From positions 1 to 64,000 of the forward strand of contig NZ_AQWM01000020.1 in the NCBI RefSeq assembly GCF_000376105.1: a DNA stretch of 64,000 nt, read 5' to 3'. The position numbers and the translations under genes are program-made. This stretch comes from Asticcacaulis benevestitus DSM 16100 = ATCC BAA-896 (GTDB lineage: Bacteria > Pseudomonadota > Alphaproteobacteria > Caulobacterales > Caulobacteraceae). Positions 1-64,000 of this stretch are shown in pieces (the first letter of the stretch is position 1; every line of letters begins with the position of its first letter). The notes under the pieces were generated by a model, which saw nothing but the letters and a program-made list of their open reading frames with translations, was not told the origin of the DNA and did no database searches.

Positions 1-210
1 CCTATCGAACGGCTCAACGGTGAAATTAAACGCCGATGCGACGTCGTGGGCATCTTCCCCAACGATGACGCCATCATCAGACTGGTCGGCGCAATCCTGC
101 TCGAACAAAACGATGAATGGGCGGTTCAACGCGGACGCTATATCACCCTTGAAACCATCGCCCAAGTGAGCGATGATCCACTACTCAGCATGCCAGCAGT
201 GGCCAACTGA
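1..210 (+). CDS. IS256-family transposase, C-terminal fragment
   Basis: Frame 1 is open from the first base and gives 69 residues, beginning [12 protein letters not shown] and ending LLSMPAVAN before TGA. The N-E-I-K-R-R segment followed by a hydrophobic helix ([12 protein letters not shown]) and the closing [10 protein letters not shown] is typical of the C-terminus of IS256-class DDE transposases. Only the C-terminus is visible. The catalytic D and D residues would lie upstream of the window, so activity cannot be judged. Confidence 0.8.
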
Positions 211-279
211 CGACAAACCCGGACCTGTTCGGAAAACACTGAAGCCAGGCGCTCAGTTACACCACGTACCGGGACACGA
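1..279 (+). mobile_element. Right end of an IS256-family insertion sequence (truncated by window start)
   Basis: The window opens inside a transposase gene that stops at 210. About 40 bp further on is a GC-rich end-like stretch (TTACACCACGTACCGGGACAC, near 257-277) that resembles the terminal inverted repeats of IS256-family elements. The left end lies outside the window, so the inverted repeat and the target duplication could not be checked. The exact outer boundary is therefore an estimate. Confidence 0.6.
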
Positions 280-403
280 TCAAGGATTCTCCTTCTCCGA
301 TTTTGTCTGCCCCCTTGTTTAGGGCGGGCCGATTCATGCAATCATCCGTGTTCAGAGCTTCCACGCTCTCCTACCATCATTTCGTCTCCGGCCCCCTATA
401 CTC

Positions 404-628
404 TCACCCGCTAGTGTTTGAACTTTCATAAACAGATGTGTCATGCCACCTCACCGGGTCCGCGATCCACTGATTGATGCTCGACTCATGCCAACCAGCG
501 CCGTGGACACTGATTTTCAGTTGGGGCGGAAATGTTCCCTCTGTGATCTTGCGATAGAGGGTTGAGCGGCTGAGACCAGTACGGTCCAAAACGGTCTTCA
601 ATCGTATTATGCGGTCGGGTGAGGACAT
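404..628 (-). CDS. alpA: AlpA-family helix-turn-helix regulator
   Basis: This 74-residue protein has the AlpA/MerR-like winged HTH: RLKTVLDRTGLSRSTLYRKI (residues 9-28), followed by the strand FPPQLKIS and the tail W-x5-I-x2-W. AlpA-type proteins act as small excision or prophage-type regulators and commonly sit at the ends of integrative elements. GGAG lies 8 bases before the ATG. It is the gene closest to the IS256 end and lies downstream of the nucleotidyltransferase-HEPN gene on the same strand. The target operon is not evident, but control of excision or transfer of the island is the usual role. Confidence 0.8.
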   Translation of the reverse strand: MSSPDRIIRLKTVLDRTGLSRSTLYRKITEGTFPPQLKISVHGAGWHESSINQWIADPVRWHDTSVYESSNTSG

Positions 629-869
629 TATGGCTTCTCCAATTTTCCACGGGATGCGCCGGCATCACCTAAGAAAATTGATGGAATTTTCCGAGAAATT
701 CAAGATACCAGGGAGCCAATTAGTGCAAGAACGGGTCTGCAGGGTGTCTAAGTCCGCCCCAGTCGTACTTTAGCGTAGAATAAGAAGGAATCGGAAAGGT
801 AACAATTTCGAGAGCGACCGTCCCATTACGTCCCAAATACAAACAGTTCGCCGTAATTGTGAACATTTA

Positions 870-1787
870 CTATGAGCGACCAGCATTCAGGGCCGACAAT
901 TTTCTTTCACAGGCAGATTGGACAACAGCCTGAAGCGCCGAAACACGTTCCACCAGCCAGATCAGCTCTTCATCCGTGACCTGATAATCTGCTGAATATC
1001 GCGCCTCCACATACGCGCGCCGGAGACGGTCGAACGCCTGGCGATGAAGCTTGCTGTCGGATGGCCAAATACCCTTTAGACTGTCGTCGAGGTTTTCCGC
1101 TTGGGATCTAAGGACCGAAAGCCGATGACTCTTCGGGCTGTACAGAGTGAAAGTGAGCAAAAGGCAATGGTAAAATGCTTCGGTTGCTTGATGAAGATTG
1201 AACGCGGCCTTGTTTCTATGGTCACGAGAAATATGAAACTCCGCCGCTTCGATGAACTCTTGGCCGCTAACTGACCATTGCTCGAAATTCGCTCTGGCCT
1301 CGATGGCGACCTCGCTTCGCTCCAGTGCTTTCGGTTTAGCAAGCGGATGCCCCGGCGCGTCGTACAGCAGGATGCCATCACGAGCGATGTCCGAGAAGAA
1401 CGGTCGGCCTCTGGCCAACTGGTCATTCACGTCGTCCAGACTGTGCACGATGAAGTTCACCGGGGTCTTGATGTGCTGGGTGACGGTTAGTTCCTGGATA
1501 AAGTGCTGATCCGCCTTGTCCCAATAGGTATGCAGGTCGGTAAAGTCCTGGCCATTGACGACGACGAGCAGGTCATAGTCGGATCGATAGCCGCTCAGAC
1601 GGTCTTCCACCCAATCGCCACGCGCGTAAGAACCGAAGAGAATGACCTTGAGGATGCGCCCTGCCTTGCGCTTGGGGGAAAGCGCCGTCTTGGTCGCATC
1701 CTCGAACTCGTCGAACAGGATCTTTACCACGCGTTCCAGTTCGCGTCGTTTGGTGTCCGGCAGGTGGTCGAGTTTGTCGGTGTTCAT
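870..1787 (-). CDS. Nucleotidyltransferase-HEPN fusion protein
   Basis: The N-terminal half is a minimal nucleotidyltransferase: LFGSYARGD (the G-S motif) followed by RSDYDLLVVV, which supplies the two metal-binding Asp. The C-terminal half is a HEPN-like helical domain (FNLHQATEAFYHCLL, then SHRLSVLRS, then EARYSADY). Separate MNT and HEPN proteins often form toxin-antitoxin pairs in which the MNT protein AMPylates the HEPN RNase. Here both are on one chain, and no clean R-x4-6-H catalytic motif is obvious, so toxicity is uncertain. An earlier ATG at 1853 is in frame, but the residues before MNTDKL look non-conserved, so 1787 (305 aa) is preferred. Confidence 0.8.
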   Translation of the reverse strand: MNTDKLDHLPDTKRRELERVVKILFDEFEDATKTALSPKRKAGRILKVILFGSYARGDWVEDRLSGYRSDYDLLVVVNGQDFTDLHTYWDKADQHFIQELTVTQHIKTPVNFIVHSLDDVNDQLARGRPFFSDIARDGILLYDAPGHPLAKPKALERSEVAIEARANFEQWSVSGQEFIEAAEFHISRDHRNKAAFNLHQATEAFYHCLLLTFTLYSPKSHRLSVLRSQAENLDDSLKGIWPSDSKLHRQAFDRLRRAYVEARYSADYQVTDEELIWLVERVSALQAVVQSACERKLSALNAGRS

Positions 1788-1876
1788 GGCGGTCTCTATG
1801 TTGGATTCTTTGTGCACCACTTCGCTTAATGGATCAATGCAGTGGTATTCCATTCCTGTCGTGCGGACGCATGATG

Positions 1877-2464
1877 CTAGCCGTCGTCGCCCAGCAAATA
1901 CCCATCCGTCAGGGCGCAGGCGCGCGCTGGCACGCAGGTTTCTTGGTCCACCGCGTTGCAGAACATGACCGTTGCTGTGACAAGACGCTGCATGGCTTTG
2001 GCTGGCGACAGTTTCAGGTGTTTGGCGATCTCGTTTGTCGTCAGGCCTTTGACCCGTCGCATAAGAAAGACCCGACGATACAGTGACGGGACGCGGTCGA
2101 GGGCATTTAAGACGATGCCTTTATCTGCCCGCCTTTCCGACCGTACCGGTGCATCGACCGGTGTCGGTGCGATGTAGGCATTGATCGACGGCTGAAGTTG
2201 TCTGAACTTGTGTACCGCGATATCGAAGATCAGGCGCAGCATGTAGCGCCGAGGGTCGATGATGTACTGCCAGTGATCACAGGATATCAGCTCGACCTCT
2301 GCTTCCGAGACAATGCGCCGCGCCGTTCGCGTGCTGTCGCTCAAGCGCCGCGCAAGTGACAGGTATTCCGCCTGGTGCGGTGACACATAGTCATGAAACC
2401 AGCAGAGCTGCCGTCCCATAAGCGCTTCCGTGAACCAATGTGGTCTTGTGCCTTCCATACCCAT
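1877..2464 (-). CDS. Sigma-70-like (ECF/FecI-type) factor of the mobile element
   Basis: This protein of about 195 residues has a degenerate sigma region 2 (RRLSDSTRTARRIV through YMLRLIFDIAVHKF). Its region 4 is clear: LDRVPSLYRRVFLMRRVKGL followed by the helix-turn-helix TNEIAKHLKLSPAKAMQRL. GGAGGT lies 7 bases upstream of the ATG at 2464, which makes that the better start than the GTG at 2479. No anti-sigma or FecR gene is adjacent. Sigma-like proteins of this type recur in alphaproteobacterial conjugative elements beside alpA and tra genes. A role in transcribing island genes is inference. Confidence 0.72.
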   Translation of the reverse strand: MGMEGTRPHWFTEALMGRQLCWFHDYVSPHQAEYLSLARRLSDSTRTARRIVSEAEVELISCDHWQYIIDPRRYMLRLIFDIAVHKFRQLQPSINAYIAPTPVDAPVRSERRADKGIVLNALDRVPSLYRRVFLMRRVKGLTTNEIAKHLKLSPAKAMQRLVTATVMFCNAVDQETCVPARACALTDGYLLGDDG

Positions 2465-3060
2465 TGCCTTGACCTCCACGGGGCCTGCGCTCAGGTGTCA
2501 GGCCCGCATCTGCGTTGGTGACGGGGGAGTTGGAAAACCGAGTAAGCCCGATCCCTTTGGCCTTTAGCACTTGCGCGCCTGGACATTCGCCAAAAGCTCC
2601 CCCGTCATGATTCAACGCGCGATCTACCGGACAGCAGACGGGCATTATCCGCGCACTGTAGTGGCAAAATCTTACGGCTCATAGCGGAAGTGTAATCGTT
2701 TTGGACGATCACCAAACCAGCTTACTTACGGGGTTTCCACGCCCCAGAGCTGCATGTGGCAACTCCGGAATCAACCATAACGCAAGTGTACCAATACCGC
2801 AATCGGAACCGCCCGCATTCTTTCTGACACCGCGTCACCGTGGCACAATGACATCACCCTCTTTCTCGTCAATGTCATGTCCGTATGCGGGCACGCTCCC
2901 GCTTACGGACATGGTGGCCGCTTGTCGGGCTGGCGGGCGCGGGTCAAGCCCTACACCGTCAGGCGGATTTACCGACCCTTTCGGTAAATCCGGGGCTTGA
3001 GGCGCGACAGACAGCCCGGCACCTCACAGGCTGTTTCCAAGAGACTGACCTGCGGTTCTT
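2465..3060. other. Intergenic region with large nested hairpins, no convincing gene
   Basis: No supported reading frame was found between the sigma-like gene and traD. The right half holds strong dyad symmetries. The first is CATGTCCGTA (2876-2885) with TACGGACATG (2904-2913). The second is an 11-bp perfect stem, GGATTTACCGA (2965-2975) with TCGGTAAATCC (2981-2991), nested inside the outer arms TCAAGCCC (2944-2951) and GGGCTTGA (2993-3000). No T-run follows, so these are not ordinary terminators. They could be protein-binding or single-strand replication or transfer structures of the element. Confidence 0.6.
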
Positions 3061-3324
3061 TTACCGTCGACCGCGCTCATAGGCCCGATGCACGTCACCT
3101 GCCCTCGCCGCAATCTCTTCCGCCTCGGTGTCGAAAGCTCGCTTTCCGGTTCTACGCCAGACCTCGACATTGGCTGCCCCCTCCCCGCCCTTGAGCTTCG
3201 CGGCCAGGGCGAGAAACGCGCCGTACAGAACCGTGCGATCATCGCTCGTCAGATCGTCCAACTTTGCCTTGATAACCAGGCCGCCCAGTTCAATCAGATG
3301 ACGGGTCCGTTCGCGCCGTTTCAT
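3061..3324 (-). CDS. traD: TraD-like conjugal transfer accessory protein
   Basis: This small basic protein (87 aa from the ATG at 3324, with GGGAG 6 bases upstream) carries the signature ERTRHLIELGGLVIKAKL seen in Ti-plasmid-type TraD proteins, which are small relaxosome accessory proteins and not the VirD4/TraD coupling ATPase. A TTG start 42 bases earlier would overlap traC and is less likely. It lies 16 bp downstream of traC and both point away from traA, the usual Ti-type arrangement around oriT. It probably helps the relaxase act at the nearby nick site. Confidence 0.75.
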   Translation of the reverse strand: MKRRERTRHLIELGGLVIKAKLDDLTSDDRTVLYGAFLALAAKLKGGEGAANVEVWRRTGKRAFDTEAEEIAARAGDVHRAYERGRR

Positions 3325-3340
3325 CACCCACTCCCGCGTG

Positions 3341-3670
3341 TCAGTTCTCGCTTGGCTTAAGTTCAAACGGTTGCGTAAGGCCGTCAGCTTCTGCTGTCGC
3401 CGCAGGGTTCGTTTCAGGTCCCCTCCCAGCTTCGTCCTGTCCCCCTCCCCGAAAGAACGCCGCCCCGCTTTTACGCAATCCCTCCTTCCGTTCAGCCTTG
3501 GTGTCTTTCACCATGGCCAGCAATCCGCCCGCCAGTGTGTCGATGTCGAGGGCGTCAGCACCGGTCGCGATGACCAGTTCGCCAAGCTGTCGGATCTTGC
3601 GGTCTTTCAACATCCTGGCACGATCGTTCAGTGCCTTCAGTTCCGCATCGAAGTCCCTCGGTTTACGCAT
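3341..3670 (-). CDS. traC: TraC-like conjugal transfer accessory protein
   Basis: The protein is about 109 residues, starting at the ATG at 3670 (MRKPRDFDAELKAL) with AGGAG 6 bases upstream. Two further in-frame ATGs upstream are less well placed. Features are an N-terminal coiled-coil-like segment (residues 5-30), then QLGELVIATGADALDIDTLA, a motif of the TraC/MobC-type relaxosome proteins next to MobQ relaxases. It is divergent from traA, with the oriT-like site between them, and is followed by traD. A DNA-binding role at oriT is inferred from family and position. Confidence 0.75.
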   Translation of the reverse strand: MRKPRDFDAELKALNDRARMLKDRKIRQLGELVIATGADALDIDTLAGGLLAMVKDTKAERKEGLRKSGAAFFRGGGQDEAGRGPETNPAATAEADGLTQPFELKPSEN

Positions 3671-3765
3671 AGCCATCTCCTGCATTTGAGCTTGAGACCA
3701 TTATAGGATAGGATGTTGCGGTTGGCTCTACAATGACCGGAACGCAGTGAGACGGCCCGGTCCAT

Positions 3766-3812
3766 CCCGAGATTTAATCTTGGGAGGGCGCGCTTATACG
3801 TCGTGCCGACGT
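3766..3812. other. Putative oriT (MobQ/RSF1010-Ti type nic region)
   Basis: On the minus strand the sequence reads TATAAGCGCGCCCTCCC (about 3781-3797). This closely resembles the nic core TAAGTGCGCCCT of RSF1010 and the related Ti-plasmid oriT. It is flanked by an imperfect inverted repeat CCCGAGA (3766-3772) / TCTTGGG (3778-3784) and a perfect one ACGTCG (3798-3803) / CGACGT (3807-3812). The site lies between the divergent traC and traA genes, exactly where Ti-type elements keep oriT. Confidence 0.75.
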
Positions 3813-3841
3813 GCTCTTTTCAGCGTAATTGGTATGTCGCC

Positions 3842-6766
3842 ATGGCGATATATCATCTCTCCGTCAAAGTGATTTCCCGAGCGGCCGGCTCCAGCGCCGT
3901 GGCCTCGGCTGCCTATCGTTCGGCCTCGCGGCTGCACGATGAACGCCTGGATCGCCCCCAGGACTTCACTAACAAGACCGGCGTCGTTCATTCCGAGGTC
4001 ATGCTCCCCGACAACGCCCCCCCGGAATGGTCGGACCGCGAGCGGCTGTGGAACGATGTCGAGGCCTTCGAGAAGCGCAAGGATGCCCAGCTCTCCCGTG
4101 AGGTCGAGTTCGCTATTCCGCGTGAGATGACTCAAAGCCAAGGCATCGACCTGGCCCGCGATTTCGTCGAGCGCGAGTTTGTCGATCAGGGCATGATCGC
4201 TGACCTCAATGTGCACTGGGACATCGGCGCAGACGGCCAGCCCAAACCCCACGCCCACGTCATGCTCACCATGCGCGAGGTCAGCGAAGACGGCTTCGGC
4301 CCCAAGGTGCGTGATTGGAACCGCGTTGAGCTGGTCGAGCACTGGCGCGAGGCCTGGGCCGAGCATGTCAATCAGCGTCTTATCGAACTCGATATCGACG
4401 CCCGCATCGATCACCGTACACTCGAAGAGCAAGGCATCGATCTGGAGCCACAAGGCAAGATCGGCGCGGCGGCCCGCCGCATGGAGGCGCAAGGTCTTGA
4501 GGCCGAGCGCATCGAGGATCATGCCGATATAGCTTACCGCAATGGCGAGCGGATACTCGCCAACCCAAACATCGCCTTAGACGCCATCACCCACACTCAG
4601 GCGACCTTCACAAAGCGCGACCTGGCCATGTTCGTGCATCGCCATTCCGACGGCGCCGATCAGTTCAACGCCGTCATGACCGCCGTGCGGCAATCACCCG
4701 ATCTGGTCGAACTGGGCAAGGATGGGCGTGGCGATGAGCGCTTCACCAGCCGCGACATGATCGAGACTGAACAGCGCTTGCAACGGGCGGCGGACCTGAT
4801 GAAGGCGCGTGAGCATCATCGCGTGATGGAGGATCAGCGGAAGGCAGCCCTTGAGCGCGCCAAGGCGCGCGGCTTCACCCTGTCAGATGAGCAGAACGCC
4901 GCGTTCGCGCATGTCACAAAGGCCGATGGTCTCAGTGTCGTTGTCGGCTATGCCGGCACCGGCAAGAGCGCCATGCTGGGGATCGCACGTGAGGCGTGGG
5001 AGGATGCCGGCTACACCGTCAGAGGCGCCGCCTTGTCCGGCATTTCTGCCGAGAACCTTGAGAGCGGTTCGGGCATTCAATCACGCACCATCGCCAGCCT
5101 GGAGCATCAATGGGCCAAGGGCCGTGAGCTACTGACGGCGCGTGATGTCCTCGTGGTCGATGAAGCCGGCATGGTCGGTAGCCGCCAGATGGAGCGCGTG
5201 CTGTCCGCCGCGGCCGAGGCCGGGGCCAAGGTCGTGCTGGTGGGTGATCCGGAGCAGCTCCAGGCGATTGAGGCTGGTGCGGCCTTCCGCGCGATCCATG
5301 AGCGCCACGGCGGTGTCGAGATCACGCAGGTGCGCCGTCAGCACGAAGACTGGCAGCGCGATGCCACCCGCCACCTCGCTACCGGTCGTACGACGCAAGC
5401 TGTGTATGCCTATTTTGACCACGGCCATGTCCATGAGGCGGAAACGCGCGAGGACGCTCGTAAAGAGCTGGTCAAGCGCTGGGACAAGGATCGGATTGAT
5501 ACCCCCGAGGCCTCACGGCTGATACTCACGCACACCAATGACGAAGTGCAGGCCCTGAACGCTCTGGCGCGTGATCGTCTCAAAGCACGCGGTGAGTTGG
5601 GCGACGATGTCGACATCAAGGTCGAGCGTGGCGACCGTACCTTTGCCGCCGGAGACCGGGTGCTGTTCCTCAGGAATGAGCGCGGGCTTGATGACAAAGG
5701 TGGCGTCAGGAACGGCACGCTTGGCACGGCGGTAGTTGTTGAGCCAAACCAAATTTCCGTTCGCCTCGACGATGGTCGATCGGTGGCGTTTGATCTGAAG
5801 GACTACAACAGTCTCGACCACGGTTACGCTGTCACCATCCATAAATCCCAGGGCGTCACCATCGACCGGGCGCATGTTCTGGCAACGCCGGGCCTCGATA
5901 GCCATTCGAGTTACGTCGCCCTCTCCCGCCATCGTGACAGTGTGGATCTGAACTATGGCCGCGACGACTTCGACGATCTGAACCGGCTCGGCCGCACCCT
6001 GTCGCGTGAGCGGTCGAAAGACGTGGCACTGGACCACGACGGGGCAAAGGCCTTCGCTGAGCGACGCGGCATAACTTTGCGGGAACGCATTGTCGAGATC
6101 ATCCGCCAGGTGCCGGACAAAGTGCGCAGTATGTTTGATGGCCTCGACCTTGGGCAACGTTCGAACACACCACAGCCAAAGCCGACGGATTATCGCGAAG
6201 ACCGCGAGACTTTGCGCCGCAGCGCGATCCAGCGCCATGCCGGGGCCGCCAACGATATCTTCCGCATGCACGACAAGGACCTGCCAGTGCTCCCACACCA
6301 AAGATCCGCCCTTGAAAAGGCGCGTGAGGGCTTGAAGGCCTTCGACAAGCACGCCGTCCACGACTTGGAGCGGGCCTATAGCGCCGATCCCTCCATGGCC
6401 AGCGAGGCCGCCGCCGGACGCACAAATCGATCCATCCGCGTGCTCCAGATGGAGGCCGAGATCAGGGCCGATCCCATGAAACGGGCCGATCGCTTCATCG
6501 ATGACTGGAGACAGATGGACGCGCGCCGGGTTGGGGCGGAGCGCTCAGGCGACACAGCCACGGCGAGCCATGTCCGCGATCAGATGGGCGCCATGGCCAA
6601 GTCGCTGGAGCGCGATCCGCAGATGGAGTCACTCCTGCGCAATCAACGCCTGGCCCTGGGCCTCAGTAGTAGCGGCTCCGGATGGGACATGGAGCGGAAA
6701 CTGTCGAGTGAGCTTGGCGCCAGCATCGGCCTTGAGCCTTCACGCGGCATCAGCATTGGCATGTAG
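3842..6766 (+). CDS. traA: TraA relaxase-helicase (MobQ family)
   Basis: This 974-residue conjugative relaxase should nick oriT, stay covalently bound to the strand and unwind it. The MobA/MobL domain starts at MAIYHLSVKVISRAAGSSAV, and the HUH metal motif is seen as HWDIG...PKPHAHVMLTMR (about residues 124-140). A RecD/TraI-like SF1 helicase follows, with Walker A GYAGTGKSA (about 370), Walker B LVVDEAGM (about 438), a QVRRQ motif, and the late motif GYAVTIHKSQGVTID. The start at 3842 is chosen because the relaxase domain begins there; the frame is open 13 codons earlier. No type IV secretion or coupling protein genes are present, so transfer would need a helper. Confidence 0.93.
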   Translation: MAIYHLSVKVISRAAGSSAVASAAYRSASRLHDERLDRPQDFTNKTGVVHSEVMLPDNAPPEWSDRERLWNDVEAFEKRKDAQLSREVEFAIPREMTQSQGIDLARDFVEREFVDQGMIADLNVHWDIGADGQPKPHAHVMLTMREVSEDGFGPKVRDWNRVELVEHWREAWAEHVNQRLIELDIDARIDHRTLEEQGIDLEPQGKIGAAARRMEAQGLEAERIEDHADIAYRNGERILANPNIALDAITHTQATFTKRDLAMFVHRHSDGADQFNAVMTAVRQSPDLVELGKDGRGDERFTSRDMIETEQRLQRAADLMKAREHHRVMEDQRKAALERAKARGFTLSDEQNAAFAHVTKADGLSVVVGYAGTGKSAMLGIAREAWEDAGYTVRGAALSGISAENLESGSGIQSRTIASLEHQWAKGRELLTARDVLVVDEAGMVGSRQMERVLSAAAEAGAKVVLVGDPEQLQAIEAGAAFRAIHERHGGVEITQVRRQHEDWQRDATRHLATGRTTQAVYAYFDHGHVHEAETREDARKELVKRWDKDRIDTPEASRLILTHTNDEVQALNALARDRLKARGELGDDVDIKVERGDRTFAAGDRVLFLRNERGLDDKGGVRNGTLGTAVVVEPNQISVRLDDGRSVAFDLKDYNSLDHGYAVTIHKSQGVTIDRAHVLATPGLDSHSSYVALSRHRDSVDLNYGRDDFDDLNRLGRTLSRERSKDVALDHDGAKAFAERRGITLRERIVEIIRQVPDKVRSMFDGLDLGQRSNTPQPKPTDYREDRETLRRSAIQRHAGAANDIFRMHDKDLPVLPHQRSALEKAREGLKAFDKHAVHDLERAYSADPSMASEAAAGRTNRSIRVLQMEAEIRADPMKRADRFIDDWRQMDARRVGAERSGDTATASHVRDQMGAMAKSLERDPQMESLLRNQRLALGLSSSGSGWDMERKLSSELGASIGLEPSRGISIGM

Positions 6767-6783
6767 CAGAGAGGAAAACTGAT

Positions 6784-7401
6784 ATGACTGAGAATACAGA
6801 GCTTGAGCCGGAGCCAAAGTCGCCAGCGGAGGCCTTCGAGGACTTGCGCCGCGAGGTGGCGTTTATGCGCAAAGGCATCGAGCGTATGGCCGCCGACCAG
6901 CGCGCCGCACCTGACTACAGTGAGACGCTTGGGACGATGGCGGATAGTCTGATCGCGACGGCGAAGTCATTGAACTGGCTGACACAGCGCCCCATTGTGA
7001 AAACGACGGCCGAGCAAATAGCGCAACAGATGAGCAAGGCCGGGAACGACGCGCGGGCGGCCGACCAACGGACCATCGCGGAGGCGGCTAAAGCCCTCAA
7101 GGACACCAACCGTGACCTGTCTGCTTGGATTGCGAGCGCTCGAAAGGCTGACGATCAGGACCGTGAAGTCTTGCGGTTCAGCGCCTTTGCGGCCGGTGCG
7201 GGCGCTTTTGTTGCCATTATACTGACGATTGGATGTTTACGGGCTTTCCCCGAGCATGGCGCGGCTTGGCTTTTAGGCAAAGATCGCTGGGAGGCTGGCC
7301 AGCAATTAATGGCTTCGGCCGATCCTGATCAATGGGCTGAAGTCAGGGATACCTTGCCTGCCCAAGCCCGAACCAAGACCTCGACCGACTGCGGCTCTTA
7401 A
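6784..7401 (+). CDS. Small membrane protein linked to TraA (DUF6118-like)
   Basis: This 205-residue protein begins 17 bp after traA and is probably co-transcribed with it. It has an acidic start, a long predicted alpha-helical/coiled region (residues 20-125), one hydrophobic membrane segment (FAAGAGAFVAIILTIGCL, about 138-156) and a short C-terminal tail. Proteins of this shape follow MobQ relaxases in sphingomonad and Caulobacterales islands and resemble DUF6118. A link between relaxosome and membrane is possible but unproven. Confidence 0.6.
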   Translation: MTENTELEPEPKSPAEAFEDLRREVAFMRKGIERMAADQRAAPDYSETLGTMADSLIATAKSLNWLTQRPIVKTTAEQIAQQMSKAGNDARAADQRTIAEAAKALKDTNRDLSAWIASARKADDQDREVLRFSAFAAGAGAFVAIILTIGCLRAFPEHGAAWLLGKDRWEAGQQLMASADPDQWAEVRDTLPAQARTKTSTDCGS

Positions 7402-7615
7402 TTTACAGCGGTCACATCGCCAACCTTATTACAAATCCACCCTAGACTCTGGTCACCGGGTCAGAACTTGTCTTGCGCCAGTACATTGGATTGAACTATT
7501 GAAAGTATTGACGAGCCTTCGCATATCGCTTCAGGATAAACAAAGGCAATAAACTTGGAGACCTGCAGTCGCTCTTCTCCTAGACCATGGAAGTCAATTC
7601 AGGTCCGCCATATTG

Positions 7616-10600
7616 ATGTCTCTTGATCGATTCGATGACAATGCTTGGAATCTGCCAAAGGGGGAACAGCGACGCCAAGCTGTTGCCCCTCTACGTGGCT
7701 ATATCTACCAACTTCACCAGAGTCTTGCCGCTTGGATGAAGCTAAAACCTGGCGACTTGCTTCGGTTAGAGGTTGCTGAGGATTACGCGGTTATCGCACG
7801 CGAATCCCAAGCCTCCCAGAGTGCATTACATACGGTTCAGGTCAAGGACACGATGAATTCGGGTCGCGTGACGCTAAATTCTTCCGGAGTGCAAAAGGCC
7901 ATAGAGAGCCTTTGGAAATTGCGCGAGTCAAACCCCGATGGCGAAGTCTATCTCACTTACCTGACGACATCCAAAATTGGTAAGGAACGAGATCAACCGC
8001 TCGCGAGTGGAATACCTGGCATCCAAGCCTGGACGGACGTTTCAGCCGGGCAAGGAAACTTGCGGGCTTTGCGCGGTGCGCTTGCGTGCCGGTTTTCATC
8101 CGGCAATCTCGGAGCGTTCCTGAAAGAGTCTTCGGATGATGAACTATTCACCCAATTGATTTCGAAGTTGGTGTTCGCCTGCGGGATGCCCGACACGGAC
8201 GCTGTGGAAAAAAGCGGGAGAAAGGCGCTTATCCTTCGCAGAGACGAAGTCAAATCGACCGCTGAAGCGGCGGATCGCGCATATGATGTTCTGCTCGGCG
8301 ATATTTTTAGGACGGTGATCCATCCGACAGACCGCACATTGGATGCCGAAGCATTTCTACATGGTTTTCGCAAGGCTACGCAATATAGCCTGGGCTCCCA
8401 GACCTTTCAAAACCTTCTCGATATGATTTCTTCCTCGCCTTCTGGCGTGGACATGGATCAAGCCCATGCCGACGCTCTGACATCTTCCCAGGGCATGGCA
8501 AACTGGCCCAATAGTATCAAGGATCAACATATCCCGAGGCCTGAGCTCGAAGCCCTCCTGTCAAGAATAAAGGAAAAGCCGAGCGGCCGCACACTTGTCA
8601 TCGGCGACGCCGGGGTCGGCAAATCAGCTCTTTTCGCGGACCTGACGCAGAGATTGCAAGACGACAGCATCGCGGTTTTCGCAATCAAGGCGGATTTTTT
8701 GTCGGCATCCGTTGCAAGCATCGACGATCTGACCAGGGAGCTGGGTTGCAAGGCTCCAATCGAGGACGAGATCGAGCTTCTCGCCCACGCCGGCCCGGTC
8801 GTTATTCTCATTGACCAGCTCGACGCGGTCAGTGAGGTCATGGATTTCAAATCGGACCGAATGACCGCTCTACTCCAATTGGCCAGTCGGTTTTCGTCTC
8901 GCGATCGGCACACCCTACCCATTCACATCCTGGTCTCGTCGCGACCCTTCGAGGCCGCCCATGATGCGCGCTTCGGGATGCTTAGGGCGCAAGCAGTCAC
9001 CCTGGCACATCCATCGGTCGAGGCCGTAAAGGCGTTGCTCTCGGCATTGTCGTTGTCCAACGACCTGCCGCCTGGTATTCTGGAAACCCTACGTCGGCCG
9101 TTCGCGCTGAAGCTCTATGTCGACATTGCCTCGCCGGCGGACACGCCGATCGATTTTGCCGAGAGCACACTGCTCGACAAGTGGCTGGCCTCGGCGAAGC
9201 TGGGTTCCGTGTCAGAAAGGGAAACGGTCATGCGCTTTCTCAAGCGTCTCTCGGCCGACATGACCGAAGCGGAAGAGTTGTGGCTGCCTATCGACCGTTA
9301 CGTGGAGGACGAGCGCGCGATAAACCTGACCGTGGCGGCAGGTCTCCTAGTCCGTCGCGATGATAAAGTGGGTTTCAGTCATCAATCATGGTTGGACGAC
9401 TTCCAGGCAAAGGCGTTTGGAACAGCGGAGACGCTTTGCACCTATGCCTGGGCCAGACAGGATGGTCTGTTCTCGCGCGCCAGCGTCTTGCGAGGCCTGC
9501 AACGGTTCCGTCGCCATAACGTCAACGCCTATGAAAGTGCAATCGCCAAGCTCCTGTTTGATGAAAAGACGCGGCGTCATCTCAAACATCTCATTGTCGA
9601 TGTCCTATCCGATCAGATCAGTCCCTTGCCGTATGAAATCACCGCCATCTACCATCTCGTCGAAGACGATTTTGCGTTGGCCAGGCGCGCGCTTTATAAT
9701 CTAAGGCGCCACTGGAGCGCCTGGCGCCAACATATGCTTCCATTTTTGCCCATCATCATGAATACGCCGGAGCTGAGGTGGCAAGCAATGCTACTACTGG
9801 TCAGCGAAGCGGGAGTAGATGCCGACGCGGTTCTGCGCTTGATCTCGCACCACTGGCCAAATGACGATCGCGATAGCGACGTATTCCAGGTTTTTTGGCG
9901 TTCGGCACTCTGGTCACCGCAGGTCACTGCGCGGGTTCGACAGATTTTCGCCAGATCCAGCTCCCTCGACTTTGAGCTCGAGGGTTATATCGCCAATCTG
10001 ATCGAAGCCGGACAGTCGACCAACGCCATCGATATGGTTGGGATATTTCTTCAATCCGCAAGCAGTAATGCCCGTTTGGAAGGTGGCATTCACAGCCTCG
10101 ATACATTGGCGGAAAACGATCCCCTGCGCTTCTCACAAGTCGTTCTGACCTGGTTTATTCACCAAGCCGGTGCCGGCATGAAAGAAGCCAACCGATACCG
10201 CCTCAGTTATCCGAGTTCTGCCACCGTGAGCTGGGACTGGGATTATGATGGCCGGCTCAATGGAATCTATCCCGTATTGCGCCGGGCACTGGATCGAATC
10301 GCTCGGGACGTGCCCGAGGCATTCTACGCATTGATATCGCCGCATCTAGCCATCGATGTAGACCAGGTTCAGTCAATTTTGATGGAAGCCTTGGCGGCGG
10401 GCGCGCCTGTTCTGGCGTCTCGCGCGCTGGACCTTTTATTGAGCGATCCGCGGCGCCTTTATTGTGGGAACGCTCACCGCACGGATACGCGCAACGTCGG
10501 ACATCTCACTTTTGGCTGGTCAAGCCAGATCCTGATCGAAGCCATCGCGCCTCACCTCGAAACAGCCGAGCTGACAAGGCTGGTCGATTACATCGAAGGC

Positions 10601-12328
10601 TGGAATTTATACGAAACCGAAGCCGCCCAACGGAAAGAAGAGCCGTCTATACGGCTCAAGCGGATTCAGTGGGCGGATGAACATCGCTTGGAACTGCTCG
10701 ACAAGCTACCTGACGGCACGTTGGATGGTCGGCGGCAACGCCAACTGAATGAATGGCGGCAAAAGCAACCGCGCTTCAACTCGAGAACACGTCACCTTGG
10801 CATGGCGCAGGTGGTTGGCTCGCCAATGGGCGCAGATTTAATGGGTAAGGCGTCCAATGCGGACATCTTCAAGCTTCTGGACGAAGTCAACGATCAAACC
10901 GATGAACGGACTTCGAACAGGCGCGGACTGAGTGGCGGGGTTTCCCAACTATCGGACGCCTTTGGACGGTTCGCCCAATCGCATACCGAGCGCGCCGCTG
11001 AAATGGCGCGTACCTGGTTCGTTGCTGGCCGTCATGAAAATGCAGCGGGGGAGCTAGTCCGGCAGGCGAGCGAAAATGACAACGTCGACACCGACCTTGT
11101 CCTGGCACTCATTCGAGACCTCGATGCGAAAGACTTTTCGTCAAAGGTTTGGCGGACAGATGCGGCTTGGGCCTTACGTGCGCTGGCGCGAAAGGCAAAA
11201 GGACTGTCGAATTCCGATATTTCTATGCTGGAGTCCTGGTTTCTGGTGGACCCGACCGAAGTCCTCGAGCGCAGGATCAGAAGAGAAAACCTGGATGATG
11301 CCAATGCTCGGAGAAATGAGCCCCAGAAGAAAAAGGTCCAATCGTTGATCTTCAACAACTGGGGTAGCGGGATACTTCCTCAGGGCAATTTTACTTTGAT
11401 GGACGCGCTTCAGGCCGGCTTCCTGTTCCGGGAGCCCGCCGACGTTTCCGGCTGGCTGGACGCCCTCACCCGCCGCGTAGATCACCCGGAGGATCCCGCC
11501 AATTGGGCTGTCTTCCTGAAATTCCGCGCCGTTGATCTCTACAACCATCTTGATCGAGAAAAGGTCCAGGCGTTCTTTGGCAGCCTGTTCGAAAAGCATC
11601 CCGATATTCTCAAGTTGAAGCGGTCCATATCAACGCTTTGGGAGTTGCGATTGCTTTTCCCACCTCGGACACTGACCAATACCGTTCAGTTGTGGCTCGG
11701 TAGCGGAGACAGAATGTTCCAGCAGGCGGCCGGCGAACATGCCGCCGGCATGGAGATCGTTGGTGAAGGCACTGACGACAGCACCACCATACTGCAACAG
11801 ATTCTGGCTGGCGGCGCGTCACCTGCCCTTACCGGCGCTCTGCTGGTCTACGCAAAAGCCTGGCAGGAGCCAGATCTTCATGTAAAGGCGACGGATGTAC
11901 TGGTCCGCTTTATTCCTAACGCCACTGAGGACCAGGCGCACGCCATCTCGACAGCATTTGCCAATCTACGGGATGGGAGGATCCTGCCGAGAGCAGGCGC
12001 GCTCATTGGCGCGATCGCGCAAAACCCAACCGTTCTGCAGATATGCTGCGTTCCGCATTTCTTCGAACAGGTACAGTTGCTCTCTTCGAATCCTCGCCAC
12101 GCGGAGGTTGTCATGGATGTCTGCGAGAGGATATTCGACCTAGACGTGGCGCGGCGCAATGAAACCGGTCATGGAGCCTCGTCCAGGCATCTCGTCTCCA
12201 CGGCGATCGCATTGCAAAGGACGGACGGTGCAATACGGACGCGCGCAATGGATGTTTATGAAGCCTTGCTGGATGCCGGCAGCAGCGATGCCGACCGAGC
12301 AGCCACCGCTTCATTACGGCGGGCATAA
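7616..12328 (+). CDS. Giant STAND-type ATPase with N-terminal nuclease-like domain (Avs-like defence candidate)
   Basis: The protein is 1570 residues (ATG at 7616; a TTG codon lies just upstream). Residues 25-80 (LRGYIYQLHQSLAAW, RLEVAEDYAV, HTVQVKDT) match the Cap4/DUF4297-type PD-(D/E)xK layout, with E52, E55/D56 and Q75-x-K77 as candidate catalytic residues. An NTPase follows: Walker A GDAGVGKS (about 330-337), Walker B VVILIDQLD (about 395-403), and a sensor-like segment ILVSSRPFE. The last 900 or so residues look like helical repeats that could sense a ligand. Avs antiphage proteins share this effector-STAND-repeat plan. It is monocistronic, placed between the mobilization genes and a HEPN-like unit. 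Specific family membership is inference. Confidence 0.75.
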   Translation: MSLDRFDDNAWNLPKGEQRRQAVAPLRGYIYQLHQSLAAWMKLKPGDLLRLEVAEDYAVIARESQASQSALHTVQVKDTMNSGRVTLNSSGVQKAIESLWKLRESNPDGEVYLTYLTTSKIGKERDQPLASGIPGIQAWTDVSAGQGNLRALRGALACRFSSGNLGAFLKESSDDELFTQLISKLVFACGMPDTDAVEKSGRKALILRRDEVKSTAEAADRAYDVLLGDIFRTVIHPTDRTLDAEAFLHGFRKATQYSLGSQTFQNLLDMISSSPSGVDMDQAHADALTSSQGMANWPNSIKDQHIPRPELEALLSRIKEKPSGRTLVIGDAGVGKSALFADLTQRLQDDSIAVFAIKADFLSASVASIDDLTRELGCKAPIEDEIELLAHAGPVVILIDQLDAVSEVMDFKSDRMTALLQLASRFSSRDRHTLPIHILVSSRPFEAAHDARFGMLRAQAVTLAHPSVEAVKALLSALSLSNDLPPGILETLRRPFALKLYVDIASPADTPIDFAESTLLDKWLASAKLGSVSERETVMRFLKRLSADMTEAEELWLPIDRYVEDERAINLTVAAGLLVRRDDKVGFSHQSWLDDFQAKAFGTAETLCTYAWARQDGLFSRASVLRGLQRFRRHNVNAYESAIAKLLFDEKTRRHLKHLIVDVLSDQISPLPYEITAIYHLVEDDFALARRALYNLRRHWSAWRQHMLPFLPIIMNTPELRWQAMLLLVSEAGVDADAVLRLISHHWPNDDRDSDVFQVFWRSALWSPQVTARVRQIFARSSSLDFELEGYIANLIEAGQSTNAIDMVGIFLQSASSNARLEGGIHSLDTLAENDPLRFSQVVLTWFIHQAGAGMKEANRYRLSYPSSATVSWDWDYDGRLNGIYPVLRRALDRIARDVPEAFYALISPHLAIDVDQVQSILMEALAAGAPVLASRALDLLLSDPRRLYCGNAHRTDTRNVGHLTFGWSSQILIEAIAPHLETAELTRLVDYIEGWNLYETEAAQRKEEPSIRLKRIQWADEHRLELLDKLPDGTLDGRRQRQLNEWRQKQPRFNSRTRHLGMAQVVGSPMGADLMGKASNADIFKLLDEVNDQTDERTSNRRGLSGGVSQLSDAFGRFAQSHTERAAEMARTWFVAGRHENAAGELVRQASENDNVDTDLVLALIRDLDAKDFSSKVWRTDAAWALRALARKAKGLSNSDISMLESWFLVDPTEVLERRIRRENLDDANARRNEPQKKKVQSLIFNNWGSGILPQGNFTLMDALQAGFLFREPADVSGWLDALTRRVDHPEDPANWAVFLKFRAVDLYNHLDREKVQAFFGSLFEKHPDILKLKRSISTLWELRLLFPPRTLTNTVQLWLGSGDRMFQQAAGEHAAGMEIVGEGTDDSTTILQQILAGGASPALTGALLVYAKAWQEPDLHVKATDVLVRFIPNATEDQAHAISTAFANLRDGRILPRAGALIGAIAQNPTVLQICCVPHFFEQVQLLSSNPRHAEVVMDVCERIFDLDVARRNETGHGASSRHLVSTAIALQRTDGAIRTRAMDVYEALLDAGSSDADRAATASLRRA

Positions 12329-12385
12329 TCCGGTCCAATGCCGGTAGAATTTCAGGTCGGCGCCTCGCGAGTCGACCTCAGCAGG

Positions 12386-12892
12386 CTACTCTCCCAGACC
12401 CAATATTAGCTCACGCCATTTAACGAACGGGGCTATGGCCTCCAGCAGACTGTCGTCGATGACCCGCTCCCTGGTCAACTCTTTCTTGCAGTCCGAGATA
12501 TAGGCCTGCACGGCCGCGTAAATATCGGCATCGGACATGGCATCCAACGGATAGATTGTAATTTCCGGCGCCAGCTTGAGTGTTCGGTAGGTGAACACTT
12601 TCCCAGAACGACTGAGCCGATTCTGCTGCTTCTCCGCGCTGAAATATTCTCCGCGTATCTGACTGCCTAGAAAAAAGAGGCGGATGTAACCTAGGATTTC
12701 ATTAAAACGCCACGGGCCATATTTGTCGTATCGATGCTGTTCGATCCTAGAACGGTAAGAATCCGGCACAGGATGGGGCGCTAGGATCGCCTGCTGTTTC
12801 TGGTCACGCGCATCGAGTTCCTGATTTGCCAGTTCATAATATTTTTCTTCCGACAAACGATATACGGGCAAATCATAGAAGTGTTTTTCCAT
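12386..12892 (-). CDS. Conserved accessory-island protein of unknown function
   Basis: This 168-residue soluble protein was not assigned to a characterised family. It opens MEKHFYDLPVYRLSEEKYYE, and its central block PWRFNEILGYIRLFFLGSQI followed by RGEYF looks like a conserved core. The C-terminal half is helical. It lies 34 bp downstream of the HEPN-like gene on the same strand, so they probably form one transcript. It is convergent with the STAND ATPase gene (57-bp gap). It may be a partner or antitoxin of the upstream protein, but nothing in the sequence proves this. Confidence 0.6.
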   Translation of the reverse strand: MEKHFYDLPVYRLSEEKYYELANQELDARDQKQQAILAPHPVPDSYRSRIEQHRYDKYGPWRFNEILGYIRLFFLGSQIRGEYFSAEKQQNRLSRSGKVFTYRTLKLAPEITIYPLDAMSDADIYAAVQAYISDCKKELTRERVIDDSLLEAIAPFVKWRELILGLGE

Positions 12893-12926
12893 TGTAGGAC
12901 CTTATCATCTCAAGAAACAATCGCGC

Positions 12927-14354
12927 TCAATGTTGCGCCTTAACCGTTGGGTTTGCGGTCTTCTGTTTTCGTGACAACTCAGACGGCGAGACGACGTCAG
13001 GATTTTGGAAAGCGAATTGAAGCGAGGCGAGCAGACACAGACGGGCAAGCGATTCAGCCTGCCTTTTCATTGTCGACCAGTCATGGTCGAATCTCGAATT
13101 GGCGCCGTGAACCGTCTGACTACGCCCCTCACCATAGATCTGGGCAACCAGCTTTTTCATTGTGATGCCGCTTGCCGTGATCTTGTCGTCGGGTTTTATA
13201 CCCAAACGGGCTTCCAACAAGTCGCGGATCCCGGCCTCCTGCCGCGCAGTGCCAAGGGCATCCATGCAGGCACAGAATTTGACAATAGACATAAGGGTCG
13301 TTCCGTCTCGACAGGCTTCATGAAACCACAGCAGAGCCTGGCAAAGCGTCGCCATCATGTGAGGACGCGCAGTGGTTCGGTCTGCAGACACCAAATAGTC
13401 CAAGACCTGTCCAACCATTGAGAATTGCTGGGTTCTGATGTCCTCTTTCGATTGCCAATCCTCAGAATCTATATACGGCGCGGACGACATGTGAATCCTA
13501 CTCCCACCCATTGCATAACGTCCCGTTTGAGTGAAGGATAGATGGAAGCGTTGCGCGTGATCGCCGTCGTAACTCAGATTGAGGCCGCTCAGGGCTGTAG
13601 ATGGTGTGCCCCAATTCAAGGCGATAGCGGTTAGGGCGAGACGGGCAGCAAGCGCAGCTCTTTCTTCCGCAATGTTCGAAGCCAATCCACGGACAGCGAC
13701 ACTACAGATATAGGGACTTTCGCCCACCGCCTCAATAATGCCCCACTCGATCGACGCATCGTAACCTGGCCTCCTTTTCTTGATCTTTTTTCGGGCAAAC
13801 AGGCGCTTGAGACGGGCATGGGTGGTTTTCGACACTGCGGGGTTAGCCGAAATTCGATCGAGCCAAGCGTTTTTCGTCTCGAAAACAACCGGGCCAATTC
13901 TCAGAGGGGTGAAACCGTCGGCACCAAACAAGGTCGTTCCAAAATAGTGCTCGGCGTCGGAAGGTGTCGAGGCGGAAACTGCCTCTTTAATCCGAGCGAG
14001 AACAGCTTTCCCGCTCGCCTCTCTGTCCGCCGCCAGGTCGGTTCCAGCTAGTGCGGGACCTATGGCATCCCGCACAATGCCGATGATATCCTTGTCGGAG
14101 AAGCTATGCCTCATCTTATCTGAGTTGGATTTGATACCTAACGCCAGACCGGCAATCAGCGAGTCGATCTTGGCGTTGATAATGATCCCCTTGTTCTCGG
14201 TCACATAGAGCATTCTTGGTAGAATAAAGCTGTCAGCCTCCGAGATTTCGCGTCTCGACTTCCCTTTTATACGCGCGAGTTCCGCAAGTATCCCGCTCAC
14301 AATATCCAGATGCGATTGTCCCTGCACGTTACGATGTCCCATAACTTCACTCAT
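12927..14354 (-). CDS. Unknown protein with C-terminal HEPN-like R-x4-H motif
   Basis: This 475-residue protein has no family I can name over most of its length. Near the C-terminus (residues 411-416) is RSQTVH followed by G, and then a long helix (STMKRQAESLARLCLLASLQ). This R-x4-H-G plus helix arrangement is the catalytic pattern of ApeA-like HEPN ribonucleases. Residues 330-375 (HMMATLCQALLWFHEAC, MDALGTARQE) would be the preceding HEPN helices. No signal peptide or membrane segment is seen. First gene of a two-gene unit with the 168-residue protein. An RNase role in abortive-infection-type defence is an inference. Confidence 0.6.
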   Translation of the reverse strand: MSEVMGHRNVQGQSHLDIVSGILAELARIKGKSRREISEADSFILPRMLYVTENKGIIINAKIDSLIAGLALGIKSNSDKMRHSFSDKDIIGIVRDAIGPALAGTDLAADREASGKAVLARIKEAVSASTPSDAEHYFGTTLFGADGFTPLRIGPVVFETKNAWLDRISANPAVSKTTHARLKRLFARKKIKKRRPGYDASIEWGIIEAVGESPYICSVAVRGLASNIAEERAALAARLALTAIALNWGTPSTALSGLNLSYDGDHAQRFHLSFTQTGRYAMGGSRIHMSSAPYIDSEDWQSKEDIRTQQFSMVGQVLDYLVSADRTTARPHMMATLCQALLWFHEACRDGTTLMSIVKFCACMDALGTARQEAGIRDLLEARLGIKPDDKITASGITMKKLVAQIYGEGRSQTVHGANSRFDHDWSTMKRQAESLARLCLLASLQFAFQNPDVVSPSELSRKQKTANPTVKAQH

Positions 14355-14506
14355 TCTTCGAACCAGCGCGCACGCCGAGCGGAGGGTTTTTGGCTAAAGG
14401 CAGTCTACCCGATTCTAGAGATGACATGTTCGTTGAATGAGTTTTGAAGGAGGCAAATCTTCGAATGTTGAGTTGTGTCGACAACTGGAGCACATGCTGC
14501 GCACCA

Positions 14507-14669
14507 GTGCGAACACCGGTGGACACCAAAGGCCACATTGGTGTACTTTGAGTCTGTCTTAAGAACCAGCACGCAAACTCGGGGGGACTTTTGGGGGGAC
14601 TTTAGTTACCGCACCTTCTAATAGAAAATTGAATCAATTGACTATTTTAAAGGCTGCAGTCCTTTCCTG
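14507..14669 (+). repeat. 163-bp island-junction repeat, copy A (att-like)
   Basis: First of three same-length, same-orientation copies (others at 26317 and 28381). It begins GTGCGAACACC, contains the doubled motif GGGGGGACTTTTGGGGGGAC (14581-14600), the conserved AATAGAAAATTGAATCAATT block, and ends AAAGG-CTGCAGT-CCTTT-CCTG. Similarity to copy C extends about 15 bp further left. It occupies most of the 473-bp gap between the HEPN-like gene and the end of tpsA; no gene is seen in that gap. Confidence 0.85.
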
Positions 14670-14780
14670 CTTAGGCGGGCCTTCGATAAGGTGCTGATAA
14701 AATTGATTATTATTGAAATCTTGTGAGTTCACACAAGAGTTTTTTCTTAAACAGTGCGTCACAAGGACTCGTTATGAGTG

Positions 14781-14815
14781 TGTAAAGTCGTCGGGGAGGA
14801 TATCCGCCGACGACC
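14781..14815 (-). terminator. Hairpin terminator of tpsA
   Basis: Thirteen bases past the tpsA stop is a perfect 8-bp stem, GTCGTCGG (14787-14794) with CCGACGAC (14807-14814). On the minus strand it is followed by TTTACAC, a weak U-tract. Position and strand fit termination of the tps operon. Confidence 0.5.
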
Positions 14816-14827
14816 ATTTCACCAAGC

Positions 14828-17800
14828 CTACTTGTTGTTTTCAATGTCGTTGTCGCTGACACCATCAGGTAGTCGAACGCCGCCATCGGCTATGGCAAAG
14901 GTACGACGGAAGGTCAGAGAGTCACGTTCCAACGGCGGCAATGTGGTCGATTGCGTAGATTTAACCCCCTCATCCGAAGTGGCCACGGCATTGTCGCCGT
15001 CGCCCGTGCTGACTGCGGGACCCGACGTGCCGATTTGTGTTGTGAAGGTTGTGCCTGGCGAAGACACGACGGGGTTGACCGCTGTTGTTATGGCACTGGT
15101 ATAACCCGGAGATGTCGAATTGATAATTTCGCCCATATTGCCCGAAAGGCTGAAAGCCGCCAGTCTATAGTTCGCCAAGTCCGTATTGGCGCCAGCTTCG
15201 TAATTAGCCGCCGTAATTTGGGCCGTTACGATCTTATCCTTGCCCGCCGTGGCATCGACAAACTGGCCGAGCGTCTGATTGACCGTAATCGATTCGCCAG
15301 CCACCAAACCACCGAGCTTATAGTTGCCCGCGGTCAAAATGGCGGTCGTCGAACCGTCGCCCGTCTTCGAGACCGGCCCTTGCAAGGTAACATCAAACGC
15401 GCGCTTATCGATGTCTACCGTCGTAGTCGCCGTGGTGCTATAGACATAGTTGCCAGCATCCAAACCCGTTGCCGCAATCCCGCTGATTGAGACAGTTTTA
15501 CCCGTACCGGCATTCTTATCCGAAGCCGAGCCACTGCCGGTGAAAGCCACTTGGTCACCTTCCAAAATATCATTGGACGCAACCGAGACATTAAGTAGAG
15601 CCGAACCGTCATAGGTCTTGCCCTGGGCGCTGGCCGTCACCGCCACCGATTTCGCGGCGAAATCGACGGTCGTGGCTGTGGTCGCACTGTAGATATAGTT
15701 GCCCGCATCAGAGCCTGAGGCAAGGATGCCAGCGACCGCAACAGCCTTGCCATTGCCCGCATTTTTGTCAGAGGCCCTGCCTGCACCGGAGAAGATGACC
15801 GCATCTCCCGTGACAATACCACTAGAAGACAGGACTACGGAAACGGACGTTGAGCCGTCATAAATCTTATCTACGCCTTCCGCGTCAACTGCGACACTCT
15901 TCCTGGCTACATTGGTCTTGGTCAAGGCCTGAGTGTTATAGGCGTAATTGCCTTCATCCGTACCGGACCCGGTAATATCGCTCACGATAACCACCTTGTC
16001 CTGGCCGGCGTTCTTATCGGAGGTGGCACCCCGACCGGAGAAGGTCACGGTGTCGCCGTCGACAATGCCATTAGATGACAGTGTAATAAGGACGGAGGTT
16101 GCGCCATCATAGATCTTGTCACCGCTTTGAGCGTTGACCACGATCGACTTTTTAGCGATGTCAACTATAGCTGTGCCGGTCGAGGCATAGGTGTAATTAC
16201 CCGCGTCACTGCCCAAAGCTGCGATATTCGATACCGCAACTGACTTACCCGCGCCGGCATTTTTATCGACGGCATTGCCGTTACCGAAGAAGGCTACAGT
16301 GTCTCCGGTGATAATACCGTCTGATGCCAGATCGACACCGACCACGGCCGAACCGTCATACGTTTTGTTCTGGCCGATTCCTGTCACCGTAATCGATTTT
16401 TTAGCAATATTGACCGAAGCAGTTGTTGGCGCTGCGACATCATAGTTGCTAGCGTCGGTTCCCGTGGCGGCGAAGTTGCTCATCGTGACCGTTTTGCCCT
16501 GACCGGCGTTCTTGTCGGAAGCCGTCCCCGTAGCCGAGAAGGCTACCGTGTCACCATCGATAATTCCGGCAGAAGCCAGATCGACACCTACCGAGGTAGA
16601 GCCGTCATACGTCTTGTTCTGGCCGCTGGCTGCCACCGTGATCGCTTTTTTGGCGACATCGACCGTGGTGGCAACAGGCGCTGTGACATCATAGTTGCTA
16701 GCATCGGATCCCATGGTCGCGAAGCTCCCGATCGTGACCGTCTTGCCCTGACCGGCATTCTTGTCAGACGCCGCGCCAGTGCCGGTGAACGTCACCGTAT
16801 CTCCATTGACAATGCCGTTCGATGACAATCCAACGGAGACGGTCGCCGAACCATCATAGGTCTTGTTCTGGCCTGTGGCCGCAACAGAAATGGCTTTTTT
16901 CGCCACATCCGCCATCGTTGATGCCGTGGTGCTGAAGTCATAATTGGCAGCATCTGCGTCGGTGCTGGCGATGCCTGAGACATTGACCAGTTTACCTGTG
17001 CCTGCGTTCTTATTCGCCATGGCGCCAGTGCCGGTGAAGGTGACCGTATCGCCGTTTAGAATGTCGCTGCTGGCTACAGTAACCGCAATCGCGTTCGAAC
17101 CGTCATAGGTCTTGTTCGTGCCCGTCGCGGCTACAGAGATGGCCTTTTTCGCCACATCCGCCGTCGTTGATGCCGTGGTGCTGTAATCATAATTGGCGGC
17201 ATCGGCATCCGTGCTGGCAATATTGGAAACGCTCACGGTCTTGGCCTGACCGGCATTCTTGTTCGCCATGGTGCCAGTACCGGTAAAGGTGACCGTGTCA
17301 CCCTGAATGATATCGCTACTGGCAATGGTGACATTCGCCGAAGTCGAACCGTCGTAGGTCTTGTTCGTGCCCGTCGCGGCAACCGAAATGGCTTTTTTCG
17401 CCACATCCGCCGTCGTTGATGCCGTGGTGCTGAAGTCATAATTGGCGGCGTCGGCATCCGTGCTGGCGATTCCGGAAACGCTCACGGTCTTGGCCTGACC
17501 GGCGTTCTTGTTCGCCATCGCGCCGGCGCCGGTGAACGTGACCATATCGCTGTTCAGAATGTCGCTGCTGGCTACCGTAACCGCAATCGCGTTCGAACCG
17601 TCATAGGTCTTGTTCGTGCCCGTAGCGGCAACCGAAATGGTCTTTTTAGCCACATCCGCCGTCGTTGATGCCGTGGTGCTGAAGTCATAATTGGCGGCAT
17701 CGGCATCCGTGCTGGCAATGTTGGAAACACTCACGGTCTTGGCCTGACCGGCGTTCTTGTTCGCCATCGCGCCGGCGCCGGTGAACGTGACCGTATCGCC

Positions 17801-20800
17801 GTTCAGAATGTCGCTGCTGGCTACCGTAACTGCAATCGCGTTCGAACCATCATAGGTCTTGTTCGTACCTGTGGCCGCAACAGAAATGGCCTTCCTGGCG
17901 ATGTCGCCCAACAAGGTTTCGCCGGCCAGTTGGTAGTTGCTGACCAGGCCGCCATGATTGCCATCGGAGAGCGTATAGGTCGTGAGGACTGATTTGCCAT
18001 TAGCGGCAGTCTTGTTCCCAAAAGCGCCCGACGCCGATACGCCCAGTTCTTCATTGAGAACCAGTCCGTCAAGAGTGCCGGCAGTGATGCTAGCCGAGGT
18101 TAGGCCGTCATAGGTTTTGCCGGTAACGGCTGAGCCTGTGATGGACAATGCCTTCTTCGTCACTTCCACCGTCAGGCTGATGGGCGGCGTCAGATCATAA
18201 TTGTGCGCGTCTGCACCGCTCAGGACGCCGTTACCGGCGACGGTGACGGCTTTGCCGGCACCAACATTCTTATCGCTAATTGAGCCCGTAATACCGCTGG
18301 CGTCGATAGTCAGGACATCGCCGTGCTGAGCCGAGCCCGCTCCGGCAGTGCCGGTCAAAGATACATCGGTCGTGCCGTCATATTCACGATTGACGGCGCT
18401 GAGGCCGGTGACGGCGATAGAGGCCTTGGTGACGTCAATATTTTCGCTTGAGGCGGCATATTGATAACCCAGGCTATCGGTCACCGTGCCGTTGAGTACA
18501 TAGGCATAAGTGCCCACCTGACGTTTTCCAGCACCCGAAAGCGTACCCGGTGCTCCCAGTGTCAGAGTTTGGTTCGTGGTGAGTTTGGCAAACGTGTCGC
18601 CGTCGATGAATCCGGAATAGTTGCCCGCCCCAAGCGTAACGGTCGGATCAGCCGCCCCATATACGATTGAGCTTAGGTTGCTCACAACCGAAATCACCGG
18701 CGCTCTGCTGTAGAAGAACCAATTGCCGCTGGCGGCATACGATGGGCTCGCACCGGCGGTATAGGTCTCGTTATAGTGCTTGTTATAGTTGGTCAGGCCC
18801 TCGGTCGTGAATGTAGGATTGGCCGAATAGACCAGATAGCGACTACCGGTGCCAAGCCCGATGCCGGCCGCTCCACGATTGTTCACGAAGTTGCGACCGG
18901 CGGCAAGCGTGATAGTGTTGCTGGTACCCGTCGTCTGGACATTGCCAGCACCGCTGCCGAGGTTGATATCAGCCGTATTTCCACGCGCTTCGATGGTTAT
19001 GTTGCCGCTCGACCGGACCGTGTTGTCGACCGTGACCCCTCCGGCTTTGATATCGATGCTGGAGAAGGCCGTTGTAGCCCCGACATTGCCTATGGTGAGG
19101 TCGGCATTCGCACCGCCGTCATAGCCCGTCGTGTCGATAGTGAGCGCACCCGTGCCATTCAACGCCTTTCCATTCAGGGTCAGTTGGCCGGCGTCGTTCG
19201 GACCGTTCTCATCATTGGGCCGATCCGTAAAGAAGCTGATATTGCTATTGGTGGCGGCAAATGTACTATCGCCTTCAAAAGTGATATTGCCGCCATTGGT
19301 GCTGAGCGCACCGGTAAGCGTAATGACACCGCCGCTATAGGTTTGGGCACCTTCGGTGGCGATGTCACCCAAGGTTATCGCACGGTCGGTTGACGAATAG
19401 ATCCTCAGTGTATCGAGATATCCCGCTGCGCCATATATATTTCCGATGGAAAGGTTGCCGGAACTGGTGTTGTCACTCTTGCCGATGGTGAGGGCGACGT
19501 TTCCCATGTAACTAAAGCCCGCAATGCTGCCAATCGTCATGGCGCCGCTGCCCGAATCCAGGGTGAGCGACCTGTTGGCACGCAAGCTGCCATCAAACGT
19601 CATGGCGCCATTGGTTGCGGTCAGATCACCCCAGAGGTTGATATCACGTGCCGAATAGCTCTGAGCACCACTGGTCTTCACCACACCCAGGTTTATCTGG
19701 CGGCTATAATTATAGTAGTTGTTGTAGTTGTTGGGGTCGGGGTAGGGGCCCGTTAGGCCCAGCGTACTTATGGTCAGGGTTGATGCCGTGAATTCCGAGG
19801 TAGAATTCTGACCTCCCAGGGTAACGGACCCGGCTAGAGCATATAACTGCGAAGCCGAGGCGTCGAACGTGGCCGCACGATCTGCCTGATGGGTGACTTC
19901 GCCATCAAACCTGATATCGCCAACGAACATGGCATTATTGCTGGCATCTGTATCCATAACGAAATCGACATTGTTATAGCCGACATTGGTCGTGCCTTTC
20001 GCCCAGAAACTCCCCCCAAGGAGCACTTGCCGGGCATAGAGGTTAATCATGCCATATTGGGGCGCATGCCCACCCGGCGCATACTGTGAGCTAAAGGCAT
20101 CCAACCTAAGGTCAGAAAGATAGGAACCGGCCCGATTGTCAATCATATCGCCGAGACTGATACTGCCCACAAAGCCCTGACCTGAACTCGCATTGAGGTT
20201 CAGCCCGTAGGACCCGCCGCGTGAAGAAATGGAGCCGCCGTAACTGGCATAGTTGGTATTGAGGCTGATCGCTCCGGACTGCCCCTGAAAACTGCCGCTA
20301 CCTATATAAACGTAGGTCAAAAGGTCTATGCCATGCGTACCGGTGAGTGAAATGTCCCTGCCACTTCTGCTGAGACCGCCATTCAGTTCAAGAATTTTCG
20401 CATAAAGGCTGAAATCGCCGCCACCATATGCAGTGCTTTCGTCGAGGCGGATGGTGCGCTGGCTGGCGTTGAGGCTGAAGTTGCGGGAATTATAGCCTAG
20501 CACCGTATTGTTGTCGCCGACGATGAGTTCTGTGCCGTCGTCCGAGAAGTTGATATCATCATCGCCGATCAGGCCGATGGCGATCGTCTGGTTGGTTTGC
20601 TCCAGACCCAGCGAGATGTTCACCGACTTCAGGTAATCTTGCGTCACTTCCTGAATGTTGACATTGCCTTGCTGGGTATTGACGGTGAGCTTGGCATTTT
20701 CGACACCCGCCGCCTCCGCGATCTGGATATCATAGCCATTGGCGCCAAGGGTGGAGGCGGTCGGCGTCGGATCGTTGGAGACGTTGAAGGTGACATCACC

Positions 20801-23773
20801 GCCGGTGATCTGGGCGATGGGATTGCCACTGTCATAAAGATTTTGCGCCGCAATGACACCTGTGGCGTTGAAGCGAGTAATGCCAAGCGTCAGATTGGTA
20901 TTGTAGAACTCGCCCCACAACGTGGCGCCGGCCCCCATGCGAATGGAATCATCACCCAACAGAATATCGCCATCACGGGCATTGAGCGTAAGACTCCTGA
21001 AGTTGCGCGACAGGTCAATGCCAGTGGTAGAACCGAATGTCGCGCCATCTGACGCCCCGCCTGAAACCGTCGGCGTTACGATGGCCGAACCGTCCGTGGT
21101 AAAATCGATATGATCGCCACCGCTAAACAGAATCGAATGCGTGCCCGCCGCCTTGGCGTAGTCAAGCGTGATGTAGCCAAACCCGTCGTTGACTGATTTC
21201 ACATAGGTGCCGCCCCCGGAATTATAGACGTTAAGCGACCCTTGGTAGAGACCTTCTTCGGTATAATTATCAGCCAGTTCCAGCGGGTTGGACGAAGTGC
21301 CAATGTTGCCGCCATTGAGGGTTATATTACCCCCGACAATATCCGCGACGCCATCATCTGTGCCGGTGATGTTCGTGGCACTGACGGTCAGGCTGGCCGA
21401 GCCCATATCAACAGCGCTGGAGGCAAAATTGATATCGGCTGCCGACAGAGTAAGATTGATCGGATAGGTGCCGTCGTAGGTGTCAGGAGCGAAACCGCTT
21501 AAGCCGATGCTATTCGTCGCCACCTGGAGGACGCCCGCACCGTCCGTTGTCAGATCTACATGTCCGCCACCGGTGTTATTGGCATCAGCTAGAATATTGA
21601 TATGGTGTTCGCTGCTGACCTGACTGCCGATCGATACGTTAAGCTGCGTCGAGTGCTGCGCACCGATCTCCTTCACCCACGAACTGCCGCCGCTATTGGA
21701 TACGCTCAGTGAACCGTAGGCATTGCCAGCGTTAAGCGGATCACCGCCCGAAAGGGTAATGGCCTGAACGGATGAACCGATATCGCCCGCGGTTGCATTC
21801 AGACTTACGCCAACACGCGCCACGATGTTGGCATCAGTACCAGAGCTCGTACTGAGGATTGATCCGGCATTAATGGCCAGACCGGAACCGCGCTGCGAAT
21901 TTACGCCATCGTTATAATAGACCGGATAAGTGGATTGCCGGAAAAGAAGGCTGTTCGCATCCAGCGACACTATGCCGTTCACAGAGATATCGAAGAAACC
22001 GCCTGCGCCGACATCGATCTGGCTGCCGGCAGCCATCGTGAAGTCCTGACCGCTTTTGGTGTTGTTGTAACCTGATAAGGCACCGGCGTAGAAGTTGCCG
22101 CCATTGGTCAGGATCTTGCCGTTTGAACCGAATGCAATATTGCCGGTCGCGTTATTGTCACTGTCGGCAGTCAGGACGACGTTCAGGCGATTACTCGTGC
22201 TGGATATCGAGTTATTGATGTTGATGTCGCCTGCCGCCAGCAGGCTTAAGGTTGCGGCCTCACCGCTCGATTTCAGAATATCCGCATTAACATTGATATC
22301 ACCGTTGGAGTTACCGGTTGAGCCGGTCGTGATGGTGACCGCAGTCCCCGCGTTCAACGAAGCGTCGATGGCGCTGGCCAATATAGCCGAGTTAACATTA
22401 GGATCGTAGTCGGCGTTGTATGCCGTACCGCTGGCGCCTGCCTCCACGATGCTGACATCGACCGGATCGAGCAGCCACTTACCCGCTTCGCCACTCACGG
22501 CGCTGGCATCGACCGCGCCCATGGCCTGAAGCTGAAGACGACCGGAGGTTTCGACCTTGCCGCCATTGCCGCCTAGCGCGCCGCCGGTGGCTTTAATATC
22601 GCCGTAAAAGCCAGTGCGATCTTCCGACCACAGAACGACCGTACCGCCGTCACCTGACTGGCGAGCACTGACATCGATCACCGCGTCAGGGGCAACCAGA
22701 ACCGTCGACGCATTCCTGATGCTCGCGTCCTTGCCCTGCCAGCCACCGCCGACCAGAACCGTGCCACCACCCGTGGCGCCCGACGCGTCAATCCGGCTAC
22801 CTTCGGCCAGGGTGATGGTATCGCCGGTTAACACGACCTTGCCGCCGACCGTCGCGAGGCTTGAGGCTTCGATGATACCGGTATTGTTGACCGAGGATTT
22901 GGCCAGAGCGTCAAAGGCGTCCGATGTCAAATAGATACGTCCGCTGTCGGCCTTGATCACGCCGCCATTGCTGACCAGAGCGTCATAGGCGCCCTGCTCA
23001 ATCGTCAAGTCGAGTCCGCCGGTATCGAGACGAATCGTCACATCATTAGCGGCAACCAGACGCACTTCACCCTTAGCCGCCGTGATGGCGCCGTCATTGA
23101 TGACCTGCGCGCCAACCAGAGCGACATAACCGCCCTTACCGGCGGTTAGCGTGCCTTCATTGATGACCGCGCCATTGCCGGTGCCGGAAAAGCGGTATTT
23201 GCCCGCCATGAAATCTTCGACAGAGATATCGCGCGTTGATGCCATAATGGCCGCCGCACTGACCTGCGATCCCTTGGCAAACAGAACACCATTGGGATTG
23301 ACCAAAAAGACCTGTCCATTGGCCTGAAGGACGCCGTAAATCTTCGAAGCATCGCCGCCAAGCACGCGGTTCAGCGCGATAGCCGAGGCGTTAGGTTGGT
23401 TGAAAACAACCTTGCCATCCTTGCCGATATCAAAGGCTTGCCAATCGATAGCGGCGTTCTGCGTCGTCTGGTTTATGGTTTGGGTGTTGCCGGATTGCGT
23501 GATTGTGGCATGACCGCCCACGACCTGGCCGCCGGTCGGCAGGACTGCGGACTGCGGCTCTGAAGTGCGTATCACAGGTGTTGGCTGAACGGCTGGCGAC
23601 ACCCCTCCAGGGTCTGCGAGTGCACCCGTCGCGGCCGAAAGCAGGGCCAAGGCGGCGGCAGCCAGGCTGGCGAAGAGGCCGCCCTTCCTCTTGCCGCGCT
23701 TCTGCGAGACTTCCGGAATGGGGATATAGCAACCCTTAGACTCGCTCCACACCAGACGGTAAAACCGGTTCAT
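14828..23773 (-). CDS. tpsA: TpsA: giant two-partner-secretion exoprotein with YDG/MBG repeats
   Basis: This is a 2981-residue secreted filamentous haemagglutinin-like protein. The start at 23773 gives the extended signal-peptide region MNRFYRLVWSESKGCYIPIP, then a basic stretch and the hydrophobic core ALLSAATGALADPG. The TPS secretion domain covers about residues 60-300, with the NPNGVLF motif near 160. A long beta-helix-type stalk follows to about 1680. Then come an MBG domain (VYGAADPTVTLG, about 1700), twelve YDG units (about 1780-2795) and a Ser/Thr-rich tail. No CDI-type toxin C-terminus is seen. The cognate transporter gene ends 77 bp upstream. An adhesin or biofilm role is inferred from family. 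Confidence 0.93.
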   Translation of the reverse strand: MNRFYRLVWSESKGCYIPIPEVSQKRGKRKGGLFASLAAAALALLSAATGALADPGGVSPAVQPTPVIRTSEPQSAVLPTGGQVVGGHATITQSGNTQTINQTTQNAAIDWQAFDIGKDGKVVFNQPNASAIALNRVLGGDASKIYGVLQANGQVFLVNPNGVLFAKGSQVSAAAIMASTRDISVEDFMAGKYRFSGTGNGAVINEGTLTAGKGGYVALVGAQVINDGAITAAKGEVRLVAANDVTIRLDTGGLDLTIEQGAYDALVSNGGVIKADSGRIYLTSDAFDALAKSSVNNTGIIEASSLATVGGKVVLTGDTITLAEGSRIDASGATGGGTVLVGGGWQGKDASIRNASTVLVAPDAVIDVSARQSGDGGTVVLWSEDRTGFYGDIKATGGALGGNGGKVETSGRLQLQAMGAVDASAVSGEAGKWLLDPVDVSIVEAGASGTAYNADYDPNVNSAILASAIDASLNAGTAVTITTGSTGNSNGDINVNADILKSSGEAATLSLLAAGDININNSISSTSNRLNVVLTADSDNNATGNIAFGSNGKILTNGGNFYAGALSGYNNTKSGQDFTMAAGSQIDVGAGGFFDISVNGIVSLDANSLLFRQSTYPVYYNDGVNSQRGSGLAINAGSILSTSSGTDANIVARVGVSLNATAGDIGSSVQAITLSGGDPLNAGNAYGSLSVSNSGGSSWVKEIGAQHSTQLNVSIGSQVSSEHHINILADANNTGGGHVDLTTDGAGVLQVATNSIGLSGFAPDTYDGTYPINLTLSAADINFASSAVDMGSASLTVSATNITGTDDGVADIVGGNITLNGGNIGTSSNPLELADNYTEEGLYQGSLNVYNSGGGTYVKSVNDGFGYITLDYAKAAGTHSILFSGGDHIDFTTDGSAIVTPTVSGGASDGATFGSTTGIDLSRNFRSLTLNARDGDILLGDDSIRMGAGATLWGEFYNTNLTLGITRFNATGVIAAQNLYDSGNPIAQITGGDVTFNVSNDPTPTASTLGANGYDIQIAEAAGVENAKLTVNTQQGNVNIQEVTQDYLKSVNISLGLEQTNQTIAIGLIGDDDINFSDDGTELIVGDNNTVLGYNSRNFSLNASQRTIRLDESTAYGGGDFSLYAKILELNGGLSRSGRDISLTGTHGIDLLTYVYIGSGSFQGQSGAISLNTNYASYGGSISSRGGSYGLNLNASSGQGFVGSISLGDMIDNRAGSYLSDLRLDAFSSQYAPGGHAPQYGMINLYARQVLLGGSFWAKGTTNVGYNNVDFVMDTDASNNAMFVGDIRFDGEVTHQADRAATFDASASQLYALAGSVTLGGQNSTSEFTASTLTISTLGLTGPYPDPNNYNNYYNYSRQINLGVVKTSGAQSYSARDINLWGDLTATNGAMTFDGSLRANRSLTLDSGSGAMTIGSIAGFSYMGNVALTIGKSDNTSSGNLSIGNIYGAAGYLDTLRIYSSTDRAITLGDIATEGAQTYSGGVITLTGALSTNGGNITFEGDSTFAATNSNISFFTDRPNDENGPNDAGQLTLNGKALNGTGALTIDTTGYDGGANADLTIGNVGATTAFSSIDIKAGGVTVDNTVRSSGNITIEARGNTADINLGSGAGNVQTTGTSNTITLAAGRNFVNNRGAAGIGLGTGSRYLVYSANPTFTTEGLTNYNKHYNETYTAGASPSYAASGNWFFYSRAPVISVVSNLSSIVYGAADPTVTLGAGNYSGFIDGDTFAKLTTNQTLTLGAPGTLSGAGKRQVGTYAYVLNGTVTDSLGYQYAASSENIDVTKASIAVTGLSAVNREYDGTTDVSLTGTAGAGSAQHGDVLTIDASGITGSISDKNVGAGKAVTVAGNGVLSGADAHNYDLTPPISLTVEVTKKALSITGSAVTGKTYDGLTSASITAGTLDGLVLNEELGVSASGAFGNKTAANGKSVLTTYTLSDGNHGGLVSNYQLAGETLLGDIARKAISVAATGTNKTYDGSNAIAVTVASSDILNGDTVTFTGAGAMANKNAGQAKTVSVSNIASTDADAANYDFSTTASTTADVAKKTISVAATGTNKTYDGSNAIAVTVASSDILNSDMVTFTGAGAMANKNAGQAKTVSVSGIASTDADAANYDFSTTASTTADVAKKAISVAATGTNKTYDGSTSANVTIASSDIIQGDTVTFTGTGTMANKNAGQAKTVSVSNIASTDADAANYDYSTTASTTADVAKKAISVAATGTNKTYDGSNAIAVTVASSDILNGDTVTFTGTGAMANKNAGTGKLVNVSGIASTDADAANYDFSTTASTMADVAKKAISVAATGQNKTYDGSATVSVGLSSNGIVNGDTVTFTGTGAASDKNAGQGKTVTIGSFATMGSDASNYDVTAPVATTVDVAKKAITVAASGQNKTYDGSTSVGVDLASAGIIDGDTVAFSATGTASDKNAGQGKTVTMSNFAATGTDASNYDVAAPTTASVNIAKKSITVTGIGQNKTYDGSAVVGVDLASDGIITGDTVAFFGNGNAVDKNAGAGKSVAVSNIAALGSDAGNYTYASTGTAIVDIAKKSIVVNAQSGDKIYDGATSVLITLSSNGIVDGDTVTFSGRGATSDKNAGQDKVVIVSDITGSGTDEGNYAYNTQALTKTNVARKSVAVDAEGVDKIYDGSTSVSVVLSSSGIVTGDAVIFSGAGRASDKNAGNGKAVAVAGILASGSDAGNYIYSATTATTVDFAAKSVAVTASAQGKTYDGSALLNVSVASNDILEGDQVAFTGSGSASDKNAGTGKTVSISGIAATGLDAGNYVYSTTATTTVDIDKRAFDVTLQGPVSKTGDGSTTAILTAGNYKLGGLVAGESITVNQTLGQFVDATAGKDKIVTAQITAANYEAGANTDLANYRLAAFSLSGNMGEIINSTSPGYTSAITTAVNPVVSSPGTTFTTQIGTSGPAVSTGDGDNAVATSDEGVKSTQSTTLPPLERDSLTFRRTFAIADGGVRLPDGVSDNDIENNK
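15391..18431 (-). repeat. Tandem ~249-bp coding repeats (YDG units) in tpsA
   Basis: Twelve units, each marked by K-x-YDG near the start and DKNAG or NKNAG in the middle. The block from about 16,650 to 17,900 is nearly identical at DNA level with an exact period of 249 bp (83 residues): the marker CCACATCC recurs at 16903, 17152, 17401 and 17650. Units toward the C-terminus are diverged, the first two (N-terminal) are atypical, and a thirteenth is degenerate (KTGDGS). The near-identity of the central units points to recent duplication or gene conversion. Confidence 0.9.
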
Positions 23774-23850
23774 GCCACCGTGATCGTACATTGGGTAATC
23801 CTCGAAGAATGCTTGCGCCTTCGGCGCGTCATCGTCTGAAAGTATGGAAT

Positions 23851-25533
23851 TTAGAAGCTGTAACCGAGCGAAGCCCACAGGCGCGGATTGTAATCGGGTG
23901 CTGTGGTAGCCTTGTCGCCATTATGGAACGCCATAGTGACGCGCGCATTGACATGACCACGCTGAGCCGCTGCCGACACGCCGTAGCTATCGAGTGATTG
24001 GGCGTTGCGACCCGGCGCATAGAGGTTACGGCTGATCTGCACACGGCCAGCGTCATAGAAGCCCGATACCTGCAAACCGTCGCGGACGTTATGGCGCAAT
24101 TCGGTATTTATCAGCCAGCCGGTATCGCCTGAGCCTTCACCTTGCGGATAGGCACGCACGCCATAGATACCCCCAATTGTGAATTTTTCCGATGAATCGA
24201 GGTTCTTGCTGGTGGCCTGCGTATTCAGTGACAGCGAAAGGCTTGTCTTTTTAGTGATTGCCTGAAGGCGCGAGGCGGTAAAGGCGACCTTGGTGTAAGC
24301 ACCTGCCGTTTTCGCGCCCAGCCGGTCGGTGGCGCGTGCGCTCGCGGAATGGATGTTCAGTTCACCGGAAGCATAGGATAGGCTCCAGCTATTGTAACCA
24401 CCGCCCCAAAATGCGTCTGTCAGATCGCCGTAGGCCGAAACCGTGGCAACAGCCGAAGACTTGCCAGTGATGACTTTCACCGAAGCGATCTCATCCTCCA
24501 GATCACGGCTTTCAAGATTGGCGCTCAGCCAGATATTGTGATTCAGACCGCGCACAACCGGATAGAGGGCATAAAGACCCGTGGTTCTGGCCGTGCCAGT
24601 CGCGTCCAGCGTGGCAAATTCACGGCCTAGCTCATAGCTACTGTTCGATAGGGCAGCGCCGATGCGGAGACCGTTCGCGCCCATAGGCAGGTCATAGGCC
24701 AGTCGTCCGTAGATCATGTCTTCATTGGTCAGCGTGGCCTGAGCCGATAGACGATCCCCGATATTCAGGGGACTGTTGACCGCCACCTGTCCGCTGAGAC
24801 GGGTATCTCCCGTATAGCGATTGCCGTAATTGTCGAGGCTGACGTTGCCCTCAAACAGCTTGCCAGCGCCTGTGGTAACGACGAGGTCGGAAGTACCAAC
24901 CCCGGCGCCCGGCTTGAGCTTGCCTGCCACCTTGCCCACGCCCGGCAAATCCGCCAATAGCAATAGGGGCCGGTCGGTCGTGCTAGACAAAATAACTTCG
25001 CCGTTCAGTTTTTGCGCATCAAGCACGGCCTGAAGATAGCTGTCGCGAACCTTACTATGATTGTCCACAGTGAGGCTTGATAGCCTGCCTTCCAGCACAC
25101 GAATGATCACTAGGCCGTCATCGATCGTCTGGGCGGGTATGTAAGCGCGAGCGACGACATAGCCCTGAGCCCGGTAATAGTCGGTAATACGGCGGACTGC
25201 GACGCGCAACTCACCCAGCGACTGTTCCTTGCCCTGAACATCGCCAACGAGTGCCATCAATGCCTGAGTTGTGAAGCGTGTATTGCCTTCAATGCGCAAG
25301 GTCGAAACCATGAGACGCTGCGACGGGTCGGACCCGGGATCGGTTTCGTCTGGCACCGTCAGACTGGGAGCGGTGCCCCGTCTCAGCGGCTCGACGGGGA
25401 AGCGATTTTCACGCAGGGTCTGACCAGCATCGGGTGGCGAGACGGTCTGAGCGAAGGCTGAGGCCGGTATCAGCCCAAAAGCTGTTGCCAGCAGGCTGAG
25501 GCAGGAGACGCGGCGAAGGATGTGACGGGACAT
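23851..25533 (-). CDS. tpsB: TpsB: ShlB/FhaC-family outer-membrane transporter
   Basis: This 560-residue protein has a signal peptide (LSLLATAFGLIPASAFAQ) and a proline-rich linker. A POTRA region follows (LRIEGNTRFTTQALMALVGD, then RRITDYYRAQGYVVARAYIP). A 16-strand barrel comes after that, with the family motif GVRAYPQGEGSGDTGW (about 460-475), a variant of the VRGY tetrad on the pore loop. It ends in an aromatic residue (SLGYSF), as outer-membrane barrels do. It should export the adjacent TpsA. tpsB precedes tpsA in one operon, the usual order. Confidence 0.93.
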   Translation of the reverse strand: MSRHILRRVSCLSLLATAFGLIPASAFAQTVSPPDAGQTLRENRFPVEPLRRGTAPSLTVPDETDPGSDPSQRLMVSTLRIEGNTRFTTQALMALVGDVQGKEQSLGELRVAVRRITDYYRAQGYVVARAYIPAQTIDDGLVIIRVLEGRLSSLTVDNHSKVRDSYLQAVLDAQKLNGEVILSSTTDRPLLLLADLPGVGKVAGKLKPGAGVGTSDLVVTTGAGKLFEGNVSLDNYGNRYTGDTRLSGQVAVNSPLNIGDRLSAQATLTNEDMIYGRLAYDLPMGANGLRIGAALSNSSYELGREFATLDATGTARTTGLYALYPVVRGLNHNIWLSANLESRDLEDEIASVKVITGKSSAVATVSAYGDLTDAFWGGGYNSWSLSYASGELNIHSASARATDRLGAKTAGAYTKVAFTASRLQAITKKTSLSLSLNTQATSKNLDSSEKFTIGGIYGVRAYPQGEGSGDTGWLINTELRHNVRDGLQVSGFYDAGRVQISRNLYAPGRNAQSLDSYGVSAAAQRGHVNARVTMAFHNGDKATTAPDYNPRLWASLGYSF

Positions 25534-26316
25534 AGGCGTTTCTCTGAATCGGCGGTTGTGCGGCGACAGGCCATGAAGAAGCGTTTGCCCGTGGCAATTG
25601 CCCAGACACCCGATGGATATGAAAGAAAAGTGGAGTGTAGCCGCGTATTAACGCAGGCTGTCAGGACCCAATAACAAAGATGCCGGTAACTCAAGCGAAA
25701 ATGGATACATATAATTACTCAACTAAATAGCTTAATTTAACCAGGCACCCCTTTTGGGCGCGATGTGTAAATGGAGTAAGAAATAATAAGACTAACAATA
25801 GATTACCGCAGCCTGAGGATCCATCTTCTGACGGAACGCGCAATATTCAATTTGCCAGGCGCGCTCAAAAATTACGGAAAAAGGTGATTTGCGGCGGTAT
25901 GTCTGCCAAAAACAGGCGGTAGTGCCCCTGCAAGCCTCGCTTAGACAGGCAAATTAGCTGGTATGCGGGGCAAAGGTCTCGTTACCAGTATGGCCAGTTT
26001 CACGCGAAGTAAGCCTGAATTTTTCACTGTAATTCGTCGGAAAGAATACGGTCAATTGTACGGCGGACACCGAAAAGGTAATATATTAGTCAGAATTTAT
26101 TTCACTTCCCAGCATCTTTTTTGTAAACTAACCCACTTAGGCGAGAACGGCGACAGACTTTGTGGCGATTTGCGTTGCCTTACGATGTGGTAGATGCAGC
26201 GCTTCAGTAGCGCTCCCAATATCAAATGACACGGTATTACGGCGCACGAAACACAGAGGCACAGATGCGTGCTGTTAAATCTTGACGCGAGCTCCCCAAT
26301 TGGCACCTGTGGCCTT
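25534..26316. other. AT-richer intergenic region upstream of tpsBA
   Basis: About 780 bp without a convincing gene between tpsB and repeat copy B. It must hold the tpsBA promoter, read leftward, but I could not assign a clear -35/-10 pair. Short open frames present here have no recognisable domain or good ribosome-binding site. The base composition is more AT-rich than the neighbouring genes, consistent with acquired DNA. Confidence 0.5.
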
Positions 26317-26479
26317 GTGCGAACAACAGTGGACACGTGCGACCAACTTTGTGCATTTTGATTTTAGTCTTGAACTCCTGCATGCAGGTTGGGGGGCATC
26401 TGGGGGGACTGCAGTTCTCGCACCTTTCTAATAGAAAATTGATTCAATGGACTATTTCAAAGGCCGGCGTCCTTTCCTG
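26317..26479 (+). repeat. 163-bp island-junction repeat, copy B (att-like)
   Basis: Same length and orientation as copies A and C but the most diverged of the three. It keeps GTGCGAAC at the left, the paired G-runs (GGGGGGCATCTGGGGGGACT), CTAATAGAAAATTGATTCAA, and the right end AAAGG-CCGGCGT-CCTTT-CCTG (26459-26479). It separates the two-partner secretion genes from hipBA. Confidence 0.85.
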
Positions 26480-26624
26480 ATGAGACGACGAGTTTCAACT
26501 TATTGATAGTTATAAGTTATTCGCCCGACTTGTATTGAAGCAAGGTTAGATTTTCTAAAAAAAGTGCTTGGGCCTGAAACGTCCAAGAAACCGATCGTTT
26601 TTACAATTTCGACAGGCGGGGCCC

Positions 26625-26722
26625 ATACCCCAAGTGGCATAAATAGAGCTTATACCCCATACGGCATAACAAGACAATATACCCCAACTGACCTATTGTA
26701 AATTTATCCCAGTTGGGGTATA
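26625..26722 (+). promoter_or_regulatory. hipBA operator array
   Basis: Four copies of a TACCCC-type site precede hipB. ATACCCCAAGTGGCATAA (26625-26642) and ATACCCCATACGGCATAA (26652-26669) are direct repeats 27 bp apart. TATACCCCAACTG (26678-26690) and CAGTTGGGGTATA (26710-26722) form a perfect 13-bp inverted repeat. The last arm lies just before the hipB start. This fits autorepression by HipB or HipAB binding several operators. Confidence 0.75.
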
Positions 26723-26742
26723 GCCAAGCAATGGAGATGCAA

Positions 26743-26997
26743 ATGATTCAGATGGCTCGATCCCCCAAGCAATTCGGCGCAGCACTGCAACAGCGCCGGT
26801 CCCAAAAAGGCCTATCTCAATCAGCACTCGCTGATCTCATCGGAACGGGCCAGAAAACCATATCTAAAATTGAAAATGGAAATCCAGCGACAAAACTAGA
26901 GACCTTGTTCTCACTTCTGGCAGCCCTTGATTTGGAACTTGAGATCAAGCCCCGAAGTAAGAGCAACCCGAATGAACAATGGGAAGACTACCTCTAA
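26743..26997 (+). CDS. hipB: HipB-type antitoxin (Xre-family HTH)
   Basis: An antitoxin of about 84 residues with a Cro/C1 helix-turn-helix: FGAALQQRRSQKGLSQ, then SALADLIGTGQKTISKIENG, then the dimer helix LETLFSLLAALDLELEI. Several in-frame starts exist (TTG 26713, ATG 26731, 26737, 26743, 26752). 26743 is chosen because GGAG lies 6 bases upstream and earlier starts run into the operator. HipB neutralises HipA and represses the operon. The TAA stop overlaps the hipA ATG (TAATG), showing translational coupling. Confidence 0.85.
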   Translation: MIQMARSPKQFGAALQQRRSQKGLSQSALADLIGTGQKTISKIENGNPATKLETLFSLLAALDLELEIKPRSKSNPNEQWEDYL

Positions 26998-28355
26998 TGG
27001 CCCGTCGCAAAACACACATCCCATTGAACGTGGTTTTGAACAATCGACTTGTTGGCAAGCTGGAGAAGGAAACGAGTGGTGCAATCCGATTCCAATACGA
27101 TCCAACTTGGTTAGACCGTCGAGGCAGTTTCGCAATATCACTGTCTCTCCCGCTAAAATCGTCGGCATATCGCGGCGAACCCGTCGTTGCCGTCTTTGAC
27201 AATCTCTTGCCCGACAATGAGCGCGTTAGAAGGCGCGTCGCTGAAAGAATGGGAGCGCAGGGCACGGACTCCTACAGCCTTTTGGAACAGATTGGGCGCG
27301 ATTGTGTCGGAGCTCTGCAATTTCTACCCGACGATATAAACGTCGATCCCGTGTCGGACATTACAGGCGAGCCCATAAGTGACGAAGAAATCGAGCACCT
27401 ACTCGCCAATCTTGAAAATGCCCCGCTTGGCATGGACGATGAGCACGAGTTTCGAATATCCGTAGCTGGCGCTCAAGAAAAGACAGCTCTTCTGCGCTAC
27501 GAGGAAAGGTGGCTGAGACCGACAGGTACGACACCCACGACCCATATTCTAAAGCCACAAATAGGTCAGATACCGACCGCCTTCGGAACCATTGACCTGT
27601 CCAACAGCGTCGATAACGAACATTACTGTTTAAAACTGATGGAAGCCTTCGGTCTGACAGTCGCCAAAACTGAAATTGCCACCTTTGGAAAAAGGCGTGT
27701 CCTAGTTGTCGAACGCTTTGACCGCCAGTGGCTGAACGAAGGCAAGAGATTGCTAAGATTGCCGCAAGAGGATTGTTGCCAAGCTCTCGGTATACCTCCG
27801 AACCAGAAATATCAAAGCTCAGTACAAGGCGGCAAAAACGGCCCAAGCGCGGTCGATATTTTACAGCTTTTGAAAGCCGGCGATAAGGCGCTCCAAAATC
27901 AAATGGAGTTCTTTAAATCTCAAATAATTTTCTGGCTCATAGGCGCAACCGACGGCCACGGAAAGAACTTTAGCGTATTCTTGCGTCCTGGCGGCGGTTT
28001 TGAACTCACGCCTTTCTACGACGTATTATCCGCACAACCCGTTTTCGATCAAAAACAAATACCACATAACAAATACAAACTGGCGATGTCAGTCGGAGAC
28101 AGCAGAAAATACGCCATCCTAAATATTAGGGGGCGACATTTTACAGAGACAGCAAAAGAGGCCGGGCTGGGACCAACACTAATCAACCAGGTATTTGGCG
28201 AAATTCTCTCCGCTGCACCAGACGCAGCGGACCGAGCGCTCGCACAAATGCCGAAGGACTTTGCAATGGATATTCACGAAAGTGTAAAAGCTGCGATCAT
28301 GGGTCGAATAAGATATCTACAAGATATAGAAAACCAAACCGACGAACCAAGTTAA
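26997..28355 (+). CDS. hipA: HipA-type Ser/Thr kinase toxin
   Basis: This 452-residue protein starts at the ATG overlapping the hipB stop. The N-subdomain (VVAVFDNLLPDNERVRRRVA) is followed by the flexible loop ISVAGAQEKTALL, which contains the Ser that is autophosphorylated in E. coli HipA. Next come the nucleotide-binding segment HILKP, then VVERFDRQW, the catalytic TDGHGKNFS and the metal-binding region PFYDVLSA. All key motifs are intact, so the kinase should be active. HipA kinases phosphorylate tRNA synthetases such as GltX and induce dormancy. The gene is AT-richer than the core genome and bracketed by repeats B and C, indicating acquisition. Confidence 0.92.
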   Translation: MARRKTHIPLNVVLNNRLVGKLEKETSGAIRFQYDPTWLDRRGSFAISLSLPLKSSAYRGEPVVAVFDNLLPDNERVRRRVAERMGAQGTDSYSLLEQIGRDCVGALQFLPDDINVDPVSDITGEPISDEEIEHLLANLENAPLGMDDEHEFRISVAGAQEKTALLRYEERWLRPTGTTPTTHILKPQIGQIPTAFGTIDLSNSVDNEHYCLKLMEAFGLTVAKTEIATFGKRRVLVVERFDRQWLNEGKRLLRLPQEDCCQALGIPPNQKYQSSVQGGKNGPSAVDILQLLKAGDKALQNQMEFFKSQIIFWLIGATDGHGKNFSVFLRPGGGFELTPFYDVLSAQPVFDQKQIPHNKYKLAMSVGDSRKYAILNIRGRHFTETAKEAGLGPTLINQVFGEILSAAPDAADRALAQMPKDFAMDIHESVKAAIMGRIRYLQDIENQTDEPS

Positions 28356-28380
28356 CAACGAAGATACATGCAGCGCATCC

Positions 28381-28543
28381 GTGCGAACACGGGTGGACAC
28401 CAACGGTCATATGGGTGTAATTTGAGTCTGTCTTAAAACCCAGCACGCAAGCTTGGGGGGACTTTTGGGGGGACTTTGCCCTCACACCTTTCCAATAGAA
28501 AATTGATTCAATTGACTATTTTAAAGGTCCGAGTCCTTTCCTG
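28381..28543 (+). repeat. 163-bp island-junction repeat, copy C (att-like)
   Basis: It closely resembles copy A by eye, including GTGCGAACAC, TTTGAGTCTGTCTTAA, the block GGGGGGACTTTTGGGGGGAC (28455-28474) and GAAAATTGATTCAATTGACT. It ends AAAGG-TCCGAGT-CCTTT-CCTG (28523-28543). It starts 25 bp after hipA and marks the right side of the hipBA module. Confidence 0.85.
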
Positions 28544-28982
28544 ACACCCACACTGAAAACCGTTCAGCAACACGAAAAACCCAACGATATCAGCGAGCCT
28601 CAAATCGGACTCGAACCAGACGATCCATCATGCACGGGAAAGGAGGGCTCCCCTCCTTTCCTGGGACCATTAGGTTGTTCACATCTGTCCTTAGATGTTT
28701 GAAAACCTCTTAAAAATATAGTATTCAGCGACCTTAAGTGTCCGCAACCGTATCTCCGCGCCCACAACCATCCGGGCAAATTGGGGGTATTGCTGGGGGT
28801 ACATGGCAAATATACGATGGGTGATGTCCTAAGCGCTGAGCACCCCCTATGCCCCCCGCGGCATGGACAAAACCATGCCTGCGCCGCCCAAAAGAATTGC
28901 GGTTGAGTTTGCCACTACCGCTTTTTACAGGCGAATCAACTTACTCTATAGTAACAACTTAAGTGATTCGTTCGGATAAACC
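28544..28982. other. Island/core boundary: tRNA T-arm-like fragment and a second G-run motif
   Basis: No gene is seen in these 439 bp. On the minus strand 28607-28617 reads GGTTCGAGTCC, a perfect T-loop sequence, but no complete tRNA can be folded around it. At 28781-28802 a motif of two GGGGGTA-type runs (TTGGGGGTATTG, then CTGGGGGTAC) resembles sequences found just inside P4-type integrase attachment sites. Right of this, the sequence becomes core-like and leads to divL. This is probably the scar of a further integration event. Confidence 0.5.
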
Positions 28983-31424
28983 ATGGCCATAGCCTCCATT
29001 GCCTATACCGCCGCAGCGGGCGGATTGGCCTTGGCCCTGTCCACCACGTGGCTGGCCTTGCGCAACCGTATGCGCTTCTCCAAGGCCAGCGATACGCTGA
29101 AAGCCGACCTCACCGTCAAAGAAAGCATGTTGCGCGAGCTCGACGCCGCCACCACGGCCTTTGACGAGGCCTTTCTGGCGGTTGAAGGCGACACGGTGCG
29201 TCTGGTCTGGGGCGAAGACACCCTTCGCCTTTGCGCCGAAGCGCTCGGCCTCAAACTCAACAGCAGCGCCGATATCGCGCCGCAGGTGGTGCAGGCCCTG
29301 GGTGAAACCTCCGCAGAAGCCGGATTGGGCCTCAAGGAACTGATTTCCGAAGGCAAGTGGTGCCGTTTCGAAGTTTTCGCCGAAACCCCGCCCAACAAGA
29401 TCGCCGGTATCAGCGCCACCACACCCGCCGGCATGACCCTGATCATCGAGGGCAAATCGTCGGGCGCCACCGCCTGGATCCGGCTGGCGATTGCCGGCGC
29501 CAAGGCCTCCCTGTCGTCCGGTCCGTTCGCGCAGATGGCCGAGCATTTGCCGGCGCCTTGCTGGATCTGCGCGCGGGATGGCCGCATCGTCTGGGTCAAT
29601 GCCGCCTGGCTGAAGGCCGCCGAGGCCTCAAGCCTTGACGAGGCGATCAAGAACAATCTCTCGCTTGACCGCAATGCCGATGCTCTGGTCATGGAAGCGC
29701 TGGAGCAGAAGACCCGCCGCGAAGGCTTCCGCTGGCTGACGGTCGGCGGTCAGCGCCGCGCCTTTCAGGTCATTGCCGAGCCGCTCAACGACGCCTATGC
29801 CTGCGCCTACGCGGTCGATGTCACCGAGGCCGAGGAAAGCCGTGAAGCGCTCAAGCGCCACGCCAAGGCGCACGACGAAACGCTCGATACGCTGGAAGAC
29901 GCCGTGGCCATCTTCGGGCCGGAAAAGCAGTTGATGTTCCGCAACCGGGCGTTCGAGAAGCTGTGGGATCTGGAAGCCGCCTGGCTCGATGAGCGCCCGA
30001 CGCATGGCGAATGGCTCGATCGCCTGCGCCAGAAGCGCCGTTCGCCGGAAACCGGTGATTACAGCGCCTTCAAGACACGCGAACTGGAATTTTACGGCCT
30101 GACCCATACGGCCGACGATGAAATGTGGAGCCTGCCCGATGGCCGCTCCTTGCGTGTTGTGCGCCAGCCGCATCCGCTGGGCGGCCTCCTGATCCTGTTC
30201 TCAGACAAGACCGGCGAACTGAAGCTCAAGGCGCAGTTCAATGCGCTTATTCAGGTACAGAAATCGACGCTCGACCAGCTTAACGACGCCGTGTCGGTCT
30301 ATGGCAGCGATGGTCGCATGCGCCTGCGCAATCTGGCGTTTGACAAGTTCTGGGCCTTGCAGCCGGAAGATATCACCACGGTGATGGACTTTGCCGATCT
30401 GGCCGAACTGTGCCTGCCGCTGGTTCATGATCGCGGCTTCTGGGCCGAACTGAAAGCGCGCGTCACCGATACCGATCCGCTGGCGCGCGCGCCGCAAATC
30501 GGCGAGATCAAGATCTCCGACGGCCGGCTGGCGCAATGGCGCACCCAGCCCCTGCCCGATGGCGCGACGCTGGTCGCATTCTCCGATATCACCGCCACGC
30601 GCCAGCTTGAAAAAGCCATCGAGGCGCGCGATGAGGCGCTGAACGAGTCGGTGCGGTTGAAGCGTGATTTCGTTGCCAATGTCTCCTACGAACTGCGCAC
30701 GCCGCTGACCACCATCGTTGGCTATGCCGAACTGTTGCAGGCGCAAGTGCCTTCGGCCGACGCCAATCCGAAGCAGAAGGCCTTCCTCGATTCGATCCAG
30801 AGCGCGGCGCAGGAACTGGCGCGTTCGATCGATGACGTGCTTGATATGGCCCAGATCGATGCCGGCGAGATGTCGATCTCGCGCGCCGATGTCCGCCTGC
30901 TCGATATCGTGGCCGAGGTTGGCTTGCGGCTCACCGATGTGTTCAAGGCCCGCGGCGTCAAGTTCGATTACACCGGCGTTGTCGAAACCGGCATGGTGCG
31001 GGTCGATGCCAAGCGCCTGGGCCAGTGTCTCGAACACCTGTTGGGCAACGCGATTCGTAACGCCACCAGTGGCGGCGCGGTCATGCTGAACGCGAAAAAG
31101 GACGGCGACAATCTGGTGCTGGAAGTGGCCTATACCGGTCGCGGCATTCCTTACCATGTGCAGGCGCATATTTTTGACCGCTATATAGGCCGTGAGCGCG
31201 GCGGCCCCGGCCTTGGTCTGGCGCTGGTCAAGGCTCTGGTCGAACTGCATGAGGGCTGGATCACGCTGGAATCCGAACCGAACGAGGGCGCTAGCTTCAA
31301 GATTCACCTGCCGGGTCAGGCCGATGCAGGAAAATCCGAGCCTATCGCGGCTGAGACTCAAACAGACGCGAAAGCGCTGAACGTGATCGATCGCAGCGAC
31401 GATACGGTCTCCAGCGTCGCTTAA
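28983..31424 (+). CDS. divL: DivL-like PAS sensor pseudokinase (Tyr in the H-box)
   Basis: This 813-residue protein has an N-terminal membrane segment (AAGGLALALSTTWLAL), a coiled coil, several PAS-type repeats (around residues 190-290, 295-410 and 430-540) and a histidine-kinase-like core. The H-box reads DFVANVSYELRTPLT, with Tyr569 where a kinase has His. This is the hallmark of Caulobacter DivL, which binds phospho-free DivK and promotes CckA kinase activity and hence CtrA phosphorylation at the cell pole. The N-box (HLLGNAIRNATSGG) is recognisable, but the G1 box reads AYTGRGIP, lacking its usual Asp (Tyr717). It is the first gene after the islands and is monocistronic. Confidence 0.88.
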   Translation: MAIASIAYTAAAGGLALALSTTWLALRNRMRFSKASDTLKADLTVKESMLRELDAATTAFDEAFLAVEGDTVRLVWGEDTLRLCAEALGLKLNSSADIAPQVVQALGETSAEAGLGLKELISEGKWCRFEVFAETPPNKIAGISATTPAGMTLIIEGKSSGATAWIRLAIAGAKASLSSGPFAQMAEHLPAPCWICARDGRIVWVNAAWLKAAEASSLDEAIKNNLSLDRNADALVMEALEQKTRREGFRWLTVGGQRRAFQVIAEPLNDAYACAYAVDVTEAEESREALKRHAKAHDETLDTLEDAVAIFGPEKQLMFRNRAFEKLWDLEAAWLDERPTHGEWLDRLRQKRRSPETGDYSAFKTRELEFYGLTHTADDEMWSLPDGRSLRVVRQPHPLGGLLILFSDKTGELKLKAQFNALIQVQKSTLDQLNDAVSVYGSDGRMRLRNLAFDKFWALQPEDITTVMDFADLAELCLPLVHDRGFWAELKARVTDTDPLARAPQIGEIKISDGRLAQWRTQPLPDGATLVAFSDITATRQLEKAIEARDEALNESVRLKRDFVANVSYELRTPLTTIVGYAELLQAQVPSADANPKQKAFLDSIQSAAQELARSIDDVLDMAQIDAGEMSISRADVRLLDIVAEVGLRLTDVFKARGVKFDYTGVVETGMVRVDAKRLGQCLEHLLGNAIRNATSGGAVMLNAKKDGDNLVLEVAYTGRGIPYHVQAHIFDRYIGRERGGPGLGLALVKALVELHEGWITLESEPNEGASFKIHLPGQADAGKSEPIAAETQTDAKALNVIDRSDDTVSSVA

Positions 31425-31429
31425 CCCGT

Positions 31430-32398
31430 CTATCCGGCGTGGAACAGGGCGCGCATCAGGTCAGACTTGCTGACCATGCCTTCGAGCCGCCCCTCGTCAT
31501 CGACCACCATAACATGGCGACGATCACCCTTGGCCAGTATCGGCAACAGTTCGGTGGCGGAATCCCTGGCCTTCACACGCGCATAGGTCTGGCGCATGAC
31601 CTGACCCGCCGGCAGTGAGGGTTCGGACTTGAGCGTATCGTCGAGTCGCAGCAATCCCATCAGCTTGCGGCGGCTATCAACTACCGGCAGGGCCTTGATA
31701 TCATGGCGCGCCATGGTGGCCTCGGCGAAACTGAGCGGTGTATTCGGCGCGATCGTGCGCAACTTAGCCACCATGATCTGGCCGCAGGTCATCTTGCGGG
31801 CGAGGCGCATATAGGCCTGCATCTCGGTTTGTTCGATCAGCTTTTCAACATCTTCGCGGCTGATATCGAGCGCCTGATTATAGCCCAGCAGGGCAGCCTC
31901 CAGATCGGACGGATCGAAGCGATGCAGGGCCAGCAGGTGTGGCGCGCCGCTGACAATCTGACGCTGCGGATATTTGACGCCGGTCAGATGATGGTAGGCG
32001 ATGGCGACGATAACCAGAACAGCGGCGTTGACCGCCACCGGGAACAGAATGAACGACCAGTCGGTTGTCTGGGCGATGACCACGAACAGGGCGGTGCCGC
32101 CGCCAGAGGGATGCAGGGCACGCAAGCTGACCATCAGCAGGACCGCCAGGGCGACAGCCGTACCGGCGCCAAGCGCCGTATGGCCAAACAAATGAAAAGC
32201 GATCAGACCGGCCAGGGCCGACAGGGCATGCCCGCCGATAATCGGCCAGGGCTGCGACATCGGCGAACCCGGCACAGCGAAGACCTGCGCGGCCGAGGCG
32301 CCGAGCGGGGCCATCAGCCACCATTTGAGATGCAGATCGTGCTCGAACAGGCCGCAAATCAGGGCGGTAAGAGCTATGCCAAGGAAAACACCGCCCAC
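31430..32398 (-). CDS. HPP-family membrane protein with CBS pair
   Basis: The N-terminal half has four hydrophobic helices and the HPP signature RALHPSGGGTAL (about 92-103). The C-terminal half is a CBS tandem (CGQIMVAKLRTIAP...LPVVDSRRKLMGLLR, then AGQVMRQTYARV...VMVVDDEGRLEGMVSKSDL). HPP proteins are implicated in nitrite or anion transport, and CBS domains usually bind adenosyl ligands. The start given is the first GTG (322 aa), but the frame stays open upstream, encoding FFEDFIPPPTR, which looks like the normal HPP N-terminus. A non-standard upstream start near 32475 is possible. It overlaps or follows creD and is convergent with divL. Confidence 0.85.
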   Translation of the reverse strand: MGGVFLGIALTALICGLFEHDLHLKWWLMAPLGASAAQVFAVPGSPMSQPWPIIGGHALSALAGLIAFHLFGHTALGAGTAVALAVLLMVSLRALHPSGGGTALFVVIAQTTDWSFILFPVAVNAAVLVIVAIAYHHLTGVKYPQRQIVSGAPHLLALHRFDPSDLEAALLGYNQALDISREDVEKLIEQTEMQAYMRLARKMTCGQIMVAKLRTIAPNTPLSFAEATMARHDIKALPVVDSRRKLMGLLRLDDTLKSEPSLPAGQVMRQTYARVKARDSATELLPILAKGDRRHVMVVDDEGRLEGMVSKSDLMRALFHAG

Positions 32399-32471
32399 GA
32401 TAAGGATGCGCTGACGGGCATCTATACGCGTGGGCGGCGGAATAAAGTCCTCAAAAAAGGCTTCTAGCTCC

Positions 32472-33902
32472 TTACGCAGTCTCGGTTTCCTTGCCGTACC
32501 AGTTTATATTTCGCGTCAGGATCATCACGGTGGCGATGACCACGAAGGCCGCCACGGCGCCAATCAGCAGCGCGTAATCTTCCATCCGCATCAGCGTATA
32601 GATCATTCCGTACAACAAGGAAAAGATAATCAGGGCGGCAAAACCACGTAACCGGCTTTTGAACACCATGCCGGCATAGCTCGATATCAGCCCCACCGTG
32701 GCGATGGCCGCGGCAAGGAAGGCGAGATCGAAACCGATGCGCTCGGCCAGCGACAGCAGCAACAGATAGAAGGTGATCTGCGTCAGGCCAATCAGGATAT
32801 ATTGCGCCGGGTGCAGTTCGCGCTTCGAGGTGCTCTCAAAAACGAAATAGGTCAGGAAGACGAGGCCAACGAACAACAGGGCGTATTTCAGCGAGCGGCC
32901 GACATTCTGATAGGGATTGGTGTTCTCGACAAACGCGACCGAAAGTTCAGACTTGCCAAGTGACGACAGGCTATCGAGATTGATGACCGCCGGCAGGCCG
33001 CGCGCCACAAAGGGCACAGACCAGGTGGCCCGGAAGCCCGATTTCAGGTCTTCCTCGCCCTTGACTAGCGGCGTCTGCTGATCGTGGTGAAAGGCGCGCG
33101 TGGCCGGCAGGAAACCGCCGCCGAACGACGGCGTGTTCCAGTCACCGGAAAGCGTGACCTCGGACGACTTGGCATAGGCCAGCACGCCGATCTTTTGCGC
33201 ACCGGTAAAGCTCATATCGAGGCTGACGTCATAGGGTTTGGCGGTATCGAGCGCTGCCAGGGGCGTCGAGAACAGGTCGAGCTTGCCGCTGCCGCTATCA
33301 GTGTTGAGGCTTTGCGCGCCTTCGACCGCCGGCGCCAGCGTCATGGCCTGACCGTCGACCGTGGCGGTGATGTCCTTGCGCGCGCCGCGCGAATCGGACG
33401 CGCCGGAAAGCAACTGGGCACGGCTCCAGTCGAGCATGGCGCCGGTGGGCGCCTTGACCTGGGTCAGATCGAAATGGGCGGTGAAATGCAGGTCGGTGGT
33501 ATAGACCGGCACGCGAAACAGCGAGCGCGAGCGCACCTCGCTCTTGCTGGTGGCCACAGCCTTGCCGGTGACCGGAAAGACAACCAGATTGCCGGTCTGG
33601 GCGGGCACCACGGACTTGACGCCGTTGGCGTCCGTCTCGACCTTGGGCGGGGCAACATAGGGCACGGTGATGACCGGACCGAGGAAGGTTTGCGGGCCAC
33701 CCATCAGGCCGCCGATTTCGCGGGTAACCTCGTCGGCGCGGTGGGTGCGGTCAAGCAACAACAGGAAGACAAAGCCCGCCGGCACCGACATGAGCACGGC
33801 GAGGATACAGACGATCAGAAGCTTGGTGCCCTTGCTGCGGCTGATGATCTGACGCGGGGATGGGTTTTGCGGGGGATAGCCGGGGGTGGATGTAGTGGAC
33901 AT
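32472..33902 (-). CDS. creD: CreD-family inner-membrane protein
   Basis: The protein has 476 residues from the ATG at 33902, with AAGGA 8 bases upstream (an earlier in-frame start at 33956 lacks this). One N-terminal helix (LLIVCILAVLMSVPAGFVFL) is followed by a large periplasmic domain that starts with the family pattern GGLMGGPQTFLGPVITVPY. Four or five C-terminal helices follow. CreD proteins act in envelope integrity and are induced by CreBC or by beta-lactams in some bacteria. No creBC genes are near. Two TGAAC-N3-GTTCA palindromes lie upstream and likely control it. Confidence 0.9.
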   Translation of the reverse strand: MSTTSTPGYPPQNPSPRQIISRSKGTKLLIVCILAVLMSVPAGFVFLLLLDRTHRADEVTREIGGLMGGPQTFLGPVITVPYVAPPKVETDANGVKSVVPAQTGNLVVFPVTGKAVATSKSEVRSRSLFRVPVYTTDLHFTAHFDLTQVKAPTGAMLDWSRAQLLSGASDSRGARKDITATVDGQAMTLAPAVEGAQSLNTDSGSGKLDLFSTPLAALDTAKPYDVSLDMSFTGAQKIGVLAYAKSSEVTLSGDWNTPSFGGGFLPATRAFHHDQQTPLVKGEEDLKSGFRATWSVPFVARGLPAVINLDSLSSLGKSELSVAFVENTNPYQNVGRSLKYALLFVGLVFLTYFVFESTSKRELHPAQYILIGLTQITFYLLLLSLAERIGFDLAFLAAAIATVGLISSYAGMVFKSRLRGFAALIIFSLLYGMIYTLMRMEDYALLIGAVAAFVVIATVMILTRNINWYGKETETA

Positions 33903-33968
33903 CGTGGTTTCCTTGAAAGGCGTCCAGGCGACAGCGGAGGCACTGCCGGACGTCACGATATCAGATTG

Positions 33969-34004
33969 TGAACATTGTTCAATAAATAAAATGAACGCCG
34001 TTCA
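33969..34004. promoter_or_regulatory. Paired TGAAC-N3-GTTCA operators upstream of creD
   Basis: Two perfect palindromes, TGAACATTGTTCA (33969-33981) and TGAACGCCGTTCA (33992-34004), have centres 23 bp apart, about two helical turns. They lie between the creD start and the end of the upstream gene. The form is typical of TetR-family operators. No regulator gene adjacent to creD is an obvious owner; the nearby PadR has a different site of its own. Confidence 0.65.
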
Positions 34005-34005
34005 C

Positions 34006-34626
34006 TTAGCTGGCTAGCAGAGGTGCTTGCGGACGGTTAGCCATTCGCCACAGCGCAAGGGCGGCACAGGTCAGCAGCAATAGTGGGAAAAAGGGCCAGG
34101 CCACGGATAAGGCAGGCAATCCGCGAGTCAGACCGAACGTCAGAAGCATGATCCCCGGCAGGGTCGCGCCAAGGCAGGCCAGGGTGAAGCGCCGGACATT
34201 CCAGCGAATGAGGAACAGGGCAGCAACGAGGTGACTGATGCCCATGCAGAACAGGAACAGTGCCGTGAAAGGCTGCCACGCCAGATAATCGGCTGCCACT
34301 TCAGCGTGATGATGAGCGATGAGCATGTTGTAATAGGGATCTGGACTGCCCAGTGCGATGGCCACAAAGTTACCGAAGCACTTCAAGAAAAAGGCACCGT
34401 AAAGCGCGGTTACAATGCCGATACTCCAACGCCCGATGTTGACGAGATTTGTCATATGTTTGATCCTTTCCTGAGTAGCTGTCCACAGACAGCCGAGCGT
34501 GAACTCGATGGCTTCGAACTCCGTCTCGATGAGGCGGGCCTCTTGCGCCATGGCCTCACCCCAGATGCGGCGATGCTCAGGCAGAAGGCGAAGGGTGAGA
34601 TGGGTCAGGGCGGCAGACAGCTTCAT
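34006..34626 (-). CDS. Membrane protein coupled to PadR regulator
   Basis: A 206-residue protein of unknown function. A soluble N-terminus (residues 1-60, rich in acidic residues and Arg) precedes four or five hydrophobic segments (for example IGIVTALYGAFFLKCFG, FTALFLFCMGISHLVAALFL, LACLGATLPGIMLLTFGL, FFPLLLLTCAALALW). The start overlaps the padR stop by 4 bp (ATGA), so the two are translated together. Pairs of PadR with small integral membrane proteins are common and often respond to membrane stress, but the role here is unknown. Confidence 0.7.
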   Translation of the reverse strand: MKLSAALTHLTLRLLPEHRRIWGEAMAQEARLIETEFEAIEFTLGCLWTATQERIKHMTNLVNIGRWSIGIVTALYGAFFLKCFGNFVAIALGSPDPYYNMLIAHHHAEVAADYLAWQPFTALFLFCMGISHLVAALFLIRWNVRRFTLACLGATLPGIMLLTFGLTRGLPALSVAWPFFPLLLLTCAALALWRMANRPQAPLLAS

Positions 34627-34928
34627 GCCTTGGCCTCCCGCAAAGCAGGCGTGAAGCTGGCTTCAGTTTGTCGCGTCGCCGCCAAGGCAAGCCCATCAAC
34701 GGTCAGACGATAGGCATGGCGCGGCGGACGGCCAGGCTGCTGGGGCGGACGCCACTCGGTTTCCAGCGCTCCCTGATCAGCCAGCCGGATCAGTAAGGGA
34801 TAGAGCGTGCCGGACTTAAGGCCGGTTTCTTTCGACAGGTCATAGCCATAGCGCCAAGCTTGCGGATGTGCGGCAAGCGCTGAAAGCACAGTACGGGTCT
34901 GGGGCGAGATGTTGGAACGACGGGCCAT
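34623..34928 (-). CDS. PadR-family transcriptional regulator
   Basis: This 101-residue winged-helix protein has PQTRTVLSALAAHPQAWRYG, followed by YDLSKETGLKSGTLYPLLIRL (the recognition helix of PadR proteins) and the wing RHAYRLTVDG. The long C-terminal dimerisation helix is short, as in the compact PadR subgroup. It leads a two-gene operon with the downstream membrane protein. A near-perfect 19-bp inverted repeat begins 11 bp upstream of its start and is the likely autoregulatory operator. Confidence 0.9.
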   Translation of the reverse strand: MARRSNISPQTRTVLSALAAHPQAWRYGYDLSKETGLKSGTLYPLLIRLADQGALETEWRPPQQPGRPPRHAYRLTVDGLALAATRQTEASFTPALREAKA

Positions 34929-34938
34929 AAAACAATAT

Positions 34939-34983
34939 CAACATATATAGAGTTTTTAGTCAACAAAAACTCTACATATGTTG
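34939..34983. promoter_or_regulatory. PadR operator (19-bp inverted repeat)
   Basis: CAACATATATAGAGTTTTT (34939-34957) and AAAAACTCTACATATGTTG (34965-34983) are inverted with one mismatch and a 7-bp spacer. They lie immediately upstream of padR and contain the ATGT/ACAT half-sites typical for PadR. Confidence 0.75.
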
Positions 34984-35014
34984 GTATTTAAAATTCGGGT
35001 GGGATTGGCAGTGC

Positions 35015-35498
<484 letters not shown>

Positions 35499-35502
35499 GG
35501 TT

Positions 35503-36279
35503 TTACCCCTTCGCGGGCATCATCTTCTTGATCTCGGCGATCGCCTTGGCGGGGTTAAGACCCTTCGGGCAGACCTGAGCGCAGTTCATGATGGTGTGGC
35601 AGCGATAGAGCTTGAACGGATCCTCCAGCGCTTCCAGGCGCGCCGTGGTGTTCTCGTCGCGCGAATCCGCCAGCCAGCGATAGGCTTGCAGCAGGGCTGC
35701 GGGCCCAAGGTACTTGTCCTGGTTCCACCAGTAGCTGGGGCACGAGGTCGAGCAGCAGGCGCACAGAATGCACTCATAAAGGCCGTCGAGCTTGTCACGG
35801 TTCGCCGGCGTTTGCAGGCGTTCCTGTTCCGGATCGGGTGTCTTCGATTCCAGCCACGGCTCGATCGAGGCGTACTGGTTATAGAAGCCCGACAGATCGG
35901 GGATCAGGTCTTTCACCACCGGCATGTGCGGCAGGGGCGCGATGGTGATATCGCCCTTGAACTCATCGTGGCCTTTGGTGCAGGCCAGGGTGTTGCGACC
36001 GCCGATATTCATGGCGCAGGAGCCGCAGATGCCTTCGCGGCACGAGCGGCGGAACGCCAGGGTCGAATCGACGTTGTTCTTGATGTGGATCAGCGAGTCG
36101 AGCAGCATCGGGCCGTGATCGGCCGAGTCGACCTCGTAGGTGTCCCAGCGCGGATTTTCGCCCGAATCCGGATCGAAGCGATAGATCTTGTAGGTGCGCG
36201 TCGTCTTAGTCTTCTTGGCGGCCTTGTAGCGTTTGCCGGCCTTGACTTTCGAGTCGCGGGGAAGGGTCAGTTCAACCAT
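35503..36279 (-). CDS. sdhB: Succinate dehydrogenase iron-sulfur subunit
   Basis: This 258-residue protein carries the three Fe-S clusters that pass electrons from the SdhA flavin to quinone. The 2Fe-2S motif is [16 protein letters not shown] with a later C in TLACTK. The 4Fe-4S and 3Fe-4S ligands are in [17 protein letters not shown] and [18 protein letters not shown]. The basic N-terminus extension is usual in alphaproteobacteria. It lies 13 bp after sdhA as the last gene of the sdhCDAB operon. Confidence 0.97.
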
Positions 36280-36292
36280 CTGTCATACGCTC

Positions 36293-38089
36293 CTAGTACA
36301 CACGCGCTTTAGGCTGGATATAGGCGATATCGTTCGTCATGGTGTAGGTGTGGACCGGGCGGAAATCGGCCTTCACCTGACCGGACTGGGTGTCGATCCA
36401 CATCAGGCTGTGCTTCATCCAGACCTCGTCATTACGGTTCGGGAAGTCCTCGCGGGCGTGGGCGCCACGGCTTTCCTCGCGGTTGGCGGCCGAATTGACC
36501 GTCACCACCGCCTGATTGATCAGGTTGTCATATTCCAGCGCTTCGATCAGGTCGGTGTTCCAGATCATGCCGCGATCCTTGATACCGAGATCGCTGGACG
36601 CCTTATGGATGGCGTCGAGGCGCGACACGCCCTGTTGCAGGGTTTCACCGGTGCGGAAGACGGCGGCGTCCTGCTGCATGGCGATCTGCATGTCGAGGCG
36701 CAGCTTGGCAACCGGCGTCTTGCCGTCAGCGTAGCGGAACGTATCGAGGCGATCGAGGTGCTTCTGCACGACGCTTGGGGCCAGTTCCTTGTGCGGCGTG
36801 TTCGGCTTGACCAGCTCTTTCGAGCGCAGGCCCGCGGCGCGGCCGAAGACCACGAGGTCGATCAGCGAGTTGGAGCCGAGGCGGTTGGCGCCATGCACCG
36901 AGACGCAGGCCGCTTCGCCGACGGCCATCAGGCCAGGCACGACCGTATCGGCATTGTCGCCGACCTTGGTCAGGACTTCGCCGTGATAATTGGTCGGGAT
37001 ACCGCCCATATTGTAGTGGACGGTCGGGATAACCGGGATCGGCTCCTTGGTCACATCGACACCGGCGAAAATCTTGGCGCTTTCCGAGATGCCCGGCAGG
37101 CGCTTGTGCAGGATTTCCGGCGGCAGGTGATCAAGGTGGAGGAAGATGTGGTCCTTCTTCGGACCGACGCCGCGGCCTTCGCGGATTTCCATCGTCATCG
37201 AGCGCGACACGACGTCACGCGAAGCCAGGTCTTTGGCGGAGGGCGCATAGCGCTCCATGAAGCGCTCACCGGCCGAGTTGGTCAGGTAACCGCCCTCGCC
37301 GCGCGCGCCTTCGGTAATCAGGCAGCCCGAACCGTAGATGCCGGTCGGGTGGAACTGGACGAATTCCATGTCCTGCAAAGGCAGGCCGGCGCGCAGCACC
37401 ATGGCGTTGCCGTCACCGGTGCAGGTGTGCGCCGAGGTGGCCGAGAAATAGGCGCGGCCATAACCACCGGTCGCCAGAATGACGAGGTGGGCGCGGAAGA
37501 CGTGGATGTCGCCGTTGTCGAGCTGCCAGGTGGTAACGCCGCGGCAAACGCCGTCGTCCATGATCAGGTCGAGGGCAAAGTGCTCGATGAAGAACTCGAC
37601 GTCATTGCGCAGGGACTGGCCATAGAGGGTGTGCAGCATGGCGTGACCGGTGCGGTCGGCAGCGGCGCAGGTGCGCTGCACCGGGCCTTCGCCGAAGTTC
37701 TTGGTCATGCCGCCGAAGGGGCGCTGGTAGATCTTGCCGTCCTCGGTGCGCGAGAAGGGCACGCCCCAGTGTTCCAGTTCGTAAACGGCCTTGGGGGCGT
37801 TACGCACGAGATATTCGATGGCGTCCTGATCGCCCAGCCAATCCGACCCCTTGACGGTGTCGTACATGTGCCATTCCCACTTGTCCTCACCCATATTGCC
37901 GAGCGACGCGGCGACGCCACCCTGGGCAGCCACGGTGTGCGAGCGGGTCGGGAAGACCTTGGTGATACAGGCGGTTTTCAGACCGGCCTGACCGGCGCCG
38001 AGCGCGGCACGCAGACCGGAACCACCGGCGCCGACCACGACCACGTCATAGTCGTGATAGATGATGTTGTAAGGCTTCTTGGCAGACAT
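36293..38089 (-). CDS. sdhA: Succinate dehydrogenase flavoprotein subunit
   Basis: This 598-residue subunit oxidises succinate to fumarate. The dinucleotide fold is [19 protein letters not shown]. The FAD-attaching segment is [12 protein letters not shown], in which His bears the covalent flavin. The substrate and capping region includes [20 protein letters not shown] and ARGEGGYL, and the [20 protein letters not shown] block is present. Length and motifs are complete. It lies 5 bp from sdhD, in one operon. Confidence 0.98.
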
Positions 38090-38094
38090 GAGCT

Positions 38095-38481
38095 TTACGC
38101 CCCCTGATGCAGAACAAAGAGCGCGTAGCCGGTGGCAAGAACGAGAGCCGCACTCAGGAGAAAGGTAAGGAAGATGGAAAAGCCGCGCAGGCCGCCCTGC
38201 AGATAGTCATCGATGATGACCTTGACGCCCATATACATGTGCCAGACCGAGATCAGCATGGTCAGGCCGATCAGGCCGGCATTCAGCGGCGCGCGGGCGA
38301 AGGCGATAGCGGCATCGAAACCGCCGCCGGCAATCGAATAGGCCGCATAGGCCGCCCACAGGGTCAGCGGGATCAGGACCAGCGAGGTGCCGCGCTCTGC
38401 CAGCCATTCGCCGGCGCCGTGGTGCTCGGATTTTTTCCAGGATTTGACGCTCTTGGCGCCGACGTCACGATTGTCGCTCAT
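38095..38481 (-). CDS. sdhD: Succinate dehydrogenase membrane anchor subunit D
   Basis: A 128-residue protein with three membrane helices ([58 protein letters not shown]). His in SVWHMYMG is the expected haem b ligand, and DDYLQG follows as usual. The ATG at 38481 overlaps the sdhC stop (ATGA). The same frame stays open far upstream through sdhC, but that extension is not coding. Confidence 0.93.
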
Positions 38482-38894
38482 GATAGGGTCACCTTGCCGG
38501 TAGCGAAAAGAACCGCCCAGAAGGCGAGGGTGAGAACGACGCCGAGGATCATGGTCCACAAGGCGATCTGGTCGGCCTTCTTCGGCTCGAAGCCGGTGCC
38601 GGTGTCCCAGATCAGGTGGCGCAGGCCGCCGGTCAGGTGGACGAAGCCGGCCAGTGACAGGCCGAACCAGACCAGAAGGCCCAGAGGCGATGAGGCCAGC
38701 GTCAGGAAGCAGGTATAGGCTTCGCGTCCCATGGCGAGCGCCACCAGCCAGGCGGCGATCAGGATGGCCCCGGCCACCGAGGCAGAGCCGGTGACACGGT
38801 GCATGATCGAGCTGAACATGGTGATGTGCCAGCGCCAGATCTGCAAATGCGGCGAAAGCGGACGGCGGGGAAGCTGTGAGGGCGTCTGAGACAT
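38478..38894 (-). CDS. sdhC: Succinate dehydrogenase cytochrome b556 subunit C
   Basis: A 138-residue integral membrane subunit. It begins MSQTPSQLPRRPLSPHLQIW, with the family motif RPLSPHLQIW and then SIMHRVTGSA near the quinone site. Three helices follow, and HLTGGLRHLIWD contains the conserved haem His. An ATG seven codons upstream is in frame but the chosen one gives the family length. First gene of the operon. Confidence 0.95.
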   Translation of the reverse strand: MSQTPSQLPRRPLSPHLQIWRWHITMFSSIMHRVTGSASVAGAILIAAWLVALAMGREAYTCFLTLASSPLGLLVWFGLSLAGFVHLTGGLRHLIWDTGTGFEPKKADQIALWTMILGVVLTLAFWAVLFATGKVTLS

Positions 38895-39229
38895 ATGATG
38901 CGGCCTTAAACCCATGTCTTGTACGGCGCGCGGAAACGCAGCCGGGTACGGTTACACTTGCGGGTCTTTTAGACCCTGAAACGGTGCTGTCAATCAAGCT
39001 TTCTATGGAGAAACCGCTTTTTTGCCGCCGGGTTGCGCGAACGCTTCGCATCCGCACATCCGGCAGCACCTTCAGGATTTCACAGAGATGTGACTTAATC
39101 TTTAAGGCGTGACGCCGCAGCTTCGACAAAATCCTGTGTTTCGGTGATGAAGTGAATGAATTCTTAAGATGCAGGCGCATAGCCTTAAGCTGATCCATCC
39201 CCTTCTTTACAGTAGCGAGTGTACCTCTG
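38895..39229. other. Divergent promoter region sdhC / periplasmic protein gene
   Basis: This 335-bp stretch separates the leftward sdh operon from the rightward gene at 39230. It should carry both promoters, but no clear sigma-70 pair was assigned. Short dyads are present, such as CTTAAG recurring around 39163 and 39183. No gene is seen in it. Confidence 0.4.
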
Positions 39230-39793
39230 GTGATTACCGCCCTGATCCTTTCCGCAGCCCTGCTGGCGCAAGACCTGCCCGATAGCCCGCAACCCTATCG
39301 GCCAACAACCACGGCTAAAGGCAACGGCCCTGTTGCGCCGGCGACCGGCGGCGGTGTGGGCGTCGACGCCTATCGCCGCGACTACGAAGGCCCGAAAAAT
39401 TCGCAGGAACTGACCTACGATTCCGGCATCTTCCAGGCCTATACCTCCAAGGAAAATCAGATCGGCAATATGGAAGGCTCGTGGGTCGTCACCGCTGCCG
39501 ATGGCCGCAAGCTGGTCGGGCTGGAACTGCGCAGCGAGAACATGGTCAGCGGCCGTCTCGAAGGCGCGTGGCGCTCCATGCTGGCCGGCTTCGGCATGAA
39601 CAACTCGGGCTTTGTGTCAGACATCACCCTGACCGGCCGCGATCTCGAAGTGAACTATTTCGTCGGCGGCGCGCGTTCCCCCACCATCCTGAACCTGCAC
39701 AAGGACGCCGATCAGGTGTGGCGCGGCTATATGCTCGACACCAAGGGCGAAAAGACCTCCGTGGTCCTGACGCAGGTGCGTCCCGGCGCGTAA
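39230..39793 (+). CDS. Secreted protein of unknown function
   Basis: A 187-residue protein that starts at a GTG. The N-terminal ITALILSAALLAQDL looks like a short signal peptide with cleavage after the Ala-Gln region. A Pro/Thr/Gly-rich linker (residues 20-50) precedes a beta-rich domain (MEGSWVVTAADGRKLVGLEL, VSGRLEGAWRSML, VWRGYMLDTKGEKTSVVLTQ). I recognise no family. It is divergent from sdhC and is followed at 91 bp by another unassigned gene on the same strand. Confidence 0.65.
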   Translation: MITALILSAALLAQDLPDSPQPYRPTTTAKGNGPVAPATGGGVGVDAYRRDYEGPKNSQELTYDSGIFQAYTSKENQIGNMEGSWVVTAADGRKLVGLELRSENMVSGRLEGAWRSMLAGFGMNNSGFVSDITLTGRDLEVNYFVGGARSPTILNLHKDADQVWRGYMLDTKGEKTSVVLTQVRPGA

Positions 39794-39884
39794 ATCTCAA
39801 AAAGCGACGAGGCCCTAACGAAAAATTTGCCACAAAGGGATATTACGGTCTAACCTGCCGCTCGGATCAAAACGTGAACAACCT

Positions 39885-40505
39885 ATGTCGCTTATCGCCT
39901 ACCCCATAGCTTCGGATGCCTATGATATGCTAGCCTTCCTCAAGGCGGGCCCTAAAGAGCCGTGGCCGCAGCGCGCTGTGCGCGAGAAAGAAGCCGAGGC
40001 GCGGGCGGAGGCACGCGTCACCTTTGTGACCCAGGCTGTGGGCCCGCTGTATGAGAGTCGCGATGAAGCGCTGAACGCTTACAAGGGCCTTGTTGTGGAC
40101 GACCGCAAGGATCACGCTTTTACACCTGCGGCTGAGGACCGTTTCTGCACCCTGGTCTGCCGGCCACGCGATGCGCTGCGGGGCAAACCCAAGGCGATAA
40201 AACCCGTGTTCAGCGAAGGTGAGCGCTGGCCGAAAGCCAAAGCCCCGATAGCCACCGTGTGGCAATTGTCGCTCAGCTACTGGAAGATCATGACGGTGGC
40301 GCAGGTCAAGGCGGCAGGCCTGACGCCGGTCGGCCAGGCGCGGCATTTGCGCAAGAAGGCCAATGGCAAAGACCTGACGCCGGAAGAGATCGCGGCCCTG
40401 TCGCAGAGCCCGCTGCTGGCGGCGCGTCCGCAAAAAGCGCTCGACTTCGGACTGTTCGATTTTCCGCTACCGGAGAACCCGGCCATCATCATCGCCGATG
40501 AATAG
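39885..40505 (+). CDS. Cytoplasmic protein of unknown function
   Basis: A 206-residue protein with no signal peptide or membrane segment. It is rich in Ala, Arg and Lys. Recognisable stretches are WQLSLSYWKIMTVAQVKAAG (residues 126-145) and LFDFPLPENPAIIIADE at the end. No enzymatic motif was identified. Codon use matches the surrounding core genes, which supports a real gene. It ends 2 bp before the convergent LysR-family gene. Confidence 0.6.
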   Translation: MSLIAYPIASDAYDMLAFLKAGPKEPWPQRAVREKEAEARAEARVTFVTQAVGPLYESRDEALNAYKGLVVDDRKDHAFTPAAEDRFCTLVCRPRDALRGKPKAIKPVFSEGERWPKAKAPIATVWQLSLSYWKIMTVAQVKAAGLTPVGQARHLRKKANGKDLTPEEIAALSQSPLLAARPQKALDFGLFDFPLPENPAIIIADE

Positions 40506-40507
40506 CC

Positions 40508-41377
40508 CTAGCCTCGCCGGTAAAAAGGCTTTGTAAACCCTGTAAAGGCCTCTGCTGAGTTCTGCAGTCGCTGCGGTAAGCTGAAGCGTGGCAGGAAAAG
40601 CGCCACGGTGCGGCGGGGATTAAAGCCCTGCATCGGGATGCGCACCACATCGGGCGCCGTGTAGCTCTCCGGCATAACGGTGATGCCGACGCCCGCCCCC
40701 ACCATGCTGAGCGCACGTTCGTCCTGCGCCGTGCGATAAACCAGCGGCGGCCGGACATTGCGATCGGTGAAATGGCGGCTGGTTTCCGACAGCACCTCGC
40801 AACGCGAGCGCACGATCATCGACTCATTGGCCAGATCCTCGCCGCGAATGATGCGTTCTGCGGCCAGACGATGCTGGCGCGACAGGGCCAGTTGATAGCC
40901 CTCCTCGAACAGGGCGATACTGGTGTCATCCTCGACACGGCGCAGGGATAGCGCGAAGTCGATGCCTCGCTCATCAAGACGATTGAGCAGTTCCTGTTCG
41001 GTGCCGTCGAACAGGTCGAAACGGATACCGGGGTGAGCGGCGGAAAAGCCGGCCAGCAGACGGGCCACAAAGGCCGATGGCAAGGTTTGCAACACACCCA
41101 GACGCAGCACATCGGCCTGATCTGTCTGGGCAATCTCGGCCGACGCCATATTGACCTCGTGGAGGATCGCCTTGGCGCGGGGCAGGAAACGCGCGCCGGC
41201 CGTCGTCAGCGATACCCGCTTGTTGTTGCGGATAAAAAGCGCGACGCCGATCTGATCTTCCAGCCGCTTGATACCCGCCGACAGCGTTGGCTGGGTGATC
41301 AGGCAGGCGCCCGCCGCCTTGGTGAAACTGCCGGTCTCGACCACGGCCAGAAAATAGCGCAGCAAGTACAGTTCCAT
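40508..41377 (-). CDS. LysR-family regulator, likely of the liu genes
   Basis: A 289-residue protein with the N-terminal HTH ETGSFTKAAGACLITQPTLS followed by AGIKRLEDQIGVALF, and a periplasmic-binding-like effector domain (ADVLRLGVLQTLPSAFVARL onwards). It is divergent from liuB with a 95-bp shared promoter that contains a T-N11-A box. Alphaproteobacterial liu operons are usually controlled by the MerR-type LiuR, so a LysR in this position is unusual. Control of the liu genes is inferred from position only. Confidence 0.85.
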   Translation of the reverse strand: MELYLLRYFLAVVETGSFTKAAGACLITQPTLSAGIKRLEDQIGVALFIRNNKRVSLTTAGARFLPRAKAILHEVNMASAEIAQTDQADVLRLGVLQTLPSAFVARLLAGFSAAHPGIRFDLFDGTEQELLNRLDERGIDFALSLRRVEDDTSIALFEEGYQLALSRQHRLAAERIIRGEDLANESMIVRSRCEVLSETSRHFTDRNVRPPLVYRTAQDERALSMVGAGVGITVMPESYTAPDVVRIPMQGFNPRRTVALFLPRFSLPQRLQNSAEAFTGFTKPFYRRG

Positions 41378-41390
41378 TGATAGATACTTT

Positions 41391-41405
41391 CTATGAATAG
41401 AATAG
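41391..41405. promoter_or_regulatory. LysR-type T-N11-A operator between lysR and liuB
   Basis: CTAT-N7-ATAG forms a 15-bp dyad with the T-N11-A spacing expected for LysR-family boxes. It is nested in a wider inverted repeat, ATTGATA (41376-41382) and TATCAAT (41410-41416), which straddles both promoters. Confidence 0.6.
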
Positions 41406-41472
41406 TTATTATCAATTTTTCCAATTCATGAAAAGGGCGTATTTTCGCATGGAGTTTACACAAGCAGGCCTT

Positions 41473-43080
41473 ATGAGTGTTTTCAAAAGCGAGATCGATA
41501 CGGCGTCAGACGCTTTCATCGCCAACGCCGCCGCCATAACGGCTATGGTCGATGATCTGCGCCAGATATCCGCGCAGATCGCGCTTGGCGGTTCGCCAGC
41601 AGCGCGTGACAAACACACGCAGCGCGGCAAGCTGCTGCCACGCGACCGGATTAACGGACTGCTCGATCCCGGCTCACCCTTCCTCGAACTGTCAGCGCTG
41701 GCGGCCCACAAGGTTTATGACGACGTGGTGCCAGCGGCGGGCCTGATCACCGGCATCGGCCGCATCAATGGCCAGGAATGTGTCATTGTCTGCAACGACG
41801 CCACCGTAAAAGGCGGCACCTATTACCCCCTCACCGTCAAGAAGCACCTGCGCGCGCAGGAAATCGCCCAGACCAACAACCTGCCGTGCGTCTATATGGT
41901 CGATTCCGGCGGCGCCAACCTGCCCAATCAGGACGAGGTATTTCCGGACAAGGACGATTTCGGCCGCATCTTCTTCAATCAGGCGCAGATGTCCGCCAGG
42001 GGCATCCCGCAGATCGCCGTGGTGATGGGCTCCTGCACCGCCGGCGGCGCCTATGTGCCGGCCATGTCGGATGAGTCGGTCATCGTGCAAAAGCAGGGTA
42101 CGATCTTTCTCGCTGGCCCGCCGCTGGTGAAAGCCGCCACGGGTGAGATCGTGACTTCGGAAGATCTAGGCGGTGGCGACGTCCATGCGCGAATTTCTGG
42201 TGTAGTCGATCACCTGGCCGCCAATGATGCCGATGCGCTGGCCATTACCCGCCGTATCGTCGACCACCTCAACCGGACAAAAAAGGTCGATCTGGCGACA
42301 AGGCCGGTAGTCGAACCTATGTACGACGCTGAGACGCTTTATGGCGTCATACCCGCCGATAGCCGCCAGCCCTATGATGTGCGTGAGGTGATCGCGCGGC
42401 TGGTCGATGGCTCTGAATTTGATGAGTTCAAGAAACTTTACGGCGAAACCCTGGTCTGCGGTTTTGCGCATCTTTACGGTTATCCGGTTGGAATCGTCGC
42501 CAACAATGGCGTGCTGTTTTCCGAAAGCGCGCTGAAAGGTTCTCATTTTATAGAACTGTGCTGTCAGCGCGGCATTCCGTTGATTTTCCTGCAAAACATC
42601 ACCGGCTTCATGGTGGGCCGGCACTATGAGAACGAAGGCATCGCCCGTCATGGCGCCAAGATGGTGACCGCCGTCGCCTGCGCCAATGTGCCGAAATTCA
42701 CCGTCATTATCGGCGGGAGCTACGGCGCCGGTAATTACGGCATGTGCGGCCGCGCCTACGATCCGCGCTTCCTGTGGATGTGGCCCAATGCGCGCATCTC
42801 GGTCATGGGCGGTGAACAGGCGGCCAATGTGCTGGCCACCGTCAAACGCGATGGCATCGAAGCCAAAGGGGGCCAGTGGAGCGCCGAGGATGAAGCCGCC
42901 TTCAAGGCCCCTATCCGCGACACCTACGAAGCACAGGGCCACCCCTATTACGCCTCCGCGCGCCTGTGGGACGATGGAGTCATTGATCCGGCCGATACAC
43001 GGCGCGTTTTGGGGCTGGGACTATCCGCCGCATTGAATGCGCCCATCGCACCCACCACTTTTGGTGTCTTCAGGATGTAA
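41473..43080 (+). CDS. liuB: Methylcrotonyl-CoA carboxylase, carboxyltransferase (beta) subunit
   Basis: This 535-residue subunit has the usual length. It transfers CO2 from biotin to 3-methylcrotonyl-CoA in leucine breakdown. It shows [20 protein letters not shown], then [20 protein letters not shown] (acyl-CoA-side oxyanion region), [16 protein letters not shown], and in the second crotonase fold [20 protein letters not shown] and [20 protein letters not shown]. The ATG at 41473 is preferred over one 45 bp upstream because of family length. It opens the operon liuB-liuC-liuD. Confidence 0.96.
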
Positions 43081-43097
43081 CCAACAAGGAAACCGCC

Positions 43098-43856
43098 ATG
43101 CAGGATATCACCGTAGACGCCGACGAACGTGGCGTGGTCCGCGTCACCCTCAACCGCCCCGCCGTTCATAATGCTTTCAATGAAGGCATGATCGGCGAAC
43201 TGACCGACGCCTTCACCGATCTGGGCAAGCAGGACGGCGTGCGCGTCATCGTTCTGGCCGGTAATGGCGCCAGTTTCTCCGCCGGCGCCGACCTTAACTG
43301 GATGCAGCGCGCCGCTGAACAGGATGAATATGCCAACCGCGAGGATGCGTTAGGCCTGGCGCGCATGTTCGAGACTCTCAATACCTGCCCCAAGCCGGTG
43401 ATAGGTCTTGTGCAGGGCGCAGCCTTTGGCGGTGGCATCGGGCTGATTGCCTGTTGCGATGCGGTCGTGGCGCAACCGGAGGCGAAGTTCGGCCTGACCG
43501 AGGTGCGGCTGGGGCTGATTCCAGCGGTGATTTCCCCCTTTGTCATCGCCAAGATCGGGCGATCGGCGGCACGACGCTATATGCTGACCGGCGAGACCTT
43601 CACAGCCGCCGAAGCCCAGCACATCGGCCTGGTGCATGAGGTCGCCAGTGGTCTGGAAGCGGCGGGCGCCAAGCTGGTCGAGGCGTTTCTGGCCAGCGGT
43701 CCGGAAGCCATCGCCGACGCCAAGGATCTGTTGGCCGAGCGTCACCTGACGGCCGATCTGACGGCGCACCGCATCGCCACACGCCGCGCTTCCGACGAAG
43801 GCCGCGAAGGCATCAGCGCCTTTTTGGCCAAGCGCAAACCCAACTGGACCTCTTGA
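43098..43856 (+). CDS. liuC: 3-Methylglutaconyl-CoA hydratase (crotonase family)
   Basis: This 252-residue crotonase hydrates 3-methylglutaconyl-CoA to HMG-CoA. The CoA-binding motifs are LNRPAVHNAFNEGM and SAGADLNWMQRA; the GADLNWM form is the one usual in LiuC enzymes. The oxyanion-hole segment GLVQGAAFGGGIGLIACCD and the catalytic region AKFGLTEVRLGLIPAVISPF contain the Glu typical of hydratases. It lies 17 bp after liuB and its stop overlaps the liuD start (TGATG). Confidence 0.92.
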   Translation: MQDITVDADERGVVRVTLNRPAVHNAFNEGMIGELTDAFTDLGKQDGVRVIVLAGNGASFSAGADLNWMQRAAEQDEYANREDALGLARMFETLNTCPKPVIGLVQGAAFGGGIGLIACCDAVVAQPEAKFGLTEVRLGLIPAVISPFVIAKIGRSAARRYMLTGETFTAAEAQHIGLVHEVASGLEAAGAKLVEAFLASGPEAIADAKDLLAERHLTADLTAHRIATRRASDEGREGISAFLAKRKPNWTS

Positions 43857-45565
43857 TGTTCAAAAAGATCCTGATCGCCAATCGCGGAGAAATCGCCCGC
43901 CGCATCATCCGCACCTGCAAGCGGATGAATATCCAGACGGTCGCGGTCTATTCGGAGGCCGATGCCCGCGCCGCCTTCGTGCGCGAGGCCGACCGCGCCG
44001 TGCTGATTGGCCCGCCTGCGGCCAGCGACAGCTATCTGCGCGGCGATCGGATCATAGCTGTGGCGCTGGAAACCGGCACTGAGGCCATCCATCCCGGCTA
44101 TGGTTTTCTGTCGGAAAACGCTGACTTCGCCGAAGCATGCGAAGCCGCCGGACTGGCCTTTATCGGCCCGCGCCCCGACGCCATCCGCGCCATGGCGCTG
44201 AAAGGCGCGGCCAAGGCTCTAATGACGGCGGCGGGCGTGCCCGTGACGCCCGGTTATCACGGCGATGATCAGAACACGGATCACCTTGCCGCAGAGGCTG
44301 CGCGGATCGGCTATCCCGTGTTGATCAAGGCGGTGGCTGGCGGCGGCGGCAAGGGGCTGCGGCGCGTCGATGATCCCGCGGAATTCGCCGACGCGCTGCT
44401 TTCGGCCCAACGCGAAGGTCAGGCGGCGTTTGGTGATCCCAAGGTGCTGATCGAGAAATATCTGGAGGTGCCACGCCATATCGAGATCCAGTTGTTCGCT
44501 GATGACCACGGCAACGTGGTGCATCTGTTCGAGCGCGACTGCTCGCTACAACGCCGCCACCAGAAGGTGATCGAGGAAGCGCCGGCGCCCAACCTGCCGG
44601 ACGCGATGCGGCAGGCCATGGGACAGGCGGCGGTTCGGGCAGCGCAGGCGATCCGGTATCGCGGCGCCGGCACGGTCGAATTCATTGTTGATGTCTCCAA
44701 TGGCATCGAAGGCGCGCCGTTCTATTTCATGGAAATGAACACGCGCCTTCAGGTCGAGCATCCGGTGACCGAGGCGATCACCGGGCTCGATCTGGTCGAA
44801 TGGCAATTGCGCGTGGCGGCGGGCGAACCCCTGCCGAAGACACAAGGAGACCTGACGATCACCGGCCATGCCATCGAGGCGCGGCTCTATGCCGAAGATC
44901 CGCAGAACGACTTTTTACCGGCGACCGGCACGCTGGAACGGCTGGAGTATCCGCCATCGGCCCGCATCGAATCCGCAGTTGAACAGGGCGACGAGGTCAG
45001 CGTGTTTTATGACCCGATGATTGCCAAGATCATCGTCCATGGCAAGAACCGCAAGCAGGCCCTGAGCCGTATGCGTGAGGCGCTGATCGAGACGAAATTG
45101 CGCGGACTGGCGACCAATCTCGGTTTTCTGCGCCGTGTGGTATCCGATGAGGCCTTCGCGGCGGCCGAGATCGACACCGGCTTTATCGCCCGTCATCAGG
45201 AACGCCTGCTAGCGCCCTGGGCCGACCGCGAGATGGCGCCATCACCGGCCGATCCGACCTCGCCATGGAACGATATCACCGGGTGGATGCTTAATCTGCC
45301 ACCGCGCGCACCATTGAATTTGAAAGCCGAGGCCGGCGAAAAAATGATCGCTTCCGGTGACATCAAGGCACCGATGCCCGGCAAGCTGCTCGATGTGTTC
45401 GTGACGGCTGGAGAGACGGTCGAGAAGGGCCAAAAGCTTCTGATCCTCGGCGCCATGAAGATCGAACACACTATGAAGGCGCCTAAGGCGGGCCTGGTTA
45501 CAGCGGTTCATGCAGCGACCGGTGATCAGGTGGCCGATAAGGCGCTACTGGTCGAGATTGAGTGA
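43856..45565 (+). CDS. liuD: Methylcrotonyl-CoA carboxylase, biotin-carrying (alpha) subunit, short form
   Basis: A 569-residue biotin carboxylase/BCCP protein. The biotin carboxylase domain is complete: the start MFKKILIANRGEIARRII, GGGGKGLR (ATP grasp), ERDCSLQRRHQK and MEMNTRLQVEHPVTE. The biotin attachment site at the C-terminus reads GAMKIEH (Lys535) in place of the common EAMKME. The segment between the two domains is only about 50 residues, making the protein some 90 shorter than the usual 650-670. It therefore seems to lack most of the BT bridging domain. The pairing with liuB argues it is still functional. Confidence 0.9.
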   Translation: MFKKILIANRGEIARRIIRTCKRMNIQTVAVYSEADARAAFVREADRAVLIGPPAASDSYLRGDRIIAVALETGTEAIHPGYGFLSENADFAEACEAAGLAFIGPRPDAIRAMALKGAAKALMTAAGVPVTPGYHGDDQNTDHLAAEAARIGYPVLIKAVAGGGGKGLRRVDDPAEFADALLSAQREGQAAFGDPKVLIEKYLEVPRHIEIQLFADDHGNVVHLFERDCSLQRRHQKVIEEAPAPNLPDAMRQAMGQAAVRAAQAIRYRGAGTVEFIVDVSNGIEGAPFYFMEMNTRLQVEHPVTEAITGLDLVEWQLRVAAGEPLPKTQGDLTITGHAIEARLYAEDPQNDFLPATGTLERLEYPPSARIESAVEQGDEVSVFYDPMIAKIIVHGKNRKQALSRMREALIETKLRGLATNLGFLRRVVSDEAFAAAEIDTGFIARHQERLLAPWADREMAPSPADPTSPWNDITGWMLNLPPRAPLNLKAEAGEKMIASGDIKAPMPGKLLDVFVTAGETVEKGQKLLILGAMKIEHTMKAPKAGLVTAVHAATGDQVADKALLVEIE

Positions 45566-45572
45566 AGGAAAG

Positions 45573-45704
45573 GGAATCCACAGATTGCACAGATTGACAC
45601 AGATTAAGAGAGCGCTCTCGCGCTCAATCAAACGGCCATTCGGTATGCCGCATAAAATTAAAGCACTGAAAAATCTGTGTTAATCTGTGCAATCTGTGGA
45701 TTCC
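45573..45704. repeat. 33-bp inverted repeat of ACAGATT type between liuD and liuA
   Basis: The left arm (45573-45605) and right arm (45672-45704) are inverted copies with a single mismatch and a 66-bp centre. Each arm contains three CACAGATT-type units. It starts 7 bp after the liuD stop and ends 46 bp before liuA. Similar CACAGATT palindromes are dispersed in many bacterial genomes. It could fold into a very stable stem in the mRNA. Confidence 0.8.
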
Positions 45705-45750
45705 TCTCTTAAAACTAAGGCCCGGCAAGCGGGCAGAAGGAAAACAGGCG

Positions 45751-46917
45751 ATGATCGATTTCCCTCATCTGCAATTCGGCCATGGCGAGGACATTGAATC
45801 CTTGCGCGAAGGGGTGCGCAGGTTCGCCGAGATCGAGATTGCGCCGCTGGCCGCCGAAGCCGACCGCGATGATCAGTTCCCCATGCACCTGTGGCGCAAG
45901 ATGGGCGATATGGGCGTGCTGGGCCTGACCGCGCCGGAGGCGTTCGGCGGTGCCAATATGGGTTATCTGGCGCACACCATCGCCATGGAAGAAATCTCCC
46001 GCGCTTCGGCCTCGATCGGACTGTCCTATGGCGCGCATTCCAATCTCTGCGTCAACCAGATCTTCCGTAACGGTAATGACGCTCAGAAGGCAAAGTACCT
46101 GCCCAAGCTGATTTCCGGCGAACACATCGGCGCCCTGGCCATGTCGGAAACCGGCGCCGGTTCGGACGTCGTGTCCATGAAACTGCGTGCCGACAAAAAG
46201 GGCGACCGCTATATTCTCAACGGCTCGAAAATGTGGATCACCAATGGCCCGGACGCCGACACGCTGGTCGTCTATGCCAAGACTGATCCCGCCGCCGGTT
46301 CGAAAGGCATGACGGCCTTCCTGATCGAAAAGGGCTTTGCCGGCTTCTCGGTGGCGCAGAAGCTCGACAAGCTGGGCATGCGCGGATCTCATACCGGCGA
46401 GCTTGTTTTCACCGATTGCGAGGTGCCAGAGGAGAATGTTCTGGGCACCGTCGGTCGCGGCGCAGGCGTGCTGATGTCGGGGCTCGACTATGAGCGTGTC
46501 GTGTTGTCCGGCGGGCCGCTTGGTATCATGCGCGCCTGTCTCGATGTGGTGATCCCCTATATCCACGAACGCGAACAATTCGGCAGCCCCATCGGCACCT
46601 TCCAGCTCATGCAGGGCAAGATCGCCGACATGTATTCGACCTGGGCCGCCTGCCGCGCCTATGTCTATGCCGTGGCGCAGGCCTGCGATCGCGGTGAAAC
46701 CACGCGCAAGGACGCCGCCGGCTGCATTCTTTACGCCGCCGAAAAAGCGACCTGGATGGCGGGGGAGGCCATTCAATGTCTCGGTGGTAATGGCTATACC
46801 CATGATTATCCGGCCGGCCGGCTATGGCGCGACGCCAAGCTCTATGAGATCGGCGCCGGTACATCGGAAATCCGCCGGATGCTGATCGGTCGGGAGCTGT
46901 TTGAGGAAACAAGATGA
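45751..46917 (+). CDS. liuA: Isovaleryl-CoA dehydrogenase
   Basis: A 388-residue FAD acyl-CoA dehydrogenase that oxidises isovaleryl-CoA to 3-methylcrotonyl-CoA, the substrate of liuBD. The FAD-binding motif [18 protein letters not shown] and [11 protein letters not shown] are present. The catalytic Glu lies in [15 protein letters not shown], the position specific to isovaleryl-CoA dehydrogenases. The C-terminal CoA-binding region is [20 protein letters not shown]. The start is the ATG at 45751. Its end overlaps liuE by 4 bp. Confidence 0.95.
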
Positions 46918-47825
46918 GGCCGTCAAAAGTCACGCTTTATGAAGTCGGGCCGCGCGACGGACTGCAAGCCGAGGCGCATATGGTCACGGTCGAGGACAAG
47001 ATAGCGCTGATCGACCTGCTGACCCGTAGCGGCCTGACCTATATCGAGGCGGCCAGCTTCGTGTCCGCGAAATGGGTGCCGCAAATGGCCGATGCGGCGG
47101 CGGTCATGGCCGGTATCTGGCGCGCTCCCCGCACCACCTACCCCGTCCTGACGCCTAATCTCCAAGGCTATGAAGCGGCGCGTGACGCCAGGGCCGAAGT
47201 GGTGGCCATTTTCGGCGCGGCCTCTGAGACCTTTAGTCAGCGCAATATCAACTGCTCCATCGATGAGAGCCTGGAGCGCTTCGGCATGGTGACGCAATCG
47301 GCGCGGGCGCAGGGCATCCGCGTGCGCGGCTATGTTTCGACCGTCATCGCCTGTCCTTATGAAGGCCCGATCGATCCGGAAAAGGTCGCCGAGGTGGCGG
47401 TGAAAATGCTCGATCTTGGCTGCTATGAAATCAGTCTGGGCGACACCATCGGCGTCGGCACGCCGTCTGATGTTGAGCGCCTGCTCGATGTCGTTACCGC
47501 GCGTGTGCCGCGCGAGAAACTGGCCGTCCATTTCCATGACACCTACGGTCAGGCCCTGGCCAATATCCTGACCTCGCTCGATTACAGCATCGCCACGATC
47601 GACGCCTCGGTCGGGGGCTTAGGCGGCTGTCCCTATGCGCCCGGCGCCAGCGGTAATGTGGCGACCGAAGACGTGCTCTATATGCTGAACGGGCTGGGCA
47701 TAGATACCGGTGTCAATATCGACGAGGTGGTGCGCGCGGCGTGGTTCATTTCGGATGTGCTTGGCCGGCCGCCGCGTTCCAAGGTGGCTAACGCTATGGG
47801 CAAACCTAACGTACCCACCCGATAG
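46914..47825 (+). CDS. liuE: Hydroxymethylglutaryl-CoA lyase
   Basis: A 303-residue TIM-barrel lyase that splits HMG-CoA to acetoacetate and acetyl-CoA, the last step of leucine degradation here. Seen are [12 protein letters not shown] at the start (Arg and Asp of the active site), [24 protein letters not shown] (metal-binding His pair) and the family signature [19 protein letters not shown] with its catalytic Cys. The start overlaps the liuA stop (ATGA). The 3' end overlaps the convergent DUF2177 gene by 20 bp. Confidence 0.95.
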
Positions 47826-48258
47826 CTTTGAGCAGGAAGGCCGAACCGCAAGCGGTAACCAGCGTGACCAGCGTGCCCCATGCCATATCGATCAGGCTGA
47901 GGTTCAGAGGCCAGCCATTGATGGCGGCAAGCCCGGTCAGATTATAGGTGCCATAGGCCACCAGCCCGAACAGGCCGGCCTTGATCGCCAGACTGACCAG
48001 AGAGACGTGGCCGGAACCGCCGAAAAGTGCTGGCCCAAAAAGTGCTGGCCCAAAAAACGCTGGCCATGTCACCAGGTAAGTCAGGCCAAAAACATAAAGC
48101 ACATAGAAGATTGCGGCCGGCGTGAGGTCCGGTTTGGCGCGCATCATGCCGCCCATGGCAGGGCGGTAAAGGCTGTCCCCCATGGTTGTCAGCCAGATGA
48201 AATCGAGCACGCCGAGGATAACGAAACTGATGCCGTAAAGGGCCGCGAAGTTTTTCAT
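47806..48258 (-). CDS. DUF2177-family membrane protein
   Basis: A 150-residue protein with four hydrophobic helices. It carries the DUF2177 pattern FVILGVLDFIWLTTMGDSLY, then AAIFYVLYVFGLTYLV, then VAYGTYNLTGLAAINGWPL and DMAWGTLV. A short tandem duplication (FGPALFGPALFG, 48018-48060) sits in the loop after helix 2. The ATG at 48258 is preferred; an upstream in-frame ATG (48288) would add ten poorly conserved residues. In other genomes these proteins often accompany ECF sigma-factor/anti-sigma pairs, as here with ChrR-RpoE just upstream on the same strand. Function unknown. Confidence 0.82.
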   Translation of the reverse strand: MKNFAALYGISFVILGVLDFIWLTTMGDSLYRPAMGGMMRAKPDLTPAAIFYVLYVFGLTYLVTWPAFFGPALFGPALFGGSGHVSLVSLAIKAGLFGLVAYGTYNLTGLAAINGWPLNLSLIDMAWGTLVTLVTACGSAFLLKAIGWVR

Positions 48259-48321
48259 GCCTGACGCTTTCCAAAAAGTGTGACGCACTTTTCAGATGAA
48301 AAAGCGCGTAAAAGCAAAAAC

Positions 48322-48987
48322 TTAGATCCGCGCAACGGGTTTGAGAAGCCAGCCCAGCCAGGTTTGCGGGATGATGGCCGCTTCCTGCGCCACCAGACAC
48401 AGGCAATCGACATCGCCTTCCATGACCGGATTGTGCCGGTCGTCGCTGTCGTCGCACATGGCGAAATCACCACGCTCGTAACGGCCTTTATGGTCGACAT
48501 AGGTGCCTTGCAGCATGACGGTGATTTCACGGCCGCGATGGGTATGGTGCGGCATGGCCATGCCCGCCTTGACGTACATCAGATAGGTCTTGGCGCCCTT
48601 GGCGGCTTCCGGCAGATCGACCGGCGCCAGCCAGACACCGGGCGCGACCCAGTAACGGTTTTTCACGCGCACCTGTTTCAGCAAGTCCGGCAACTCGAAA
48701 CCGTCCAGGAAGGCGGGCTGCTTCACCGGCTTTGCCACCGGCACCGGTCGCGTATTCGCCGGACGCTCGATACGGGCGAGCGCCAGATCCAGCGCACTCT
48801 CGGACAGGGCAACGCCGTCTATCTCATCGAGCATGGCGCTGCCGACGGCGCTGAAAAGCTGCAGATCGGCGCGGCAATGCGGGCATAGCTCAAGATGGGT
48901 CGCCACGCTCAGGCGCAGGCCGGGCGCCAGCGCGCCACGAAAATAATCCCACAAAAGGTCTTCACCGGGATGGTGAACGGTACTCAT
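48322..48987 (-). CDS. chrR: ChrR-family zinc anti-sigma factor
   Basis: A 221-residue anti-sigma factor with two domains. The N-terminal zinc site is His6, His31, Cys35 and Cys38 (HLELCPHC), matching the ligands known in Rhodobacter ChrR. The C-terminal cupin has PHHTHRGREITVMLQG plus DDRHNP, which supplies the second zinc site. In Rhodobacter, singlet oxygen or organic peroxides cause ChrR to release RpoE. The start overlaps the rpoE stop by 4 bp. Both domains look intact. Confidence 0.93.
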   Translation of the reverse strand: MSTVHHPGEDLLWDYFRGALAPGLRLSVATHLELCPHCRADLQLFSAVGSAMLDEIDGVALSESALDLALARIERPANTRPVPVAKPVKQPAFLDGFELPDLLKQVRVKNRYWVAPGVWLAPVDLPEAAKGAKTYLMYVKAGMAMPHHTHRGREITVMLQGTYVDHKGRYERGDFAMCDDSDDRHNPVMEGDVDCLCLVAQEAAIIPQTWLGWLLKPVARI

Positions 48988-49607
48988 ACTGTATCTCCGG
49001 AACGGGACGTATCGCCAAAAGCCGTGCGCAAGCGGGTCATCGCCAGGCGCAGGCGGGATTTGACGGTTCCCAGGGGTATGGACAAGGCCTTGGCGATATC
49101 GCCATGTGACAGGTCCTCGTAAAAAGACAGGCGCAGAATGGTTTTCTGCTCGGGCGGCAAGGTTTCCAGCAGGTGCGCGATATTGCTGGCCGCCTGCGCA
49201 TCGACCAGCAGGTCATCGGCGCCCTTTTCCTTTTCGGATTGCCACAGATCTTCCGGCAATTCCTTGACGCGCTTGGCCTTACGCGCCGCATCGATACGCA
49301 GGTTACGCGCTATCGAATAGATCCAGGTCACCGCCGTCGCCTTGGAGGCATCGAACAGGTGCGCCTTGCGCCACACATTGAGCAGGGCCTCCTGCGCCAG
49401 ATCCTCGGCTTCCTGCGCCGTCATGCCCTGCCCCATCACGAACGCCTTGAGCTTGGGGGCAAAGCGTGTGAATAGGGCGGCATAGGCGGCGCGATCCTTT
49501 TCCGAGGCGATGCGCGCGATGAGCATTTCCGCAGATTGGGTGTCTTCCGAAGGCATGACTGTCATGCGAGCAGAAGACCCGATTGTGAGGGCGCGGTCAA
49601 AGAGCAT
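48984..49607 (-). CDS. rpoE: ECF sigma factor RpoE (ChrR-controlled)
   Basis: A 207-residue sigma factor (alternative starts at 49565 or 49556 would shorten it by 14-17 residues). Region 2 is AYAALFTRFAPKLKAFV through EDLAQEALLNVWRKA and TWIYSIARNLRIDAAR. Region 4 is LPPEQKTILRLSFYEDLS followed by HGDIAKALSIPLGTVKSRLR. It should drive its own promoter and that of the divergent operon, as in the Rhodobacter singlet-oxygen response. A TGATCC-N18-TAAACT element lies 47 bp upstream. Confidence 0.93.
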   Translation of the reverse strand: MLFDRALTIGSSARMTVMPSEDTQSAEMLIARIASEKDRAAYAALFTRFAPKLKAFVMGQGMTAQEAEDLAQEALLNVWRKAHLFDASKATAVTWIYSIARNLRIDAARKAKRVKELPEDLWQSEKEKGADDLLVDAQAASNIAHLLETLPPEQKTILRLSFYEDLSHGDIAKALSIPLGTVKSRLRLAMTRLRTAFGDTSRSGDTV

Positions 49608-49653
49608 TTTATCCCGTATCAGAAATTCGCATCAGATTTTTGCTGGTTTAGGG

Positions 49654-49683
49654 AGTTTACGCCGCCACCAGCGGAATGGATCA
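49654..49683 (-). promoter_or_regulatory. RpoE-type promoter of rpoE-chrR
   Basis: On the minus strand, TGATCC (49683-49678) and TAAACT (49659-49654) are separated by exactly 18 bp. This agrees with the TGATCC -35 described for Rhodobacter RpoE. It lies 47 bp upstream of the rpoE ATG and implies autoregulation. Confidence 0.7.
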
Positions 49684-49726
49684 TGACGCATACGGAATAG
49701 TTTCCTAAAGATAGGACATAAGGCGG

Positions 49727-49756
49727 TGATCCGTGTCAGGGTGTGGCGCGTAGACC
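49727..49756 (+). promoter_or_regulatory. RpoE-type promoter of the FAD oxidoreductase operon
   Basis: TGATCC (49727-49732), 18 bp, then TAGACC (49751-49756) mirrors the rpoE promoter on the other strand. Transcription would begin near 49763, at or just after the ATG at 49761. The mRNA would therefore be leaderless or use the ATG at 49788. Confidence 0.65.
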
Positions 49757-49760
49757 TTTC

Positions 49761-51149
49761 ATGACAAGCCAAGACAGCAACGCCACCATGTTCGATTCCA
49801 TCCCGCAAAAGAAGCAAAGTGTCGCCATCATTGGCACCGGCATTGCCGGCCTGTCGGCGGCCTGGATGCTGAACGACACCTGCGATATCACGGTCTTCGA
49901 GAGCGAAGCCGAGATCGGCGGTCACAGTCACACTATCAATATCGGCAGCGAGCAAAAGCCGCTGTGGCTCGATATGGGTTTCATCGTTTTCAATGAGCCG
50001 TGCTACCCGAACCTTGTCCAGCTTTTCAATCATCTTGATGTCGAGCATCAGCTTTCCGACATGTCGTTCGGCGTGTCGATCGACAAGGGTAAGCTGGAAT
50101 ATTCGAGCCTTGGTTTGAAGGGCCTGTTCGCCCAGACGCGCAACCTGTTCCGCCCGCGCTTCATCAGCCTGCTCCTCGACATCATGCGCTTTTATCGTGA
50201 GGCGCCGAAGGATCTGGCCGCCCGCGCCCGCGAGGATTACCGCCTGGGCGACTATCTCAAGGACCGCAATTACGGCCGTGCCTTTATCGACGATCACCTG
50301 TTGCCACAGGCAGCCGCCATCTGGTCGACCTCGGCCAACGAGATCATGGACTATCCGTTCCGCGCCTTCATCGCCTTCTTCGAGAACCACGGCCTGTTGC
50401 AGATCATGGACCGCATCCTGTGGCGCAGCGTCATAGGCGGGGCGCAGGCCTACCTGAAAAAACTGACCCCCAGTTTTGCCGATCGCATCGTCACCAGCAC
50501 CGCCATCCGCACCGTGCTGCGCAACCGTAACGGCGTGGTGCTGGTCGATCAGCATGGTCAGCAACACGCCTTCGATCAGGTGGTTTTCGCCACCCATGCC
50601 AACACGACCCTGAGCCTGCTGGCCCACGCTTCCGAAGCCGAGATCGAGACGCTGAAAGCCTTCACCTATACGGCGAACGAGGTGGTGCTGCACACCGACA
50701 CCGCCTTCATGCCGAAGCGTCGCGCCGCCTGGTCGAGCTGGAACTATATGGGCGAGCGCTCGGCCTCCAACGAGCAACAGCTTTGCGTCACCTACTGGAT
50801 GAACCTGCTGCAGGTGCTGAAAACCGACAAGAACTACTTCGTCACGCTCAACCCGACGCACGCCGTCGATCCGGCCAAGGTCATCAAGCGCATCGTGTTC
50901 GAGCACCCGCTTTTCAACAGTGAGGCCATTGCGGCGCAAGAGCGGCTTGGCGATTTGCAGGGCCAGAACCGAAGCTGGTTCTGCGGCGCCTATTTTGGTT
51001 CGGGCTTCCATGAAGACGGCTTGCAATCGGGTCTGGCGGTCGCCGAAGCGATCACCGGCAAGCGGAGGCCTTGGGATTTCAACTGGAGCCAGAGCCGCAT
51101 CCGCTACAATCCGTGGGCGCCGGACTCGGTTCTGGCGGCCGCCGAATAA
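49761..51149 (+). CDS. FAD/NAD(P)-binding amine-oxidase-like oxidoreductase
   Basis: A 462-residue protein. The Rossmann motif VAIIGTGIAGLSAAWML and the adenine-binding acidic stretch TVFESEAEIGGHSHT are at the N-terminus. The C-terminal FAD segment is SWFCGAYFGSGFHEDGLQSG. Relatives lie in ChrR/RpoE regulons beside DUF1365 and a cyclopropane-fatty-acid synthase, and are thought to act on oxidised lipids. ATG 49761 and ATG 49788 are both possible starts; the predicted transcription start favours the latter or a leaderless message. The TAA stop overlaps the next gene. Confidence 0.88.
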   Translation: MTSQDSNATMFDSIPQKKQSVAIIGTGIAGLSAAWMLNDTCDITVFESEAEIGGHSHTINIGSEQKPLWLDMGFIVFNEPCYPNLVQLFNHLDVEHQLSDMSFGVSIDKGKLEYSSLGLKGLFAQTRNLFRPRFISLLLDIMRFYREAPKDLAARAREDYRLGDYLKDRNYGRAFIDDHLLPQAAAIWSTSANEIMDYPFRAFIAFFENHGLLQIMDRILWRSVIGGAQAYLKKLTPSFADRIVTSTAIRTVLRNRNGVVLVDQHGQQHAFDQVVFATHANTTLSLLAHASEAEIETLKAFTYTANEVVLHTDTAFMPKRRAAWSSWNYMGERSASNEQQLCVTYWMNLLQVLKTDKNYFVTLNPTHAVDPAKVIKRIVFEHPLFNSEAIAAQERLGDLQGQNRSWFCGAYFGSGFHEDGLQSGLAVAEAITGKRRPWDFNWSQSRIRYNPWAPDSVLAAAE

Positions 51150-51976
51150 TGGCGGCGCCCCATATCGAAACGGGCCTTTATGTCGGCGACGTGATGCACC
51201 AGCGTTTCGCCCCGAAACAGCATCGCCTGAACTATCGCATCTTTCAGGTGCTGTTGGATCTTGACCGTCTGGACGATGACCTGAAACAGATCAAATGCCT
51301 GTCGCGCAATCGCTTCAACCTGTTCGGTTTCTATGACCGCGATCATGGCCCTGACAAGGCCGCCGCGCATACCGGCACGCTCAAGGACCGCATGATCCGT
51401 CTGCTGGCCGGGCATGGACTCTACGTCAATAGCGATCGCCTGTTCCTGCTGGCCATGCCGCGCATCCTCGGCTTCGTGTTCAATCCGATCAGCCTCTATT
51501 TCGTGCAAGCATCGGATGGCGCGATGAAGGCCGTGGTCTATGAGGTCAACAACACCTTCGGCGACCGCCATTCCTATGTGCTGCCGGTGCGCCAAAGCGT
51601 CTCAAATCAGACACATCGCCCTATCCATCAGGCCGCTGACAAGCGCCTGCATGTCTCGCCCTTCATGGATATGGACATGGCCTATGACTTCGAGCTGATC
51701 CCACCGGAAGATACCTTCATGCTCAATATCCGCCTCAAACAGCAGACGGATGGCGGCAGTTTCCGCGACATGCTGTTCGCCGGCTTCACCGCCAAACGCG
51801 AAGCCTTGCGCGACAGCGCTTTGTTACGGCTCTTTTTCGCCATGCCGCTGATGACGCTGAAGGTGGTGTGGGGTATCCATTGGGAGGCCGCGATCCTGTT
51901 GTTCAAGGGCATGCGCCTGCGCCCCAAGCCGCCAACCGAAAAATCGAGCGCCAGCTTTAAGTCGATAACGAGATGA
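51149..51976 (+). CDS. DUF1365-family protein
   Basis: A 275-residue protein that starts at an ATG overlapping the previous stop (TAATG). Family traits are GDVMHQRFAPKQHRLNYRIF, LLAMPRILGFVFNPISLYF, and YEVNNTFGDRHSYVLP, then KRLHVSPFMDMDMAYDFE. Proteins of this group are consistently paired with the preceding FAD oxidoreductase in RpoE/ChrR-type stress operons and are probably involved in membrane-lipid modification. The biochemical role is unknown. The start of the esterase gene overlaps its end. Confidence 0.9.
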   Translation: MAAPHIETGLYVGDVMHQRFAPKQHRLNYRIFQVLLDLDRLDDDLKQIKCLSRNRFNLFGFYDRDHGPDKAAAHTGTLKDRMIRLLAGHGLYVNSDRLFLLAMPRILGFVFNPISLYFVQASDGAMKAVVYEVNNTFGDRHSYVLPVRQSVSNQTHRPIHQAADKRLHVSPFMDMDMAYDFELIPPEDTFMLNIRLKQQTDGGSFRDMLFAGFTAKREALRDSALLRLFFAMPLMTLKVVWGIHWEAAILLFKGMRLRPKPPTEKSSASFKSITR

Positions 51977-52830
51977 TCTTGACGAAACGCACCCTTCTGT
52001 CCGCTCTCGGTCTTGGCGGTATCGGCACGCTGCTGGCGGGCTGCAACACGCTGAGCCTGTTCAACACCCTGACGCCAAAGGACGAGGCGGTGCGGGTGGC
52101 GCGCGATGTCAGTTATGGCGATCTGCCGCGGCAGACCTACGATCTCTATGCACCGAAGGGTATGGCCAGGAACCTGCCGGTGCTGGTGTTTTTCTATGGC
52201 GGCGGCTGGAATACCGGCGCAAAATCCGACTACGCCTGGATGGGTCATGCCCTGGCGGCGCTCGGCTATCTCGTCGCCATTCCCGATTACCGGCTGGTGC
52301 CGGATGTCGTCTATCCGGTCTTTCTGGAAGACAACGCACTTGCGGTGAAGCACGTCATGGCCCATGCCTCCGAACACGGCGGCGATATCTCACGGCTCGG
52401 TGTCATCGGTCATTCGGCCGGCGGCTATGCCGCGGCGATGATGGCGCTCGATCCACGTTATCTTGGTGAGCCATCGCCGCTCAAGGTTTGCGTCGGCATT
52501 GCCGGACCCTACGACTTCTACCCGTTCGATGTTCAGGCCTCGAAAGACGCCTTTGGAAAGTGGCCAAAGGCGGAAGAGACGCAACCCATCCACTATGCGC
52601 GCAAAGTCGATACCAAATTCCTGCTCCAGCAAAGCCGCTCAGATACGGTGGTTGGCGTGCACAATGCCGTCAATCTCGACAAGCGCCTGAAGGCCGCCGG
52701 CACCGACGTGACCTTGCAGCTTTATGACGGCCTGACCCATCAGGATACGGCGGCGGTCTATTCCGTGCCCTTCCGCAAAAAGGCAACCTTGCGCCCCGAC
52801 GCTGCGGCGTGGCTGAAGGCTAACCTTTAG
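51973..52830 (+). CDS. Lipoprotein alpha/beta-hydrolase (esterase/lipase family)
   Basis: A 285-residue protein with a lipobox LLAGC (Cys24), suggesting attachment to the outer or inner membrane. It has an alpha/beta-hydrolase fold: FFYGGGWNTG (oxyanion loop of HSL-type esterases), the nucleophile elbow GHSAGGYAA, and YDGLTHQDT carrying the catalytic His. It closes the RpoE-linked operon (ATGA overlap with the DUF1365 gene), implying a lipid ester substrate. The 3' end overlaps the convergent halogenase gene by 11 bp. Confidence 0.85.
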   Translation: MILTKRTLLSALGLGGIGTLLAGCNTLSLFNTLTPKDEAVRVARDVSYGDLPRQTYDLYAPKGMARNLPVLVFFYGGGWNTGAKSDYAWMGHALAALGYLVAIPDYRLVPDVVYPVFLEDNALAVKHVMAHASEHGGDISRLGVIGHSAGGYAAAMMALDPRYLGEPSPLKVCVGIAGPYDFYPFDVQASKDAFGKWPKAEETQPIHYARKVDTKFLLQQSRSDTVVGVHNAVNLDKRLKAAGTDVTLQLYDGLTHQDTAAVYSVPFRKKATLRPDAAAWLKANL

Positions 52831-54331
52831 GCGCTTGGCAATACTGGGCGATGTAATCGGCATGGCTCGGAATCTTCGGCAAAAGCGTATCGTAGATCTG
52901 CCGGACATGAGCCATGTAGTCCGCAAGGCTGTCATCCGGCACCGTGAGGGCCAGGGGTGAAAAGCTTTCCGGCATGACGCCCTGGCCGATCAGCACCTGC
53001 ACCCAGTTCGCCTCCTTGAAGAGGTCATCACCCTCGACCATGACACGGCCATGTTGGCGGAAATAGTCTATCTTGGTCGCCAGACTATCGGGCACCGCCA
53101 TGGTGCGACAATGGTTCCAGAAGGGGCTGTCATCGCGCTTCGTCGCCTTGTAATGCAGGACGAGGAAGTCGCGGATCAGTTCGTATTCGCGTTTGGTCTT
53201 GCGGTTATATTCATCGATTTCCGGCTGGTTGAATCCGGTATCGGGGAACATATGGGCCAGCCGCTGCAGGGCCGATTGCACCAGATGGATGCTGGTTGAT
53301 TCCAAAGGTTCCAGAAAACCGGAAGCAAGCCCCAGGCTGACACAGTTCTTGACCCATGACGCTTTGCGGCGGCCGGTGACAAAGCTGATCAGGCGCGGTT
53401 CGGCCAGCGCTTCGCCATCGAGATTATTCATCAGGATATCGCGCGCCGCGTCGGCCTCCATAAAGGCGCTGGAAAAAACGTGACCGTTGCCGGTGCGGTG
53501 CTGCAAGGGGATGCGCCACTGCCAGCCGGCCGTATGGGCGCGCGTCCGGGTGATCGGCCGCAGCGGTCCGGCAGCTTTGCACGGCACCGCCCAGGCGCGA
53601 TCGCAGGGCAGAAATTCCGTCCACGCTTCATAGCCGGATTTCAAGGCGCCTTCGATCAATAACCCCTGAAAGCCGGAGCAATCGAGGAAGAAATCGCCGC
53701 TGATGACCTCGCCTGATTGCAGGGTCAGGCTTTCGATAAAGCCATCCGTGCCGCGCAGATTGACGCCGCTGACCTTGCCTTCACGCCGGATGACACCCTG
53801 CTTTTCGCAATGGCCGCGCACATATCGGGCCAGCAGGCTGGCATCGAAATGCAGGGCGTAGTTCATGCCTTCCATATTGGGCGTATTGGGGATGGTGCGC
53901 AGGCGACCGAAGCGATTTTGCTGCGCCGCCAGAGCGTTCAGGCTGTAGTCCCACAGGCTGCCGGCCTTCCCGGCCTGATGTTGCCGTAGCCAGTATTGAT
54001 GGAAGGGCAGGACACCGAGCGGATTACCGGGCGCACCAAACATATGGCCGTAGCTATGGCCTTTTTCGTACCAGTCGTGAAATTCGATACCGAGCTTGAA
54101 GGTGCCCTGCACGTGCTTCAGCAGGTCGTCTTCATTGATGCCGAGAAACACCAGCAGATTGACCAGTGGCGGAATCGTCGCCTCACCCACCCCGACAATG
54201 CCGATCTCATCGGATTCGACCAGTGTGATATCGACCGTGCGGCCCAGCACGCGCGCCATCATGGCCGCGCTCAGCCAGCCGGCGGTGCCACCACCGAGAA
54301 TGACGATCTTTTTGATAGGGGCAGCGGGCAT
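52820..54331 (-). CDS. Tryptophan-halogenase-family flavoprotein of a TonB locus
   Basis: A 503-residue protein of the usual length when started at the ATG at 54331 (GGAG 8 bases upstream; in-frame ATGs at 54337, 54343 and 54373 are alternatives). The flavin motif is VILGGGTAGWLSA, the catalytic Lys is in QGTFKLGIEFHDW, and the family W-x-W-x-I-P is seen as WQWRIP. In Caulobacterales such genes sit beside TonB receptors for glycans, and their true substrate is unknown. It follows the TonB receptor gene after a terminator, so it may be expressed by readthrough or its own promoter. Confidence 0.88.
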   Translation of the reverse strand: MPAAPIKKIVILGGGTAGWLSAAMMARVLGRTVDITLVESDEIGIVGVGEATIPPLVNLLVFLGINEDDLLKHVQGTFKLGIEFHDWYEKGHSYGHMFGAPGNPLGVLPFHQYWLRQHQAGKAGSLWDYSLNALAAQQNRFGRLRTIPNTPNMEGMNYALHFDASLLARYVRGHCEKQGVIRREGKVSGVNLRGTDGFIESLTLQSGEVISGDFFLDCSGFQGLLIEGALKSGYEAWTEFLPCDRAWAVPCKAAGPLRPITRTRAHTAGWQWRIPLQHRTGNGHVFSSAFMEADAARDILMNNLDGEALAEPRLISFVTGRRKASWVKNCVSLGLASGFLEPLESTSIHLVQSALQRLAHMFPDTGFNQPEIDEYNRKTKREYELIRDFLVLHYKATKRDDSPFWNHCRTMAVPDSLATKIDYFRQHGRVMVEGDDLFKEANWVQVLIGQGVMPESFSPLALTVPDDSLADYMAHVRQIYDTLLPKIPSHADYIAQYCQAPKG

Positions 54332-54446
54332 GAGCATCTCCATCGCCTTCCAGATGACAGTGTTCGCCGTCATTTGGAAGCCACCAACCTTCCTTATAGG
54401 ATGGGCCGCCGCGTAGGTTATGCGACACCTGATCCCTAAGAAAGGC

Positions 54447-54479
54447 AAAAGCGCCCGCCGGTTACAAGCCGACGGGCGT
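54447..54479 (-). terminator. Terminator of the TonB receptor gene
   Basis: GCGCCCGCCGG (54451-54461) pairs with CCGACGGGCGT (54469-54479) with one mismatch and a 7-base loop. On the minus strand TTTT follows. It sits 22 bp past the receptor stop. Confidence 0.7.
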
Positions 54480-54500
54480 CATTCGTTGCAGGATCAAGGC

Positions 54501-57329
54501 TTACCAGCGATAGCTCAGGCCTAGAAGGTAGGTCGAGCCGTACTTCTCTTCTTTGACTACGTTGTTGCCCTTATAGAGATAGAAGGGTTCGTCGGTCAGG
54601 TTCGAACCGGACAGCGAGATGCCAAAGTTCTTCAGAGGGCCGCTCTGGAAGGTGTAGCCGACCTGGGCATCAACCACGTTTTCCGCGCGCACCTGACGGG
54701 TTTGCAGGGAGTTGGTGTAATCAGGCACTTCACCTGTGAACTCGCCACGGTAACGGCTGGATATACGCGCCGAGAGACCATACTTTTCGTAGTAGACCGT
54801 CGTATTGATGACTTTCTTCGACAGGCCAGGCAGGTTGACGGCCGTGCCGGTGTGGTTCGGATCAATCTGGCTGTCGTTGAAGCTAGCGGTCAGGATAGTA
54901 CCGAAGCCATCCAGCCACGGAGCCAGCAGTTCGCCCGGAAGCGACACGGTGAATTCCGCGCCTTTGATCCAGCCACCGTCACCATTGGCCTGGCCAGAAA
55001 TGGTGCCTATGCGGTTGGCATCAGCTTTTGAACAAATCCAGGTGCCGCCGACCATATGCTTGACGGTACGCGCCGCATCGTCATAGCAGTTGCCAGGCAA
55101 GGCCGCGCCACTATAGTCCTTCAGAAGGGTTTGCGTGTAGATGTAGGAGGTCAGGTCCTTGTAGAACAGCGCCGCCGAAATATAGCCCTTGCGGCCGAAA
55201 TAACGCTCGACCGACAAGTCGAAAGCATTGGCCTTCCAGGGTTTGATCTTGGCATTGCCGCCATTGCCGGTCCAGAATATCTGCTGACCATTGAGGGTCG
55301 AGACCACGCCGGTGTCCAGAACGGTGCTATAACTGGTGCCTGCTGACATGTCATCCATGCGCGGACGGGCAAGTGTCGTTCCGGCGCCAACGCGCACGGT
55401 CCAGTTTTCGGCAACAGCGAAGTTCAGGTTAAGGCTGGGCAGGATGTCGGTGTACTTGTCACCATCCGTAATCTGGCGCAGGCCCTGAGGCTGCCCAGAA
55501 CCGTCAGTGAAGAACGATTTGGCCGTCTGATCAGCGGTTTGTGACATGATACCGAGATTGCCCGTGACCGGAATGCCGAACCATTGCGTATCGATATCGG
55601 CTTTGAGGAAGGCGACGTCGATGGTTTCTTCGACCGACCAGTTACGCTTTGTGGCATCGGAATCGAGGGCTTCAAGTAGACCGAAGAACCCGTCCTGATA
55701 CATGGCCAGCGAATCGTAGGAAATCATACCCGAGGTATTGCCCAGGAAGCTGGCATTGGTGACGCCGAGGCGATACTTGTCGGGCACCTTCACTGTTGGC
55801 GCGCTCAGGCTCATATAGGCTGCATAGTCATCCTTGACCTTGCTGCGGTCCGTGTGGCTGTAACCGAACGCGAGCTTGCTAAAAGGCCCGCCGTGGAAGC
55901 GGCGTTCGGCTGTCAGCTTGATGATGTTCAACTCATCCTCGACGTGCGGCGCGCGGAAGAAGCCGCCACGGTTCGTCAGGCCCGACGGGCCACCCCAACC
56001 GCCCGGATCGGTCAGGAAGACGGTGTCGAAATTGCTGTAGTCCACCGTGCCGGAGAGGACATAGCCGTGGTTTTCGCCTTGCTGATCGAAGGTGATGGCG
56101 TCTGTGGCGCCCACGCCGCCCTGCCCTGTGCCAGCGGTCGATTCGATGATGAAGTCATCGCGCGTCAGCTTTTGAGCACTGAGGTCGGCACCCAGTGACC
56201 AGTTTTCATTCAGGTCATAGTTAATATTAAGGCCAAATTGATCGGTTTTGGCCTTGCGCTTGTTCGTGTAATTTTCAACCACGGTCTTCACACCGGTGAA
56301 GACACCGTTATTGATGTAATCGCCATCTACCGTGAAGCCCGGCTGAAGCTGGTTTGCGCCCCACGCCAGAGGGTATTCCAGGCGGGCAATCTTTTGCAAC
56401 TCTTCGAATTCCGAATGGAAGGCATCGAGTGTGACGTGAAGTTGGTCGTTCGGCTTCCATTCGACCACAGCCATGACGCCATTACGGTCAAGGTTCGACG
56501 ATTGTACGCCGTTCTTCTGGCCACCGAGAATAAACTTGCTTTTATTGGCGCCGACACAGGCCGTCGCACTACAGGTCGGAAAATCGCCGTCGCCCCAAGG
56601 CTCGAGACGAGTGAGTTGATAGGGTGACTTGGTATGGGCGTAGCCAATGGCGACCCCCAGGGTCTTACCGAAAAACTGATCGATATAGTTGAACGACCAG
56701 CGGCTGCCGGTATTTTCCAGGCCCGCGATGGCGGCGTCCTCGGAGTTCATTTCGCGGCGTATGTTGATGGCGGCAGCGCGCTTGCCATAGGCCAGCGGAC
56801 GAACGGTTTGCAGGTCGGCAGTGCCGGCGATGCCCTGGCTTGTCATGCCGGCGTTCGGCGTCTTGTAAACCAGAACCTGCGAGATCAGTTCCGACGGATA
56901 CTGGTCAAACTCAACCGAGCGGTTGTCGTTGGTGGAAACCTGTTCGCGACCGTTCAGGGTTGTTACGGTGTAATCGGGGCCAAGACCGCGGATCGACAGG
57001 GTCTGGGCGCGGCCATTGGTGCGCTGGGCGGCGATGCCGGGCAGGCGGGCAATGGATTCGGCGATCGAGGCATCGGGCAGCTTGCCGATATCTTCGGCCG
57101 ACACGGCTTCGACGATCTGCGCGGATTTCTTCTTGGCGGAAATGGCGTCCTGAATACCACGACGGATGCCGGTCACGACGATGGTCGTCGTATCTTCTGC
57201 GGGGGCAGCAGCGGCATCCTGGGCCATAACGGGCGCTGCGAAAGCGCAAGCCGTCAGAATGGCCGCGGTGGCGCCGCAGGTCAGCAGGCGTGCTCTGAAC
57301 GCTGCTGTGTGGCCCTTGGAATTAAGCAT
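54501..57329 (-). CDS. TonB-dependent receptor (oligosaccharide type)
   Basis: A 942-residue outer-membrane transporter. The ATG at 57329 has AGGAGG 8-9 bases upstream; earlier in-frame starts lack a site. The signal peptide LTCGATAAILTACAFAAPVMAQ is followed by the TonB box region TTIVVTG, then a plug (IGKLPDASIAESIARLPGI, SIRGLGPDYTVTTLNGRE). The 22-strand barrel ends with LLGLSYRW, a terminal aromatic residue. This type, with an internal LPDASIAESI segment, is common in Caulobacter for maltose and other glycans. LacI, GH97 and GH15 neighbours suggest alpha-glucans as substrate. Confidence 0.92.
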   Translation of the reverse strand: MLNSKGHTAAFRARLLTCGATAAILTACAFAAPVMAQDAAAAPAEDTTTIVVTGIRRGIQDAISAKKKSAQIVEAVSAEDIGKLPDASIAESIARLPGIAAQRTNGRAQTLSIRGLGPDYTVTTLNGREQVSTNDNRSVEFDQYPSELISQVLVYKTPNAGMTSQGIAGTADLQTVRPLAYGKRAAAINIRREMNSEDAAIAGLENTGSRWSFNYIDQFFGKTLGVAIGYAHTKSPYQLTRLEPWGDGDFPTCSATACVGANKSKFILGGQKNGVQSSNLDRNGVMAVVEWKPNDQLHVTLDAFHSEFEELQKIARLEYPLAWGANQLQPGFTVDGDYINNGVFTGVKTVVENYTNKRKAKTDQFGLNINYDLNENWSLGADLSAQKLTRDDFIIESTAGTGQGGVGATDAITFDQQGENHGYVLSGTVDYSNFDTVFLTDPGGWGGPSGLTNRGGFFRAPHVEDELNIIKLTAERRFHGGPFSKLAFGYSHTDRSKVKDDYAAYMSLSAPTVKVPDKYRLGVTNASFLGNTSGMISYDSLAMYQDGFFGLLEALDSDATKRNWSVEETIDVAFLKADIDTQWFGIPVTGNLGIMSQTADQTAKSFFTDGSGQPQGLRQITDGDKYTDILPSLNLNFAVAENWTVRVGAGTTLARPRMDDMSAGTSYSTVLDTGVVSTLNGQQIFWTGNGGNAKIKPWKANAFDLSVERYFGRKGYISAALFYKDLTSYIYTQTLLKDYSGAALPGNCYDDAARTVKHMVGGTWICSKADANRIGTISGQANGDGGWIKGAEFTVSLPGELLAPWLDGFGTILTASFNDSQIDPNHTGTAVNLPGLSKKVINTTVYYEKYGLSARISSRYRGEFTGEVPDYTNSLQTRQVRAENVVDAQVGYTFQSGPLKNFGISLSGSNLTDEPFYLYKGNNVVKEEKYGSTYLLGLSYRW

Positions 57330-57482
57330 AGTGAGTTTCCTCCTGGTGTTGCGTTTTGATATGACAACGCTTGTCCCGTTCTTTGCGGGACATTCGCCTT
57401 TTGACATCTCAACCCTCAATGACACTCTGACGGCGTCTGTTGCGGCGAATATCTATCGAACACCATATTTTTTGCAAGGCTT

Positions 57483-57684
57483 TGCAAAATTTTGCATTCC
57501 GAGACCTGTACTATTTGTAATAATGTGGCTTTGAGGATACGAAAAACGCATTATTCACGTCAGTTTGCATGTATATATAATACAATCTGCCAAATAATGC
57601 TTCGCAATGACGCGTTATGGGCGTTTTTCATTTTTGACAAAAAGTTTAAAAAATTGCAATTTTATGCAAATGTAGCGCTAACAT
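57483..57684. promoter_or_regulatory. Palindromic operators upstream of the TonB receptor
   Basis: Two candidate sites lie in the 381-bp gap between lacI and the receptor gene. TGCAAAATTTTGCA (57483-57496) is a perfect 14-bp palindrome. ATGTAGCGCTAACAT (57670-57684) has the AGCGCT centre and ATGT/ACAT ends typical of LacI-family operators. The rest of the gap is AT-rich and holds no gene. Confidence 0.5.
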
Positions 57685-57710
57685 AGGCAAAACTCCTGCG
57701 GCACCCATGC

Positions 57711-58733
57711 TCAGCCACCGCACGATTCGCGCACGACCAACTCCGTAGACAAGATTTCGGTGTGAATGTCGTCGTTGGAAATCGAACCGATCAGCTTGGA
57801 CACCATCAGCTTGCCGGCGCGCGCCAGCTCCTGTGAAATTGTCGTCAGGGCCGGACGGGTGAGACTCGCAAGCTGGATATTATCATAGCCGACCACCGAC
57901 ACATCATCGGGCACGCTGCGGCCGGCGCGCATCAGGCCGCGAATAGCGCCAAAGGCGATGATATCGGAACAGGCAAACAGACCGTCAAAGGCCAGTCCCT
58001 TGTTGATCAGCGTAAGCACGGCAGCTTCGGCCGATGCCAGTTCGAAATGCGTGGGTACGACAAGCTTCGGATCGTAGGTGAGGCCCGCTTCGGCCAGGGC
58101 GCTGAGGTAGCCCTGAAAGCGCTGCTTCATCTCGGTGCCTTCGGTTTCACCAAAATAGGCGATGCGCTTGCGTCCCAGGCGGGCGAGGTGCGACGTGGCG
58201 CGCGTGCCGCCTTGCAAATTGTTCGAGCCAACCGTGCAATATTTCTGACCGGGCAGTTCCTGGCCCCAGACGATGAACTTATTGGTCGAATCGGCGAGGT
58301 GATTGAAGCGATCGTGCAGATAGCTCTGACCAAGGAAGATGACACCATCGGCCTTGATATTGGCCATCAGGGTGGCGAGGTCGTTCTGGCTTTTGGGCGT
58401 CAGGTGCGACAACAGGAGATCGCAGCCCATATCGCGCGCCGCCTCCCCCACAGCCGAAATCATTTCCTGATAAAAGGGGTCGGAAAAGCGGCCTTCGCGG
58501 CCATGGGGCGGCGGGATAACGATGGCGATGGTGGCCTGAGAACCGCTCATCGACATCGGCATGTCCTGATTGAGCACGTAATTGTGGTCGCGGGCAATCT
58601 TCCATACGCGCCGCTTGGTGACGCGATTGACGGCGGGCGAATCATTGAGCGCGCGCGAAACCGTCGCCACCGAGACGCCCGCAATCTTGGCCAGATCCTC
58701 CAGCCTTATCTTGCCCGATATATTGTCCATCAT
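57711..58733 (-). CDS. LacI-family transcriptional regulator
   Basis: A 340-residue protein. The N-terminal HTH is LEDLAKIAGVSVATVSRALN, and the hinge is KIARDHNYVLNQ. A periplasmic-binding-like effector domain follows (VIPPPHGREGRF, FLGQSYLHDRF, SDIIAFGAIRGLMRAG, VSVVGYDNIQLASLTRP). It lies between the receptor and the GH97 gene on the same strand and is likely the local repressor, relieved by an alpha-glucan product. A 16-bp palindrome upstream could be its own operator. Confidence 0.93.
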   Translation of the reverse strand: MMDNISGKIRLEDLAKIAGVSVATVSRALNDSPAVNRVTKRRVWKIARDHNYVLNQDMPMSMSGSQATIAIVIPPPHGREGRFSDPFYQEMISAVGEAARDMGCDLLLSHLTPKSQNDLATLMANIKADGVIFLGQSYLHDRFNHLADSTNKFIVWGQELPGQKYCTVGSNNLQGGTRATSHLARLGRKRIAYFGETEGTEMKQRFQGYLSALAEAGLTYDPKLVVPTHFELASAEAAVLTLINKGLAFDGLFACSDIIAFGAIRGLMRAGRSVPDDVSVVGYDNIQLASLTRPALTTISQELARAGKLMVSKLIGSISNDDIHTEILSTELVVRESCGG

Positions 58734-58790
58734 CCCTCAACCTCGTCCGCTTTACACGGACCAGGACTGAGACAACACAAATTTATGAGT

Positions 58791-58806
58791 GAAAGCAAGT
58801 GCTTTC
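58791..58806. promoter_or_regulatory. LacI-type palindrome upstream of lacI
   Basis: GAAAGCA-AG-TGCTTTC is a perfect inverted repeat centred 66 bp before the lacI ATG and 36 bp after the GH97 stop. This is a plausible autoregulatory operator. Confidence 0.55.
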
Positions 58807-58841
58807 GTAGTTATGAAAAAAGCTTAATCGACACGCCAGGG

Positions 58842-60965
58842 CTACTTTCTGGCTTTTGATTTACCGAGCGCCTTGAAGCGGATCGCCTCGCCCCCCCCCG
58901 GCGCCATGCGCACCTTCAGCGTATCCGCCGCCGTCACCGTCTTGTCTTCGATGACGATATCAAAGCGCGCATCCCCGGTCATTCCGGCGTTCGGACCATC
59001 GCGGTAGATCTGCGCCGTGTAGCTGCGACCGGGCTCCAGGAAGGTCAGGGGCACATCGACGCTGCGCTCGGTTTCATCGGTCACCGCGCCAAGATACCAG
59101 TCCTCCGACGCCTTGTCCTTGCGCACGATGGTGGCGAAATCGCCCGGCTCGCCATTCAGCGCAATCGATTGCTCCCAGTCGGTCGGCACGTCCTTGATGA
59201 ACTGGAAGGGCTTCGGATATTTGGCGTAGTTTTCCGGCAGGTCGGCCGCCATCTGGATCGGCGAATAGAGCACGACATAAAGCGCCAGTTGCTTGGCCTG
59301 GGTCGAGGCGATCGGCCTGCCCTGCCCTTGCAGGCTCAGGATTCCCGGCGTGAAGTCCATCGGGCCCGACAACATGCGGGTGAAGACGAGATTGGCCTCG
59401 TGCTCCGCCGGGTTCTGCGGGTCACCCCAGGCGTTATATTCCATGCCACGCTGGCCTTCACGCGACACCCAGTTCGGATAGGTGCGGCGCAGACCGGTGT
59501 CCTTGATGGGCTCGTGCGTATCAATGGCGATGTGATACTTGGCGGCGGTGGTCACGTTCAGCAGGTAGTGACGCACCATTTCCTGACTGTCGTTCCAGGC
59601 GTAGCGGATGCTGCCATCCGGCGCCTTGACGCGGGCGCCGCCAGCATCCGCGACATAGCCGGTCTTCACCGAATCGACGCCGTATTTTTCGTATTGTTTG
59701 AAGCCCGCCTCCATCTGCGGTTCGTAATTTGCTATATTTCCGGAAGTCTCGTTATGTCCAACCAGATGGACACCCTTTTTCAGGCCATACGCCGAGATAG
59801 CGGGCAGGTCGAAGTCCGGATAGCTTTCGGTGAAGGAGAAATTATAGCCCTTGCCGAACCAGTCTTCCCAGCCCTTGTTCCAGCCCTCGACCAGCACGCC
59901 GCGGAAACCATTTTTGGCGGCGAAATCAATATAGGCCTTGGTGTTGGTGGTGGTGGCGCCGTGGCGTGGACCGGCTTCCCATGTCCATGTGTTGAGGTGC
60001 ATGCCCCACCAGATGCCGACATATTTATACGGCTTGACCCATGACACATCGCCCAGCTTGTTAGGCTCATTGAGGTTCAGGATCAGGTCCGAACCATTAT
60101 AGAGCGCCGCGGCGGAATCGGTGATTTGCAACGTGCGCCACGGCGTTGGGAACGGCGCGTCACGCACCACCGGCGCGCCCATAGCCGAAGGGGCAAGGCG
60201 CGTTTTCAGGCGCTGGCCATCAACGCGGCGCAGCCACATGGCGGCATAGTCCACCAGAGCCGCTTCATGGAACGAAATATAGAGCCCCTTGTCGGTCTTG
60301 AGGGTCATCGGCGTCTGGGCTTCGCTGACCTCATCGAGCGGTGTCTTTTGATAAAGGTATTCTTCGCGGTTCCATTCGCCGGCGACATCCCACCAGGCGG
60401 TCGCCTTGTCGGCCACGGCGAACTCGGTCAGTTCGTCCATGATCTGCAGCTTGTGGAGTTGCGGCTGGTCAGGGAACTCGTAACGGAAGCCCAAGCCATC
60501 GTCATACATGCGGAAAACCACGGTCATCTTGCGGTCGTCCCACGTCTTCTGGACGACATTGACGCGCAGTTCGTTATAGTGATTGCGCGTGAAACGGCGC
60601 TCGCCCCACGGCTGTTCCCAGGTGTCATCGTGCGCGCTGACATCGGCGGTTTCCAGTGCGAAATAACGATCAAGCTTCGGCACATTGGCAAGGATGAGGC
60701 CCAGCCGCGACGGCGCGATCACCGTGTGGCCGTTGCGGGTGATCTGATAGGACAGGTTGCCATCACCGCTCAGCATCACATCGACATGCAAAACCTTGCC
60801 GGGTGAATCGGCGCTGGCGATCGTTTGGAATTTCGGCGCCGCCTGCGACGCCTGCGAAACATCGGCGGCCGGTGCTGTCTCCTGCGCCAGGGCCGGCGCC
60901 ACGTTCAAAGCGGCACCTGCGAGCAGGGGGAAAACGAAGGTCATAAGGCGCGACCTGAAAAGCAT
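58842..60965 (-). CDS. GH97 alpha-glucosidase (SusB-like)
   Basis: A 707-residue glycoside hydrolase with a signal peptide (VFPLLAGAALNVAPALAQ), so probably periplasmic or outer-membrane facing. The N-terminal beta-sandwich is followed by a TIM barrel. The motifs GVLVEGWNKGW, LVGHNETSGNIANYE, and THEPIKDTGLRRTYPN carry the Glu residues of the GH97 active site. Inverting alpha-glucosidases of the SusB type have all of these; the retaining type would have Asp. Adjacent lacI and the TonB receptor imply use of malto-oligosaccharides. It is divergent from the GH15 gene. Confidence 0.9.
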   Translation of the reverse strand: MLFRSRLMTFVFPLLAGAALNVAPALAQETAPAADVSQASQAAPKFQTIASADSPGKVLHVDVMLSGDGNLSYQITRNGHTVIAPSRLGLILANVPKLDRYFALETADVSAHDDTWEQPWGERRFTRNHYNELRVNVVQKTWDDRKMTVVFRMYDDGLGFRYEFPDQPQLHKLQIMDELTEFAVADKATAWWDVAGEWNREEYLYQKTPLDEVSEAQTPMTLKTDKGLYISFHEAALVDYAAMWLRRVDGQRLKTRLAPSAMGAPVVRDAPFPTPWRTLQITDSAAALYNGSDLILNLNEPNKLGDVSWVKPYKYVGIWWGMHLNTWTWEAGPRHGATTTNTKAYIDFAAKNGFRGVLVEGWNKGWEDWFGKGYNFSFTESYPDFDLPAISAYGLKKGVHLVGHNETSGNIANYEPQMEAGFKQYEKYGVDSVKTGYVADAGGARVKAPDGSIRYAWNDSQEMVRHYLLNVTTAAKYHIAIDTHEPIKDTGLRRTYPNWVSREGQRGMEYNAWGDPQNPAEHEANLVFTRMLSGPMDFTPGILSLQGQGRPIASTQAKQLALYVVLYSPIQMAADLPENYAKYPKPFQFIKDVPTDWEQSIALNGEPGDFATIVRKDKASEDWYLGAVTDETERSVDVPLTFLEPGRSYTAQIYRDGPNAGMTGDARFDIVIEDKTVTAADTLKVRMAPGGGEAIRFKALGKSKARK

Positions 60966-61052
60966 GGCGATGTTCCTGTCCTGTAATTTTTATACTGTGG
61001 GCTTAAGCCAATTGTCCGCCCGGCAAAAGCCCTCCGGGACCCATGAAGCGCC

Positions 61053-61202
61053 TGCATACGTATTCAAAGGCGCAAACAGGGGCTGAATACGTATTCAAAT
61101 TGTCTGTCACCCAGGCAAACGATAGGTTGAGACAACTTAGTAAACTTAAGCGTCTCTTTCCCGTGCACAGTGTGTATAGGATAGCAAATGTAAGCGTTTA
61201 CA
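61053..61202. promoter_or_regulatory. Operator cluster at the GH97 side
   Basis: TGCATACGTATTCA (61053-61066) and TGAATACGTATTCA (61084-61097, perfect palindrome) have centres 31 bp apart, near the GH97 promoter. TGTAAGCGTTTACA (61189-61202) is a near-palindrome of the LacI/cre type. Confidence 0.65.
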
Positions 61203-61343
61203 CATTCTCTTCAGGCCGTCAATCGGGTCGTCTCCGGACGTCTTTGCATTGCCCGCCATCCTGCCATTTCGGTCGTTGTGACGCGATCGGGATACACCAA
61301 TTACAGGCGTCTGTTTGTAAGCGGTATCTTCTCAACATAAACT

Positions 61344-61379
61344 GCTCTTTGGCCCTGACGGACCAAAGAGCTTTTTTTT
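61344..61379 (+). terminator. Rho-independent terminator in the GH97/GH15 intergenic region
   Basis: A 9-bp perfect stem, GCTCTTTGG (61344-61352) with CCAAAGAGC (61363-61371), 10-base loop, then eight T. It lies on the plus strand about 200 bp upstream of the GH15 start, where no gene ends. Confidence 0.85.
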
Positions 61380-61426
61380 GCGCTCAAGCCGCGGGGTTTC
61401 GCCGCAATGTCCTCTGCAGTTAGGTG

Positions 61427-61471
61427 TGGATTCGTATTCATAACGAAATTCATGCGGTGAATACGTATGCA
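61427..61471. promoter_or_regulatory. Operator pair at the GH15 side
   Basis: TGGATTCGTATTCA (61427-61440) and TGAATACGTATGCA (61458-61471) are variants of the TGAATACGTATTCA palindrome present on the GH97 side, with centres 31 bp apart. The same spacing on both sides suggests one regulator controls both genes. Confidence 0.65.
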
Positions 61472-61580
61472 GCGCGACGACACTCCCGCTCTTTGACATA
61501 ATCACCCCAAGCACCGCACCGAAGCGGTCATAATCAATAAAATCCGAGCCGCACCGGCGCTTCGGATGCAGGAGAAGCGT

Positions 61581-64000
61581 ATGGAATTCCGCGTTCGCAA
61601 ACATGTTCTGGCCGCCTGTGTCAGTCTGCTGGCCATGAGCGCCGGTCTGCCCACCCTGGCGCAGGAGGCTATGCACGATCATAACCCGACCGTGATTGCC
61701 GATGCGAAGGCGACGAATGGTCCCGGCAAGCCCTCCCCCTGGGCCTATTCGGGTAAGCAGGGCATCGGCAGCGCTTACGAGGCCTATAAGGATTTCCAGT
61801 TCTCGGACAAGGCCACTACCGGCACCGTGTCAAAGGTATGGTTCTCGCTGGCCGAGGGCGTGGTGACCGAGACCATGTACGGCCTGATCCATCAGGCGCA
61901 GATCCGCGAATTGCAGATCGCCGTCACCGGCAAGGGCTGGACCGCCTTCGAGCGCACCGACACAATCAGCCATGTCAGCTATATCCACACCGACAAGGCC
62001 GGCCGGCCGCTCTCGCCCGCCTATCGCCTGACCAATACCGATAAGCAGGGCCGCTTCGTCATCATCAAGGACGTCTTCACCGACCCGGATCGCCAGACCC
62101 TGATGGTGCGCGTTACGGTCAAGGCGCTGAAAGGCCCGGTCACGCCCTATGTCATCCTTGATCCGTCGATGGCCAATACATCCGGCGATGATCTGGGCCA
62201 CGCCAACGTCACCAACCTGCAAGCCTGGCAGGGGAATGTGGCGCTCAATCTTTCGGCCAGCGTGCCGTTCAAAAAAGCGACCGTCGGCTATACCGGCGTC
62301 AGCGATGGCATCGCCAGCCTGACCGCTTCGCAGACCCTGGGCGAATTGCCCAGTGCTGCTAACAACAAGGGCAATATCGTGCTGGTCGGGCAATTGCCGG
62401 TCGTGACGAAGCAGACCACAGTCGATCTGGCCGTAGGTTTCGGCGCCACACCGAAAGCCGCCACCGCCGAATCCGCCGCCAGTCTGAAGACCGGTTACGC
62501 CAAGGTGCTGGCCAACTTCAACGGCGAGGGCAAGGCAGTCGGCTGGGAGGACTACCTCGCCTCGCTCTCCGAACTAAAAAGCCTCATTCCCATCTCGGAA
62601 GACAACGGCAAGCTGCTCTATGCCTCGGCCCTGATGCTGAAGGTGCAGGAAGACCACACCTCCGCCGGCGCTATGATCGCCTCTCTCAGCAACCCGTGGG
62701 GCGATACGGTGACCGCCGATATCTCCGCCACGGGCTACAAGGCGGTGTGGCCACGTGACTTCTACCAGGTGTCGATGGCGCTGGCAGCTCTGGGCGACAA
62801 GGCAACGCCGGTCGCTGCTTTCCGTTACCTGCCGACCGTTCAGGTCAAGGCCAGCACACCCGGCAATACTGGCGCCACCGGTTGGTTCCTGCAAAAGGCC
62901 CATGTCGACGGCACGCCGGAATGGGTCGGCGTCCAGCTCGACCAAACCGCCATGCCGATCCTGCTCGGCGCCCGTCTGGAGCAACTGGGCCTGATCCCCA
63001 AGGCCGAACTGATGGCCTCGTGGCAAACCATGCTGAAGCCTGCCGCCGACTTCCTGAGCCATGGCGGCACGGTCGGGCTCGATTGGAACCACGCCACCAT
63101 CACCCCGCCCTATAGCCAGCAGGAACGCTGGGAAGAGCAGGAAGGCCATTCGCCCTCCACCACCGCCGCGGTGATCGCCGGCCTGGTGGCCGCCGCTGAT
63201 ATGGCCACGCAGGCAGGCGACGCCGAGAGCGCAAAGCTTTACGCCGCCAAGGCCGATGATTATTCCGGAAAACTGGAACAACGCCTTTTCACCACCACCG
63301 GCAAGCTGCGCGGCGACAATAAACCCGCCAGCTATTTCCTGCGCATCTCGCGTTCGGACGACGCCAATAATCCCGGCACACTCGATGATCGCAATGGCCT
63401 CAAGGGTCTGCGTGCCGACCTGATGGTCGATGCTGGCTTCCTGGAGCTGGTGCGCTATGGCGTGCGGCCAGCCAATGACAAGGACATCGCCGCTTCGCTG
63501 GCCGTGATCGACGACCAAACCCTGCCGGACAGCCTGCGCGTGCGTTACGATTTCCATTTCCCCGGCGCGGGCGTGACTGTGCCCGGGTTCAGACGTTACG
63601 GTAATGACGGCTATGGTGAAGGCACGAACGGTGGAAATTACGGCTCGATGTCGCCGGATCAGCGCGGCCGCGTCTGGCCGATCTTCACCGGCGAACGCGG
63701 CCATTACGAACTGGCTGCGGACAGCCTGAAAGCCGGCGGCGTCAGCGATGCCGACGTCGCCGTCGTTCGCGGCACCTATGTTAAGGGCATGGAGCTTTTC
63801 GCCAACGAAGGCCTGATGATCCCCGAACAGGTCTATGATGGCGTCGGCTCGAAGACCACGCATGATTATACTGTCGGTGAAGGCACCGACAGCGCCACAC
63901 CACTGGCCTGGTCACACGCCGAATATGTCAAGCTGTTGCGCAGTGTGCGTGATCGTCAGGTTTGGGATCGCAATGCCACGACATACCAGCATTTCACTAA
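61581..64000 (+). CDS. GH15 glucoamylase-like glycosidase, 3' end beyond window
   Basis: At least 806 residues, running to the window end. The ATG at 61581 is preceded by GGAG at a 6-base distance. The signal peptide is VLAACVSLLAMSAGLPTLAQ. An N-terminal beta-sandwich (60-300) precedes the (alpha/alpha)6 barrel, with YKAVWPRDFYQVSMALAALG, RWEEQEGHSPSTTAAVIAGL (first catalytic Glu region) and MIPEQVYDG (second Glu). This is the layout of bacterial glucoamylases that release glucose from starch or maltodextrin ends. It is divergent from GH97 and shares operator sites with it. Confidence 0.9.
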   Translation, partial: MEFRVRKHVLAACVSLLAMSAGLPTLAQEAMHDHNPTVIADAKATNGPGKPSPWAYSGKQGIGSAYEAYKDFQFSDKATTGTVSKVWFSLAEGVVTETMYGLIHQAQIRELQIAVTGKGWTAFERTDTISHVSYIHTDKAGRPLSPAYRLTNTDKQGRFVIIKDVFTDPDRQTLMVRVTVKALKGPVTPYVILDPSMANTSGDDLGHANVTNLQAWQGNVALNLSASVPFKKATVGYTGVSDGIASLTASQTLGELPSAANNKGNIVLVGQLPVVTKQTTVDLAVGFGATPKAATAESAASLKTGYAKVLANFNGEGKAVGWEDYLASLSELKSLIPISEDNGKLLYASALMLKVQEDHTSAGAMIASLSNPWGDTVTADISATGYKAVWPRDFYQVSMALAALGDKATPVAAFRYLPTVQVKASTPGNTGATGWFLQKAHVDGTPEWVGVQLDQTAMPILLGARLEQLGLIPKAELMASWQTMLKPAADFLSHGGTVGLDWNHATITPPYSQQERWEEQEGHSPSTTAAVIAGLVAAADMATQAGDAESAKLYAAKADDYSGKLEQRLFTTTGKLRGDNKPASYFLRISRSDDANNPGTLDDRNGLKGLRADLMVDAGFLELVRYGVRPANDKDIAASLAVIDDQTLPDSLRVRYDFHFPGAGVTVPGFRRYGNDGYGEGTNGGNYGSMSPDQRGRVWPIFTGERGHYELAADSLKAGGVSDADVAVVRGTYVKGMELFANEGLMIPEQVYDGVGSKTTHDYTVGEGTDSATPLAWSHAEYVKLLRSVRDRQVWDRNATTYQHFT

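Follow-up and report, generated by a model that had tools for sequence, protein, structure and literature searches.

That bacteria can acquire accessory genes by the accretion of elements at tRNA attachment sites is already known, and several described systems come close to the locus analysed here. CIMEs, as the relevant passages of one source present them, are elements that have lost their integration and transfer genes and that lie, as tandems flanked by attachment sites, at the 3' end of a target gene (PMC5704250). The Islander account, in the parts that concern integration sites and tandems, describes tyrosine-integrase islands that are bounded by a restored tRNA gene and a displaced 3' fragment, with crossover subsites that include the T-loop and the T/acceptor junction, and it counts, among 3919 islands, 125 tandems with at least two members and 4 with at least three (PMC4383910). 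In Dehalococcoides, the sections of the report that deal with ssrA place many tandem islands downstream of this one RNA gene, 15 of which lack an integration module and are regarded by the authors as possible cis-mobilizable elements (PMC3146451). Another example is the mycobacteriophage Ms6, for which the description of attP and tRNA-Ala gives a core that spans the 7-bp T-loop, where its authors infer strand exchange (PMC1762012).

The window, which is the whole 64,000-nt stretch of Asticcacaulis benevestitus DNA analysed here (from contig C20), contains three copies of a repeat, A, B and C, which very probably are attR-type ends of P4-like tRNA-Leu(CAG) islands, the locus being a CIME-like series of islands that have decayed, lack an integrase and accumulated by accretion at a tRNA hot spot. 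As in the accretion of CIMEs, ICEs and IMEs, integrase-less modules lie between attachment sites, but in contrast to the CIMEs of the cited passages, the window shows only right-end (P-side) sites between the modules, with no P' arms and no intact attL seen there (PMC5704250). The Islander method, as its authors outline it, requires an integrase for each tandem member, so an array of the window's type would go unresolved, and a further difference is that the displaced fragment lacks one G in the islands studied here (PMC4383910). The Dehalococcoides islands described around ssrA share the tandem arrangement at one RNA gene and a conserved motif beside the repeat; however, they employ serine recombinases and a tmRNA gene, whereas an Arm-DNA-bind_3 tyrosine integrase and tRNA-Leu are found here (PMC3146451). 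With Ms6, the locus shares a core that spans the 7-bp T-loop of a tRNA, but the efficiency of Ms6 is reported to drop with T-loop changes, whereas the right ends compared here differ in their T-loop letters, with the missing G pointing to exchange further right (PMC1762012).

Copies A, B and C and the genes between them

The original prediction described three repeats in a single orientation, each with paired G-runs, a AATAGAAAATTGA block and an AAAGG-N7-CCTTT motif, and all of these are present in A, B and C (Table 1), with a similarity far beyond chance. Compared with copy C, A is 86% identical (E 8e-48) and B 76% (E 2.5e-24), and small gaps are needed to align the three. The 7-nt centres, which had been noted as different, read CTGCAGT in A, CCGGCGT in B and TCCGAGT in C. 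The copies were also said to be exactly 163 bp long, but while they are real at the positions of Table 1, this length is set by the choice of ends: to the left of the tabulated start, A and C are alike at 12/15 bases, then at 7/15 and 4/15, and since their likeness extends about 15 nt further, the repeat has no natural length of 163 bp. At the other end, on the right, the constant part runs through CCTTTCCTG, after which divergence is immediate, the first 15 bases beyond the core being alike at 0 (A/C), 6 (A/B) and 3 (B/C) positions.

Table 1. Features of the window, with positions counted from its first base.
Feature	Position	Strand	Description
Mobilisation element left of A	441-7337	+	MobA/MobL relaxase 3803-6766; parts 76-88% like the element at tRNA-Phe in G022
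Copy A	14507-14669	+	Right-end site (P arm and tRNA-Leu-like core); G-run arms from 14581; core 14649-14669
A-B cargo, two-partner secretion pair	14828-25533	-	Exoprotein 14828-23878 (TPS, YDG repeats); transporter 23851-25533 (ShlB/POTRA); Pfam
Copy B	26317-26479	+	Right-end site; G-run arms from 26391; core 26459-26479
B-C cargo, hipBA	26743-28355	+	84-aa hipB-like ORF 26743-26997 (by eye); hipA 26979-28355 (Pfam)
Copy C	28381-28543	+	Right-end site; G-run arms from 28455; core 28523-28543
Remnant of tRNA-Leu 3' end and left (P') arm	28654-28807	+	G-run arms from 28783; 83% to C7 tRNA 3' end and P' arm; no integrase behind
Histidine kinase, right border of island	28983-31424	+	Orthologue borders the tRNA-Leu island in G022

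Read leftwards from the histidine kinase, the tRNA remnant is followed by C, hipBA, B, the two-partner secretion pair, A and the mobilisation element, with which the series reaches the first bases of the contig. Between A and B and between B and C, where the two-partner secretion genes and hipBA lie, no genes for integration or transfer were seen, and the segment left of A carries a relaxase. The exoprotein has 13 YDG stretches (Pfam), and at positions 15602-18047 its gene contains 249-nt tandem units that are 60-90% alike to one reference copy.

Some further features of the window lie near these modules. An ORF of 1571 aa (7613-12328), which adjoins the relaxase gene and contains an AAA_16/NACHT-like ATPase stretch, could encode a defence protein. 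Another ORF, of 475 aa (12927-14354), starts about 150 nt from A, where an integrase could sit; it has no Pfam match and was therefore not called an integrase. Between C and the kinase, a near-perfect hairpin at 28633-28658 (GGAAAGGAGGG..CCCCTCCTTTCC, by eye) takes the place of the T-arm in the tRNA remnant. The contig itself begins in a transposase-like end (by eye).

The repeat is not widespread: the 5-Mb genome has three copies and the congener G022 one. A search of 41 genomes (its own, 24 of the genus and 16 of the order) returned, besides A, B and C, only the G022 copy (83% over 114 nt) and a match of 24 nt in G018, which agrees with a pattern search of the genus that detected the repeat in 2 of 25 genomes. 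Class-wide (385 genomes), the matches were confined to the own genome, plus a 31-nt match in one other. No match was obtained in the plasmid search, nor in Rfam for positions 14000-29000 up to E 0.1. A scan of genome contigs and viral sequences (five viral loci) was carried out for TCAATNGACTATTTNAAAG; among the 124 matches listed, a script flagged five, none of which had G-run arms in the 70 nt inspected, and the genome contigs listed belong mostly to AT-rich genomes. A pattern composed of G-runs and AGG-N7-CCTTTC found A, B and C plus single chance-like matches in the genus, and it is unspecific alone, as 8 of 25 genomes also had matches to the reversed control pattern.

Core and arm repeats of the sites

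The core AAAGG-N7-CCTTTCCTG matches the T-arm of tRNA-Leu(CAG), which reads GAAGG-TTCGAGT-CCTTTCCTG (GAAGG-TTCGAGT-CCTTTCCTGGGCACCA in G022). Copy C ends in 20 bases of which 19 agree with this tRNA, so the inverted flanks AAAGG/CCTTT are its T-stem, and the 7-nt centre its T-loop. The idea of a tyrosine-recombinase core with a 7-bp overlap is borne out in that the copies are attachment sites of tyrosine-recombinase elements, but not in its details, the flanks and centre being those of the tRNA T-stem and T-loop rather than a free-standing core. Of the tRNA 3' end, only the T-arm and CCTTTCCTG are left in A, B and C, from which CACCA is absent. A tRNA pattern with up to three mismatches gave 81 matches, against 40 in the control, and the only mismatch-free match was the tRNA itself.

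Each copy has two G-run arm repeats, with the core about 60 nt further on. The same spacing is found at 11 of 11 sites (A, B, C, the G022 copy, C67 and those of G012, G013, G015, G016, G020 and G023), at which the second upstream G-run begins 60-62 nt before the T-loop position; G015 and G023 entered this set via a core match, and a core match in G008, with no arm visible in 100 nt, was omitted. Across both strands of the 64-kb window, the arm regex has four matches, which correspond to A, B, C and the tRNA remnant. The word TGGGGGGACTTT occurs four times in the whole genome (once in A, twice in C and once in C67, beside the integrase), its reversed control having no occurrence, and GGGGGGACTTT repeats are carried by A and C. 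The arm word of B differs from TGGGGGGACTTT, and the P' arm word of C67 recurs in A and C, not in B. To the right of A or B, no P' arm was seen (by eye).

The AT-rich block that precedes the core appears to resemble an IHF site. Beyond the window, the arm regex has matches in 5 of the 11 integrase loci of the own genome, and in all four congener islands compared (G012, G013, G016 and G020) the arm repeats are alike at both island ends (by eye). In the proposed layout, each site would comprise a P arm, formed by two integrase arm-type repeats and then the AT-rich block, and a core that copies the tRNA T-loop and the bases following it.

Integrases and tRNA-Leu(CAG) islands in this genome and in congeners

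A six-frame search of the whole genome for PF13356 gave 11 matches, none on contig C20, so that the original remark that the window has no integrase holds for this family, and 16 window ORFs compared with all of Pfam likewise yielded none. Integrases of the fitting family are present elsewhere in the genome, on C7 beside tRNA-Leu and on C67. C7 has the order epimerase, tRNA-Leu(CAG), integrase, with the same epimerase gene flanking the tRNA in G022, and it ends 5.5 kb past the tRNA. C67 (8.8 kb) contains a P-core-P' tandem junction, which is made up of arms TTGGGGGTATAATTGGGGGTATC, then CCTTTCCTGGCACCATTAGG and then a P' arm with one TGGGGGGACTTTTT. Downstream of this junction lie an integrase, in which the three expected domains are all present, and an ORF that is hipA-like by eye; parts of C67 are similar to the G022 tRNA-Leu island, at 75% on the integrase side and 88% on the hipA-like side.

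Integrases with a central domain, a catalytic domain and the Arm-DNA-bind_3 domain, which we take to be the one linked to the name "P4-like", are found beside a tRNA 3' end in C7 and G022 at tRNA-Leu(CAG), in G022 at tRNA-Phe, and in G012, G016 and G020; that of G013 is split into two ORFs. For the integrases at tRNA-Met, -Asn, -Thr and -Leu(CAA), no displaced tRNA fragment was found in the 54.6, 54.0, 38.4 and 6.8 kb searched, respectively.

Within the genus, tRNA-Leu(CAG) lies within about 1.5 kb of the epimerase in 17 of 25 genomes, and paired G-run arms lie at most 260 nt from the tRNA in 9 of these 17 (by eye). Islands could be traced from tRNA-Leu to their right end in G012 (about 13.6 kb), G013 (20.6 kb), G016 (16.1 kb) and G020 (8.7 kb), all of which have a far-end copy of the tRNA 3' end with the same right-end layout as A-C; in G024, no right end was found within 22 kb out from the tRNA. 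The right ends of G016 and G012 run into the terminator that lies directly 3' of the tRNA in island-free congeners (G006/G011, G017), which thus provide the empty sites for this island family. In G022, tRNA-Leu(CAG) and the histidine kinase of the window's right flank, 13.4 kb apart, bracket one island of about 13 kb that has an integrase, and many transposase ORFs occur at this locus (by eye).

Regarding the region of positions 28733-34005, G018 and G021 have the order kinase, HPP, CreD, epimerase, with no tRNA-Leu between. Relative to this order, the kinase segment is inverted with respect to the epimerase in the own genome (G000) and in G022, and the island lies at the breakpoint. The tRNA may thus originally have had a right flank other than the kinase.

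The repeat copy of G022 (L041, 16774-16888) is situated between a tRNA-Phe island and ORFs that resemble an ATPase, a response regulator and a DNA methyltransferase (by eye). Its orientation does not fit the adjoining tRNA-Phe island, and there is no tRNA within about 38 kb on its other side. That it could be an end of the Phe island, as its centre TCCGCGT also occurs in the Phe anticodon stem, was ruled out by this orientation and further by the proper tRNA-Phe 3' fragment that was found for the Phe island in G000.

Explanations of the array and the place of strand exchange

According to the accretion model, successive islands would enter at tRNA-Leu(CAG) and push older islands away, and the older islands would have lost their integrase and left (P') arm, leaving the cargo (two-partner secretion, hipBA) punctuated by right-end sites. 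This model is supported by the homology of A-C with the right ends of tRNA-Leu islands in four congeners, by the presence of the tRNA at the corresponding locus of G022, by the fitting integrases and the tandem junction of the own genome and by the arm word that A and C have in common with the C67 integrase region alone. The lack of an integrase and of a P' arm in the A-B and B-C segments is what decayed, CIME-like elements would show. Because new islands would enter at the tRNA, the copies nearer the kinase would be the older ones. We infer that C7, C67 and C20, which are separate contigs of a draft assembly, belong to one array, and we extend this inference to the order of arrival, to the loss of the integrases through decay and to the present immobility of the array. 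What speaks against accretion is that the three contigs are not joined in the assembly and that A-C have neither CACCA nor a P' arm on the right, so that none of them is a complete attR or tandem junction. The ill-fitting orientation of the G022 repeat copy, the homologues in G024 and G005 that have no such site beside them in the stretches examined, and the inversion breakpoint at the right border also count against it.

The missing P' arm after A and B would equally suit a multiplication of the right-end copies by duplication or homologous recombination, with the cargo arriving via other routes, such as insertion sequences, for which the transposase-rich G022 locus and the transposase-like start of C20 (both by eye) also speak. 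This origin is nonetheless unlikely: the differences among A, B and C amount to 14-24%, the arm words of B are its own, and the likeness stops sharply to the right of each core, as it does for separate elements.

Less probable still is the system first proposed, in which non-autonomous cassettes are mobile in trans and a 7-bp overlap varies by site. When A, B and C are compared, no part of the core varies more than the centre, with 5 of its 7 columns variable against 3 of 33 in the surroundings (Fisher P 0.0015), and the lack of a PF13356 integrase on C20 would fit as well. However, the three copies mismatch one another at 3-4 of the 7 centre bases, which should hinder excision, and the AAAGG flank is limited to A, B and C among 11 comparable sites, being missing at the other 8 (AAAGA in the G022 copy). 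The centres of the other right ends are TTCGAGT (twice), TTTGAGT (twice), TGTGAGT, CGCGAGT, TGAGGCG and TCCGCGT. Moreover, in all six right ends that keep CACCA, the G run before it is one G shorter than that of the tRNA (two in G012), which argues against exchange in the centre; these six, from G012, G013, G016, G020, C67 and the tRNA-Phe island on C6, were all found without using the missing-G feature.

The trans-mobile cassettes are also disfavoured by the fact that no empty or exchanged cassette site was found. The modules do look like serial additions without their own integrase, as had been suggested, but a precise gain or loss of a single cassette was not found, and neither was an empty site with a matching 7-nt centre in the genomes examined. 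At E 1e-30, two of the 25 genomes of the genus have a homologue of the two-partner secretion transporter, G022 not being among them, and homologues of hipA occur in 3 of 25 at E 1e-60, the G022 locus holding a different hipA (66%). The tRNA-Leu locus of G022, which has been rebuilt by insertion sequences, contains no A-C copies. The stretches examined around the transporter homologue of G024 and the hipA homologue of G005 have no A-C-like site, and around the hipA homologue of G022 there is no comparable site apart from the tRNA. Finally, a dispersed repeat with no relation to the islands, such as a MITE, a REP-like element or an RNA gene, placed between the modules by chance, would likewise be short, non-coding and of few copies, but it has next to no probability in view of the Rfam result, the mere three copies in 5 Mb, the tRNA-like core with integrase-type arms at a fixed spacing and the contradicting island right ends in congeners.

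With regard to strand exchange in the accreted islands, the original prediction that different overlap sequences are allowed in a 7-bp overlap is not supported, as no result identifies the 7 nt as the overlap of strand exchange and the missing G before CACCA hints, at the level of sequence, at exchange at the tRNA 3' end. Were the strands exchanged in the T-loop, each displaced fragment would begin as a perfect tRNA copy and would have had to lose its G on its own, by chance or selection; it would be simpler if the bases before CACCA belonged to the element and exchange lay further right. At the tRNA 3' end, only GCACCAT is common to both ends of the G020 island. Against this speaks the G022 copy, which reads CATGGGC and then TTAG, with the G run whole and ACCA absent, whereas A, B and C have neither of the two. 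More tentatively, and with a low probability, it may be proposed that this integrase clade exchanges strands at the very tRNA 3' end (GCACCAN) rather than in the T-loop, the P-side T-arm being an element-borne recognition copy that the deleted G keeps different from the tRNA end, and that half-sites like A, B and C could gather cargo in trans without a left arm. On either view of the exchange position, A, B and C themselves are probably dead sites.

In terms of biology, the accretion of decayed islands would explain why a core histidine kinase gene has a hipBA pair and a large surface exoprotein system next to it, and the results show tRNA-Leu(CAG) to be an integration hot spot in the genus. 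The set of right ends, in which the arms are paired and a G is systematically missing, also constitutes a natural data set for locating the strand exchange carried out by such integrases.
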